From assembly GCA_029817715.1 (NCBI GenBank), contig JARUPY010000473.1:2418001-2482000 (forward strand): a stretch of DNA of 64,000 nucleotides. The letters run 5' to 3'. This document shows, in pieces, positions 1 through 64,000 of the stretch (the stretch's first letter is position 1; every line of letters begins with the position of its first letter). The notes under the pieces are model-generated. The model did not search any database and was not told where the DNA came from. It saw only the letters and a list, made by a program, of their open reading frames with translations. This stretch comes from Melastoma dodecandrum. Its lineage: Eukaryota > Streptophyta > Magnoliopsida > Myrtales > Melastomataceae. The translations under genes were made by a program, and so were the position numbers.

Positions 1-1708
1 GCACCAGGCGTTGTCTATGTATGAGAAAGAGTTGTATTCTATCGTTTATGCGGTGGGCAAATGGAATCACTATTTGATCGGGCGCCATTTTATTATCCGG
101 ACTGATCACAAGAGTCTTAAGTTCCTCCTAGAACAGAGTTTGCATACCGAAAGTCAGTTCCGATGGCTTTCGAAACTTATGGGTTACGACTATGAATTCT
201 GTTATAAGAAGGGAAGGGATAATGTGGCGGCCGATTCCCTTTCCCGGGTACAGGGACTTGAGTTGTTGACTTTAGTTGTCGATACTCACGCACCGACTCT
301 TCTGGATGAGATTAAGGAAACTTGGCAGACAGATGCGCAGCTTGCTGCAATGTTACCTTCACTACAGACAAGAGATTTGGTTCATCGACACTATCGCTGG
401 CATCAGGGTCTTTTGCAGCGTAACTCTCGTATTGTGGTTGGTAAGAATTCGGCTGTACGCTCGAAGATTATTAGAATTTTCCATTCCACTGCTGTTGGGG
501 GTCACTCGAGTATATTGGCTACTGAGAAGAGAATTCACAGCCTGTTCTTTTGGAAGGGTTTGGCTGGTGATGTTAGGACTTTTGTGAAGAATTGCGATGT
601 TTGTTCACGTTGCAAGCCGAGAATGTGGCTTCTCCGGGTTCCTTGCAGCCTTTGCCTATTCCTAATGGAGCGTGGATGGAAATTTCGATGGATTTTGTGG
701 AGGGGTTACCTAAATCGCAGGGCAAGGAGGTGATTTTTGTGGTGGTGGACCGACTTACTAAGTATGCTAATTTCATTGCTCGGTCTCATCCGTTTACAGC
801 TCAAACGGTGGCTCAGGCGTTTATGGATAACGTTTTTAAGCTTCATGGGTTGCCTCTTACAATTGTGAGTGATCGGGGCACTGTTTTCTTGAGCCAATTC
901 TGGCAGCCGCTGTTTACCCTTCAAGGTGTCGAATTGCACAGGTCATCCGCTTACCATCCTCAGACAGACGGCCAAACGGAGGTAGTGAATCGATGTTTGG
1001 AGACGTACTTGAGGTGTATGACAGGTGATTGTCCCTCTAAATGGGCTTCTTGGTTGTCTCTTGCAGAGTAGTGGTATAATTGTAATTTTCATTCTTCAAT
1101 TCGGATGACACCCTTCGAGGCGCTATACGGGTATTTTCCTCCTGTTCATCTATCTTACTTTACTTTAAGGGACAGGGAAGCTATGCTACAATTACTGCGT
1201 TCCATTTGGCAAGGGCTCAGCATCGGATGAAGCAGCTAGCTAATGTGCATCGGACAGAAAGAGAATTTGCTATAGGGGATCTGGTTTATGTCAAGTTACA
1301 ACCTATCGACAGTCTTCTGTAGTTGCTCGCCCTAACCAGAAGCTTTCTCCCCTTTATTATGGTCCTTATCGTGTAATTGACAGAATTGGCAAGGTTGCCT
1401 ATAAGCTTGAGTTGCCGGAGGGGTCACTTGTTCATCCTACTTTCCACGTTTCGAAACTGCGAGCTGCTGTTGCTGATATGACACGGGTTTCTGCCACTCT
1501 TCCAGCTTTCTGCACCGATCAAATGCGTGTTCCTGTTGCCATTTTGGCAAAGAAGATGGTTAAACGCAGGTCGGTGGCTGCTATGATGGTTTTAGTACAG
1601 TGGTCGCATGAGGAGACTTCGGATGCTACTTGAGAGTTCATGTATGATTTGTAGAAAAAGTTCCCTACTTGTACACTTGAGGACAAGTGTTCTTAAAGGG
1701 GGAGAACT
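1..1708 (+). mobile_element. Ty3/gypsy retrotransposon, 3' part of pol, degenerate
   Basis: This is the 3' half of a Ty3/gypsy polyprotein; the 5' part lies outside the window. In order I see the end of RNase H (about 11-260, with TDHKSL and NVAADSLSR), the H-H-C-C integrase zinc finger (about 480-620), the integrase core (about 650-1070, with MDFVEGLPKS, IVSDRG and YHPQTDGQTE), and the integrase tail (about 1400-1600, VHPTFHVSKLR). A frameshift near 620 and a TAG at about 1069 break the frame, so it is not functional. A purine-rich tract (about 1694-1707) precedes the LTR. The protein is clearly related to, but divergent from, the element at 5431-10996, so both belong to one gypsy lineage, probably a chromovirus given the EDATWE-like tail of the second copy (inference). 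Confidence 0.9.
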
Positions 1709-2300
1709 TGTTGCGTGTAGATTGCTGAAGATAGCTGGAGTATGGAGTGAAAATCGCAGAGGAGCTGTAGCGGTGAAGGTTGGCTATTATGTTGCTGCTA
1801 TGCTGCTGAAGTTTGGAAGAGGAACCAGATTGTTGCTGTGGGGAACGGGAGCAGCGTTTATATTAGTTAGGGATGATAGGCCATGTATATGTGGGCCGTG
1901 TGTGTGTGTGAGGATAAATAGCCTGAGTTGGGGGGAGCAGTTAGTTAGGTAGTTCGTGGAAGTTGTTAGAAGACAGCAGAGTTGCTGTGGTGTTGCGCCC
2001 AAGGCGGTGACGAGTGGAATTGTAAATCTGGTGATTGGGCTATCGGAGGTTGGTGTAATTGACGATCCATGTGTTGATTCTGTTGAATGAGCAATTGCTG
2101 CGTTGTTCCTTGTTGTTTGTGTGGGATTGTTGAACTGTGGCTGTCAAATCGGCTCTACTGCATTTTGTTATTGAATTACACGGACCAGCTCCGCGATCGA
2201 CACCCTTTCCATCGGATAACCCCCGATCACCATCCTTTCGACATTCCCAATGTTTCTTCCTGGAACTCGTCTCCTCGGCATTCCGATCGACAATCGGGGA
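1709..2300 (+). repeat. Probable 3' LTR of the left-edge gypsy element (end uncertain)
   Basis: The sequence just after the polypurine tract starts TGTTGCGTG, the expected TG start of a 3' LTR. The other LTR lies outside the window, so the right border cannot be fixed; 2300 is a guess. No gene is visible from here to about 2530. Confidence 0.5.
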
Positions 2301-2535
2301 ATCGGAATTGGGAATTAGGGTTTAGGGTTCCGAATCCATTGACGACGTTCAAGGGATGTCGACGGCAGAACGATAGAGTTAGTTTAATTTCGTTAGTGGT
2401 ATCTCTCATTTGGTCCTGTGCCCTTTTCTTTTTCTATATTTGATTAAATATATTTTATTTCGATCGATTTAGTCTCACAAATTTGCAGAATCACCGAAAC
2501 AAGATTGACGTTCCAAACAGTAATTTCTAAGAATT

Positions 2536-3060
2536 ACTCATCTTTTGTAATGACCTTTACCGTCGAGGTATCCTCCATCGACCGAGGTCGTGCCAGGCGA
2601 TGAATTGCGAGTCGTCTGACGCCAAAAAAAGGACTGCATCGGCCACGTTCCGGACCCTCAGCACACTTCCTTTCAATGCCTGAGCGGCTCATACATCTCC
2701 TCAACCTCCTTGGGGTCAGCACCCAAGGCGTTGCAAGAGTGGCATTGCAATTGAGAACGGCTGAGACGCAGTTGACCCTTATCCCATGGTCCCCCAGTTG
2801 CATGCTGGTTGGACTTCACCAGCCCTACCACGGCATGCTTGGCTAAGTCGGTCCTCCTGCTCTCGGCGCTGCTCCCCAAGACGCTACCCATGCACGCGAT
2901 GCTCCTCCCCCTCAACCATGGCCCATGCCGCGTGCTTGGACATTGACTGCAAACAGCTTGTCGAATTCGCCAAAATCCATATAGAGAACCTTATGTTCTG
3001 ATTGGCTCAGTATCCCCGCATTGCTGAACATTATGTCTGTAGCCGCGGGTCGTCGACTCA
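2536..3060 (-). pseudogene. Short-chain dehydrogenase/reductase (SDR) pseudogene
   Basis: Fragments of a plant SDR (xanthoxin dehydrogenase / short-chain alcohol dehydrogenase type, an NAD(P)-dependent Rossmann enzyme) can be read on the minus strand in different frames. In gene order they are DIMFSNAGIL (about 3040-3005), an equivalent of the LFAVNVRG segment (about 2950), GSVLGSSAESRRTD with KHAVVGLVKS (about 2890-2810), MQLGDHGIRVNCVS (about 2803-2760), ALGADPKEVEEMYEPL (about 2735-2680) and the DAVLFLASDDSQFI end (about 2640-2595). Several frameshifts and a disturbed YxxxK region show it is dead. The N-terminal TGxxxGIG nucleotide-binding half is missing. Confidence 0.8.
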
Positions 3061-3529
3061 ACCATTGACCGGACATGTTCTTCATTCACTCATAACACCA
3101 AGTCTAGGAGTTTGTTTTACTGGGCTTCGAGCCATCAGTTTGTTTACAACTTGGAGCTATGTACGGATATATCATTGGTCTGTGCGCTCCTTCCTTTCTT
3201 TCGTCCCTCCAGGCCCGATTATTCCTAGTTAGGATTTAAAATATCTGAGAGGCAAAAGTGTCATGAATCTATATTACTAAGATGCATTTGGACATGTATC
3301 ACAGGGAGCATGTTAGTCTAATATAATCACACCCCATCCTCATATTCTAATCGGATGAGAGGAGGACCAAGTCGTCCCTCCCCGGGCCAACTTTAAGTCT
3401 TGCTTTCACATCTTCCGTCTGCCTTGCTAAATCCAACTTGGAGTTTTAATATATAACCGTCGGACAAGTCCAGCCCAGTTCCGTCCCCGGGGAAGCAGGA
3501 CGAAGAAGCTCCATCTGGAGTCAGTAACC
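3061..3529. other. Intergenic, no gene seen
   Basis: Short spacer between the SDR and NPF pseudogenes. Open frames here are short and unlike known proteins. I see no repeat or RNA gene. Confidence 0.5.
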
Positions 3530-3945
3530 ATGGAGGGGAGCAAACCAGGAAACGGCTCCTTCCCTGGTGATTCCGAGGATGGGATGGATTCCAAGGCCAA
3601 TGGAGCCACTGCACATCCCGTTGCTTCATTTGGGGAAGAAGATGGAGGTGGCGCTAAGGTCAACTACAGGGGATGGAGAGCCATGCCCTTCATCATCGTG
3701 AGCTGGGCTGCCAATCCGTTGCCCGCGGCCGGACACGATGTTTCACCGAGTTCTGATCTCTTGAGCTGGGGATCGTTTGATCTGCGAATGTAGGTTACGA
3801 GACATTCGAGAAGTTGGAGGGGATCGGGATACAGGCGAACCTCTCAAGCCGAACCAGACCGACATTTTTTACTCTGGGCTCTTGGTTCAAAGCTAGGTGG
3901 GCACTTTTGGCCTCACGCCTTATTCTAGTGATTTTTGCGTGCGCG

Positions 3946-4153
3946 TGAAGAAAGAAATGAGGGAGATGTGAGAGTAAGCAGAAAGAATTAGTGCATCTCT
4001 TTATTATTATTGATGTACATGTATTTATAGGTATATTGCTACTAACGGTAATAAAACAGCTAGAATATTCCTAATATTTTATTTATGGTAATTGTTTTCC
4101 TTTGATTTAGTCTAATTATCTATCTATTATTGTATTTTAAGTAATAGCGAACA
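3946..4153 (-). repeat. 3' LTR of the nested Copia element
   Basis: 208-bp partner of 15563-15759. The flanking interior (about 4154-4165) is a C-rich run on the plus strand, i.e. the purine tract expected next to a 3' LTR. Confidence 0.93.
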
Positions 4154-4270
4154 TTCCCCCGTAAATTTATCCCTTCTCTTTAAGTCATTTCACCAAGCAA
4201 ATAGACTTCTTCAGGCCCATCGACTTCCTTGCTTCATGACCCGTGGGCATTCTCTTTGTATGGACCTGAC

Positions 4271-5197
4271 TAGGGGTGAAAATGAGTGGAGCCGCTCGCG
4301 AGCTAGCTCGGTCAAAGCTCGGTTCGAGCTCGAGCCAGTTCGTTCCGGCTCGAGTCGAAACACTATCAGCTCGAAGGCTCGCGAGCCTAATATTATATAA
4401 TAAATTTAAATAATTTATTAATAAAAAATTAATAAAATTACCTAAAAAACTTTTTCCTTCCCCCTCCCCACACTATGTGGTAAAAGCAAACCCTAAAGAA
4501 AAAACCTCTCTCTCCTTCTCCTTTTGGTGTGGTGATCTCCTCTCTTTATTAGATAAGTGGAAAATAATCGGCCTTTTCATACTTTGTGTCTCGCGAGGAT
4601 CGACCGGAGCGAGCGTTAAAAAGTACCGGAGAGGAGCTGGCCGAATTTTATGACCGCGGGTAAGCGACAGAAAGTAGTGAAGGCGTCATAGTCAAGGTAC
4701 GCTTCCCACCCCCTTACCCTCTCATATTGTGTTTGGGCATGATGATTCAAAGCACACGTGAATAGGAAGATCCGATGCCCTCTCATCGCTTGTTGGTTCA
4801 TGATGATTTTCTATTCTGTGTTTTCCCTATAATTTTCTTTTTTGAAAAAAAAAAATTGGGTTTCGTGATTTTAAATTATCTATGCAAATGATTTGAAGTG
4901 AACTTTATTATATATGTTTTCGAGCCAACCGAGCCGAGTTCAAGTCAACGTCAATATATGTATATTTTGAAATCGTGCTCGAGCTTTCGAGCCGAGCTTT
5001 CGAGCCAAGCTTAGACTCGATCTACATTCGAGCCTTTCGAGCCGAGCTCGAGCTCTCCATAATTGGAACGAGCCGAGTTCGAGCTCCAACTATTTGACCT
5101 CGATCGAGCTTGAGCCGAGCTCGAGCTCGAGTTTCCTAATCGAGCCGAGCTCGAGCCTGGGAGTACTCGGTCTCGACTCGACTCATTTTCACCCCTA
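4271..5197. mobile_element. Non-autonomous hAT-type DNA transposon (927 bp)
   Basis: Ends are perfect inverted repeats: TAGGGGTGAAAATGAGT at the left and its complement ending CCCCTA at the right. An exact 8-bp target duplication GACCTGAC flanks it (4263-4270 and 5198-5205), diagnostic of hAT elements. Subterminal regions are packed with CGAGCT/GAGCTCGAG motifs in both orientations, the usual array of transposase sites. The AT-rich centre holds no convincing ORF. It sits in the 3' untranslated part of the Copia element. Confidence 0.95.
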
Positions 5198-5430
5198 GAC
5201 CTGACCCACTTTTTTCCACTTAATTAAGTGATGTATCCCTCACTTGTAAATTAGGTTAGAGCTCAGATAATCCTCGCGTCTTCTTCGTGCAACTCCGTTG
5301 TTAGGGTTTAGCTCTTCTTTGTTGCTCGTTCTTGCCCAGTCATCTGTTCTTCCCGTTGTGAGCTCTTGGTTCTTATGTGGCATTTCTTGTCCTTGACCTG
5401 GATTATTCGAGGTAGGAAGTAGTTGATCTT

Positions 5431-5940
5431 TGATCGGTGGTAAATGAGAAACCCAACAACGCAACTACAGAAATTTCAGAAAATGCTGCGGCAAAGAGGT
5501 CGCTACTGTTTCATTCAACAACAGTCAACCACAACGCACCAACCATAATCGCAACCCACAACCAAACCCCGACAGCCCAAGCACACAAAATCCGACTCCA
5601 AATCACCACCTCACCACCCACGACGTCATTCTCTACTTCACCTGAGATCTAACTAACTTCCTCCGATGGCCGCACTGTCAGCTATATACAGCTAATTTTC
5701 CAAGCTGGGCTAGACCCGCTATACAAGCCCACTAATTATCCAACCCACCCTTTAAACTATAACGGCCCTTCCCCTAACGGCTACTAACGGACGAATCTCG
5801 CGCCCCCGCCCTTTTTCTTCGGTCCTTCCTTCCTCTGTTACTAGATGTCCCAGAACTCCTACTGCCAACGTCCTCATCCTTCCTGCTCCTTCTTATTTCT
5901 TCGCTTCTCCGCCTCGCCTCTGTCCCTCTTCCTCGTATCA
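5431..5940 (-). repeat. 3' LTR of the gypsy element
   Basis: 510-bp LTR matching 10475-10996, preceded on the minus strand by a G-rich tract at about 5945-5955. Confidence 0.94.
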
Positions 5941-5944
5941 AGCG

Positions 5945-8900
5945 TCCCCCCTTGGATTACACTTGTCCTCAAGTGTACAGCCGGGATATTTGTTTCTAAC
6001 TCAAAGAGAAATTCCCAGGTTGCATCCTCCTCCAACTCCCCTCCCACTTTAGTAACAGCATGATTACCTCTTTTAACCATTCGTCTAGCTAAAATGGCTA
6101 TCGGTTTCCTGATCTGTGGTTCAAAGAACTCTGGTAATGCAGCAGAAACTCGAGATACATCAGCAACGCTCCGACGCAGCTTTGAAACATGAAAAGTGGG
6201 GTGGACAGTAGATCCCAGAGGTAACTCCAGCCGGTATGCCACCTTACCGATACGATCAATCACCTTGTACGGTCCATAGAACAAGGGAGAATGCTTATGG
6301 TAATTTCGTCGGGCTACCGATTGCTGTCTGTAGGGTCGGAGCTTAACAAGCACCCAGTCCTTGATATTGAACTCCCGTTCAGATCTATGCTTATCGGCCT
6401 GTTGTTTCATTCTGTGCTGTGCTCTGTCCAGTTGAAACCTCAACAATTAGATCATTCCCTCCCTGTCTCTGAGCTCTCTGTCTATCGATGGCAATACATG
6501 GTCATGAGGGAGGTAAGGTATGTGTATCAGAGGCGGGCACCCGTATAGAGCTTCGAAAGGACTCATCTGAATGGCTGAATGGTAGGTGCTGTTGTACCAC
6601 CATTCAGCCAATGATAACCATCTTCCCCACTCCTTTGGACACTCTCCCACCATACATCTTAAATAGGTTTCTAGGCAGCTCTACCCCTTGTAAAGTCATC
6701 AACTCCTTCCAAAATTTGCTCAGAAAAATGGTGTCACGATCTGTCACAATAGTGGCCGGAAGTCCATGTAGCTTGAAATGTTATCCAGAAAGATCCGTGC
6801 TACATCCTTAGCTAAATAGGGGTGCCTCAAAGCCAGGAAATGCCCATACTTGCTTAGCCTATCCACCACTACCAGGATGCTGTATTTTCCTTACGAAAGA
6901 GGTAAACCTTCAATAAAATCCATGGAAATATCCCTCCAGACCTCGCTGGGTATTGGCAGAGGTTGCAGCAATCCGGGTGAAGCTGCATTATCGTATTTAT
7001 ATCTCAGGCAAACGGCACACTCTCTGATAAACTCTCGAACCTCCTTCTCCACACCTTTCCAAACGAAAAGACTCTTGATTCTTTTACAAGTAGCTAACAC
7101 CCCTGAGTGACCTCCAATTAGGCTGTTGTGGAATAAATTAATGATTTTCCGTTTGAGCTCTGGCTATTACCCACCACCAACTTGGATCCTCTTTTTAACA
7201 AACCTTATTGCCATTGGTACTTTGAGTGAGTATGTTGACTCTGTTCTCCCTTTTCTAACCCTTCTATGAGCTTAGCACATTTAGCATCAGTTACCCAGCT
7301 CTCTTTAATCTCATCCAGCAGAGTCGGTGCGTACTCAGAAGTGATGGTGGATAACACCTCCGGTCCTTGAATCCTAGACAAAGCGTCGGCAGCCACGTTT
7401 TCTCTTCCTTTCTTATACATAATCTCATAGTCGTAGCCCATTAACTTCGCAAGCCACTTGAACTGACTCTCCATGTGGAGCCTCTGTTCTAATAGGTAGT
7501 TTAAGCTTTGATGGTCTGTCTGAATGATGAAGTGTTTGCCCGTCAAGTAGTGGTGCCACTTTCCCACCACATAAACAATAAAATAAAGCTCTTTCTCATA
7601 GACAGATAAACCAAAGTGCCGTGGACTAATATGCTTGCTGATATAAGCAATGGGATGGCGCTTCTGCATTAAAACTGCACCAATGCCCACTTCACACGCA
7701 TCTGTTTCCACTATGAAGGTCTCAGTAACATCGGGGAGAGCCAAGACCGGGGCTGAACTTAACAAGGTCTTCAACTGGTGGAACGCCTCCTGAGCTTCAG
7801 CTGACCATCAACGGTCGGCTAATAACGCCATATCCCCTCATGAATCTTCGATAATATCCGCTTAAACCCAAGAACCCTCTCAGCTGCTTCACGGTCGTAG
7901 GGATAGGCCACTCCTGAACCGCCCTCACCTTGGCTGGGTCCGTTGAGACGCCCTCGGCACCAATGAAGTGTCCCAAGTATTCTATCTTTGTACTCCCGAA
8001 CGCACATTTGGATCTTTTGGCGAACAAGGTGTGCTGCCTCAGAATTGATAAGGCCAACTGCAAATGCTTAGCATGTTCTCCTCTGGTTTTGCTGTAAACC
8101 AATATGTCGTCGAAGAAAACCAGAATAAATTTTCTGAGGTAGGGTCTAAAGATAGTATTCATGAGTCCTTGAAACGTTGAAGGAGCATTGGTGAGGCCGA
8201 ATGGCATAACCAGGAATTCGTAGTGGCCGTCGTGTGTCCGAAAGGCTGTCTTGTATACATCCTACGGAGCCATCCTAATATGATGATACCCTGCCCTCAA
8301 GTCAATCTTCGAGAATATTGTGGCCCCAAACAACTCATCCAGCAACTCTTCTATGATGGGAATTGGATATTTATCCTTCACTGTCAAGGCATTCAATTCT
8401 CTATAGTCAACACATAACCTTCACAATCCATCCTTCTTCTACACAAGGACCACCGGAGAGGAAAACGAACTCCTGCTCGGCTGTATCACCCCTGCATTTA
8501 GTAATTCTTGTATCATACGCTCAAGCACGTCCTTCTGTGTTGCTGAATGACGATACGGCCTAACATTGACCCCTTGCACTCCCTTCTTAAGCTGAATCAC
8601 GTGTTCATGCCCTCTAAAAGGGGGAAGATCTGTTGGTTCTTAGAAGATATCTTCAAAGGAAGCTATTACTTCTTCCCAGTCCCGTTGTACTTCTGTTGTA
8701 TAGCAATATAATGGATTTTCAACCAATTCTGCAGCTGGTACTTCCATCCAACAGCAGATAAAGTGGGTATTGCATTTCTCCAAGATCTACCTTCCTTTGC
8801 TGTCAACTGTAACACCTTGCTATCTAATGTTTGTTCATTACCCACCAACCTCACTTCTTTCTGTCTCCAACTAAACCACATAATAGCCTCCTGAAAATTC

Positions 8901-10442
8901 CAGGTTATGTCGCCCAACTCAGCTAACCACTTGACCCCCAACACCATTTCACATCCCCCTAATGCAATCAAATAGAAGTCAGCCTCGAAACTGTGTCCCT
9001 GCAAATCCCACTCAAATCTCTTCAGCATGCTAGTGCAGTAGATGTTTCGGCCATCAGCCACCATTACCTGCACTGGTGCTATAGGAACACCAGCCAAATT
9101 CATTCCCTTAACCACCCCCAAATTCAAAAAATTATGGGTGCTACCGGAGTTGATTAATATGTTTAAACTTTCTTCTGAACTGCCCCACCACCTTCATTGT
9201 TTGAACTCCGTTTCTTCCTTCTATTCCCTTCATGGCATGCATACTAACCGTGATGTCCTCTTGCCCTCCCGTTAGTCTATCCCAATTGTCATCCCCATTC
9301 ATAGTCTCCTCTCCTTCCTCCCGTCCCTCTTCTGCAATCAAAGAGAAAAATTGCCGCTTAGCACATCTGTGGGATCGTGTGAATGGTTCATTGCAGCCGA
9401 AGCATAATCCCTTCAATCTCCTATCTTCTATCTCTTCTTGTGTTAAGCGTCCCCTTCCCTAGGGAGCATTTCTATTATCTTCTCCGGCTGTAAATCCCCT
9501 ATTGCTTCCCCCTCTATAAGGGCTGCCTGGACTACCAGTATTACCAAGTGGCTCGGTATTCCTTAAACTTCCCATATTGGTAGGCGTGATTGCTGTAGGT
9601 TCTCCTCTCATTCCCGCTTCTCTCCCAGCTACCCTGTTAGTAAATCGTGGAGGCCTCGCTCCCTGCCCCATTTCAATGATCGGTGCATCCTGACTTAGAA
9701 TCCTGGCGTTTGCTTGAGCACTCAACAGGTCAATTGGTCGAAGTAGCCACAGTGTGCTCCGGTATTCCTCCTTCAAACCATTGATGAATAAGCTCACCTG
9801 AAATTGCATTGGCAAGTCTATCTTTTCCAGCACTCTCCTCAAACAAGCGTCAAATTCAGCCATATATGAATAAAGGTTATCCAATTTTCCTTCCAGCTTT
9901 AGATTCTTCATTTTGCCTATCGGATCTTCAAATACTTCCGCCCCGAACCTCCTGTTGAGAGCTGCTGCATATTCCTCCCAGCTCAAGGGAGCTCCCGGAC
10001 TCCTATTCTTTATGAACGTATAATGCCACTGCAAGGCCCCGCCGTACATGTAAAGAGAAGCTAACTTGACTTTCTTATCTTCTGGCACACCCTCTAATTC
10101 GAAGTAACGTTGACACTTATATAACCAGACTTCTAAGTTGTTTCCATCAAAATCGGGAAACTCAATCTTCGGCATAACAAAGGTGACAGGTCCTCTGCTG
10201 TTTACCTCCAGTTCCCTCGTTACCGTCCTCTCCGTCGCGCCCCTATCCAACAAAGACAATCCCGTGTCTTTCTGCCTATCCATTTCTGCTAGCTGTGTTT
10301 TCATCTCGGTCAGTTGGGACATCGTGTTAGTTTGCATCTCCTTCATCTGGGTCGTCATAAGCTCCATCCTCTGCATCATTTCATTCAACACCGAGTTCAT
10401 GGCTTCCTGGTCCCTTTTTAACTCGCCGTACCTGGTTTCCAT
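5945..10442 (-). pseudogene. Ty3/gypsy gag-pol, broken
   Basis: Gag starts at ATG 10442 (327 codons, WLYKCQRYFELEGVPEDKK region) and continues with a CCHC-like knuckle (CFGCNEPFTRSHRC, near 9400). The retropepsin lies at about 9180-8800; its active-site triplet reads N-S-G-S-T instead of D-S-G (about 9168-9150). RT is patchy (about 8600-7797, [11 protein letters not shown] and [10 protein letters not shown]). RNase H is 7774-7205, the integrase zinc finger and core are 7100-6447 and the C-terminal part is 6446-5945 (VHPTFHVSKLR and EDATWE, a chromodomain-like end). Frameshifts separate these blocks, so it is not autonomous. The order PR-RT-RH-IN is that of Ty3/gypsy. Confidence 0.9.
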
Positions 10443-10474
10443 AGCTTACCACCGGATCGCTGCTCTGATACCCT

Positions 10475-10996
10475 TGATCGGTGGTAAATGAAAAACCCAA
10501 CAATGCAACTACAGAAATTCCAGAAAATGCTGCAGCAAAGAGATCGCTACTGTTTCATTCAACAACAGTCAACCACAACACACCAACCACAATCGCAACC
10601 CACAACCAAACCCCGGCAGCCCAAGCACACAAAATCCGACTCCAAATCACCACCTCACCACTCACAACGTCACCCACGACGCCATTCTCTGCTTCACCTG
10701 AGATCTAACTAACTTCCTCCGACGGCCGCACTATCAGTTATATACAGCTAATTTTCCAGGCTGGGCTAGACCCGCTATACAAGCCCACTAATTATCCAAC
10801 CCACCCTTTAAACTATAACGGCCCTTCCCCCAACGGCTACTAACGGACGGATCTCGCGCCCCCGCCCTTTTTCTTCGGTCCTTCCTTCCTCTGTTACTAG
10901 ATGTCCCTGAGCTCCTACTACCAACGTCCTCATCCTTCCTACTCCTTCTTATTTCTTCGCTTTTCCGCCTCGCCTCTGTCCCTCCTCCTCATATCA
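10475..10996 (-). repeat. 5' LTR of the gypsy element
   Basis: 522-bp LTR, near-identical to 5431-5940; TG..CA ends and ATCTT duplication next to it. Confidence 0.94.
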
Positions 10997-13900
10997 ATCT
11001 TCTTCTTGGGAAAGCATGATTGTTGGTTCTTGATTCTGTTGATTTTCAGCTGTGCGAGGGCTTTGATTTCCTTGTTTCTTGGGTGGTGAGACGGTACTGT
11101 TGTTTTCTGGGTTAGCATGCGTCTTTCCTCGCACTGTGAGCTTGCTTCTACACCTTATTACTCGTTGGGTTGATGGGGCTTTAGTCAATGGATCTGCAAG
11201 TTGATCTTCTGAGCTGACATGGTATATATGTATCGCGCCTTGCATAACTTTCTCACGGATGAAGTGATAATCTATCTCCACACGTTTGGTACGCGCGTGT
11301 AGAATGAGATTTGCTGCAAGTTGTATAGTACTAAGGTTATCACAGTAAATTGAAGGCGGATGTTTAACCTGGAGTTCCTTCAGTAATTCTTCTATCCAGG
11401 TTACTTCTGCGATGCCATCAGCTAGAGCTCTATATTCTGCTTCTGTACTGGACCGAGAGACAATCTTTTGTTTGTGAGAAACCCAGGATATTAGATTAGG
11501 TCCTATGAATGTGCAATATCCGCTCGTGTTTTTCCTGTTATCTGGGAAACTAGCCCAGTCTGCATTAGTGTAGCAAATTAATTCATTAATAGTACCTCCT
11601 GTTATTGTGATTCCATGCGTGAGTGTGCCTTTGAGGTATCGTAGTATTCTTTTGACAGCCTGCAAGTGTGTTGTAGTTGGACTTTGTAGGAACTGACATG
11701 CCTTGTTTACAGCAAAGCTGATGTTCGGTCTTATGTTGGTGCAATATTGTAGATCTTCTACTAGACTTCTGTAAGGTGTGGGATCAAGCAATGGTTCTCC
11801 ATCAAAGCGAGACAAATGTCCTCCAGTCGCAACTGGTGTTGGTGCAGGCTTGCACTCGGTCATTCCTGCTTTCACAAGTAAGTCCCTTACGTACCTTTCT
11901 TGACATAGATGTAATGCTTGATCTTGTTTTGTGACTTGAATGCCTAAGAAGTAGGCTAGTTCGCCTAGGTCTTTGAGGGCAAACTGCTGATGTAGACTGG
12001 TAGTGAGCTCTTGGACTTCTTGTTTATTTGATCCTGTAATAATAATGTCATTCACATAGACAAGGAGAATTCTTAGTGCAGTGGGTGTCCTATGATAGAA
12101 CATTGACGCATCTGCCTTGGAATTCATGAAGCTTTTTAAATTAGGCAAGTGCTTAGTTTGAGATACCATGCCCTTGGGCTCTGTTTCAATCCATATAATG
12201 ATTTCTTTAGTCTGTAGACGAAATCAGGACGTTTCAAATTTTCATAACCCGGTGGTTGTGCCATTAAGACTTCTTCTGTAAGATCCCCGTTGAGGAAGGC
12301 ATTGTTGACATCTAGTTGTTGTAGTTGCCATCCTTGACTGACTGCTAACGCAAGTATGATACGAATGGTCTGATGTTTCACCACTGGACTGAATGTCTCT
12401 AAGTAGTCGATCCCTTGAGTTTGATGGTACCCTTTTGCAACTAACCGTGCTTTAGATCTTTCCAAAGTGTCGTCTGAGTTATGCTTTACCTTAAAAACCC
12501 GTTTGCTGCCAATGATTCTCCCCCCCCCCCCCGATGTTTGGTATTAGCTCCCAGGTGGCATTTCTTTTTAGGGCCTCAAGTTCTTTATGCACTGCTTCTC
12601 GCCATATGGGTGATTGTAATGCTTCTTGTAAGGTAGTTGGCTCACTGGGTATTGTCTTCATAGAGGATGTATAATAAAATTTTGGTTTATATATGCCTAC
12701 CTTGGATCTTGTTACCATGTGATGTCTTGTATTGGGTTCAACTTGAGTACTCTGTTGGGTCACTTCTTGCGTATCTGTTAGCTGTGCCCTTAAAGGTGGT
12801 AATATTTCTGAGTAGTGTGATGTCTTGTCTTCTGCTTCTCTGCTATGCTGGATTGGTTCCTTTTGCCAATCTTGTTCCGCTGGTTGAGTGTGTGTTGCAC
12901 TGTTTTCTTGTAGAATAAGAGGAGGTAGGGCAGATGATATCTCTATGCTTGGAGTGTATGATATGTTGTCTTCTGCTTCACTGCTACGGTGGATTGGTTC
13001 TACTTGCTTCTCTTGTTCAGCTATTTTCTGTTGAATGTGGGTTGTGATATTACTTTGTAGAATAGGAAGAGGTGGAACTGGTGTTACCTGACTTGGTTGG
13101 TTGCGTTGAGCTCATCCTTAATTGGTATTGTGGAATGGGAAAGTAGTTTCGTCGAAGAGTACATCCCTTGAAACATAGAGTCTGCCATTCTTCTTGTCGC
13201 ATATATGATCTTTGTGATACGTACTTTGTCCTAAATAAACACAAGAAGTAGATCTATTTTCTAATTTGTGAGTATTATAGGGTCTTATACATGGAAAACA
13301 GGTGCACCCAAAACCTTTTAATGTTTTGTAGTTAGGTGTTATCCCTAGTAGTAGCTGATGTGGTGAGTTATTATGCAGAAGCTTAGCTGGCAGCATGTTA
13401 ATAAGAAAAACATAGTGGTTAAATGCATATGGCCAATAGTTTTTAGGCCTGTTCGCATGATTAAGTAATGTAAGTCCTACCTCTACTACATGTCTATTCT
13501 TACGTTCAACTCTCCCATTCTGTTGAGGTGTATATGGGCATGAGATTTGATGTCTAATGCCTTGCTTTAGTAGATGAATATGCAGTGTGGGAAATTCTCC
13601 TCCCCAATCTGACCTTACCGTCTTGATGTTTGTATTATGTTGTGTCTTGACCAGCTTCTGGAAATGGGAGAATGTTGCGATGGCTTGATCCTTTGAGGAG
13701 AGAAAATATATCCAAGTATATCTTGAATAATCATCGATTAAGAGCATAAAGTACTTCGCACCTGTGGCTGATTGAATAGGCGAGGGTCCCCATAGATCTG
13801 TGTGTATGAGCTGAAATGGACAGGTTGCTCTTGATTCTGATATTTGAAACGGTAGTTTATGGTGTTTGCTTATAGCACATGCATGACAAAATGGAAGATT

Positions 13901-15562
13901 GTTATTGAATGAGTTGAAAGTACATGATAGAATTTTCCTTAGAACCTCTGAATTAGGGTGTCCTAGTCTTGAATGCCACAATTGGGAATCTCCTTAAGGT
14001 AGCTGGGTGAATAGGATTGTTGGAGTTGGCCCATGACTACTGGAAGTGAAGCGTCGAATTGGGATTTTGAACAAGCCGTGTTGTATTGGTCCTTTGTAGA
14101 GAGTCTGTTGTGATTGCTTGTCCTTTATACAAAAGAAGTTAGGATGAAACTCTACAATAACATTATTGTCAAAACAGAGTTTAGAAATGCTTATAAGGCG
14201 TTGGTTGATGTGAGGTGTATGCAAAATATTTAATAGATTTACCTTAGACTGTGGTGAGAGTGCTAAAATTCGTGTACCTGTATGGGAAATTTTAGTTGTA
14301 TGACCATTACCTAGTAAGATAGTTTGTGTACCTTGATATGGCGTTGCTTCTTGTAAATCTGCTTCTTCTGGAGTGACATGATGTGTAGCCCCAGAGTCTA
14401 AGAGCCAGTTGTCTGTCATTTTTTACTGTGAGTCATTTCTCTCCTGCACATGATGATAACCTGCTTGTGTATGATGGTGCATGGGTGGTTGATATGTGTT
14501 GGTGTAGTGTGCTTGTGGATTTTGGGTAAAAGAGGGTTTATATGTAGAGTTGAGTCTATGATAGCAATTTGCTGCTGTATGGCCAAGTTTGAAGCAAATT
14601 TGACACTTTGGTTTAGGTTTGAAATGCCTGTTTTGCCACCTAGGTGTGTTTAAGTGAGAAGGTGGCTGCCCAAGAATGCCAGGTTGGCTTGTAGTAGTGT
14701 TGAAAGGTTTCGGGTAGCTCCTAGGATGTGGTTGGTAGATAGAGGTGTTGTATTTTTGCATTTCTGGCTTGAGAGTAGTGTGTTGAATCTGTGGAAGTAC
14801 CCGCTCAGCTATTTGCCTTTTTTCCAGGCGAAGGTCGAAGCTAAGGAGGATATTCTGTACTTCTTCTAGTGATGGTTGATCTGGTCGGCTGATGATGGCT
14901 GTGACGGCAGCATCATATTCTGCAGGTAACCCTTCTAGTATGCTCCATACATAGTCTTTCTTTTTAAGAGGTTCTCCTACAGCCGAGAGTTGATCTGCAA
15001 AGGTCTTGATGGAGCTAAGATATTGCTGCATGGTGAGGCCTCCCTTTTTGTGTTATTGCATCTGCATTCTAAGGTTAGCTATTCTTGCTGTAGAAGTAGA
15101 CTGATACCTGTTCTTCAAGGTTTCCCAAACCTCATGAGCGGTTTGGCAACTTACTACATGTGCCAGTGCCTCGGAGGCGAGGGAGCCGAATAGGAGGCTC
15201 ATAATAGACTTGTCCACTCTCTGCCATTGCTTATATTCAGGATTGATTGTTGTTTGATCTTCTTTCAGGAATTGGGGAGGAGTCGAGTGCTGCCAAAACA
15301 CCAAATCTTCATATCCACCAGCGATTATGGTTGTAAGTAGTTTTCCTCTCCATATTGTATAATTCCTATCATCTAATTTTGTAGTAGTTGAGAAGGTTCC
15401 TGGTGGAAGTTGAACAGGGGTAGGGAATTTGCTTTCAAAGCTGTAAATAGACGAAGTTTCATTTTCCCTTGAGGATATATAGGATGCATTCGGATTCTGG
15501 GTACTTTCTCCCATTGATCGGAAATTTTCTGGCTGTTTAGGCTAAAGAATGCTCTGATAACA

Positions 15563-15759
15563 TGAAGAAAGAAATGAGGGAGATGTGAGAGTATGCAGAA
15601 AGAATTAGTACATCTCTTTGTTATTATTGATGTACATGTATTTATAGGTATATTGCTACTAACGGTAATAAAACGGCTAATATTTTATTTATGGTAATTG
15701 TTTTCCTTTGATTTAGTCTAATTATCTATCTATTATTGTATTTTAAGTAATAGCTAACA
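15563..15759 (-). repeat. 5' LTR of the nested Copia element
   Basis: 197-bp LTR, TG..CA ends, matched by 3946-4153. The adjoining interior bases form the tRNA-Met primer-binding site. Confidence 0.93.
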
Positions 15760-17402
15760 GTGCGGGAGTTTGAATAGTGGACCTCTGATGTCGTATAAAA
15801 AGTTCAACCTCAAAGCTTGAGCTATTAGGTGAGACTAGTTATAGTTTACCGCCTTCCTCAGGGATGAATTTTTTGAGTCTGGGGAGAAGGACGCGTGCTC
15901 AAGGTTTCTGATGTTTTTGCCGCCTGCAGGGTTTGCAAGTTATTCAGTTAACTGCGCCGGCATGCCGAAACAGCGGCACTTGTGTCGGGCCCACAGCAGG
16001 GCAAATTGCCTTCCTGTTGGCCGGGCTCGGCTCCTGAATACAGGAGCGGCAGGTGTTCGTCCCTGCAACTTTGCTTTTGGAGCGGACCAGTTTAACCCTC
16101 ATGCTAAATCTGGGAAGAGCGGCATTGACAGCTTCTTCAACTGGTACTTCTTCAAGTTCACCTTTGCGGAGATGGTTTCAGTTACCCTCATAGTATACGT
16201 GCAATCGAACGTGAGCTGGGCGATTGGTTTGGAGATCCCAGCGATACTGATGATGACATCGGTTGCGGTCTACTTCATGGGTTCGAGAATATATGTAAAG
16301 GTGAAAGCTCAGGGGAGTCCCGTTACGAGCATCGCACAGGTCGTGGTGGTTGCGGTGAAGAAATCCCGGTTAGAACTGCCCGAGCAGCCTCAGGACTCTC
16401 TCTTCAAGTACATCCCGCCACAGTCCTTCAACTCCAAGCTTCCGTACACCGATCAATTCACATACCTCGACAAGGCTGCAATCGTGACCCCAAATGACAA
16501 AATAAACCCAGATGGCTCACCTGCCGACCCATGGAGACTGTGCAGTGTGCAGCAAGTTGAATAAGTGAAGTGCCAAATGCGGGTCATTCCGATCTGGGCG
16601 GCAGCCATGTTCTATTACATCATCATTGTGCAACAGCAGACGTTCGCGATCTTCCAGGCGACTCAGTCTGACAGACGTCTCGGCAGTTCCGGTTTTAAGA
16701 TCCCCGCAGCGACTTACACTGTCTTCCTGATGCCGAGCCTCTCGATCTTCTTCCCAATCTACGACGGGCTACGTGTCCCGCTTCTCAGAAGGGTAACCGG
16801 GAAGCCTGGAGGCATAACAGTCCTGCAAAGGATGGTCATTGGCTTCCTCATATCCGTACTGGCCTTGTTAGTGTCCGCCATCGTTGAAGAGCGGAGGAGG
16901 ACGATAGCCTTGACAAGGCCCACGTTGGGAGTTTACCTAGAAGAGGAGCAATCTCGTCAATGTCAGCACTCTGGTTGATCCCGCAGTTGTAGAAATGGCG
17001 CATCCGGAAAACGGCGGTGTTTGAACCTAGTAGGAATTCGCTCGATCTGGCATGTAATAGCATATCATATTGTTTCCACGGACCACTATTTCATCCGGTC
17101 AAAGATTATTCTAGCTTTCAAAAATCACACAAACCATGAGAGCATAATCAAAATCGACAGTTGCATAAGATTAATACAAAAGTAGGCCGTACTGTTGTTT
17201 CAAGCCTCTTCGACAAACCTTACAGAGTCGTTCGCCATGGTGTCCCTCTTTAGGCATTTTCCAAGGGTGCGAATAGGGGCTTACCCAAGCTACCACGACA
17301 GAAACTGTTGACACACTGCTAATTACACAAGATTTATTGGCCTCAGCACAGATAAGAATGCCATGATTAGAGCCGGAGCTACAGAAGATCGTGTTGCTCT
17401 CC

Positions 17403-20400
17403 TCAGACGGTGTACGATTGCTGGATCGTCTCTATGTCAAGTCCCTTCAGTCTCACAACTGATTCCACATGACCTTTCAGGGTATTCAGTTCCCTCAACC
17501 TACAAAGCACAGTGGACAATAAGAACCAATTGAGGGATACATCGCAGCCATTTCGGACCAAAAGCATTTGAATTTCAGTCCAACATCCAAAACTGTTTCT
17601 TACCTCGCTATCTCGGCTCTTCTCTTAGCTTCTTCAGCAATATGATTGAGTTCTGCGAAGCGAGTACGCTCGGTGAACATTTTTGTGTCGGGTGGTTGCA
17701 ACCCATGCAGTGTTCTTTGTGCGTGTGCCCATTGAAGCTCGCGCTGTTCTTTTCCAAAGTCCTTTTGCCTCGTGAATGCAATCTACAGGATCATGAACCA
17801 TGTTAGTGTATATATAATATAGAACGCAACTTCCCCCACAGAAAAGCGGAACAAATATCCAAATGTTTCTGAATCACGCACCCTCTGCTCGATAACAAGA
17901 TCCCAGGCCTTCCCACTCAATGCATAACGGATGAAGAACTTGATGAAGTCAAGCGGGATGTAAAAGATGATGTTATAAAGCCAGATGACACCGGCCCAAC
18001 CCCATCCAATCCCCTCGATAGCAGCAAAGCCCCAGCTCGCGTAAACCGCAATTAGAGTAGCAATCTACCCAGATAAGAAAAGGGTGGATTAAAAGCCTGC
18101 TGATAATTCACCAAATTGAGGTGACAAAGCTTATTCAACTCACCAGTTGAGCAATCACAAAAGCCGCAACGAGCAACAACCCGGGACGCTCGACGTAGGA
18201 CCAACCCCTGGATCGGGTCACAAATATCAAGGCCTGACTGATAGTACTCACTTGCAAGTATATCGCGGAAGCAAGCTTTCGGAAGTCGTCATGGGCAGTC
18301 TTCTCAAGAGTGGCTACGCCAAAAACTCTCTGCATTGGTTACTAGAACGTCAGATAGGTTTTTTTATCTATTCTTCAAATGTAAACAGATGGAAGGTCAT
18401 CGACATAATTTTCAAACAAAAACATCGTTATTAGTTAACAGAACATAAACACAGAAATGCCTGCATAGTCGGTTTACTCTTGAGAACATTATAGTCCTCA
18501 ATAGATAAGAGATGTATCTGCAGATGATACAGCAAAGCAAAAAACATTCCCATTGGAAACTAAAACTATGATTGAGATGTATACCGGGAAGAAGTTAGTT
18601 TCGTAGGCTGCCCAAAAGAAGATAACCGTCATCATAGCCAGGTAACTGCCGAGAATAATTCCGGTAGTGAAGATTTCTGCGAGCTTCCAGCTGTCGGGAA
18701 GAGGTGATGGTTTCACCCTATCCTTCGAAATTGTCATGATGGTACCTGAGATTTCAACAGGAATCAACACGTAATTATGTTGTTAAACGAATGCGCATCT
18801 TAGAGTGAGTGAAGAGGCAGCCTCCTAGAAGAAAGGAACATGGGGAAGAGAGATAGAGACAGACCATCATTGAGGATAGCAATGATCAGCACCATGAAAG
18901 GTGGAAAGTCAAACTTCCATATGAGGGCCAATAACATGAATCCAAGCTGTTGCCACAACAAAATATTCGATATTTCAATCATGATATTAGGAGTAAATAT
19001 TGGTTGAATTAGTATTGGATAGAAAGACTCACCACTATACGAATTGTAATAGAAACTGCGTAGATCTGCAAGAAGACAACCCACAAGAATGATGAATACA
19101 TGGACTGAAAAACACACAAATCTAAAAAGTCAAATTTTATGATTCTTGGACTGCAGTGTAAATTAGGGGCTGTGAATTCATACAGTGTAATTTTTCATCC
19201 TTTGGAAGATAGCACGACTGGTAAGGACAGCACTGATGATGACACTAAGGCCAGGCTCAGTGAGCACAATGTCAGAAGCACTACGAGCAGCATCAGTGGC
19301 ATCGGCAACAGCTATCCCAATATCAGCCTTCTTTAGGGCAGGGGCATCGTTGACACCATCTCCCGTCATGCCACATATATGTTTCCTTGCTTGTAATCGC
19401 TTCACAATCTCATACTTATGCTCTAAATAAGGGAAAAAGGTAAATCAAACTAAGAGAAATGACACTCGAGAAGTAAAAATTCAGCTAGTAGCAGAGTGGT
19501 GGAAAGACCAAACAAAACTAGACAAGCCGAATGATGGTGAGTACCCGGGAAAACACCAGCAAAGCCATCTGCCTTTTCAATGAGCTCGTCAACTGGCAGC
19601 GCAGCAATCGATTCATCCTTATTCTGACCTAATAAAGCAGAAGAAGGGTACATGTTTGTGCCCATTCCCAACCGACGGCCAGTTTCTTTGCCTATAGCAA
19701 GTTGATCCCCTGTATAAGAGAGGAGATATGGCCCATTAAACACGACCAGCAATGTAGTAACTGAATCAGCGGACGGCGAAATGCTGAACAGCAAAAACTC
19801 AGGGATGCAAAGTAACTGAAATCGCGCTTTCAGACAAAGAATGATTCTGTTACCCGTGATCATTTTGACATTAACCCCAAGATTAAGAGCCCTCCTAATT
19901 GTCTCGGCACTGTCATGCCTGGGGGGATCAAAAAGTGGCATCAGACCGATGAACTGCCACGGCCCTCCAGGACTCTCCTTTCTTCCTTCTGGAACTTCCT
20001 GTAATGATTAGCACAGCAAGAAAGGTTCGATTCATTTGCAGTTACGACTATTACAACCTCCAGCCTATGATAGTCAAAAGCCATGTTATAATGGCAAGAG
20101 AAAATGTGCATCAACCTGATACGCTACTGCAAGTGATCGCAGACCACGCTCGGCAAATTTATCAATCACAGCATGGACTCGACGCTCAATCTCCGACTTA
20201 TTGTGCGCAAGGTTCAGGATCTGGACACGTCACAGTAATAATCTGTAAAACATCCCTGTGAAGGAAGCGTTACAAACACATATTGTAGTTAAGGTACCTG
20301 CTCTGGAGCACCTTTGCTCACTCTGTGCATCCTGCCCTCGGAATCGATGTAGGTCAAAGCGGTCCTCTTGTCAGTAGGGTTAAAGGGAAGAAAGTGTACT

Positions 20401-22521
20401 TCCTGAATCCCAGATCGAGCCTTTCGGTGCAGAAAAACTCATATTAGGAAGATACATGACACAAATACTGGAATTGCAACCAAGCACTATCCAGATGAAT
20501 ATACCTCTTTTGGATCAGCTAGCATCCCAACTATGGCGGAATCTATGGCATCTTGGTTTTCGGTCCTCGATGCTCTAGCAGCCATCAGGACAACAGTATC
20601 CGGATCCACTCCTTTTGCAAAGACCTGAGAGTCAACTGTAAGCAAATGTGCATTGACTTTTCAAGCAAAATTCACAACGAAATTATCAAACGGGGAGACC
20701 TCGATGAGATTTTTGTCAACAGTAAGCTTGTTCAACGTCAGAGTCCCAGTCTTATCACTGCAGAGGACATCCATTCCAGCCATCTCTTCAATTGCTGTCA
20801 TTCTCTTGGTGATCGCTCCCTGATGTTGCATGGAAAAGCAATTTATCTTCTTTGAAAATATTACACCCAGTAAAACATGTGGTGCCTCATGTTACCTGCT
20901 GAGATAGCCTGTGAGAGCCAATGGCCATGGTGACAGAAAGAACGGTAGGCATGGCAATAGGGATTCCTCCGATGAGAAGAACAAGAAGATTGTCGATTCC
21001 AGGGCGATATTTCCTCCGTTGAATCGGATACATGACAATAATTTCAATTATCATCCCGACAGCAATCGAGCAAATGCAGAAATTTCCAATTGCAGTCAAA
21101 ACCTGTCATAAAGCTCAGCACAAACAGACCAGTCAGCACATCAATCAACCTCAAAAGTGCTTATAAAGAGAATAATGTGAACATCATTCGAAAAAGTTTG
21201 GCATGGAGAACTTGCTAATTAGCTTGCCTTCTGGAAATGTCCCACTTGATTAGTGGTATCCACCAAGTGTGCCGCCTTGCCAAAGAAAGTGTGCACACCA
21301 GTGGCAATAACCACAGCTTCAATTTCCCCTTGCTTACATGTGGAACCTGAATAAACACCATCTCCAGGGCCTTTGGTGACTGGCAGAGATTCACCGGTGA
21401 GTGCAGACTGCAGAGTTTAATCCACAATCTTATCGTCAGATGCCTGGGCTTGGTAGACTGATACAGGTTATGAGCATGTGAGGAAATATAAAATAGAATA
21501 AAGCCAACCTGGTCAATTTTCAAGGGATCTCCCTCAAGAAGGCGAGCATCAGCTGGAATTATGTCTCCAAGTTTAATGCTGATTATATCCCCAGGGACTA
21601 GCACAGCTGCGTCTTCCTCACTCCACCTTCCATCTCGTAGAACCTTTGAGCAACAGTCAAGATCGACCAGATCAGCATGCAAGACAAGTACCGCAACAAG
21701 ATCTAAAGCACATTCATCCCATCGAAATAACTACAACTTCAAGGATCCATTAACAGCAACAGACCTTGGCCTTGGGGGCGAGACGAGCCATCAAAGCAGC
21801 GGCAGCATTACCCGCATTATTTTCCTCGATGAAGCTGATCGTCGAGTTAATGAAGAGGAGAGTTATGATACCGACAAAATCCTGCCAATCAGGAGGCTTC
21901 CCCTGCAAATGATAATACATCACAGTAATGAAAATTTAATAAAAATCTGCCAAAATGATCCCGATAAATTGCACTAGAGCAATGAGTATCCCAAAGACGG
22001 TGCATACTCCTCCATTTGCCAGGGCAATGGCCATGATTGCTGCAGCTTCCATGACCCAAGACAGAGGATTCCACATAAACCCCAAGAACTTCAAGAACTT
22101 ACTCTCCTGAAACAGACCCCCAGAAGTCGTAAACATCATTAAATCTCAATTGATGTTCATATTCATAGGGAAAAAGCAGAAAACAAAGCGAAGGCCAAGC
22201 CAGGATGAACATGCCTTCTTCTCCTCGAGCTTGTTCTGGCCGAAAATCGCAAGGCGCTCCTCGGCGGACTGGGTGGTCAGGCCCTCCTTGCTGCATCTCA
22301 GATTCTCAAACACTTCCTCAATAGGAATGTTCTCCTGAGAAACCAAAACGCAAAACCCAATGACATTAAACACAACCCAAGAAAAACGCTGAAACCCAGA
22401 AACCCAAACAGAAAAGAAAACACAAAGAAACAGCGGAATGTCCTAAATCTCCGCACAGATCTATTACCAAATCCACTGCTTCCTTCAGCACTGCCTCCAA
22501 CACTTCGCCCTTCTCCCCCAT
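17403..22521 (-). CDS. PMA: Plasma-membrane H+-ATPase (P3A-type), 21 coding exons, 956 aa
   Basis: ATP-driven proton pump of the plant plasma membrane that energises transport. Exons: 22521-22468, 22334-22215, 22106-22008, 21902-21765, 21643-21509, 21407-21228, 21102-20896, 20819-20700, 20624-20505, 20420-20298, 20220-20116, 19998-19854, 19709-19545, 19422-19184, 19065-19033, 18946-18865, 18745-18585, 18329-18144, 18064-17882, 17782-17604 and 17499-17403. All join in frame. Landmarks: TGES (about 186-189), phosphorylated Asp in CSDKTGT (about 333), GDGVNDAP, ten-helix core, and a C-terminal autoinhibitory domain ending QSYTV. There the penultimate Thr is the known 14-3-3 binding phosphosite. 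Length fits the family (948-957). Two introns (after exons 2 and 6) have GC donors; the rest looked at are GT-AG. No disabling change seen, so it is likely functional. Confidence 0.96.
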
Positions 22522-22998
22522 CTCTCTCTGCAATTCTCTTTCTGGCAGCCCCTTCCCTGTCCAAATTGCAGTTCTTTTAAGATTTCCCCCAACTAAACGT
22601 CAAACGCCAGTCAATTAACAGGTCACACCAAAAATCTCCACATCTAAAAAAAATAACAGAGAGATAACTCCCAACGGAGATTAAAAAAAAAGAACTTCTT
22701 TGCAAGAACAAGAAAAAACCCGTGCCCGACTCCACCTCCTCCACTCCGAGAATTCCCCCACAAACAAATAGAAAATGGCGATAAAGGAAGAAACTTCCCG
22801 ACAAAACAAGAGGACCCACGATGGGGCTGGAAAGTAAATCGCGATTCCCTTCAAAGAATTCAACAAAAGACAACACCTTTAGGGGCCAGAAAGCGAGAAA
22901 GCTCGGTGAGAAAAAGTGGGTTTCGTTCCCCAGGTCCTAGAAACAATGGGGTGGGATGTCGTGTTGGGATTGGTGTGTATGTAAGAGTTAGAGGGGGA

Positions 22999-23028
22999 AG
23001 AAGAAGAAGAAGAAGAAGAAGAAGAAAT
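22999..23028. repeat. GAA/TTC microsatellite in the H+-ATPase leader
   Basis: About nine GAA/AAG-type triplets on the plus strand, i.e. TTC repeats in the transcribed leader. CT-rich leaders are common in plant genes. Confidence 0.85.
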
Positions 23029-23055
23029 AGGAGAAAAAAAAGCAGTTCCTCCCTT

Positions 23056-23073
23056 TCACCAACTCCGTAACAT
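23056..23073 (-). promoter_or_regulatory. 5-codon upstream ORF in the H+-ATPase leader
   Basis: In the leader, about 550 bases upstream of the pump ATG, a minimal ORF reads Met-Leu-Arg-Ser-Trp-stop. Short uORFs in H+-ATPase leaders are known from tobacco pma1 and pma3, where they lower or tune translation. A possible leader intron could run from about 22880 (AAAG/GTGTTG) to about 22528; it would remove later ATGs but keep this uORF. Confidence 0.55.
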
Positions 23074-23173
23074 CAAGACAAAGCACTAAGCAGAGAGCGA
23101 GACACAAACCGCCGCTGCAGAGCTTGGGGGGTAGTCGATGTGGGTGGTGAAAAAGCATTGGTTGTAACTGGCG

Positions 23174-23180
23174 CTTTATA
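23174..23180 (-). promoter_or_regulatory. Probable TATA box of the H+-ATPase gene
   Basis: TATAAAG on the minus strand. It would place transcription start near 23145 and give a leader of about 620 bases before splicing, long as is usual for this family. Position and motif are the only evidence. Confidence 0.5.
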
Positions 23181-23182
23181 CA

Positions 23183-23183
<1 letters not shown>

Positions 23184-23214
<31 letters not shown>
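23184..23214. repeat. ATT microsatellite
   Basis: About ten ATT triplets immediately upstream of the proposed TATA box. Confidence 0.9.
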
Positions 23215-23215
<1 letters not shown>

Positions 23216-25750
23216 AAATATTAATTAAATTACCACAACAAAAATAGTCTAAGGAAAATATCATTTATTTGTTGTGTAAGAAATTATCTGCGGAGGAACT
23301 ACAATTAGTTGACTCATCTCATGTCCGTCTTTTACAAAAATTATATCTGATGTTTAAAAAATTCGCCTCTTAATATGTAAAAAAGTCACGTCCTATGTAA
23401 AATATTTAAAATGCGCCTCATAGTACTTTAAAATGCACCTCTTAATTTATTAAAATGCGTTTTTCAAATACAATTTTCATAAAAGATGTGTTTTTAAAAT
23501 GTATTTTTTAAAGTCCTTCAAATTTTTAAATATTTTGAGCGCGTTTTAAATGGTCGAAGAGGGTCTGATTTGAGGAAGAGTTTGATTATGGCTCAACGCC
23601 CTTTGATTTAGGAAATATTGAGAGTTAACGGTGGCACCGACAGAGTTAATAGCCAGGTCAGTGCTACGTAAGCCTTCGCCCGAGGACGGCTAACGAATGA
23701 TAAAATTAATTTGACAGTATAGCGATATTTTTTAAAGTTTGGGCTAAATCGAAAAAAATCGATAAACGTTAGGATATATAGAATAATTTGGTCAATAATT
23801 TATTGTGGTTTTGGGGGTCTGACGTGTCGGCCTTTCTGCTTCTGCTTCTTCTTATTTGTCATTAACCTAATTTCCAATTGATCAACCACCCTCGATTGTA
23901 GCATTATTGATAATTGATCATCCCCCACCTCCCCTTCTAACCGTGACTTGGAAAATCCCACGAACGTCTCCGACGAGGGAAAATAATTGCCGTTTTCAAC
24001 TCTTCGTACCAAAACGTCATTCGAGCCAAATATTTAATGCGATCTTGGGAGAGCAAATAAACGACGACGATGCTCGAACACGTGATTTGACTGCTGCTCC
24101 ACGTTACTTTTCTTCTCCTTTATATTATTATTTCCGAGTCCGACGATGGGATCACATGGCGCCGACGACACACGTCGTCCCCCCCCGGCAAGAAATTGTT
24201 TCGAGGGTTTTCCGTGTCGATTTCATTTCCCGATATTTCCATGTTCTCTCTCTCTATGGGATAAACATGAGACTCCCCAAAAGGCATCTCCCCCTCCCCG
24301 GGCTCATGTGTTTTGCCAATTCCTCTGCCCCTCCGATGTCGATTTGGACCGCGATATCCGGATCGATCTTAGTCACGAGAACGAGAAGCATCTCTCCGTT
24401 TTTTACATGGTGGCCCTCCTCTCCTCTTTCGTTTTCAAAAGTGAAACTTGTATTACACACATGACCCCGTTCATGTCGGATGAATTGTTTTATCTACGGA
24501 TTTACGACTGGGTCAGTCGGTTGTCTGTACCACACACACACATTGTCTTTTACCACCCTTTTTCTCTCGATCGTGTCGTACGGCCCCGTACTTTTTCCGT
24601 AACATCATGCCCCTCAACCCCCCCCCCCCCTCCCAAGCCAAACCCTTCTCTTCTGTTGTAAAGTCAAGTGTTTAATAAATCTTGGAACCATCCGAACAAG
24701 GTCTGCAAAAAAAAAACATGTTACCAGAGCAAGGGATCCGAGGCTCGTCCTACACGTATCGATCGATGGATGTTGAAGTATGAAACGAACGTGGTAGGGT
24801 TTGGGAGATGATAAAAATGTTTATGTCGAAAGGATCCGGCTTACAACCAGCCATTTGGCCCCCGACCTAACTCCGCCATAAAAGAAATCTTCTCTACCAC
24901 GAAGAATAATCCTCAGATCAACAACAACAGCAACAAACGAAAGCTTTCGGGGGTGGGGTGGAAATACAATACTAATAATAATAATAATATATAATTGGTC
25001 CGAAATTTAATGCATTTACCTAAAACAACGCCTTCTATCCACATCCCCACCATTTCTTTTTCCTTATTTATCCAATCACTAAAAATATATACAAGGTAAA
25101 TGAAAATAGTCGCAAGATTTTGGAGGAAAAAAAGAAGAAAGTAGTGTCAAAAGCTTTGTCGTTAGTGCTTGGAGGAGGGGGTGGGGAATGAAAGACCTTC
25201 TTTATTCTTCTTCTTTATTTTTATAAAATAACAATCCTTTTAAGAAAAGGAAAGTGATGCTTTTTGGGAAAGTGGGGGAGAGAGTGTTTGGATGTTTGTC
25301 TTTCTTTCTTTTTTTTTTTTTCTTTTTTTTTTTTTTTTGCTTTTCCTTCGGAGTTGAGTGAGTGGAATCTGATTCTGATATTCTCTCGTCCCTTTCCCCG
25401 GGCCTTCTCTCCTTCAACTACTCCAATTATTTATTTCATGCAACTTTGGTAAGAATAATAATTCCCTATTTTACACCAAAAAAAGAAAAGGAGAAAAGGA
25501 TAAGTGTGTACATGATCTTTTTATATATATAAAAAAAGAAGGAAATTAAAAATGGTTATAATTATTTTGTTTATCCTCTCCCTGCCCAATTTATGTAGAT
25601 GAACCCCATCCCAAAGAATGGCCCAAAAATAGGCCCAAATTGACAGTAAAAAAACCCATAAAATTCCTACAATAAAAGCCCGATTGCAGCCTTAGGTATC
25701 CCCAACTCAATGTTACTGTCCGAAGTCTTGGTTTCCTTACTACCTGCGAC
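23215..25750. other. Intergenic between H+-ATPase promoter and kinase 3' end
   Basis: AT-rich spacer with homopolymers (C run near 24618, T runs near 25310-25340) and an AAT microsatellite near 24975. No ORF resembles a known protein and no TE ends could be paired. The H+-ATPase promoter should lie at its left end and the kinase terminator region at its right. Confidence 0.6.
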
Positions 25751-26164
25751 TACGGTGAGTTACGCCGGCTTTTTCCACTCCTAACACTGTTTAGGAACGT
25801 TCATCTTTAATCATACAACACGAGCATGAGCTTTCAAATGACTGTTTCTTACATGTAAAATCTGGCCTACAACAAAAATCGCCGATCATACATACAAAAA
25901 TACACGGAGGTCGGGGGGTTGATGAGAAGAAGACGTTTCCTTTTTTCACAAACAGAAGGTGCAACAATGCCAGCTGAAAGAGCGAAAAAACCCACAAACC
26001 CTCGGATTCTTGATGCAGCCGACAGACCACGACAATCCCCCCAGGAATTTTCGGGGTCCCCTCGTAAGATGAGTTCCGGACTCGAAAAGTTCTTACCAGT
26101 GTGTTGTGTTGGGCAGGCCTTCCATCCCCGTGAGTGTATTTCCTATTCCGTCCATACGGCTAGC

Positions 26165-29193
<3,029 letters not shown>

Positions 29194-29372
29194 ATAAGTT
29201 GGGCTGTGTTAGTTAATATAACAGCTTAACTAACTTGTTTATATGTTACAGAGTTACATGTATGTATAAATAGAAAAAGCGGAGTGGAATGAAAAGTTCA
29301 TCTTTCTCCCCAAGCTTTCCCTCTTCCTCTGCTCTCTGGATTGTGTGAAACTGGAGATTGGCTTCTGCTCGC

Positions 29373-32300
29373 ATGGTATCAGAGCTCGAAGAAGCGATCA
29401 TGGCAGAAGCTGTACGTGCAGGCAAGCAGGTTGAATTAGATCCTTCGTCCCCTTTCTTCGTGAGTCCCGCGGATGGACAGATCAATGTTCTGGTAACTCC
29501 AGAACTTTCGGAAGGAAATTACCTCTCATGGTCTAGATCTGTTAGGACTGCCTTGTCGATTAGAAATAAATTGGGGTTCATTGATGGCACTATATGCAAA
29601 CCTGATGATTTAGATCCCATTTATCCTGCTTGGTCGCGTTGCAATGATCTGGTTCGTACTTGGCTACAAAAATCAGTCTCGCTTTCTATTGCTGCAACTG
29701 TGTTCTTTCTGGATTCCGCGCAAGAGGTATGGGATGAACTCAGGGAAAGGTTTTCTGAACCAGATGACTTTAGAATTTGTCATTTACAATTACAATTCCA
29801 CACGCTAGTGCAAGGAAATAGAACAGTAGCAACCTATTACAATGATATGTTGTCTACTGTGAGGGAAATGAGGATTTACAGGCCATTGCCAAGGTGTTGT
29901 TGTAGAAACAAAGGCTGTATTTGGATGAAGGAGTATATGGAGCAGTATGAGAAAGATCTTGTGTTCAAGTTTTTGAACGGATTAAATGATGAATATTCTG
30001 TTTTGCGGGCACATATTCTCATGAAGAAGCCTTTTCCAACTCTTGGAGAAACTTACAACATAATTCAGCGTGAAGAAGCACAAAAGGATGCTAAGAAGAG
30101 TTTAATTGCCCCGATTGAAGGACTGGCTATGACAGTTTTGTCAGGAAAAACACAGAGAATACAACAGGAAGGAGATAGAGGAATAGCTTCAGATAAAAGA
30201 AGGAATAGAAATGACTGGTTCTGTGATCATTGTGGTAAAAAAGGCCACATGAAGGATAGATGTTATCATTTAGTTGGTTTTCCTGATACTCGGGACTCCA
30301 ACAGTAGGTTTGGAAGAGGAAGAGGACATTTACCTGGAAGAGGTGCAATCATGAGAAGAGTAAACCAAGTTTCTGTTGGGGAGAGTAATGTTGAATCTGG
30401 ATCTCAGCAACTGAATCTTTCAAAGCAACAATTTCAGAAGTTAATGGCTTTCCTCGATCTGGAAACACCTAAAAAGGACTCGGGTTCAGTTTCGGAATGC
30501 TTAATTCCTTCTCAAGCAGGTATAGTTTTTTCTTTAGGACCTGTTTTGACTTTTTCTACAAAACAAGGTCTTCTAAAAACTTGGATTCTTGACACGGGAG
30601 CTACTGACCATATTTTGTCTGACTTCAGTTTATTTCATTCAAGTCAGAAACTAAAAGCTCCTTTACAGATTCAACTTCCGGATAATTCTTCAGTCTTGGC
30701 AACACACATTGGTGTAGTTGAAATTACAGACAACCTTGTTCTTGAAAATGTTTTATTTGTGCCAAATTTCTGTTACAATCTTATCTCAGCAAGCAAACTG
30801 ACCTCTAAAGGCACAATTTGCCTTGTTTTCTTAACAAATTACTGTTGCATTCAGGACTTACAAAGGGGGATGATGATTGGGCGAGCTGAGCAACAAGAAG
30901 GCCTATATGTGATGCAGCAGATGAGGGGTCCAGACAACTCTAGTGTCAATGATTCTCAACAGCAAGCTTTGTGTCTAGCAAGTCAACATAACTCTAGATT
31001 CATTTCATTGGGTGAATTTGATCTTTGGCATTATAGATTAGGACATGCTTCTTTAGATAAACTCAAATGTTTGAATAAGATTGATTCTGCAATTTCTGTC
31101 AAACAGAATAATATTTGTAGTGCTTGTCATCAATCTAAACAAAAGAAGCTGGTTTTTCCTCTGAGCATGACTAAGACAACTCAAGCTTTTGAATTAATAC
31201 ATGTTGATATATGGGGGCCATACTCAATTGAAGCAATAGGAGGTTTTAAATATTTCTTGACTATAGTGGATGACTATAGCAGAGGGACATGGCTGTATCT
31301 CATGAGACATAAAAGTGAAACACAAAATTACATCAAATCTTTTTGTCAAATGGTTCATACTCAATTCGAACACACTGTTAAGGTAATTCGGTCTGATAAT
31401 GGTGCTGAATTTCTCATGTCTGATTTTTACAATAACAGTGGTATTTTACATCAAGTAAGCTGTCCTGAAACTCCCCAGCAAAATGGAATAGTGGAAAGGA
31501 AACATCAGCATTTGCTTTCTACTTCGAGAGCTCTCCTTTTTCAATCTGGTTTACCTTTACGTTTTTGGGGTTATGCTGTTTTAACAGCCACTTATATCAT
31601 CAACAGATTACCTTCTTCAGTCTTACAATTTAGAAGTCCTTATGAACTTCTTTTTCATAAACCACCTTCTCTTTCCCATATGAAAGTTTTTGGGTCACTC
31701 TGCTTTGTTAATACACTTTCTCAACATAGAACAAAGTTTGACAAGAGAGCTGATAATTGTGTTTTTGTTGGGTATCCTTTGAATGCTAAGGGGTATATGG
31801 TATATCATGTAGATTCCAAACAAGTTTCGATTTCCAGAAATGTTGTTTTCTATGAATCTATCTTTCCTTTTAAACTCTCTACAGCCATCAACAATAATAC
31901 TGTTTTTAGACCTTTACACTCCAGTGATACTAGTTCTCTTTATGTTTTTGATCATATCAGTGATAGAAGAAACAATACAGAAACTGCAGTTTCGGGTCTT
32001 GATGTCACTAACAATGACCTTTCTAATGATGACATCCCTAATGATGACATTTCTAATGATGACATTTCTAGTAATGCATCTATGTCTGATTCTGCACTCG
32101 TTCATAATTCTGAAACTGAGCATATAAATGAATTAGTATTGAGAAGAGGTACAAGAGAAAGGCGACCCCCATCTTATCTCAGAGATTATCACCATAGGCT
32201 TTCTATGGCTCTGGCTACTCAATCTCCTTCTCACAGGTCTGACTCTTCATTTTCTCAAATAACTGATTCTTTTACTGTACCTGCACATCCAATTGATCCT

Positions 32301-34034
32301 TTTATTGCTTATTCTCAACTTTCTTTTCCGTATAAGTCTTTTCTTGTACATTTGGAAAACCATTTTGAACCTCAGTCCTATCATCAAGCAAAACACATTC
32401 CACATTGGGTGAAGGCTATGACTGATGAGCTTAATGCTTTGGAGGATAATGCTACATGGGATATTGTTTCTTTGCCTGAAGGCAAACGCCCGATAGGTTG
32501 TAAGTGGGTCTTTAAAACTAAGTTGAAGGCAGATGGCTCTGTGGAAAGATATAAAGCCAGATTGGTAGCCAAGGGTTATACTCAAGTAGAGGGGATCGAT
32601 TATCAAGAAACTTTTAGTCCGGTTGCCAAACATACATCTGTAAGACTGTTTTTTGCTTTGGCAGCAGCTAAAGGATGGTTATTAAGGCAGTTTGACATTC
32701 ATAATGCTTTTCTTAATGGTGATTTATATGAGGAGGTGTACATGGAATTGCCACAGGGCATGCTGATTCAGGGGGAGATTGGAGATTCATCAGCATCAAG
32801 GAAGGTTTGTAAGCTGAAAAAATCTTTATATGGACTCAAACAAGCCTCTAGACAGTGGAATAGTAAATTGACACATTGTTTGCTAGCTGCTGGTTTTGTT
32901 CAGTCCAAAGCAGAGTATTCTCTGTTTGTAAGTGATACAAAGGAAGGATATGTTGCAGTGCTTGTATATGTTGATGACATTGCTGTTGCTGGGTCGAATG
33001 AGGAAGTGATTACCAAGCTACAAAAGCATTTGGAAGCATACTTCAAAGTCAGAAATTTGGGAGAGTTAAGGTACTTTCTGGGCTTAGAAATAGCAAGGTC
33101 GAGTAGAGGAATCTTTGTTTCACAAAGAGGTTATACTTTGCGATTGTTGGAAGAACAAGGGAAACTTGCTGTCAAACCCTCTTCTGTTCCCTTGCAACCC
33201 AATGTCAAACTAGTGCGAGGAGATAAAGAAAACCCAGTGAGTATTGTTTCCTATAGACAGCTAGTGGGAAAGCTTATCTATCTGGGGATAACAAGGCCAG
33301 ATATTGCTTATGTTGTACATTGTTTAGCTCAGTATATGGATTGTCCAGCTAAACAGCATTGGGATGTGGCTTCTAGTGTTCTGAGATACTTGAAATCTAC
33401 ACCAGGAAAGGGTGTTTTGTTCTCCAGTTCTTCTGATTTGTGTCTTAAAGCCTACACAGACAGTGATTGGGCAGGATGTATAGAGACAAGAAGATCGACG
33501 ACTGGTTTTTGTATTTTCTTTGGAGAATCTTTGGTGAGTTGGAAGTCGAAAAAACAGCAGACAGTTTCCAGGAGTTCTACAGAGGCAGAATATAGAGCAA
33601 TTGCCTCAACTGTAGCTGAATTGGTATGGCTGAGAGCCTTGTTGACAGATTTCTGCATAAGTTTACAACCAGCACAGCTTTTCTGCGACAATAAATCTGC
33701 CATCTACTTGACAAAGAATCCTGTTTTTCATGAGCGCACGAAGCATTTGGAGATAGATTTGCATTTTGTGAGAGAAAAAGTGACAAATGGTGAAGTTAAG
33801 ATTACTCATGTTGTGACACAAATGCAAATAGCTGATGTTCTGACGAAGGGCTTGCATCCTGTGCGTTTTCAGTTTCTTGTAGACAAGATGGGACTTATTG
33901 ATATTCATAGTTCCCATCTTGAGGGGGAGTGTGAGAAGAAGAAGAAGAAAGCTTTAGTAGTTGCAGACAGGATGCGTAGCACAGGATTGAAGCGGTGGCA
34001 ACAGGACTCATATAAGTTGGGCTGTGTTAGTTAA
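29373..34034 (+). CDS. Copia gag-pol polyprotein, uninterrupted
   Basis: One open frame of about 1,550 codons; I take the ATG at 29373, whose A is the last LTR base, as start. Domains in order: Gag with UBN2-type core, CCHC knuckle (CDHCGKKGHMKDRC, near 30220), protease WILDTGATDH (near 30590), pre-integrase LWHYRLGH (near 31030), integrase (HVDIWGP, SDNGAEF, NGIVERKHQH), RT (ATWDIVSLPEGK, DIHNAFLNGDL, YVDDIAVAG) and RNase H (YTDSDWAG, SRSSTEAEYRAIA). All catalytic residues I can check are present. The frame ends 105 bases into the 3' LTR. It could still be transposition-competent (inference). Confidence 0.95.
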   Translation: MVSELEEAIMAEAVRAGKQVELDPSSPFFVSPADGQINVLVTPELSEGNYLSWSRSVRTALSIRNKLGFIDGTICKPDDLDPIYPAWSRCNDLVRTWLQKSVSLSIAATVFFLDSAQEVWDELRERFSEPDDFRICHLQLQFHTLVQGNRTVATYYNDMLSTVREMRIYRPLPRCCCRNKGCIWMKEYMEQYEKDLVFKFLNGLNDEYSVLRAHILMKKPFPTLGETYNIIQREEAQKDAKKSLIAPIEGLAMTVLSGKTQRIQQEGDRGIASDKRRNRNDWFCDHCGKKGHMKDRCYHLVGFPDTRDSNSRFGRGRGHLPGRGAIMRRVNQVSVGESNVESGSQQLNLSKQQFQKLMAFLDLETPKKDSGSVSECLIPSQAGIVFSLGPVLTFSTKQGLLKTWILDTGATDHILSDFSLFHSSQKLKAPLQIQLPDNSSVLATHIGVVEITDNLVLENVLFVPNFCYNLISASKLTSKGTICLVFLTNYCCIQDLQRGMMIGRAEQQEGLYVMQQMRGPDNSSVNDSQQQALCLASQHNSRFISLGEFDLWHYRLGHASLDKLKCLNKIDSAISVKQNNICSACHQSKQKKLVFPLSMTKTTQAFELIHVDIWGPYSIEAIGGFKYFLTIVDDYSRGTWLYLMRHKSETQNYIKSFCQMVHTQFEHTVKVIRSDNGAEFLMSDFYNNSGILHQVSCPETPQQNGIVERKHQHLLSTSRALLFQSGLPLRFWGYAVLTATYIINRLPSSVLQFRSPYELLFHKPPSLSHMKVFGSLCFVNTLSQHRTKFDKRADNCVFVGYPLNAKGYMVYHVDSKQVSISRNVVFYESIFPFKLSTAINNNTVFRPLHSSDTSSLYVFDHISDRRNNTETAVSGLDVTNNDLSNDDIPNDDISNDDISSNASMSDSALVHNSETEHINELVLRRGTRERRPPSYLRDYHHRLSMALATQSPSHRSDSSFSQITDSFTVPAHPIDPFIAYSQLSFPYKSFLVHLENHFEPQSYHQAKHIPHWVKAMTDELNALEDNATWDIVSLPEGKRPIGCKWVFKTKLKADGSVERYKARLVAKGYTQVEGIDYQETFSPVAKHTSVRLFFALAAAKGWLLRQFDIHNAFLNGDLYEEVYMELPQGMLIQGEIGDSSASRKVCKLKKSLYGLKQASRQWNSKLTHCLLAAGFVQSKAEYSLFVSDTKEGYVAVLVYVDDIAVAGSNEEVITKLQKHLEAYFKVRNLGELRYFLGLEIARSSRGIFVSQRGYTLRLLEEQGKLAVKPSSVPLQPNVKLVRGDKENPVSIVSYRQLVGKLIYLGITRPDIAYVVHCLAQYMDCPAKQHWDVASSVLRYLKSTPGKGVLFSSSSDLCLKAYTDSDWAGCIETRRSTTGFCIFFGESLVSWKSKKQQTVSRSSTEAEYRAIASTVAELVWLRALLTDFCISLQPAQLFCDNKSAIYLTKNPVFHERTKHLEIDLHFVREKVTNGEVKITHVVTQMQIADVLTKGLHPVRFQFLVDKMGLIDIHSSHLEGECEKKKKKALVVADRMRSTGLKRWQQDSYKLGCVS

Positions 34035-34218
34035 TATAACAGCTTAACTAACTTGTTTATATGTTACAGAGTTACATGTATGTATAAATAGAAAGGAAAA
34101 GCTGAAGTTGGTTGTAACAGTTTTTTTAGTGAAATGAAAAGTTCATCTTTCTCCCCAAGCGTTCTCTCTTCCTCTGCACTTTGGGTTGTGTGAAACTGAA
34201 GATTGGCTTCTGCTCGCA
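33930..34218 (+). repeat. 3' LTR of the exon-1 Copia
   Basis: 289-bp partner of 29112-29373, carrying 27 extra bases near its middle. Confidence 0.95.
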
Positions 34219-34284
34219 CTTCTCGGCCGAGTACTCCTCCTCTTCCTCCGAGGATGGCCGCACGCATGCGTTGCAGTTCCCCAT
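34219..34284 (-). pseudogene. Severed first 22 codons of the kinase gene
   Basis: ATG at 34284 opens MGNCNACV, the N-myristoylation (Gly2) and palmitoylation (Cys) signature of CDPKs. The frame runs 22 codons and meets the Copia 3' LTR. Joined across the insertion at the CTTCT duplication the exon continues without a break to a 553-residue kinase, so the insertion is the only lesion seen. In this assembly membrane anchoring is lost from the kinase. Confidence 0.88.
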
Positions 34285-34700
34285 TTCTCGCCAAGAGGAC
34301 AGCAGCAGCAAGAGATGGAGTCTTTCCGCAATTTCGAGGTCAGGAACGGGAAAGGGGACACGAGTCTTGCGGAGGAGGTTTCCTCGGCGACGAGGGCAGT
34401 GGTTGGTGGTTGGGGATGGGTGGATGGACGGAAGCAAACAGAGAGGGGGAAGTTTGCGGAGAGGAGGACGCTAGAAGAGGGAGGGAGGGAGGGATATTTT
34501 CTTTTTGGGTGTTTCGGAGAAATTAATGAAATGCTTTTCTTACATGAGGATAGTTCTGAAGTACAGTGGGGGAAAGAAAATAATTTGGTTTTTACCGTGG
34601 GAGGTTTCTAAATTACCAAAACATTGCTCTGATTTCCTTTGTTCCCTCGGTTTTTAGAAAAAACCCAAAATTTTGAAAATCTTTTAATTAAGTCCTTGAA

Positions 34701-36570
34701 ATGGCTGGAGAAGGAAAATCTTCGGAAAATCCTTTTGAAACTCCGTCCCGATTGGAGTTCGTTTCGGAGTCTATAATATCTCCTTATTGAATTAGCAAGA
34801 GTATAAATGATATTTTAACTCAGCTAACTATTCAAGGGAGTACAAAGAGTCTTGAGAACCGAAACCATCTTGCTCGGAAAGTAGGTTCTATAGTAAATAA
34901 GATGCTAGACTCCATTGAGCATGAGAGAAGTTTAAAAAGACCTGAAGCCGATGCGACTTCTGGACTGGGGAGTACTACGGGAAAACCAGTCGAAAAATTG
35001 AAACTGGGAAGAAGAAATTCCAAACAGGATCAAGGCAAGAGTGTCCATGAAATGTATAAAGAGTCAGTGGCTCCTTACATTTTAGACTCACGAAGGCGAA
35101 ATGCAAATTTGAACTCTCAAAGTGGAGAGTTGACGAAAGACCTAAGGAAAGCCTTAGGCCTGGCAGAGGAAATTCCAGTTCATTTAGACAATCGAACGTT
35201 TAATAAATTAGTGACTGCGAAGAGGAAAATTTACAGGCCCGATTATCCACATAGAACTAAACAAGAGTTTGTTCTAAGGGATAATGTATTAAAGCCTATA
35301 ATCACCCTGGTGCTTTTCTAGATATTGATTGTGAGAAGCACGTATCTGAAAAGATAGATGAGTGGTTATCACTAATTCAAATGACTGCGTCTGCAGGAAT
35401 ACTATCCCCTGGATCAGTTTATGAATTAAGTGTGACAGCCCTCATGGGAACAATACAAAAATACTGGAAATCTTTGGTGGTGCATAGTGACATCAAAGAA
35501 AAGATAGATCAGGTGTTGACCGTTGATGGTGTATTAGCAATTATAGCTGATGCATTAAAACGGGAGTTCTGTGGTTTTTCGCTATCCACTGAAACTGTGG
35601 AAAAGGAGCAATCGTTGACTGCTCTTGTTAAACTACAAATCTGTGATATGTGCTGGTTTGATAGCTACGTATATGAATTCCAGAAGTATTATTACAATCT
35701 GGACGTAGTTTCTCAACAGTTCATATTGGGAACCTTTTTTGCAAAACTTCCAGAACCCTGGCCGAAAGTTGCGCAAAAGGCCTATGAATTACTTCTGAGT
35801 GAAGAAAAAATTGTTTCAGGACTCGGAGGTAAGATTCAGGCGGTTAAGTAAGCAATGAGAAAAGCGTGTACTGAACTCCAGGTTAAGGAGGCAGCTAAGA
35901 AGCTACCTTACCTAAACAAGAGCTGTTGTTCTCAGATTGAATACGTACCTGGGAGGTATGGATGTGATACTCCAGGTGAATCAATGAGAACAAGAAACTT
36001 TTCCAAGAAGAGAAAATTTGTTGGATACAATAAAAGGAAAGTTTGGCCAAAGAGAGACCTCCAAAAACAACAACAAAGGAGAAGTCCTGCTTACAAACCA
36101 AGAAGGTTTATAAGGAGACGGACTAACCTTAAGGATAAAGATAGGATCGAAGCCTTTAAGAGAAAGCATGGCAAAGAACCTAAATGTCCGAAAGGGAAAC
36201 CGTTGAGCAACTGCAATTGTTGCTGGTTTTGTAGATCAAAAACCCACAAAATGGATACTTGTCCTCAGAAGAACCAAAGGAGAGAAAGGCTCCGAATGGT
36301 GTTTCTGGATGACAAGAGTCATGAAGAAGAAATCCTAGCTTATGAACCAATAGATGAGCAGGATATTTCTGACTTAGACTCAGAAGTAGAATCTATCTAT
36401 GAAGTTGTATCAAATTACGATACAGACTCAGAAGAGGATTCTGATCTCTGGAAAATGCATCTGTTCATGATGAGAGCAGAGCAAAATGGAGATGGTGATG
36501 AGTTGGTTCATTTGGAACCATCGAACCAGGTACTGGAGGAATCCCACCAGTACGAAGATCCATCCCAGTT
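34701..36570 (+). pseudogene. Endogenous pararetrovirus coat-protein region, copy 1
   Basis: Frame pieces at 34701-34790, 34902-35321, about 35322-35851 and 35855-36570 match the same region of copy 2. The core has the caulimovirid coat-protein layout: an FFAKLPEPW segment (about 35735-35765), a basic Arg/Lys-rich stretch (about 36000-36180) and a Cys/His zinc finger (CNCCWFC..H..C, about 36212-36265), followed by an acidic tract. Stop codons (near 34788 and 35850) and a frameshift near 35310 inactivate it. Coat protein preceding movement protein resembles cavemoviruses and solendoviruses, where both sit in ORF1 (family knowledge; assignment is inference). Confidence 0.8.
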
Positions 36571-36579
36571 AGTTCTAGA

Positions 36580-37198
36580 ATGGAGGTTACCTAATGTTAA
36601 CGTGAAGGAAGTCTATAATGTGTCAAGATTCAATTTTAGATCTATAATAGACATCTCACAAACAGAAGCAACGGTTCAAGTTACAAGCACGGAACTTGAG
36701 ACTTTGGATATCCCATTATTAAACGTACAACGCATTAGGGAAACCATGCAACGTACGAGAGGTGTATATAACTATATACACATTGGGTTGATCCAAGTAG
36801 GACTAACTCCGCTATTTCATCTTCCAGCGGATAGTCCTGTGGTAGTAGCGGTGATCGATAAAAAATGGCGAGAGTTTCGAGATCAGCTGATATCAGGTAT
36901 ACAGGCCAACCTTGCAAATGGCCTAGTGTGGTTTCAGGTTCATCCAAATTTCATAATGGCCCTGAACGATCGTTGTTTGGGAAATTAATTGACATTAAGG
37001 ATTAAATCAATGAATATGGATAGAATGAATTCCCAGGCCAAGTTTTTGGCGTATCATACTAGGGTACTTTATCGATCGATAAATACCACTAATCCTGGTG
37101 TGAGGAACATCCCAAGACTTACTGAGTTGTTCGAGGAAGGTCATAATAATTATCAACAATTTCATAGGCGAGAGGTGAACCCACTAGAATTAACCTAG
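36580..37198 (+). pseudogene. Endogenous pararetrovirus movement-protein region, copy 1
   Basis: 30K-superfamily movement protein, recognised by the HIGLIQVGL segment (about 36780-36805), the downstream FRDQL..NLANG stretch, and ALNDRCLGN followed by LTLRIKS. This family enlarges plasmodesmata for cell-to-cell spread. A TAA at about 36986 breaks the frame where copy 2 reads through; another stop closes it at about 37197. Confidence 0.82.
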
Positions 37199-37344
37199 CC
37201 AAGAAATTGGGTTATGACTGAGCCTGGTAGTAGCTCTAGACCGATTAGTGCGGCTAATATCCGACAGAGAGGTAACGAGATTACTTTAATGTTGGGAGAA
37301 CCGCCTAGAGATAGCTTTAGAGCTGACAGGCATTTGTCTGTAGG

Positions 37345-39416
37345 AATGAAATCAGCTTTTTGCTGGCAGTGTAAGCGACCTGGACATAGATCATTCGAAT
37401 GTCCAAATAAGCTGAAAGCTGCGGATTCCCAGAAAGGAGTGGCTAATCTCAAGGAGAAGGTAATAACCAACTCCAAGAGAAAAGCGGAAACAGATCTCCA
37501 AAAGGAGATGGTTGATCCTAAGGAGAAAGCTTCGGCTAACTCTAAAGGAAAGATGAAAATTGATTCTCAGAAGAGAATGGCTGAACCTAAGGAAAAGGTA
37601 ATAACCAATTCCAAAGGAAAAGCAGGGAAAAATTCCCAGAAGGGAATGACGGGTCCTAAAGGAGAAGTTAAGGTCAACTCCAAAGGAAACGTGATGAAAG
37701 ACTCTCAAGAGATGGTGAGTGATCCTTAAGAGGTAAGCTCTAAAGGAAAAGCGAATATGGCGGATCTGAAGGAAGAAGCTCAGGCTGATTCCCAAGAAAA
37801 AGCCAGAAAGGAGAAGAAAGCAAAACAACTTAAGTCTTCTGGTCCTAAGAAGGATGAAACGGTTGAAGAACCTTGGTGGTACCCGTTAACCACGGAGCAG
37901 TTCAATTACTGCCGTAATTACCTGGCTAAAGAGCAGAAAGTCTCCATAAACCAAGCTGTTAAATCCTACAAGGCTTTATGACAAAGCCAGAAGGAACAGA
38001 AAGAGCGAGTGGAGAGTGAGTATGCTGAGAAGGAAGCTAAGTTTAAAGCTTTCATAGGAGAGCCAGTTGTTCAAAAGGAAAAACATCCTGACGATACGGC
38101 AGAAATGGAGTACGACGAGTATTTCAATTACGAAATACCAGGAACACTCGAGGAAGGTAATCCTAAAACTCAGGAGAACCTTGAGGAAGTAATTCCTGAA
38201 GGAGGTTCGGTTAGAGAACCTGGTGAGCAAGCTCACGATGACAAAGGTCATTAAGATCTAGATGGATCTTGGTTTTTTGATTTGGACTCTTTCGAAGATA
38301 GATCCCTATCTTGGGATGCCACTGTTGTCTGTGGAGGACTCATGTGTGGTATTAAAAATAATTACCAACGCCAGATTGAGTTTTTTGCAGCAAAGGCGAT
38401 AGAGTATATCAAAGATCTGGAGTCTAAGTTGACCTACAAGGCTGTAGATGGAGAAGAACTGTCTAAGACCGTAAGGGATAGACAGCAAATTCTCACCACG
38501 ACTATGTCCATATTACCATGCGAAATCAAAGACTACGAGACTTCAAAAGTAGTAGTGGATATGAGAGAATCCTCTCTCGAGGAGAACTCTATACTTCAAC
38601 CGTATATGCACTGGATATCGGAAAAGTGGCCATCTCTGAGAATTAATTCAGGTATGGTGGGAGTTGCTTTACCTTATTTGTATGTGGGTTTTTTCGATAT
38701 TCTGGAGATCGATAGAATCAGAATCAGAACAGATAGAACCATTGCCTCACTTGGTAAAGTTCATACTCGGATGCCTAGGCTACGGTTCAAAGTATGTCAC
38801 GGCATTGATTACTAGCACTTTGATGGAGGAGGAAGAACATAAAAAGTTTGGGAAAGTAATTCTTCCCAACATGCAAGTTTGGGATATCCATCCTAGTGAA
38901 AGTAGGCATCTGATAGAACCTCAACGACAGGACCTTGATCAGAGTGGTTTATGGCGAAAGTATTACGAAGATAAAACTGTAAGAAAAGCCATAAAGATTG
39001 AGTTTCTGAAGGATGTGTTCGAGCACGTATTTACCAGCAAGGAGTTATACTATGTGCTCAGTGACGGGATGACAACTATCACGATCCTACGTTCCTATCT
39101 CAGTTATGCAGATGAGCAAGCAGGGGAGCGAGGATGGGAGAGAGTTTTGGATCTTCTGGATAGTTTCTGGAAGAGAGAAAACTCTGAATTGTGCCTCCGG
39201 ACGGACACCTTCGAAGTCTGGAGAAAAATCGCTGACTACACCGACAAATCCTTGGCACAACGATTTAAGCAAGACGAAGAGAGAGCCCAACAAAATTGTG
39301 AAGGACTAGGACTCTCTGAAGTAGTTGGCGAAACATCAAAAGCCAACGAAGAAGGAATCTCCCAGGACAGAGCAATGATGCAGACGGGAGAAGAAAATTG
39401 TATAAAGTTAAATTAG
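37345..39416 (+). pseudogene. Third viral ORF, copy 1: CCHC knuckle, Lys-rich repeats, unassigned C-part
   Basis: Starts just after the deletion junction. A classic CCHC knuckle (CWQCKRPGHRSFEC, 37361-37402) is followed by a lysine-rich tandem repeat of roughly 20 residues (about 37412-37830, units like DSQKxMxDPKEK..NSKGK). Then come a WWYPLTTEQF segment, an acidic stretch and a long C-terminal region (38282-39416) that I do not recognise. By position it is where other caulimovirids encode the translation transactivator/inclusion-body protein, but no known motif of that protein was seen. Stops near 37727, 37980 and 38252 and a frameshift near 38730 break it. Confidence 0.65.
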
Positions 39417-39620
39417 ACGATTTTGTAGTCTAGCTAGCTTTTGTAAGTTTTTGATAAAGTAGATTCTTTTACTTTTAAGCTGGCAAACAGTGCATAGGCA
39501 CCAGCTTCTTTGTGTATATATTTCACAGCCCTCTACCTCATTTGGAGAGGCGATCTGAATAGAGAATTTTCTCTCTCATCTCTCTGAGTCAAAATTTTTT
39601 AATCGTTTTCCACAATGATA

Positions 39621-39828
39621 CCTTAAGGAATTAAGAGTGGTTACAATTAATCAGAATTGATTAAAACTAACTTAAGGTTAGATTTACGAATCGAAACCTT
39701 GAAGGAAAAGTCTTTATGACTAAACCTTAAGGAATTAAGAGTGGTTAGAATTAATCAGAATTGATTAAAACTAACTTAAGGTTAGATTTACGAATCGAAA
39801 CCTTGAAGGAAAAGTCTTTATGACTAAA
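39621..39828 (+). repeat. 104-bp tandem duplication upstream of the viral promoter, copy 1
   Basis: Two near-identical units, 39621-39724 and 39725-39828, each starting CCTTAAGGAATTAAGAG. Copy 2 has one unit at about 47943-48051. It lies directly upstream of the TATA box. Confidence 0.9.
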
Positions 39829-39852
39829 CCTTGGTTTTGGATGAGGAGTGTC

Positions 39853-39860
39853 TATATAAG
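39853..39860 (+). promoter_or_regulatory. Pararetroviral TATA box, copy 1
   Basis: TATATAAG, conserved in copy 2 (48073-48080). It lies about 630 bases before the primer site, the usual leader length of caulimovirid pregenomic RNA. Confidence 0.75.
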
Positions 39861-40084
39861 ACCCTCAAGGTAAGGGCATTCAGAATGACACAGAAGAACC
39901 TCTCCACCTCACAAGAATTCTCAGTCTTGAGAAGTGAGTACCTCTTGAATTCCCAGAAGTTGCGGAAGCTTGGTGAACCCTTAGAGCTACCCATCTGAGT
40001 AAGGTATAATAAGCATCTTGTTTTAAGTTGTTTATGTTGATCTTTCTATTTTGAAAGACAGGTGCAATTGCACGAGTCATTCGT

Positions 40085-40393
40085 ATGATTGATTGTCCAA
40101 ATCCCGACTTATTCCATTTGGATCACGGAGTGGGCAAGGATTTTACTACAGGTCTTCTTAATACTGTAGTAGATCGTTTGGAAGTTCTATCAGTACAAGT
40201 AACACAGTTATCCAAGCTGGTAGAGAGTTATTCTAAGAAATTAGAAAAACTGACTCTAGTTCAGAGTGAATTTGAAGAATATTTCCTTGAAGGTAAGTCC
40301 AATATCGGATTTACGGCAAGTTCAAAATACTCAAACGAGTATTTGAGGTTGGTGGAGCGCCGACGACAAAGACAACTGAGAAAATCTTCTTAA
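40085..40393 (+). CDS. Small ORF in the viral leader, copy 1 (102 aa)
   Basis: ATG at 40085, 102 codons, open in copy 1; the copy 2 counterpart (from 48304) is stopped after 68 codons. The protein is a predicted coiled coil in its middle (heptad-like VVDRLEVLSVQVTQLSKL) with a basic C-terminus. It has no family that I recognise. Caulimovirid leaders often carry short ORFs that shape translation. Confidence 0.45.
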   Translation: MIDCPNPDLFHLDHGVGKDFTTGLLNTVVDRLEVLSVQVTQLSKLVESYSKKLEKLTLVQSEFEEYFLEGKSNIGFTASSKYSNEYLRLVERRRQRQLRKSS

Positions 40394-40488
40394 GTTCGAT
40401 TCCTGTTATTTCTGAAGAATATCTAGCATGCTGATATTTAACTCTTCAGGGAGTTAATTTGCTTTGCTTATCTTCAGTCTGTTTTAAT

Positions 40489-40500
40489 TGGTATCAGAGC
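40489..40500 (+). promoter_or_regulatory. tRNA-Met primer-binding site, copy 1
   Basis: TGGTATCAGAGC, the primer site that marks base 1 of caulimovirid maps. It lies about 190 bases from the right end of the element. Confidence 0.88.
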
Positions 40501-40698
40501 CCGCTTAAGAACGTTTTTCTTTTAAAACGTCTTGAAGGATTAAAAGAAGTAGATTTTTAAGGATAAAATTTTGGGAATTAAATTTCGGGAAGTTGAAGGT
40601 GGAAAGAAGTGGTAAATTAGGAATAAAAGGCCGACAACGGTAAAACCCAAATTTCTTTTGGGGACCACTGTGTTTTGGAACAAGGCTATTTCTTACAT

Positions 40699-41060
40699 AT
40701 ATAAAAATATAGTAACTGATCTTTTTACACATGATATAGAGTCAATGGATTCGCTTAGCATCCCCTCCCAACCCAACAACAACAACAACACATGCCAGAT
40801 GGAAGGAAAGAGAGAGACAAACTGGTGAGGTGTTGAAATAGTAACAACATACACATCATTAACATGGTTATTTCTGGTTCGAATAAAACTTACGTACCCC
40901 TCCCCCCCCCTCCACCCATTAATGGGGTTCATCCGTAATTAGTATAATATAAGACATAATTAGTATAAAAATAAATTATAAAGTAATAAAATTAATGTAA
41001 TGTCAAAGAAAGAAACCAAGGAATGAGGAGAAGTCTCGGTCAATGTCCCCCCAGACGGCC
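40699..41060. other. Host spacer between the two viral copies
   Basis: 362 bases of non-viral sequence, including a C-rich run near 40908-40918. It was probably part of the kinase promoter before the insertions. No gene seen. Confidence 0.6.
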
Positions 41061-41225
41061 AAACAAACACGAGGATAGTTCCAAAGTACTGTTGAAAGTT
41101 AAAATATTTTGGCTTTTACCGTCGGGAGTTTCAATATTACCTAAAGGCCGCTCCTAGCTCTTTTTGTCTTTCTGATTTTGGAAAAAACCCCAAAATTTTG
41201 AAAAAATTTCAATTAGGTCCTTGAA

Positions 41226-43090
41226 ATGGCTGGAGAATGAAAATCTTTTGGAAATCCTTCTGGAACTCCGGCACGATTGGAGTTCGTTTCAGAGTCTAGG
41301 ATGTCTCCTTTTGGAATTAGCAAGAGTATAAATGATATTTTAACTCAGTAACTATTCAAGGGAGCACAGAAAGTCTTGAGAACCGAAACCACCTTGCTGG
41401 GGAAGTAGGTTCTATAGTAAATAAGATGTTAGACTCTTTAGAGCATGAGAGAAGTTTAAAAAGGCCTGAAGCCGAGGCGACTTCTGGACTGAAAAGTACT
41501 ACTGAAAAACCAGTCGAAAAATTGAAACTGGGAGGAAGAAATTCCAAACAGGATCAAGGCAAGAGTGTGGATGAAATGTATAGGGAGTCAGTAGCTCCTT
41601 ACATTTTAGACCCACAAAAGCGAAATGCAAATTTGAACTCTCAAAGTGGAGAGTTGGCGATAGACCTAAGGCTGGCAGATGAACTTCCAGTTCATTTAGA
41701 CAATCGAACGTTTAATGAATTGGTGACTACGAAGAGGGAAATTTATAGGTCCGATTATCCCCCATAGAACCAAACAAGAGTTTGTTCCAAGGGATAACGT
41801 ATTCAAGCCAATAATCGCCCTTGGTGCTTTTCTAGATATCGATTGTGAGAAGCACGTATCTGAAAAGATAGATGAGTGGTTATCACTAATTCGAATGACT
41901 GCGTCTGCTGGGATATTATCCCCTGGATCAGTTTACGAATTATGTGTTGCAGCCCTCATGGGAACGACGCAAAAATATTGGAAATCTTTGGTGGCTCATA
42001 CTGACATCAAAGAAAAGATAGATCAAGCGCTGACCGTTGATGGTGTATTAGCAATCATCGCTGATGCATTAAAACGGGAGTTCTATGGTTTTTCTTTATC
42101 CACTGAGACTGTGAAAAAGGAGCAATCGTTGACTGCTCTGGTTAAGCTATAGATCGTTAATATGTGTCTGTTTGATAGCTACATATGTGAATTCCAGAAG
42201 TATTACTACAATATGGACGTAGTTTCTCAACAGTTCATATTGGGAACCTTTTTTGCAAAACTTCCAGAACCTTGGCCGGAAGTTGCGCAAAAGGCCTATG
42301 AATTACTCCTGAGTGAAAAAAAGATTGTTATGGGACTCGGAGGAAAGATTCAGGCAGTTAAGTACGCAATGAGGAAAGCATGTACTGAGCTCCAGGTTAA
42401 GGAAGCGGCTAAAATGCTGCCGTACTTAAACAAGAGCTGTTGCTCTCAGATTGAATATGTACCTGGGAGACATGGATGTGATACTCCAAGAGAATCAGCG
42501 AGAACAAGAAACTTTCCGAGGAAGAAAAAATTTGTTGGATGCAACAAGATGAAAGTTTGGCCAAAAAGATATCTCCAGAAAAAACAAAGAGGAGGTCCTG
42601 CTTATAAACCAAGGAGATTTGTAAGGAGACGGACTAACCTTAAGGATAAAGATAGGATCGATGCCTTTAAGCGAAAGCATGGCAGAGAACCTACGTGTCC
42701 GAAAGGAAAACCGTTGAGCAATTGCAATTGTTGCTGGTTTTGTGGATCAAAAACCCACAAAGCGGATACTTGTCCTCAGAAGTACCAAATGAGGGAAAGA
42801 CTCCGAATGGTGTTTCTGGATAATGGGAGTCATGAGGAAGAAATCCTGGCTTATGAACCAATAGATGAGCAGGATATTTCTGACTTAGACTCAGAAGTAT
42901 AATCTATCTATGAAGTTGTATCAAATTACGATACAGACTTAGAAGAGGATTCTGATATCTGGAAAATGCATCTATTCATGATGAGAGTAGAGCAAAATGG
43001 AGATGGTGATGAGTTGGTTCCTTTAGAAGCATTGAACCAGATACTGGAGGAATCCCACCAGTACGAAGATCCATCCCAGTCAGTCCTGGA
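41226..43090 (+). pseudogene. Endogenous pararetrovirus coat-protein region, copy 2
   Basis: Pieces 41426-41767, 41895-42152 and 42162-42902 parallel copy 1. Same FFAKLPEPW segment, basic tract, zinc finger (about 42722-42776) and acidic tail. Breaks: frameshift near 41765, TAG near 42150, TAA at about 42900 and TGA near 43094. Confidence 0.8.
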
Positions 43091-43097
43091 ATGAAGG

Positions 43098-44186
43098 TTG
43101 CCTAATGTTAATGTGAGGGAAGTCTATAATATTTCAAGATTCAATTTTAGATCTATAATAGACATCTCACAAACAGAAGCAACGGCTCAAGTTACAAGTA
43201 CAGAACTTGAGACTTTGGATATCCCATTATTAAATGTACAACGCATTAAGGAAACCATGCAACGTACGAGAGGTGTATATAACTATATACACATTGGGTT
43301 GATCCAAGTAGGACTAATTCCTCTATTCCATCTTTCAACGGATAGTCCTGTGGTAGCAGCTATTATCGATAAAAGATGGCAAGAGTTTCGAGATCAGCTG
43401 ATATCAAGAATACAGGCCAACCTGGCACATGGCCCTGTATGGTTCCAAGTCCATCCAAATTTCATGATGGCCCTGAACGACCGTTGTTTGGGAAATTCAT
43501 TAACTTTAAAGATTAAATCAATGAATATGGATATAATGAATTCCCAAGCCAAGTTTTTGGCGTATCACACTAGGGTGATTTACCTATTGGTAAATACCAC
43601 TAGTCCCGGTGTGAGGAACATCTCAAGACTTACTGAGTTGTTCGAGGAAGGTCAAAATAACTACCAACAATTTCATAGGCGAGAGGTGAATCCACTAGAA
43701 TTAACCTGGCTAAGAAATCGGGTTATGACTGAGCCTGGTAGTAGCTCTAGACCGATTAGTGCGGCTAATATCCGACAAAGAGGTAACGAGATAACTTTAA
43801 TGTTGGGAGAATCGTCTAGAGGTAGTGATAGATCTGACAGGCATCTGCCTGTGAGGATACCAGTCCTGAGAGAGCCAAGAATTCAAACGCCCTATGAAGT
43901 TTCTTCTAGATATAGTGATGTGGGAGAAGACAAATTTTCTCGACCAGCAGAAGCATCTGCCCCACCACTAATAGAAGAAATGTCTCGAAGGTCTACAGAT
44001 TCGAGGAGCCCGTCTCACCATACGGGTAGAATCGTAGGATATAGACAGGTATCTTTACCAGTCTATGAAGATCCGGTAGATCAACCGAGAGAAGAATTAA
44101 TACGGATGATGAGAGTTACCTATCTGGATAACTCTCTATCCAGTATTCCCGAAGTCTGTAAGGTTATTGAGCAAATAGCCGAGTAG
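43098..44186 (+). pseudogene. Movement protein and linker, copy 2
   Basis: 362-codon open frame with the movement-protein core intact through HIGLIQVGL and ALNDRCLGNSLTLKIKS (about 43280-43520). It continues into a polar linker that copy 1 lost. It is open here while upstream and downstream frames are stopped, consistent with chance survival. Confidence 0.82.
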
Positions 44187-44192
44187 AGGTCT

Positions 44193-45655
44193 ATGTCAGT
44201 AGACGAAATCTGGAGGATGATAGAACCATCCCATGAGGTACCCAGAAATATTAATTTTAGTATAAGGAAAGAAGACTTGAGCACATATGTAGCTCTAACT
44301 TTCAAATTTTCGGGACACTATGAGTATTCTCTGGATACTTTGATAGACACTTGGTGTAGCATAAGTTGTGCTAGACTCAATGCTCTACCAGATGAGTGGT
44401 GGAAACCACTGCAGAAACCCATCCATATGGTAAATGTAGATGGAATGGCGACAATTGTTAGCCATCAGGCCAATAATGTGCCTGTCTTTATTGGTGGACA
44501 AAAGTTCATCATTAAAGAGATCCTGGCCCATCCTTTATTAGAGGCAGACATCATAATTGGTAATTCTTTTTTAAAGGGACAAAAGGAAAAATTACCTTTT
44601 GTGCAGGATGTCCATCAAGATGGAAGAAGATTCGGTTCTATCTAACTGCCTTCAATGCTCCGCAAGGAATGTTTGAATGGCTGGTGATGTCGTTCGGCCT
44701 GAAGAATGCTCCAGGCGTCTTTCAGCACAAAATGGATAATGCTTTCAAGCAGGTCCGCAAATTTAGTGCGGTCTACATAGACGATATGTTAGTCTACAGT
44801 CAGACTGAAGACGACCACATGAGACACCTAGATAAGGTAACTGATGTCTTCCGACAGGAGGGCATGATTCTACCAGAAAGAAAGATATAATGGTTTAAGG
44901 AGTCAGTTAATTTTTTAGGTATGGAGATTGAGCAAGGAAAAATTAAATTCCAAAGCCATATTACCGAAAAAATTGTTGATTTTCCTGACAGACTTGAGGA
45001 TAGAAAACAAGTCCAAAGATTTTGTGGATTTGTTAACTATGCAAGAAAGTTTGTGAAGGATCTTTCCCAAGATCTAGGGAGGATTTCAAAGAAAACATCT
45101 TCTGTGAATCATTGGTTATGGGAAGATGAGGATACTCATGCTATTCAGAGGATTAAGAGAAAGGTTAAAAATCTACCTCAACTCTCTTTACCATCTGACA
45201 AAGATGAGTTAGTCCTGGAAATTGATGCTTCTAACGAGTTCTGAGGGGCTGTCCTTAAAATTAAAGGAAGAAAGCCTGAACCCGTTTGTAAGTATTGGTC
45301 AGGTAGCTTTAAGGGGTACGAACTCCGATACTCGATACACGAAAAAGAAGTATTGGCTTTAAAAAATGGAATAAAAGCCTTTTACATCTTTTTGGCACCA
45401 AAGAAATTCGTAGTGCGCTCTGACTCGACCTATGTAACAAGGTTTATGAGTCTGAACCTCAAAGAGGCTAGGCAAATTAGACTTTTGAGGTTGCAGGAAT
45501 GGTTTAGCTATTATAAATTCGATGTCGAGTATATCTCTTCGGACAAAAACATAATAGCTGACTCTCTTTCTAGAGAACTTGCAGATCGATCCAGCCGCGA
45601 AGAGGAAGATCTGCTAGGGATGCAAGCAAGAGGGACACTCCAAGAAGGTATGTCC
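44193..45655 (+). pseudogene. Protease-reverse transcriptase-RNase H region, copy 2
   Basis: Retropepsin-like segment at 44193-44600 with active site LIDTWCSISC, where the canonical DTG/DSG Gly is Trp. RT resumes at about 44620 (FEWLVMSFGLKNAP, YIDDMLVYS at about 44775-44800). The segment between protease and this point, which should hold the first catalytic Asp of RT, is absent. RNase H (about 45215-45580) shows IDAS, EKEVLAL, RSDSTYV and NIIADSLSR. In-frame stops near 44644, 44889 and 45243. No integrase, as expected for Caulimoviridae. Confidence 0.85.
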
Positions 45656-45659
45656 TAAT

Positions 45660-47767
45660 AAGAGAGATAGTGAGCATAGTGATGCTGGTTCCAATTCTGG
45701 AACGAAATCAGCTTTGTGCTGACAGTGTAAGCGACCTAGACATAGATCATTTGAATGTCCAAATAAGCTGAAAGCTGCGGATTCCCAAAAGGGAGTGGCT
45801 AATCTCAAGGAGAAGGTAATAGCCAACTCCAGGAGAAAAGCGGAAACAGACCTCCAGAAAGAAATGGTTGATCCTAAGGAGAAAGCTTCGGCAAGCTCTA
45901 AAGGAAAAACGAAGGTTGATTCTCAGAAGAGAATGGCTGAACCTAAGGAAAAGGTAAAAACTAATTCCAAAGGGAAAGCAGAGAAAAATTCCCAGAAGGG
46001 AATGACGGATCCTAGAGGAGAAGATAACGTCAACTCCAAAGGAAACGTGATGAAAGACTCTCAAGAGAGAGTGGCTGATCCTAAAAAGGTAAGTTCTAAA
46101 GGACAGGCGAAGATGGTGGATCTGAAGGAAGAAGCTCAAGCTGATTCCCAAGAAAAAGCCAGAAAGAAGAAGAAAGCAAATAGCTTAAATCTTCTGGTCC
46201 TGAAAAGGATGGAAAGGTTGAAGAACCTTGGTGGTACCCGTTAACCACGGAACAATTACTGCCGTAATCACCTGGCTAAAGAGCAAAAAATCTCCATAAA
46301 TCAAGCTGTCAAATCCTATAAGGCTTTATTACAAAGTCGAAAGAAGGCGAATGAGCGGATGGAGACTGAGTATGCTGAGGAGGAGGCAAAGTTCAAAGCC
46401 TTTATAGGAGAGCCAGTTGTTCGGAAGGAAGAACATCCTGACGACACGGTGGAAATGGAGTATGACGAGTATTTCAATTACAAAATACCTGGCACACTCG
46501 AAGAAGGTAATCCTAAAACTCAGGAGAACCTTGAGGAAATAATTCCTGAAGGAGGTTCGGTTAGAGAACCTGGTGAGCAAACTCACAATGACAAAGGTCA
46601 TGAAGATCTAGATGGATCTTGGTTTTTTGATCTGGACTCTTTCGAAGATGGATCCCTTTCTTGGGATGCAACTGTTGTCTGTGAAGGACTCATGCTATTA
46701 AAAATAATTACCAACGTCATATTGAGTTTTTTGCAGCAAAAGCGATAGAGTACATCAAAGATCTGGAGTCTAAATTATCTTACAAGACTTCGGATGGAGA
46801 AGAACTGTCTAAAACCGTAAGGGATAGACAGCAAATTCTCACCACGACTATGTCCATATTACCATGCGAAGTCAAAGACTACGAGACTTCAAAAGTAGTA
46901 GTGGATATGAGATAATCCTTTCTCGAGGAGAACTCTGTACTTCAACCGTATCTACACTGGATATCTGAAAAGTGGCCGTCCCTGAGAATTAATTCAGGTA
47001 TGGTGGGAGTTGCTTTACCATATTTGTACGCAGGTTTTGTCGACATTCTGGAGATTGATAGATCAGAACCAGAACAGATAGAACCGTTGCCTCACTTGGT
47101 AAAGTTCATACTCGGATTTGGATGCGGATCAGAGTATGCCACGGCATTGATTACTAGCACTATGGAGGAGGAAGAACATGAAAAGTTCGGGAAAGTAATT
47201 ATTCCCAACATGCAAGTATGGGACATCCATCCTAGTGAGAGTAGGCATCTGATAAAACCTCAACGACAGGGCCTTGATCAGAGAGGTTTATGGCGAAAGT
47301 ATTACAAAGATAAAACTGTAAGAAAAGCCATAAAGGTTGAGTTTCTGAAGGATGTGTTGGAGCACGTATTTGCCCGCAAGGAGTTATACTATGTGCTCAG
47401 TGACGGGATGACAACTGTCATGATCCTCCGTTCCTATCTCAGTTATACAGATGAACAAGCAGGGGAAGGAGGATGGGAAAGAGTTTTGGATCTTCTAGAT
47501 AGTTTCTGGAAGAGAGAAAACTCTGAGTTGTGCCTTCGGACGGACACCTTTGAAGTCTGGAGAAAAATCGCTGACTACACCGACAAATCTTTAGCCCAGC
47601 GATTTAAACAAGATGAAGAGAGAGCTCGACAAAATTTTGAAGGACGAGGACTCTCTGAGGAAGTTGGCGAAACTTCAAACGCCAACAAAGAAGGAATCTC
47701 CCAGGATAGAGCAATGATGCTGACGGGAGAAGAAAATTGTATAAAGATAGATCAGACAATTTTGTAG
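45660..47767 (+). pseudogene. Third viral ORF, copy 2
   Basis: Counterpart of 37345-39416. The CCHC knuckle (45717-45758) has a TGA at its second position and Gly-to-Arg before the His. The lysine-rich repeats run about 45770-46180; the acidic and C-terminal parts are 46359-46748 and 47000-47767. Because copy 2 keeps RNase H upstream, this shows that the ORF follows the polymerase in the ancestral genome. Confidence 0.65.
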
Positions 47768-48072
47768 CTTTTGTAAGCTTTTGATAAAGTAGATTCTTTA
47801 CTTTTGAGCTGGCAAACAGTGCATAGGCACCAGCTTTTTGTATATATTTCACGACCCTCTACCTCATTTGGGGAGGCGATCTGAATATAAAATTTTCTCT
47901 CACATCTCTCTGAGTCAAAATTCTTTGATCGTTCTCCAAGGATACCTTAAGAAATCAAGAGTGGTTAGAATTAATCAGAATTGATTAAAACTAACTTAAG
48001 GTCAGATTTACGAATCGAAACCTTGAAGGAAAAGTCTTTAAGACTAAACCTTGTTCTTGGATGAGGAGTGTC

Positions 48073-48080
48073 TATATAAG
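48073..48080 (+). promoter_or_regulatory. Pararetroviral TATA box, copy 2
   Basis: TATATAAG in the same context as 39853-39860, with a single upstream unit instead of the duplicated one. Confidence 0.72.
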
Positions 48081-48707
48081 ACCCTCAAGGTAAGGGCATT
48101 CAAAATGACACAGAAAAACCTCTCTCTCTCACAGGATTCTCAACTTTGAGAAGTGAGTCACTCTTGGATTTCCAGAAGTTGCAAAAGTTTGGTGAACCCT
48201 CAGAGCTATCCCTTGGACTAAGGTATGATAAGCATCTTGTTTTAAGATTGTTTATGTTGATCTTTCTAGTTTAAAAGGCAGGTGCAGTGCACGAGTTATT
48301 CTTATGACTGGTTGTCTAAACCCCGAATTATTCCATTTGGATCACGGAGTGGGCAAGAATTTTACTACCGGTCTTCTCAATACTGTAGTAGATCGTCTAG
48401 AAATTCTATCAACAAAAGTAACTCAGTTATCTAAGCTGGTAGAGAGTTATTCTAAGAAATTAGAAGAACTGACTCTAGTTCAGAATGAATTTGAGGAATA
48501 TTTCCTTTAAGGTAAGTCCAATCTCAGATTTACGGCAAGTTCAAAATACTCAAACGAGTATTTGAGGTTGGTGGAATGCCGACGACAAAGACAATTGGGA
48601 AAATCTTCTTAAGTTCGATTCCTGTCATTCCTAAAGAATATCTAGCATGCTGATATTTAACTCTTCAGGGAGTTAATTTGCTTTGCTTATCTTCAGTATT
48701 ATTTAAT

Positions 48708-48719
48708 TGGTATTAGAGC
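48708..48719 (+). promoter_or_regulatory. tRNA-Met primer-binding site, copy 2 (one mismatch)
   Basis: TGGTATTAGAGC, one C-to-T change from the consensus kept in copy 1. Confidence 0.82.
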
Positions 48720-48913
48720 CCGCTTAAGAATAATTTTTCTATTTTGTCTTGAAGGACTCAATTAGAAAAGGTTAAGTTTTGGGGATAAAAATTTAGAAAG
48801 ATCATAAAAGAAGAAGGGGGAGACGGTGAGATAGGAAAATAAAAACGAACAACGGTAAAAAAGGAAATATTTTGGTGGACCACTGTAAGTTGGTACAGTC
48901 CTCAAACAAACAC

Positions 48914-49236
48914 AAACCAACAAAAAGGAAACGAACCCAGTGAAGTGATTGGAGCATCGAGTTCAAGATATGTATTGACATCCGAAGAATATATCTTGTC
49001 GGATTGTTCCAGAAATGATGGTAATATAATTAATTTTTTAAAATATCGCTCATCGCGATGACTGCAATAATGAAAATACATTTAAGTCGTAATTCATTAC
49101 CGCGGCATTTTTAAATTCCACAAAAGACATTGTACTGGACCACGGCTTTACGATGGATGGTAATGCATTGTCATGAAAACGTAATCAAGGATCGCGTTGT
49201 AAGTCAGGTTAGTCTTGATATGCTTAATTTTCAGTG
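48914..49236. other. Host spacer, no gene seen
   Basis: About 320 bases of AT-rich sequence between the copy 2 target duplication and the next TIR element. Confidence 0.5.
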
Positions 49237-49436
49237 TATGTTTGGTTTCCGAAATGGAATTCCGGATATAATAGAATGAGAAGGGAGAAAAAATATAGTA
49301 AATAGGAAGGGAATTGCTTAAGAATAAGCTAGAGAATGTATATTCCGTTACTCATTCCATTTCATTTACATTCTCCTCTTCATTCTTGAACAAAACGCAC
49401 TATTTTTTAAAAAATTCCCTTCCTAATCACTATGTG

Positions 49437-50907
49437 CTTGTTTGTTTCATGAAATTTTTTTAATTTTCAGTTTTTATTTTTAAGAAAATGTGGAAAAGCC
49501 GTTTGATTTTTAAAAAATAAAAATAAAAAAATAAAAACAAAAATTCTAAAATCTTTTTCTTGATTTTTTTTTACTTTTAGAAAACGGTTAAACCCGTTTT
49601 CAAAGTTTTATATCCAGGACCCTCCGTCCCCCAGCATCGTCACAGCCAGCCGCCACCCCTCACGCCCCTGCTCCTAGAGGTCCCCACAACTTCAGTTTAT
49701 GATATCGCAACGCGAAGTGGAGTAGCTCAACGCCCTTCGAGCCCCCTCAGTCCCGCCTTTCCTTCCCTTATCCCCTACCCCTCCCTACCCATGCCCTATG
49801 AGTTCCTCCCACGCCCCCGCCCCCGCCCCTTAGCTCGACTCCCCTCCCCTGGCGCTACTGCTTCTCCCCACGCCCCCACTCCTTCAGCCCAACCACCTTC
49901 CCTTGACGCCCCTTTCCTCGACATCCTCCTAGCCTAGTCGCCCCTGTTTTTGGCGGAAACTGCAACACGTCGTGATAAAATCGTGGAGACCCATCGGGTT
50001 CAAGAACAAAAAGGGAAAGAAGAAAATGGAGGAAGGAAGATTTCCATTGATGAACACTGAACAGATTAAACGGGATGTCCTAAAGATTGTCTAGAGATTA
50101 TACCCTAAAACTAAGATAAAAGACAAAAGCGTCTGGCTGTGTGTCGATTGTCTGGTCTTGCCTTTTATTTATAGAGAATCTTCAATTGCGGTTGGCGGTT
50201 GATTGGCACTTGACAGTTATCTTCAGATCTTCCGTGTGTAAATCATTTGATCCTATCTTCAATTTCCGCACATTCTAATTATTATCTTCACCTGTAAAAT
50301 CTTATCTATCCATAAAATCAGATTCTCCCATTCGACTGATTTGTTTGGATCAACTGGGTTAGATTTTCTCCTCGGGAATCCTCCATCGACGGGATCTCTT
50401 TCGAGACTAGATTAGATTTTTGGTGATTGATCGACTCTCTCATAAATTCTTTCAGAGATAGATTTTTTCCATCGACTGTCAGATTTTCTCCTTCGATGGG
50501 GAGAATCCTCTATCGACTAATTAGATTCTCTCCATCGACGGGGTAAATCCTCCATCGATGGAGTTAGATTTTCTCAGTCAATCATCTAAATCAGGTTTGT
50601 GAGTCGATGATGAGAGATTTTTACAGATAAATTAGACTTGCCTTGATTCGACTTAACCATTATATTCGTCGATTATGCTCTACTTCAATCACAATCGACG
50701 GCCCAAAATAATCTGGTGTAAATAGCCCCCCACGTCCTTAGAGCCCCTTAGCCCAACCGCTCTTCCCCCACGCCCTCAAGCTCCTTCTGTCCGGCTTCTC
50801 ATACCCACCAAACATATTTTTTATTTTTGAAACTTGGAAACAAAAAAATTAAAAACTTTTGTTTTCTTAGAAATGAAAAGAGAAAGAAAATTTTCATAAA
50901 CCAAACA
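49437..50907. mobile_element. Inner TIR element
   Basis: Inverted ends GTTTGTTTCATGAAATTTT (left) and AAAATTTTCATAAACCAAAC (right). AT-rich inverted sequence follows for about 100 bases on each side, then a C-rich centre (49615-49944 and 50725-50800). It lies wholly inside 49241-50969. The exact borders are uncertain. Confidence 0.55.
49945..50724. mobile_element. Probable solo LTR (780 bp)
   Basis: Starts TGTTTTTGG and ends GTGTAAATA, with exact 5-bp duplication GCCCC (49940-49944 and 50725-50729). The C-rich host sequence is continuous across it. No internal coding region. The terminal TA in place of CA may be a point change. The strand is uncertain. Confidence 0.65.
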
Positions 50908-50969
50908 TGACCTATATTTTTTCTCCATTATCATTCCATTTCATCCGAAATTTCATTCTAGAAACCAAA

Positions 50970-52350
50970 TATGCTATTACAGTTAAGCACATCATTCAAA
51001 CATGTATACGGTGCCTTCAAAATTGTGATTTCTAACTCATCATCGCAAGCACGTTATATCGCACACAATCTCCACTTATAATCTTCTTTGTAACCATTAC
51101 TTTTTATCTGACTCGATAATTTCATAGTCATAATGATTTCTTATATAGAAGTTATTGACGGTACGAATAGCATTCCTTTTCTAAATTCAATAAGAGAATC
51201 GACTTTGTATAGGATAAGTTTATTTCTGTCTTCCTAAAACCTATATTCCCATAATAACTATTGTCAAAGTAAAAAGGTAGTTGTTTCTCAATTCTTTAGA
51301 CGGTCCACCTCGTCAACTCTCCTTTCTATTTATCGTCTCTCTTATTTATATTTTTAAACATTTCCTCGTTCATATCAATCTCTTCGTATAAATTTAAAAG
51401 TATTTCGATTTCGAAATAAGACTTCGTTATATTTTTCACCCAATCCGAACCATAACATAAATGCAATATTTTGATAATTTTGAAAAATAAAAACATATTT
51501 TATAATTTTTTTTTTTTAAAAGTAATCATATTTTCTTACAAACCCGGCGAAAAATGGATGATTTGATAGTCAAAACAGTAACGAGGGAGTCCATCCCTTC
51601 ACGCGCAGACTTTCGTACTTGAGTGTCTTTTCCTTTCCAGTCAAGAATGTAGAACAAAATCGAAAGAGGCTGACGATTCGTGCAGACATAAATGTATAAA
51701 ATTTTAACGATTTTTTATCTATTTATAAAAAATTGCGAAATTTTTATACAATACACGTCGATCCGGGTACGGGCAGTTTGTCACCAGCTATTCATGCGAG
51801 AATCCACGATGATTGGCAGAGTTTTCATACTTGGCAAGCAAAAATGGAAGGACGATGATGATGTGTGCCTGAGGAAAACCTTCATTTGACCTCTTTCTCT
51901 TCTTTAAAATTTCTTGAAGTTTTCAGCCAACTGGAATTGCAAAAGATGGGGTGGGGCTACATTGCTGGGATCTCTCGAGAATGTATGTCCCAAAAGAAAT
52001 CTGCCTCTTTCTTCAGTTCCACGTTCACTTCCTTTCTAGCATGTAGCCGGGACATGAAAAATGGCTAACCATAAACATGGATAAGGGGCGAAGAAGTTTC
52101 GTTCGAGTCGAGCATATGGATGTAACCCTTACTGAAAGGCAACAAGAAAAACCGAGCAACGACACATTTGAAGATTTAACAAGCTTATGCCAAACCACTG
52201 GCCACGACGGAAAAGAGAAACGTCGAAGGATTGAACGTGTAGAGAAGGGTAAAAGAGCAAAAGATAAAGCGAAAGAAGCTCGCAATAGCTGCACATCACT
52301 TTCAATGCAACGTCCGCCATAAATTGAGTCAGACAACCAACGACAATGTC
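50970..52350. other. Intergenic, no gene recognised
   Basis: AT-rich spacer. Open frames at 52025-52386 (minus) and 52077-52322 (plus) overlap each other and resemble nothing I know. Confidence 0.5.
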
Positions 52351-52355
52351 CGTAT

Positions 52356-53853
52356 TGTTGATATAATCTGGTTTTGATGATGACAAAGGTTATGTATTGC
52401 TAATGTGTTATTTAAGTGTACAGAAGAACAGGTCTTCGGGTGTAGAAGCTGGTCTCTGTCATTCGTGCAATACGTAAAAGAGTTATGTGGAGTACTTCAA
52501 CAGGGAAAACGATCTAGCCATCAGAAATGGAGTTCTGAGGATAAGATCTACTATCGAATCCACTATCTCTGTTACAGAGATGAGCATCTGTGTCACAGTT
52601 GCTATAACTCTCCTTGCTGGAGTATTTGCTATGGTTTACAGAATGGTATTTCTGTGAGTGATGATTTCCTTCTTGGAGGTTGTCCTATATGCGAGCACGT
52701 GAGATATTTATCTCACACAGGATCACGTCTAGGTTCATCTTTGGACCTTAAGTTATTTGGAAATATTTATTTCCTTAACTAACGTGATCTTGTGTTTACG
52801 TAATTTGGCAATGACCTTATCAGGTTAAGATCTCCCTATATGGTGAGAATAATTCTACGAAGGGAATGTTTTCATTTTATGGAAACTTATAATCCCAATG
52901 CCAAATTCGTATGAGAAAGAGTGCTGGTTCTGCTGTCGCAGCAAACAGCTTCTGAGCAGAAGTCGTTATCTCTTATTGATTGATCATTATGTTTTATTAT
53001 TATCTAACGTAACTAAGGGTAATGCTTTATGCTTTTGGAAGTTTTCCCACATAATTAAATCAAGGAGAATATGGCAAGTGAATCAACTAGCCGTTGGGAT
53101 TGATTGGGAAACTTCGTTCTACGGACATGCTTATATGCAAGTGTGAAGCAACGATTCCAAGTCGCCGTTCTACCTAAAAGCTTACTAGAATCCTTGTGCC
53201 TTCACCGTTGCAAAAAGCTGAGAGCGTCCGTCATGCATTCACCGAGCCGATCACCGCTGACAGAGAGCGTCTTCTGTAACTCCAGAGAGTTTGTGCTGTA
53301 GTTGCTAATCTTGTCTTGTGCAGGTTGTTAGTCACACAGGTTGTGTGCAAGGGCAGGTGGTAGCCGTCAAGCCACGTTTGGGCAGGTGGTAGCCGTTAAG
53401 CCACGTTGGGCAGGAGGTAGCCGTTAAGCCTCGTTGGGCAGGAGGTAGCCGTTAAGCCTCGTTGGGCAGGTGGTAGCCGTCAAGCCACGTTGGGCTCGGT
53501 GAGGAGCCGGAGTCAGACACGTTGCGTGCGGGTTGTGTTAAACACGTGATAACGTGCAATTTGTTAGTCACATTTCTGGCAGAAGTGTGCATCTGTAAAA
53601 TCCCACATTCCAATCATAGTGAATACGCCCTGCTTGGGTGAGAGCTGGGAGAGTGGACGTAGGCATTGTTTGCCGAACTACTATAAATCTTTGTGTCTTA
53701 CACAAAAGATAACTTGTCTCAGAACTGGGAATCTGTTTATCAGATCCAGCCTCTGTGACCTAACAGAACCACGCTTCTGTGAGCGAAAATAAGTGTCATA
53801 ACTCTTACGGCACTAATTCAACCCCCCCTTCTTAGTGCAATCCTATACCAACA
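52356..53853. mobile_element. Solo LTR, 1.5 kb
   Basis: Starts TGTTGATATAATC and ends TATACCAACA (TGTTG..CAACA inverted ends), with exact 5-bp duplication CGTAT (52351-52355 and 53854-53858). The length and the TTTTGATGATGACAAAG and CAACCCCCC..TAGTGC motifs recall long LTRs of SIRE/Maximus-type Copia elements (from memory, unverified). No internal coding sequence, so the element was lost by LTR-LTR recombination. Confidence 0.8.
53351..53491. repeat. Five tandem 28-bp repeats inside the solo LTR
   Basis: Units start GGGCAGGTGGTAGCCGT at 53351, 53380, 53408, 53436 and 53464. The third and fourth share GGAGG and CCTCG variants, so they arose by a later local duplication. Confidence 0.93.
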
Positions 53854-53858
53854 CGTAT

Positions 53859-56550
53859 CCGCTCTGTTCGTCCGCCCGTGAGCTTCTCCCGGAGAACACA
53901 TGAAAATAAATACATTTTTTGTTAAAAAAAAGACGTAAAAGCTAGTTGTAAGAGACTGGCTAACCCTTTGTTAATATACGAGTTTAAGGATTTGGATTTT
54001 TTATTGGGCCTAAACATCACCTCTTGTGGCCGAACATGTTCCATCTGGGCCCTTTTTGGTTGAGACCATCATAAAATATCGGGCCCATCTTTCTGGGCCC
54101 AGGAAGCCGCGTTTTGCTTTGTCCCTCCTAGTGTGATTGGCATCGAAGACTTCATTTTTAGCTTAATGGGACAAGAATTTAAGGATCAATAATTAAAAAA
54201 AAAAAAAGAATTAGATCCCATCCTTCTTATGTTGTTCCGGGGTCCTTTTCATTGACCCAAAAACAACAACAAACATCACATGTCCAGATTGTGCCCTTGT
54301 AGATCGAGGATCCGTGCCAAACCAACCTACGATGCCCCCAACAGACTACCGGCTACATGTGATCGATGCGCGCATCGCCGAGCTTCCCGCACTGCAAAGT
54401 AACGAGCTTGAGAATCGGGGCATCTTTTTTGAGGGGAGGGAGTCAAAACTCCATAGCCAAATAGAGGGTAGAGAAATGCCAAATCAAAATTCCTTTCTTG
54501 CCGGAATTGGCAAACCTTATATCCCGAGGAGAAAAACCCTTAGCTCTCTTTGCCCATGAAAGGGGGAAATCACTCCTTTCTTCAAGGGGTTGATCGGACA
54601 CTTGTCATTCATCTAACCGTGGGGAAAAGACCATTGCTAATGAATGTCTGCCATTTTTTCTTCTTCTCTTTCGATGCATACATGATTGTGGTTATTGTGT
54701 AGCTGGATGGACAATAGCCCACCAGCCATTTTTGTTTTTGTGTTCCGACAAAGTGTTGGGCACGAGCCTTTTCAAGCTACTCCCTTCTATCTGATCCCGG
54801 TCCTAAAATTCCGTCATGTACTTTCCCCATCTCTAGGGACTTCCCTCGTCCCAACACCCCTAACTAATCATACTTGGGAGCTCAATCTTGTCGGGGCGCG
54901 TTCGATGTTTGGTCAGTGAAACTACAGAGATCTATTCTTAAACTCGCGACAGTAAGATCAGGTGAACATAAACACCATTCGAAAGCGTCTCTTAATCACG
55001 ATTCTCTTACAACATAGTACTTCTCTCCGAGTGTGCAAACACAATAATACCTCCCACCCCCAAAAACCCTCTTGTATTTTTATACGGCCGATGGGAGGGG
55101 GTTGTTGTTGGGATTTCGACACGTGTTAATTGCCACAAACCATCGCCACAAAATGAATAAAAGATCACAATGTCGTGTCCCGTGAAATCTCCCCATCCCC
55201 AAAAGAACACTATAAAACAAGAGTGGCGTTGAGGCACTCCCCCGAATTTCTCAATTCAACCACGTGTCGAATTGAGCAACATGGGCAGGGGGCACGACAA
55301 CAACAGCAACACTACTGAAAGTCAAGTACAAAAGGAAATACTAAAACGAACGAAGATCCCACTTCCCCAAATGAAAAAAGGGGGAAACAAATGCCGATTT
55401 CAGGCACGTGTCCGAAAGGAATTCGCCACTAATGACCAATTCAGGAATGTGAATCGAGTTAGAAAGTATAGGGAGGTTGGCATACTTGGTCGTGAATAAT
55501 AGGAGGAGGGGGGGGGGGGGATATTGTCGATTATGATGTGAACCCAGAAGAGGGTTTTCACGGTTTTGAGGCTGGGGAATGAATCGAGAAAGAAAGAATT
55601 GAAACCCCTTTCTTAAATTTTCTAAAATGGAAGATAGATATAAGCACATGGGGTGGGGGTGAGATGAAAAGGGGAAAAGAGATGGGGTGAATCCCAAATT
55701 GGGGATGGTGGAGGGGAAGCTTTACGACGATTCGCAATGGGTGCTTATGAAGGCATCTTGTTTTTGCTAAGCAAGTTAGGCAAAGTGGGTTTGGGGGGGA
55801 GTGAAAGGGAGATGGGATGATGAAGATAATAGAGGAGGATAAACAAAGACAAGCCCCAATCCCCCCTTTGTCCTGTTAGGTAATTGATTGGTTGAAGTGG
55901 ATACCTTTCTTAAACCTTCTTATTTATACCTTAAATTTAGATATCACTAAACTATGCCAAGGTATTTTATTAGTGATCTTCCTTTCGATCTTTTCATGGG
56001 ATTTTTGGTGGGATGTTATGCATTGGGGTTGGACATGGGATGGGGAAGAAAGACTTCCTAAACTGTGTTGATTGATTTAGTAAAGGAAGTACCCCAAAAG
56101 CTCGTGATCCCATGGATCTCATATTAATTAATCTACTCTAATCTTCATCATAAAACACTTAATTAACAAAATTGTCAATGCCTTCCCGGATCGGAATCCC
56201 TCATCGGCGGTCTATTACTTCAGCTTGCTCTTTCATAAAAACTCTTTCTGCTTAGAAGATGAGAACACACTCTTCACTTCCTTTTAAATAAAAAATCCAA
56301 CTTAAAGCTTATATATGATACGGAACTCTTTTTTCCTTTTCACAATTTGTGTCATTTTGAAAATAAACTTTTAGACGCGCTATTTGAGTTGCATCATTCT
56401 GAAAGCAAACCTCTCTACACGAAGAATAACAAACACACTCGAAGAGACTGCCTCCCGACCTCCCATCTCCAAACTGAACAAATTGGACACAAATGCACGT
56501 TTCAACCTCAAAACTTGTTCTTACATCCAGACCCACACCCTCGTTTTCCA
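53859..56550. other. Intergenic and upstream region of the bHLH gene
   Basis: No gene recognised. G-box-like CACGTG cores occur near 55120 and 55262. The right end (about 56555-56720) is CT-rich, as in plant leaders. Confidence 0.55.
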
Positions 56551-56560
56551 TCTCACCCTC

Positions 56561-56571
56561 CATAAATAAAC
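56561..56571 (+). promoter_or_regulatory. Possible TATA box of the bHLH gene
   Basis: CATAAATAAAC about 255 bases before the ATG, followed by a CT-rich leader. Motif and position only. Confidence 0.4.
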
Positions 56572-56822
56572 ACCCAACCCCCCCTGCCATCGTGCATCAC
56601 TCTCACCCTCTCCCTTCACTCGCTCCCTCGCTCTCCCCCCCTCGTACAAAAAAGGAAACCACAAAAAGCAAAAACCCCAATAAAATATTTCATTACAACC
56701 TTCGAAGCCCGGCTCTTTTCCTTATAAAGATACTAACTTTCTGCTACCGGACTCAATCCCCGTCCTCGGTGACCGGTATCCACTTGGCCTCTCGCGGTAA
56801 AGTTCGGGTCTTTGCCGGGGGA

Positions 56823-58683
56823 ATGGACCCCCCGATAATCAACGAGTCGTCTTTCTCGGCGGCGAACCCGTCGGCGTACAGCTTGGCTGGGATTTGGCCT
56901 TTTATTGGCGGAGAAGGTCCGGGGAATGGAGTTGTTGTTGGAGGTGGTGGGGGATTGGGGCTGAGGATGGGGAGCATGGGGTGGTTCCTCGATGCGGCCG
57001 CCGTGGCTGGCGGCGGGAGGGAGGGTGCGTCGGGGGATGTGTCTTCGGTGACGGAGAATAGTGGGAATGGGGTGAAGAGGAAGACGGACAACGGGCTTGG
57101 AGGGAAGGGGAATGGGAATTTTGAGGATGAGTGCTTCAAGATGGTCTCCACCAGCAGCGGCAATGACTTGGTTTGTCATTTCATCTCCACCCTAGTCAGC
57201 GTTTGTTAATTAATCAGCCCTTTAATTGTTTTTCAATTGGGGTTTGATCATCTTTGGTTTAGTGTTTGAGTTCTTGGGTTTTTGGATTCTGGGTGCATAA
57301 AAAGTTGGGAAAAAGGGAAGTTAATGTTGGTGTTGACTATTGGGATTGGGACTGTTGAACTTGAAGGAAGGGTTTCAATGATTAAGACAGTTTTATTTAG
57401 TCTAATTGACCTCTCTAATCATTGTAAAGTGCTTTTGCCTGCCTGAATTTATGACAGTAGTTGTTTCAACGGCCTGAGGTCACTGTTTGCTATTACCTGC
57501 GTGCATCGAAATGGAAAAATCAAACTGAATTTCTGGTTTAATGCTATAGTGGATCGCAAGATAGCGAAGCAGTGAACTCTCCTGAGATTCATTTCACTGT
57601 TTTTAGCTTTACCACCAACTTCGATATCTTCAGATTGTTGGGTTCGTCGCAGACTATTGTAGTTTTTGGATCTCTGTGCTAGTTTTTATGCCGATGCTTA
57701 GCTCGATATGAGACTTAACCTTGGTTTTTGTGGTTGGTAATGCTGATTGTCAAATTCTAATAGACAACATCAAATGGGAACGGAAAAAGGATGAGGATGG
57801 GGTTGTCGAGGGATGAAAACGGCAGAGCGAAAGTTGAAGGGGAGACGAGTTCTGCTTCGGGTTCTAAGCAGGGAGAGGAGAACAAAAAGCCTTCTGAACT
57901 GCCAAAGCAGGATTACATACACGTGAGGGCACGTCGGGGTCAGGCGACCGACAGCCATAGCCTAGCAGAGAGAGTAGGTTCACAGACATTGTTGTCATTT
58001 TCGATATTTATAGTTTTGCTATTGCAGTTTCTGAGGGCACCCGATGCAGGCTAGGAGGGAAAAGATCAGCGAAAGGATGAAGCTTCTGCAAGATCTCGTC
58101 CCTGGATGCAACAAGGTAATTAATCCTAGAAGTTGGAGATGGGGATGCTTGCTTCACATTCTTCCAAAATACAATCGAGTTTTCGCTGGGTATTAAATTT
58201 CTCGTGTCATTTATGCTAGCTTTTATTTCATTGATCTCTCTGCCGATTAGGTTATCGGGAAGGCACTCGTTCTTGACGAGATCATCAATTATATACAGTC
58301 ACTGCAGCGTCAGGTCGAGGTATCATTCATTTCTATTACCTCTGCCGTTATGTTATCTTTTGTCTTCTCTACTGATATCAGGGGAGTTGTTCTTGTAGTT
58401 CTTATCGATGAAACTGGAAGCAGTCAACTCGAGGATGAATATGCACCCGGGTCTAGATGGATTTCCAGCGAAAGACGTACGTATGATGTTTCCGTTGTGA
58501 CGAGGAGCGTTATCACTGTCGTCTTGCTTTCTTGCTTTATGCGGGAATAGTTAATTTCAGCTTGGAGCCCATCCTTTTGATGCTGCTGGAATGATGTTCG
58601 CCTCCCAAGCTGAGAGGGAGTTTGCTGTTCACGGGACTCACCCTGAATGGCTTCATATGCAGCTGGGCACTGGTAACTTTTAA
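56823..58683 (+). CDS. bHLH79: bHLH transcription factor, bHLH79-like, 6 coding exons, 297 aa
   Basis: Nuclear DNA-binding regulator of E-box promoters. Exons: 56823-57170, 57764-57973, 58050-58115, 58251-58319, 58399-58476 and 58561-58683; all introns are GT-AG and frames join. The N-terminus [17 protein letters not shown] and the C-terminal PEWLHMQ are hallmarks of the BEE/HBI1/bHLH79 group. The bHLH region (about residues 167-230) has the basic H-E-R signature, here [17 protein letters not shown], and a helix 2 ending [23 protein letters not shown] Gly-rich stretch lies in exon 1. In Arabidopsis this group promotes growth downstream of brassinosteroid and gibberellin. It converges with the MYB gene at 60405-61909. 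Confidence 0.93.
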
Positions 58684-59060
58684 GAGACTGAACTGATATT
58701 CGTGTCCCCACGAAATGTCCTCGCCGGAGCAAAGTACTTGTGGGGTCTGTTAATGAAGCAGTGATACATCAGATGCATCAACTTATCTCTGTGTGTGCGT
58801 GTACATTCAATGGAGGTATATTGCGACGTAGGTAAATTTGCTAAGGTTAAGGACAACTCAAATCCATCCAATGTCAGAAGAAAGGGGAGTCTTTTACTTT
58901 CAGAAGGTATTTGATTTTGTGTACTGTGGTGTTATAGTTCTTGCTCCTAGGAAGGAACCCAGAATGGCTTGTAGCGCCTCTTGATGTGAAGCATGTGGTT
59001 AATATAGAAAGTGTTATTCATGTTGAACTCTAGTGAATGATGAAGATGGTGGTGGTTGGG

Positions 59061-59797
59061 GGAGTTTTGTTCCTTAATGACGTTATTTGGCAAATTATTT
59101 CGCCAAATAACCTCGTAATTTTCAAAATTCGTCGACTAACTAAGTGAAATCGGCTTTACAAAGGCCGACTTCAGTCTCTGAGGAAGTCGGCCTTTGTAAA
59201 GCCGACTTCACGTGCTTTGAAAAATTTTTTTGTCTAAGTGTAGGGAAGTCGGCCTTACAAAGGCCGACTTCCACATGTGCCTTTGATTTTTTTTTTTTTT
59301 TGCCTTTGAAAAATTTTTTTTCCCTAAATAAGGGAAGTCGGCCTTCTCATGTGAATGACTTTTATTTTTTTTTTTTGCCTTTGAAAATTTTTTTCACTAA
59401 ACGAGGGAAGTCGGCCTTACAACGGCCGACTTCCTCGTGTGCCTTTGATTTTTTTTTTTTTTTGTATTTGAAAAATTTTTTTCCCTAAATGAGGGAAGTC
59501 GGCCTTCTTATGGGAATGATCTTTAAATTTATTTTTTTATTTTTATTTTTATTTTTAATTTGTTTTACCTTTCAAAATTTTTTTTGCCGAGATAGGCCGA
59601 CTTCCTCGTGTGAATAACTTTTGAAAATTTTTTTTTCTTAACTGTAGGGAAGTCGGCCTTCCAAAGGCCGACTTCTTACTTAACGGAAGTCGACCTTTGT
59701 AAAAGTCGACTTCACTGGATTAGTCGACGAATTTTAAAAGTTACGAGGTTATTTGATGAAATAATTTGTCAAATGACGTCATTAAGGAACAAAGCTC
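59061..59797. mobile_element. Non-autonomous Mutator-like element with palindromic arrays (737 bp)
   Basis: Inverted ends (GAG-TTTGTTCCTTAATGACG type) match over roughly 110 bases. A 9-bp duplication GTGGTTGGG flanks it (59052-59060 and 59798-59806). Both are Mutator-like features. The interior is not coding: it is a string of GAAGTCGGCCTT..AAGGCCGACTTC palindromes, about nine full or half units, separated by poly-T tracts. It lies in the 3' flank of the bHLH gene. Confidence 0.88.
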
Positions 59798-59806
59798 GTG
59801 GTTGGG

Positions 59807-60404
59807 TAGGGTCGGGTTGTATGTATGATTTGATACCAAATGCCATCATGGCCCAGAAGGCCTGCACCCAAAGCAAAGGGAAACAATAGGGAGAGACAAA
59901 TGCCTGGAAACAAAACCCATTTTGTCAAGAGTTTGACAGCCCAACCACAACCTTTAGACACTTCACTGGTGGTTGAAAGCCTCTGATCTTGCCAATCTTC
60001 CCTCTTCCACTGGATTTCCATCACGACCACAGAAACAATAAATAGAACCACCAGCAGCAAGAGGGCGTCTGCAGTTTTCTTATTATATAAAAATAAAGTA
60101 AAAGATATATAGTCTTCACTACAAGCTAATGAAATTGGATGAAGAAAGAAACCTCAAAGAGAAGGGGAAATATCTAGATAAGATGAGGGCAGTAGGCAGC
60201 ACCACAAGCAAAGGAAAAGGAAAGGTTGCTCTCCTTTTTCCTTTCCCTTTTTTTCTTTTTTTTTTCTTTACACGCCCCACACCCCCACGTTCTTCTGTGC
60301 AGCAGACAAAAGGACCCAAAATCCAGTCATCCTTTGATGATAATCTTATCTTATCTTACCTAACTTTTTATATCCACCATCCACTTCTCCTCGGGAAGAT
60401 TCTT
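59807..60404. other. Spacer between convergent bHLH and MYB genes
   Basis: Should hold the 3' UTR of the MYB gene at its right end. A T-rich/A-rich tract near 60225-60265. No gene seen. Confidence 0.5.
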
Positions 60405-61909
60405 TCAATCCACGCTGAGTAGGTTGTCCACATTGCCTGAGCTTGGCAGCACCCGGAACGCTGACCACCTCATCGCCGCATCGGTTTTATCTGGACCAGT
60501 GAATAAGTTGAGGGAAAGCGACGGAGGATCCATCATGAGTAACTCTGTTCTTGTGTTCTGATGATTGGGTACAGCAGCCGTGTAAGGAACTGGGACAAAT
60601 GGAGGCACGGCACTAACAGGACAGCCAGTAGGAGGACTATCCGCGTTGTCACTTTGAATGGGAGTGAGGTTGTGGATAACCGGGTATGGAGATGGGGCAG
60701 GTGATTTTGCGGGGGCTATTGATAGCTGGAAAGCATGAGTCGGGCCAAACTCACTGGTACTTTGGGCTTCATTGGCCGGAGGTTTTTGCGGCAAGGGTTG
60801 CATCTGCGCTGGGTTTTCAGGGACCGAAGCTCGTTCCTTTTCCATTGCAGCTGCAGCCACCTGAAGGAGAAAGGTGCACATAGTCTAATCGTCAAAACAA
60901 GAAGAAAAATCGCCAAACTACCAATAGACCAGGGAAGAAATAGTTGGTAAAAATCTTTAGACGCTTTTTCAAGAAGCTTTTACATCAATTTCCTTGTGAA
61001 AGGAAAAGAGGACTATATTTCTGCTTGAGAAGATATCTGGGCAAACTAAATGGATGATTTTTCCTTGGACCACAAAGTGCCTAAGCATAAGAACAAACTA
61101 CAAAAAGACCCAGAAAGATTTACTCACTTTATCAGGGGTAATATCAAACAGGCTGGTCCGACGGCGTGTATTGAGGTTGCTCCGCCGGAGAAAATATTTC
61201 TGGGCATGGCTAGCCACCTGAGTAGGCGTGCGAGTCTTGACATAATTCCTGGAAATCCCTCTCCAATCTCCTCTCCCCACTTTCTCCAACCCAATGAGGA
61301 ACAGCCTGTGCTCCTCCTCTGTCCATGGAACTCCTGATCAAACAATTTTCAATCAGAAATCTATCATCCTGCCGACAATCAATCCACTAAGCTTCTCATT
61401 CCCTAGCAGGACAATATGAAGTCCACCAAAACATCACGGATCTGATGACTAATAACGCCAAAAAGTTATATATCGAATTTCTGAGCCTTGCATTCAATCA
61501 ATTCGAATCTCAATCCTTCCACCGCAATCCAGGTGGGGAAAAAAAATCCTTAAACTGATCACGACGGAGACGGCAGCAGGAAATCAACAAAAAGAAAAGA
61601 AAAAAAAAAAGAACCTCTCTTCCGTTCACGGACGCCATTCCCGCAGCCACCGCGCTGCCCAGCCTCATCCGCCGACGCGTAACCTCCACCAGCCATCTGC
61701 TCCTTGTTCTCGCCGCCATATACGCGGGTCAGCTCGACTCCATTGTTGGAGACCTCGTGAGGAAGCTGGTAGTCGGAGAGGTTGTTGAGACTGACGCATT
61801 TCCTAATCGGATCGGACACCAGGACCCTAACACCGAACAGCATGAACTCCCCCGTGCTAAAAACCGCGGAGGCAGAATCCCCGGAGGAAGTAGCCGGCGA
61901 CGTCGACAT
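60405..61909 (-). CDS. One-repeat MYB transcription factor (SHAQKYF type), 3 exons, 318 aa
   Basis: Nuclear DNA-binding regulator. Exons: 61909-61615, 61333-61128 and 60860-60405; GT-AG introns, frames join. The N-terminus carries [22 protein letters not shown], conserved in MYBD/At1g74840-like proteins. The MYB repeat (about residues 100-146, [29 protein letters not shown]) binds the TATCC-type I-box. The C-terminal part is Pro-rich and has LSLNL (near 60500), an EAR repression motif. The subfamily is certain; the exact orthologue is not. Confidence 0.92.
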
Positions 61910-62015
61910 CTCCCACGCACCACCCCGATGGATGGATTTTGCCCCGACACAACCCCACGCACACGGACAAGAGAGAGAGGAGAGAAAGGACGAGAGGAAG
62001 GAAGCGCCCTTGCCT

Positions 62016-62023
62016 TTTTATAC
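62016..62023 (-). promoter_or_regulatory. TATA box of the MYB gene
   Basis: TATAAAAA on the minus strand, 107 bases before the ATG, giving a leader of about 75 bases rich in CT/GA. Confidence 0.6.
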
Positions 62024-62029
62024 ATGCAT

Positions 62030-63831
62030 AAGAAAAAAGCGAGGGAATAAAACGGACGGCCTGGATAGCATTACTCCCGAGTAAATACTTCTCGATCGGA
62101 CGGTAGAGAATGAGCTGCGTTGGAGTCGTGTCGGAAAGAGTCCCACCTTGTTCTATCTCTCGTTGGTCACACCGTCCATGTGTTTGGTCCCCTCCCAAGC
62201 GGCGGAGGGGTATTCCCCTTTCTTTTCGTTTTCCTCGTCGTCGCCGAGTAAATAGGTTATGATTACTACTAGTATTAAACACTATTTGCGTTTAATTATC
62301 TTGAAAGGGTATCTTTTTAATGGTTCCGGTAATGAATGGTGCTACGTTTTCAGATTTATCAGGCAAAAGAATCTCTTGGTCATACGTAAGTCATTTGTAC
62401 AATACAAAACAAAAAAAAGAGGACAAAAGAAAGCATCCATCTCTTTAATAAACTATCTTAATTTTTCATGTTTAGTGATGCGCTGTAACTTTTTCATATT
62501 TTTTCTTCAAATAAGCGGTTTTTGAATTGAAGCTACCGAAAGTTACGACCAGATCTTATCATTCATTTTACTTAGAAAATATTTTGGTCTTTTAGATTCT
62601 GACTCATCAATCAAAGTAAAGGAAAATAAACACATTCATTAATTAGAACTGAGAACACGTCCCACGCACTCAAGCGATATGACTACAGACAGACAAAGCA
62701 TATTAATCTCGGACATGACTGTTTGCTTGCAGTAATAGCGAGAATGATTGGAACATCGTCAAAATAATTGCGTGCTGGGTCTCCTCCACCTTTCTTTCCA
62801 CCTACTAAAGAAACACCAACAAGGATGTGCCCTGAATTTACCCAATCAGCCAGAGGAGAAGCTAAAAAGATGAACAGAAAGAAGAGCCTTTTGAATCCAT
62901 AGCCCCATTTAAGCATTAAGCATATGCGTACCTCAAAAAGAACAGTATCTGGGTCTCCGACGTGGTTTTGGCTATAAAGCGCCTCTTTATCTTTGAGCTT
63001 ATAAAGCGTTTCTTAGGAGCAAAGCATATGAAAGTTAAAAGAAAGAAACAACGTGCAGTTATTAATCAATCTGATGGGAAAGAGGGACGAAACCCGGACG
63101 GTGGCGGCGCGCAAAAGAAAGCAAACAACGTGCACCTTCGTCACAGTACTCGGATAGAAAAAATCATAACATTTAGTCAACCATTGGCAATAAGTGCCCC
63201 GCGCTGTGTAAAACCAACCAATGGGGAAGAACTCCACTACCTATATGTCCTGCTGAGATTCCACCCCATCTGTTCATCTTCGCTACTTTCCCTGCTCAGG
63301 AACGCGGTGCAACGAGTTGGTCAGCATGAACTTTATACAGGGGTTTCCAAATCTGGCATCTCGTCTTAATCTAGCAAACCATAAAGATTGTCAGCAAGCA
63401 CAACCCTTCTGAACTCACAAACATATTGTTACTACACTTAGCTCCCATCTCAGCCCATAAATAAAAAAGCTCAGGGGTTAAATGACACCGATGAGTAATG
63501 TTGATGAAAAAAAACGGTGTACATTAAGTGGTCTACTCGGTACACTACTATAATCCCTGTTGCCACAAAACTTCCCCAAAGTTCAATGGCAGTATGTCAC
63601 TGCAGATTATTCAAATGTTACACATTTTGAGATAATTACTAGGATGACAATCTTGAGGGTGGAGATTGGGGTGATACCTGATGATCCTACAAATGCTCCC
63701 TCCTGGGAACATGCCCATGGAAGAGTATGTTACCGCTGCCAAGGAAATCCGAATGCGCTGTCTTGTCATGAGGAGACAGGGTAGCCGAAAGCCAAGTTGC
63801 CAGAAAACTGCTATTGAATGGCATGGCCTGA
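62030..63831. other. Intergenic, no gene recognised
   Basis: Upstream region of the MYB gene. AT-rich stretches near 62260-62680. Short ORFs on both strands look like chance. Confidence 0.5.
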
Positions 63832-64000
63832 TCAGAGTTCAACTTTTGGTAGTTGCGTAATGTCAAGCAACCCACGCCGATTTCTCATGTGATTCCCGTG
63901 GCCATGAACCTTGACTATAGCACGTTTTGGATTCAGATAAAGGTACCTGGGCCTCGAAACACATTTTGTTGACGGTGGCCTTTGAAAATTTCCCCGATTC
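63832..64000 (-). CDS. Possible terminal exon of a gene cut by the window edge
   Basis: A minus-strand frame is open from the right edge to a TGA at 63832-63834 (about 55 codons). It is basic and ends RNRRGLLDITQLPKVEL. It reads like coding sequence but I do not recognise a family, and no start or splice site can be judged. Confidence 0.3.
   Translation of the reverse strand, partial: NRGNFQRPPSTKCVSRPRYLYLNPKRAIVKVHGHGNHMRNRRGLLDITQLPKVEL

What the first reader, a model, noticed from the sequence alone, without database searches (positions are those of the whole stretch)
34536..48913. Pararetrovirus genomes packaged in a Mutator-like transposon: two insertions with shared inverted ends and 10-bp target duplications
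Seen: two unit-length caulimovirid-like sequences have the same outer ends relative to the viral map. All four ends share one inverted sequence of about 55 bp (GAGGA start, then ACAGTGG and TTTTACCGT blocks), and each copy is flanked by a different exact 10-bp duplication (TTTCTTACAT; AAACAAACAC). Known: Caulimoviridae lack an integrase and normally enter chromosomes by repair, leaving irregular ends and no uniform duplication; Mutator-like elements make 9-10-bp duplications and often start with G. Inference: a viral genome was captured between Mutator-like ends, or acquired such ends, and then moved as a DNA transposon. I am not aware of a described element of this kind.
Basis: partly seen in the sequence, partly recalled or inferred. 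Interest (0 to 1): 0.96.

Follow-up and report, generated by a model that had tools for sequence, protein, structure and literature searches.

The report
Plant pararetrovirus with jumping-gene ends
Relatives of cauliflower mosaic virus in this plant's chromosomes sit between the ends of a jumping gene and were inserted cleanly, as a transposon would be, which suggests that a virus without its own insertion enzyme borrows one from the host's transposons.

Summary
Two decayed caulimovirid-like elements (34546-40688, 41071-48903) have about 52-bp imperfect inverted ends and exact 10-bp target duplications. They belong to a large family in this 373-Mb genome. Six judgeable copies with type-A or A-like ends have 10-bp duplications (5 exact, 1 at 9/10). 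A younger group with different ends (type B, GGGCACTTTATCAAATATATCCC) has 9-bp duplications: 23 of 26 exact, 0 of 330 in crossed controls. One type-B insertion has a 300/300 identical empty site. Of the 40 best type-B right ends, 37 pair with a left end 8.1-8.7 kb away. ORF1 (coat protein) is open over all codons read in 19 of 30 type-B loci, dN/dS 0.07; ORF-X 0.12. So these copies descend from a replicating lineage under selection, not from inert cargo. No transposase domain was found in the pieces scanned; Mutator transposases abound in the genome. I infer host Mutator-type transposases acting in trans on a pararetrovirus that carries their ends beside its primer site. Not shown: that transposase, a circular form, an exogenous virus.

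The parts
34536..34545 (.). target duplication of copy 1, left (TTTCTTACAT)
34546..34598 (+). left inverted end of copy 1 (type A)
34701..36988 (+). ORF1 region of copy 1, decayed: start at 34701, coat-protein domain in 35381-35851 (below cut-off), movement-protein N part in 35855-36988
37214..39416 (+). ORF-X of copy 1 in pieces (CCHC knuckle in 37214-37729; later part 38282-39416); the protease-RT region is missing from this copy
39851..39863 (+). TATA-box-like site of copy 1 (TCTATATAAG)
40489..40501 (+). tRNA-Met primer-binding site of copy 1 (TGGTATCAGAGCC)
40636..40688 (-). right inverted end of copy 1 (begins TAGCC)
40689..40698 (.). target duplication of copy 1, right
41061..41070 (.). 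target duplication of copy 2, left (AAACAAACAC)
41071..41122 (+). left inverted end of copy 2 (type A)
41226..42902 (+). ORF1 / coat protein of copy 2, decayed; Caulimovir_coat_dom in 42162-42902 (25.2 bits, cut-off 27)
43098..44186 (+). movement protein (PF01107, E 2.9e-20)
44193..44645 (+). aspartic protease (PF02160, E 1.4e-10)
44564..45655 (+). reverse transcriptase and RNase H, broken into three open pieces
45723..47764 (+). ORF-X, decayed here; 748-774 aa and open in the three other copies read in full
48071..48083 (+). TATA-box-like site of copy 2
48232..48507 (+). small open frame (92 codons stop to stop here; 101 aa scanned in L058), no family over its cut-off
48708..48720 (+). tRNA-Met primer-binding site of copy 2 (TGGTATTAGAGCC; TGGTATCAGAGCC in L056-L058)
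48852..48903 (-). right inverted end of copy 2 (begins GAGGA)
48904..48913 (.). target duplication of copy 2, right

Best explanation
This is a caulimovirid (pararetrovirus) lineage whose genome carries Mutator-type transposon ends in the non-coding leader, between the tRNA-Met primer-binding site and the first gene. Shown: linear genomes opened at that point are inserted with precise 10-bp (type A ends) or 9-bp (type B ends) target duplications, one with an identical empty site; the type-B copies derive from a lineage under strong purifying selection; a nearly type-B coding genome also occurs with A-like ends. Inferred: Mutator-type transposases of the host, not an enzyme of the element, recognise the ends and insert the DNA; between insertions the genome exists as a circle in which right and left ends abut, because only then does the promoter near the right end, followed by the primer site, lie upstream of ORF1 and yield the terminally redundant RNA that a pararetrovirus copies; excision of an integrated copy could restore that circle. 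In effect the virus has a transposase-made provirus in place of the integrase it lacks.
For: Duplications: type A and A-like 5 of 6 exact and 1 at 9/10, crossed pairs at most 6/10 in 30; type B 23 of 26 exact, two at 8/9, one at 3/9, crossed 0 of 90 and 0 of 240 exact. Empty site: joined host flanks of the C152 insertion match C261:622176-622475 at 300 of 300 (junction read). Unit length: of the 40 best-scoring type-B right ends (253 candidates), 39 pair with a listed left end, 37 of them at 8135-8744 bp. Abundance: 171 type-B and 39 type-A end matches with up to 3 mismatches, 0 and 0 for reversed patterns. Selection: ORF1 dN/dS 0.071 over 19 open type-B copies (171 pairs), ORF-X 0.124-0.126 over 3 pairs; ORF1 differences by codon position 2496/2019/13646. 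Ends and proteins are separable: the C265 copy has ends nearer type A (55-71% against 44-47% over the first 50 columns), yet ORF-X 92% identical to two type-B copies, and falls within the type-B coding clade (B plus this copy against A, support 1.0; nested node 0.89). Anatomy: TATA site, small frame, primer site, then the right end. PF10551 Mutator transposases: 150 scored of 1241 candidates, many in open frames of about 700 aa. No transposase domain in the element pieces scanned.
Against: No right-end/left-end junction, expected if circles exist and sometimes enter as concatemers, was found; only one exact type-B pattern was tried. The fold of ORF-X is unknown (AlphaFold2 mean pLDDT 34), so a new recombinase in it is not excluded. 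The argument that duplication length follows the ends and not the proteins leans on one copy, C265, whose flanking repeat runs to 14 bp and is 10 bp only by alignment of the ends. One of 26 type-B copies (C136:8179630) has no duplication. Some copies are truncated at an end (C501, C129, C130), and only 40 of 137 ORF-X places have a left end in my capped lists, so how many copies lack proper ends is unknown. The MP-to-RNase H part of an intact type-B copy was not read. No relative was found in IMG/VR. The low divergence of the leader (0.053 against 0.175 at fourfold sites) is biased, because the loci were picked by similarity of that stretch.
Confidence: 0.76

Rival explanations
1. A non-autonomous Mutator-like element captured a pararetrovirus genome once (a Pack-MULE with viral cargo) and was then copied as DNA by Mutator transposase; the viral genes are passive.
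For: Ends, duplications and empty site fit. Type-A copies, including both in the window, are decayed: in 0 of 30 loci is ORF1 open through the codons read.
Against: Purifying selection on ORF1 and ORF-X among younger copies, 19 of 30 type-B loci open over the 507-509 codons read, near-uniform length of the best-scoring copies, and a type-B-like coding core under A-like ends.
Confidence: 0.09
2. The element encodes its own integration enzyme, for example in ORF-X, which cuts at a leader hairpin and makes 9-10 bp duplications; the likeness to Mutator ends is convergence.
For: ORF-X (748-774 aa, CCHC knuckles) is conserved and has no known function; the joined ends could form a hairpin in the leader (inference).
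Against: Duplication length changes with the ends while ORF-X is 92% identical in the C265 copy (one copy only); no transposase or integrase domain in the pieces scanned. The fold could not be modelled.
Confidence: 0.12
3. Ordinary endogenous caulimovirids inserted by break repair; ends and duplications are coincidence.
For: One of two widely held hypotheses for the family (PMC10377300, section 3.1 read); type-B targets are AT-rich; some copies have truncated or divergent ends.
Against: Recurring ends, fixed-length exact duplications in 28 of 32 copies (5 of 6 and 23 of 26), and the empty site.
Confidence: 0.01

Closest known systems
Endogenous caulimovirids (for example florendoviruses, petunia vein clearing virus; family Caulimoviridae)
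   Same: coat domain, 30K-type movement protein, A3 protease, RT-RNase H, tRNA-Met primer site, TATA-type promoter, no recognisable integrase, many chromosomal copies
   Different: defined inverted ends, fixed 9/10-bp target duplications, near-uniform length of the type-B copies paired here, coat protein encoded before the movement protein; the review PMC10377300 (section 3.1 read) calls the integration mechanism speculative
Mutator-like elements and Pack-MULEs
   Same: inverted ends starting with G, 9-10 bp target duplications, non-autonomous members (family traits partly recalled)
   Different: cargo is a reverse-transcribing virus genome under purifying selection; no transposase domain found in the pieces scanned
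Teratorn (medaka element joining a piggyBac-like transposon; PMC10175614, abstract start seen in listings; that its partner is a herpesvirus is recalled)
   Same: virus joined to a DNA transposon
   Different: an animal element of 180 kb; here a small reverse-transcribing virus with ends of at least two kinds and apparently no transposase of its own
LTR retrotransposons and retroviruses
   Same: reverse transcription, tRNA primer, chromosomal copies with target duplications
   Different: no LTRs, no integrase found, 9-10 bp instead of 4-6 bp duplications (the latter recalled)

Membership tests
Caulimoviridae | coat domain, movement protein, aspartic protease, RT and RNase H | tested here: met
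   Pfam: coat 36.3, 32.9 and 35.0 bits over cut-off 27 in the three type-B ORF1 scanned, below it in the window copies; MP 2.9e-20, protease 1.4e-10; RVT_1 3.2e-18, RNase H 1.2e-12
Caulimoviridae | tRNA-Met primer-binding site | tested here: met
   TGGTATCAGAGCC; a 16-nt site beginning with the same 13 nt is quoted in PMC13308828 (passage)
Caulimoviridae | usual order MP before CP | tested here: not met
   coat domain in ORF1, MP after it; P0005 from Melastoma has a coat domain and, by eye, a CCHC knuckle behind it. That MP comes first is recalled, and listed so for WolV1 in PMC13308828 (passage)
Caulimoviridae | RT phylogeny within the family | not tested
   no intact RT locus was read and no reference RT set was used
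Mutator-like elements | inverted ends | tested here: met
   0, 1, 0 and 0 of 2000 shuffles reach the scores of the four elements tested
Mutator-like elements | 9-11 bp target duplication (range recalled) | tested here: met
   10 bp type A, 9 bp type B
Mutator-like elements | MURA-type transposase in an autonomous member | tested here: not met
   no PF10551 or other transposase match in the element pieces scanned; at most a non-autonomous member
Mutator-like elements | mobilised by a Mutator transposase | not testable with these tools
   needs the partner element or an assay
Pack-MULE | captured cargo that drifts without selection (as I use the term) | tested here: not met
   dN/dS 0.07 and 0.12 among open copies
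LTR retrotransposon | long terminal repeats and integrase | tested here: not met
   no direct repeat joins the two ends of one copy among the 20 of 22 families shown; no integrase domain in the pieces scanned

The most novel reading that the evidence does not exclude
A reverse-transcribing plant virus with a regular proviral stage made by borrowed DNA transposases: circular viral DNA with abutted Mutator-type ends is inserted by host Mutator transposases, can be cut out again into a circle that is the transcription template, and the lineage has exchanged its ends for those of another Mutator family.
Probability: 0.45. Interest if true: 0.97.

Novelty: categorically new. Interest (0 to 1): 0.93.

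Why it matters
How caulimovirids enter plant chromosomes is an open question; the 2023 review calls the mechanisms speculative (PMC10377300, section 3.1). Here is a family for which the insertion chemistry can be read directly: ends, duplications, empty site. It joins two things that are kept apart, copying by reverse transcription and insertion by a DNA transposase, and it gives concrete tests: find the Mutator family with the same ends, look for circles with joined ends, see whether insertion stops when that family is silenced. It would also explain how a virus without integrase could reach well over a hundred chromosomal copies, many with open genes.

Tried and rejected
AlphaFold2 of the ORF-X C part gave mean pLDDT 34; no fold search was made with it. 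PDB profile search of ORF-X found weak matches only, all at E 0.69 or worse and mostly zinc-knuckle proteins. IMG/VR scan with the coat-protein alignment: 20 pattern stretches, none a relative. Junction search for abutted type-B ends: 0. Second empty-site search (C589 flanks): no full-length empty site; one 84% stretch, C95:224700-224837, crosses the joint at query 54-201. The first tree (60 sequences) had long branches and did not split A from B cleanly: the smallest clade with all B sequences held 12 A sequences, because L065_B sat apart. I then dropped 8 sequences by eye as long-branched or truncated (L019, L030, L035, L040, L041, L043 of A; L064, L065 of B), leaving 52. Two haplotig copies (L017, L037) and the duplicate L062 were left out of both trees. 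Type-A copies at C501 and C129 lack one terminus, so their duplications could not be judged and they are not among the 6. Break repair, LTR elements and passive cargo were considered and rejected as stated. Literature: searches (library without bioRxiv; two searches listed 20 of 72 and 15 of 73 papers) listed no paper whose title or abstract start describes pararetroviruses with inverted ends and target duplications; two searches were on side questions. I read section 3.1 and part 2 of 3 of the references of PMC10377300 and passages of it, and only passages of PMC13308828, PMC9719215, PMC11939994, PMC10741241, PMC12312487 and PMC10706983; all else was seen as listings. The passage of PMC9719215 reports no transposase or integrase domains in its caulimovirid consensus sequences, which would not reveal ends without a transposase. 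That Mu elements occur as extrachromosomal circles is recalled; searches did not show it.
Full report
What is in the window. Two caulimovirid-like elements lie at 34546-40688 and 41071-48903. Each has inverted ends of about 52 bp and an exact 10-bp duplication of a different target. Three of the four ends start GAGGA; the right end of copy 1 starts TAGCC. Against shuffles the inverted match is strong (0 and 1 of 2000). Copy 2 keeps recognisable coat domain, movement protein, A3 protease, RT and RNase H; copy 1 has lost about 1.85 kb covering most of the polymerase region. Both are decayed.

They belong to a large family. The window lies in an unnamed 373-Mb genome. A search with the left 280 bases scored 40 of 505 candidates; of the 30 loci cut out, 25 match from base 1 of the end, 3 from base 3 or 5, and 2 only from base 66 or 88. 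ORF-X gave 137 scored matches of 799 candidates. The counts are lower bounds by the tool's own statement. Contig C511 holds the same two copies with the same duplications and is treated as a haplotig. Of the 137 ORF-X places, 40 have a left end (23 type A, 17 type B) 3-12 kb upstream in my lists. Those lists are capped (41 type-A rows; 100 of 171 type-B matches), so for the other 97 the ends are simply not known. Among the right ends seen, those of L048, L050, L052 and L055 differ from types A and B beyond the primer site, and C501 and C129 each lack a terminus.

Two kinds of ends, two duplication lengths. Of 6 copies with type-A or A-like ends that could be judged, 5 have exact 10-bp duplications and 1 has 9 of 10; crossing left and right flanks of different copies gave at most 6 of 10 in 30 pairs. 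In the C265 copy the repeat happens to run to 14 bp, and 10 is set by alignment of the ends. A second group has different ends, GGGCACTTTATCAAATATATCCC on the left and, in L058, GGCTTAATTATCCAATATATCC on the right, and 9-bp duplications: 8 of 10 exact in the first set and 15 of 16 in the second, together 23 of 26, two at 8 of 9, and one (C136:8179630) with none; crossed pairs gave 0 of 90 and 0 of 240 exact. A few of these are A or T runs. Type-B targets are AT-rich: A or T in 24-30 of 30 loci at each of the last nine bases, in 17-23 of 30 at the three before. The type-B left end has 171 genome matches at up to 3 mismatches and the type-A end 39, against 0 for each reversed pattern.

An empty site. 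Host flanks of the type-B insertion on C152, joined with one copy of GTAAATTTT, match C261:622176-622475 at 300 of 300 bases, and the junction was read there. Eight further matches at 70-89% also run across the joint, and C261 also holds a type-B right end with the identical right flank (C261:679912-680273), so the empty copy may be an allele or a local duplicate. A second trial (C589) gave only an 84% stretch across the joint.

Length and open genes. Of the 40 best-scoring type-B right ends (253 candidates), 39 pair with a listed left end on the same strand: 37 at 8135-8744 bp and 2 at about 24 kb; one is unpaired. From a conserved start 137-139 bp inside the left end, ORF1 is open through all 507-509 codons read in 19 of 30 type-B loci; in 0 of 30 type-A loci is it open through the codons read, the longest being 425 (two of the 30 are haplotig duplicates). 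The type-B loci were the best matches to one copy and so favour young ones. The three ORF-X copies read in full (L056-L058) are open at 748-774 aa.

Selection. Among the 19 open ORF1 copies mean dN is 0.0215 and mean dS 0.301, ratio 0.071 (171 pairs); three ORF-X pairs give 0.124-0.126. Restricting to open copies favours a low dN somewhat, but third codon positions hold most differences (2496/2019/13646 over all pairs; 29/27/139 in the 8 pairs under 3% divergence). Inert cargo would drift. The leader with the end is less diverged (0.053) than fourfold sites (0.175), but those loci were selected by that stretch, so I use this only as a hint.

Ends and genes are separable. The C265 copy (L057, L060) has ends nearer type A than type B: its left end is 55-71% like seven type-A copies and 44-47% like five type-B copies over the first 50 columns, and its right end reads GAGCTTTGTACC, as GAGCTTTGTTCC in the type-A copies L015 and L049. 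Its coding core is like type B: ORF-X 92% identical to two type-B copies, ORF-X DNA 85-96% like them by window against 67-78% to the window's copy 2, ORF1 region 92-93% to L059 and L061. Its non-coding block, from just after ORF-X to the right end and from the left end to the ORF1 start, is distinct from type B. In the ORF1 tree B plus C265 separates from A with support 1.0, and C265 lies within B (0.89 at the node with five B copies, after the 8 exclusions told under tried and rejected). Nearly the same proteins thus go with a 10-bp and a 9-bp duplication, so the cutting enzyme is best sought outside the element; this rests on one copy. Fixed 9-10 bp duplications with such ends are the mark of Mutator-type transposases (recalled). 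Mutator transposase domains are plentiful here: 150 scored of 1241 candidates, many in open frames of about 700 aa. None was found in the element pieces scanned; the MP-to-RNase H part was scanned only in the window's decayed copies.

How it may work. Order along the integrated element: left end, leader, ORF1 with coat protein, movement protein, protease, RT-RNase H, ORF-X, TATA-type site, small frame, tRNA-Met primer site, right end. ORF-X has one zinc knuckle by Pfam and a second by eye. A transcript from the TATA site would leave the element within about 0.8 kb, so an integrated single copy should not make a genomic RNA. In a circle with abutted ends the same promoter drives a leader with the primer site, then the joined ends, then ORF1: the usual pararetrovirus layout. 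I infer that circle, its reverse transcription, and insertion by a host transposase. Excision to a circle is a further inference; no junction was found in the assembly with the one exact pattern tried.

Relatives. ORF-X has one database relative, from Melastoma candidum (83% over 62% of the query); the movement protein one there and one remote metagenome protein; ORF1 has relatives in Melastoma (93%), Euphorbia peplus (52%) and Mercurialis annua (59 and 68%). These searches see only relatives that share short exact words. The host is probably near Melastoma, which was not tested further. Whether those genomes hold the ends is unknown. IMG/VR gave no relative.

Place in knowledge. [quoted passage not shown] My searches listed nothing with inverted ends and target duplications for pararetroviruses; two of the lists were capped, and the library lacks bioRxiv and most subscription journals. 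I call the thing categorically new because I know of no reverse-transcribing virus with DNA-transposon ends; a cautious reader may prefer 'new variant of a known kind'.

Noticed in passing
window 42162-44186; P0005: Coat protein is encoded before the movement protein, an unusual order for the family (usual order recalled).
   Followed up: partly
window 48232-48507; L058 742-1047: A small conserved frame of about 100 codons lies between the TATA site and the primer site; no family over its cut-off.
   Followed up: partly
window 29373-34031: Open 1553-aa Copia-type gag-pol (RVT_2, rve) just left of copy 1.
   Followed up: partly
window 10997-15031 (-) and 14-730 (+): Fragments of Copia-type elements, and of an RNase H / H2C2-integrase (Ty3-type) polyprotein.
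   Followed up: no
window 39620-39916: A tandem duplication with 104-bp spacing (71% alike) in copy 1 near the TATA site.
   Followed up: no
G000:C602:1181724 and 1181899 (-): Two type-B left ends 175 bp apart on one strand.
   Followed up: no
G000:C352:577100-601156 and C130:3052130-3076696: Type-B end pairs about 24 kb apart, perhaps elements with nested insertions.
   Followed up: no
L048, L050, L052, L055: Right ends of further copies diverge from types A and B beyond the primer site; possibly more kinds of ends.
   Followed up: no
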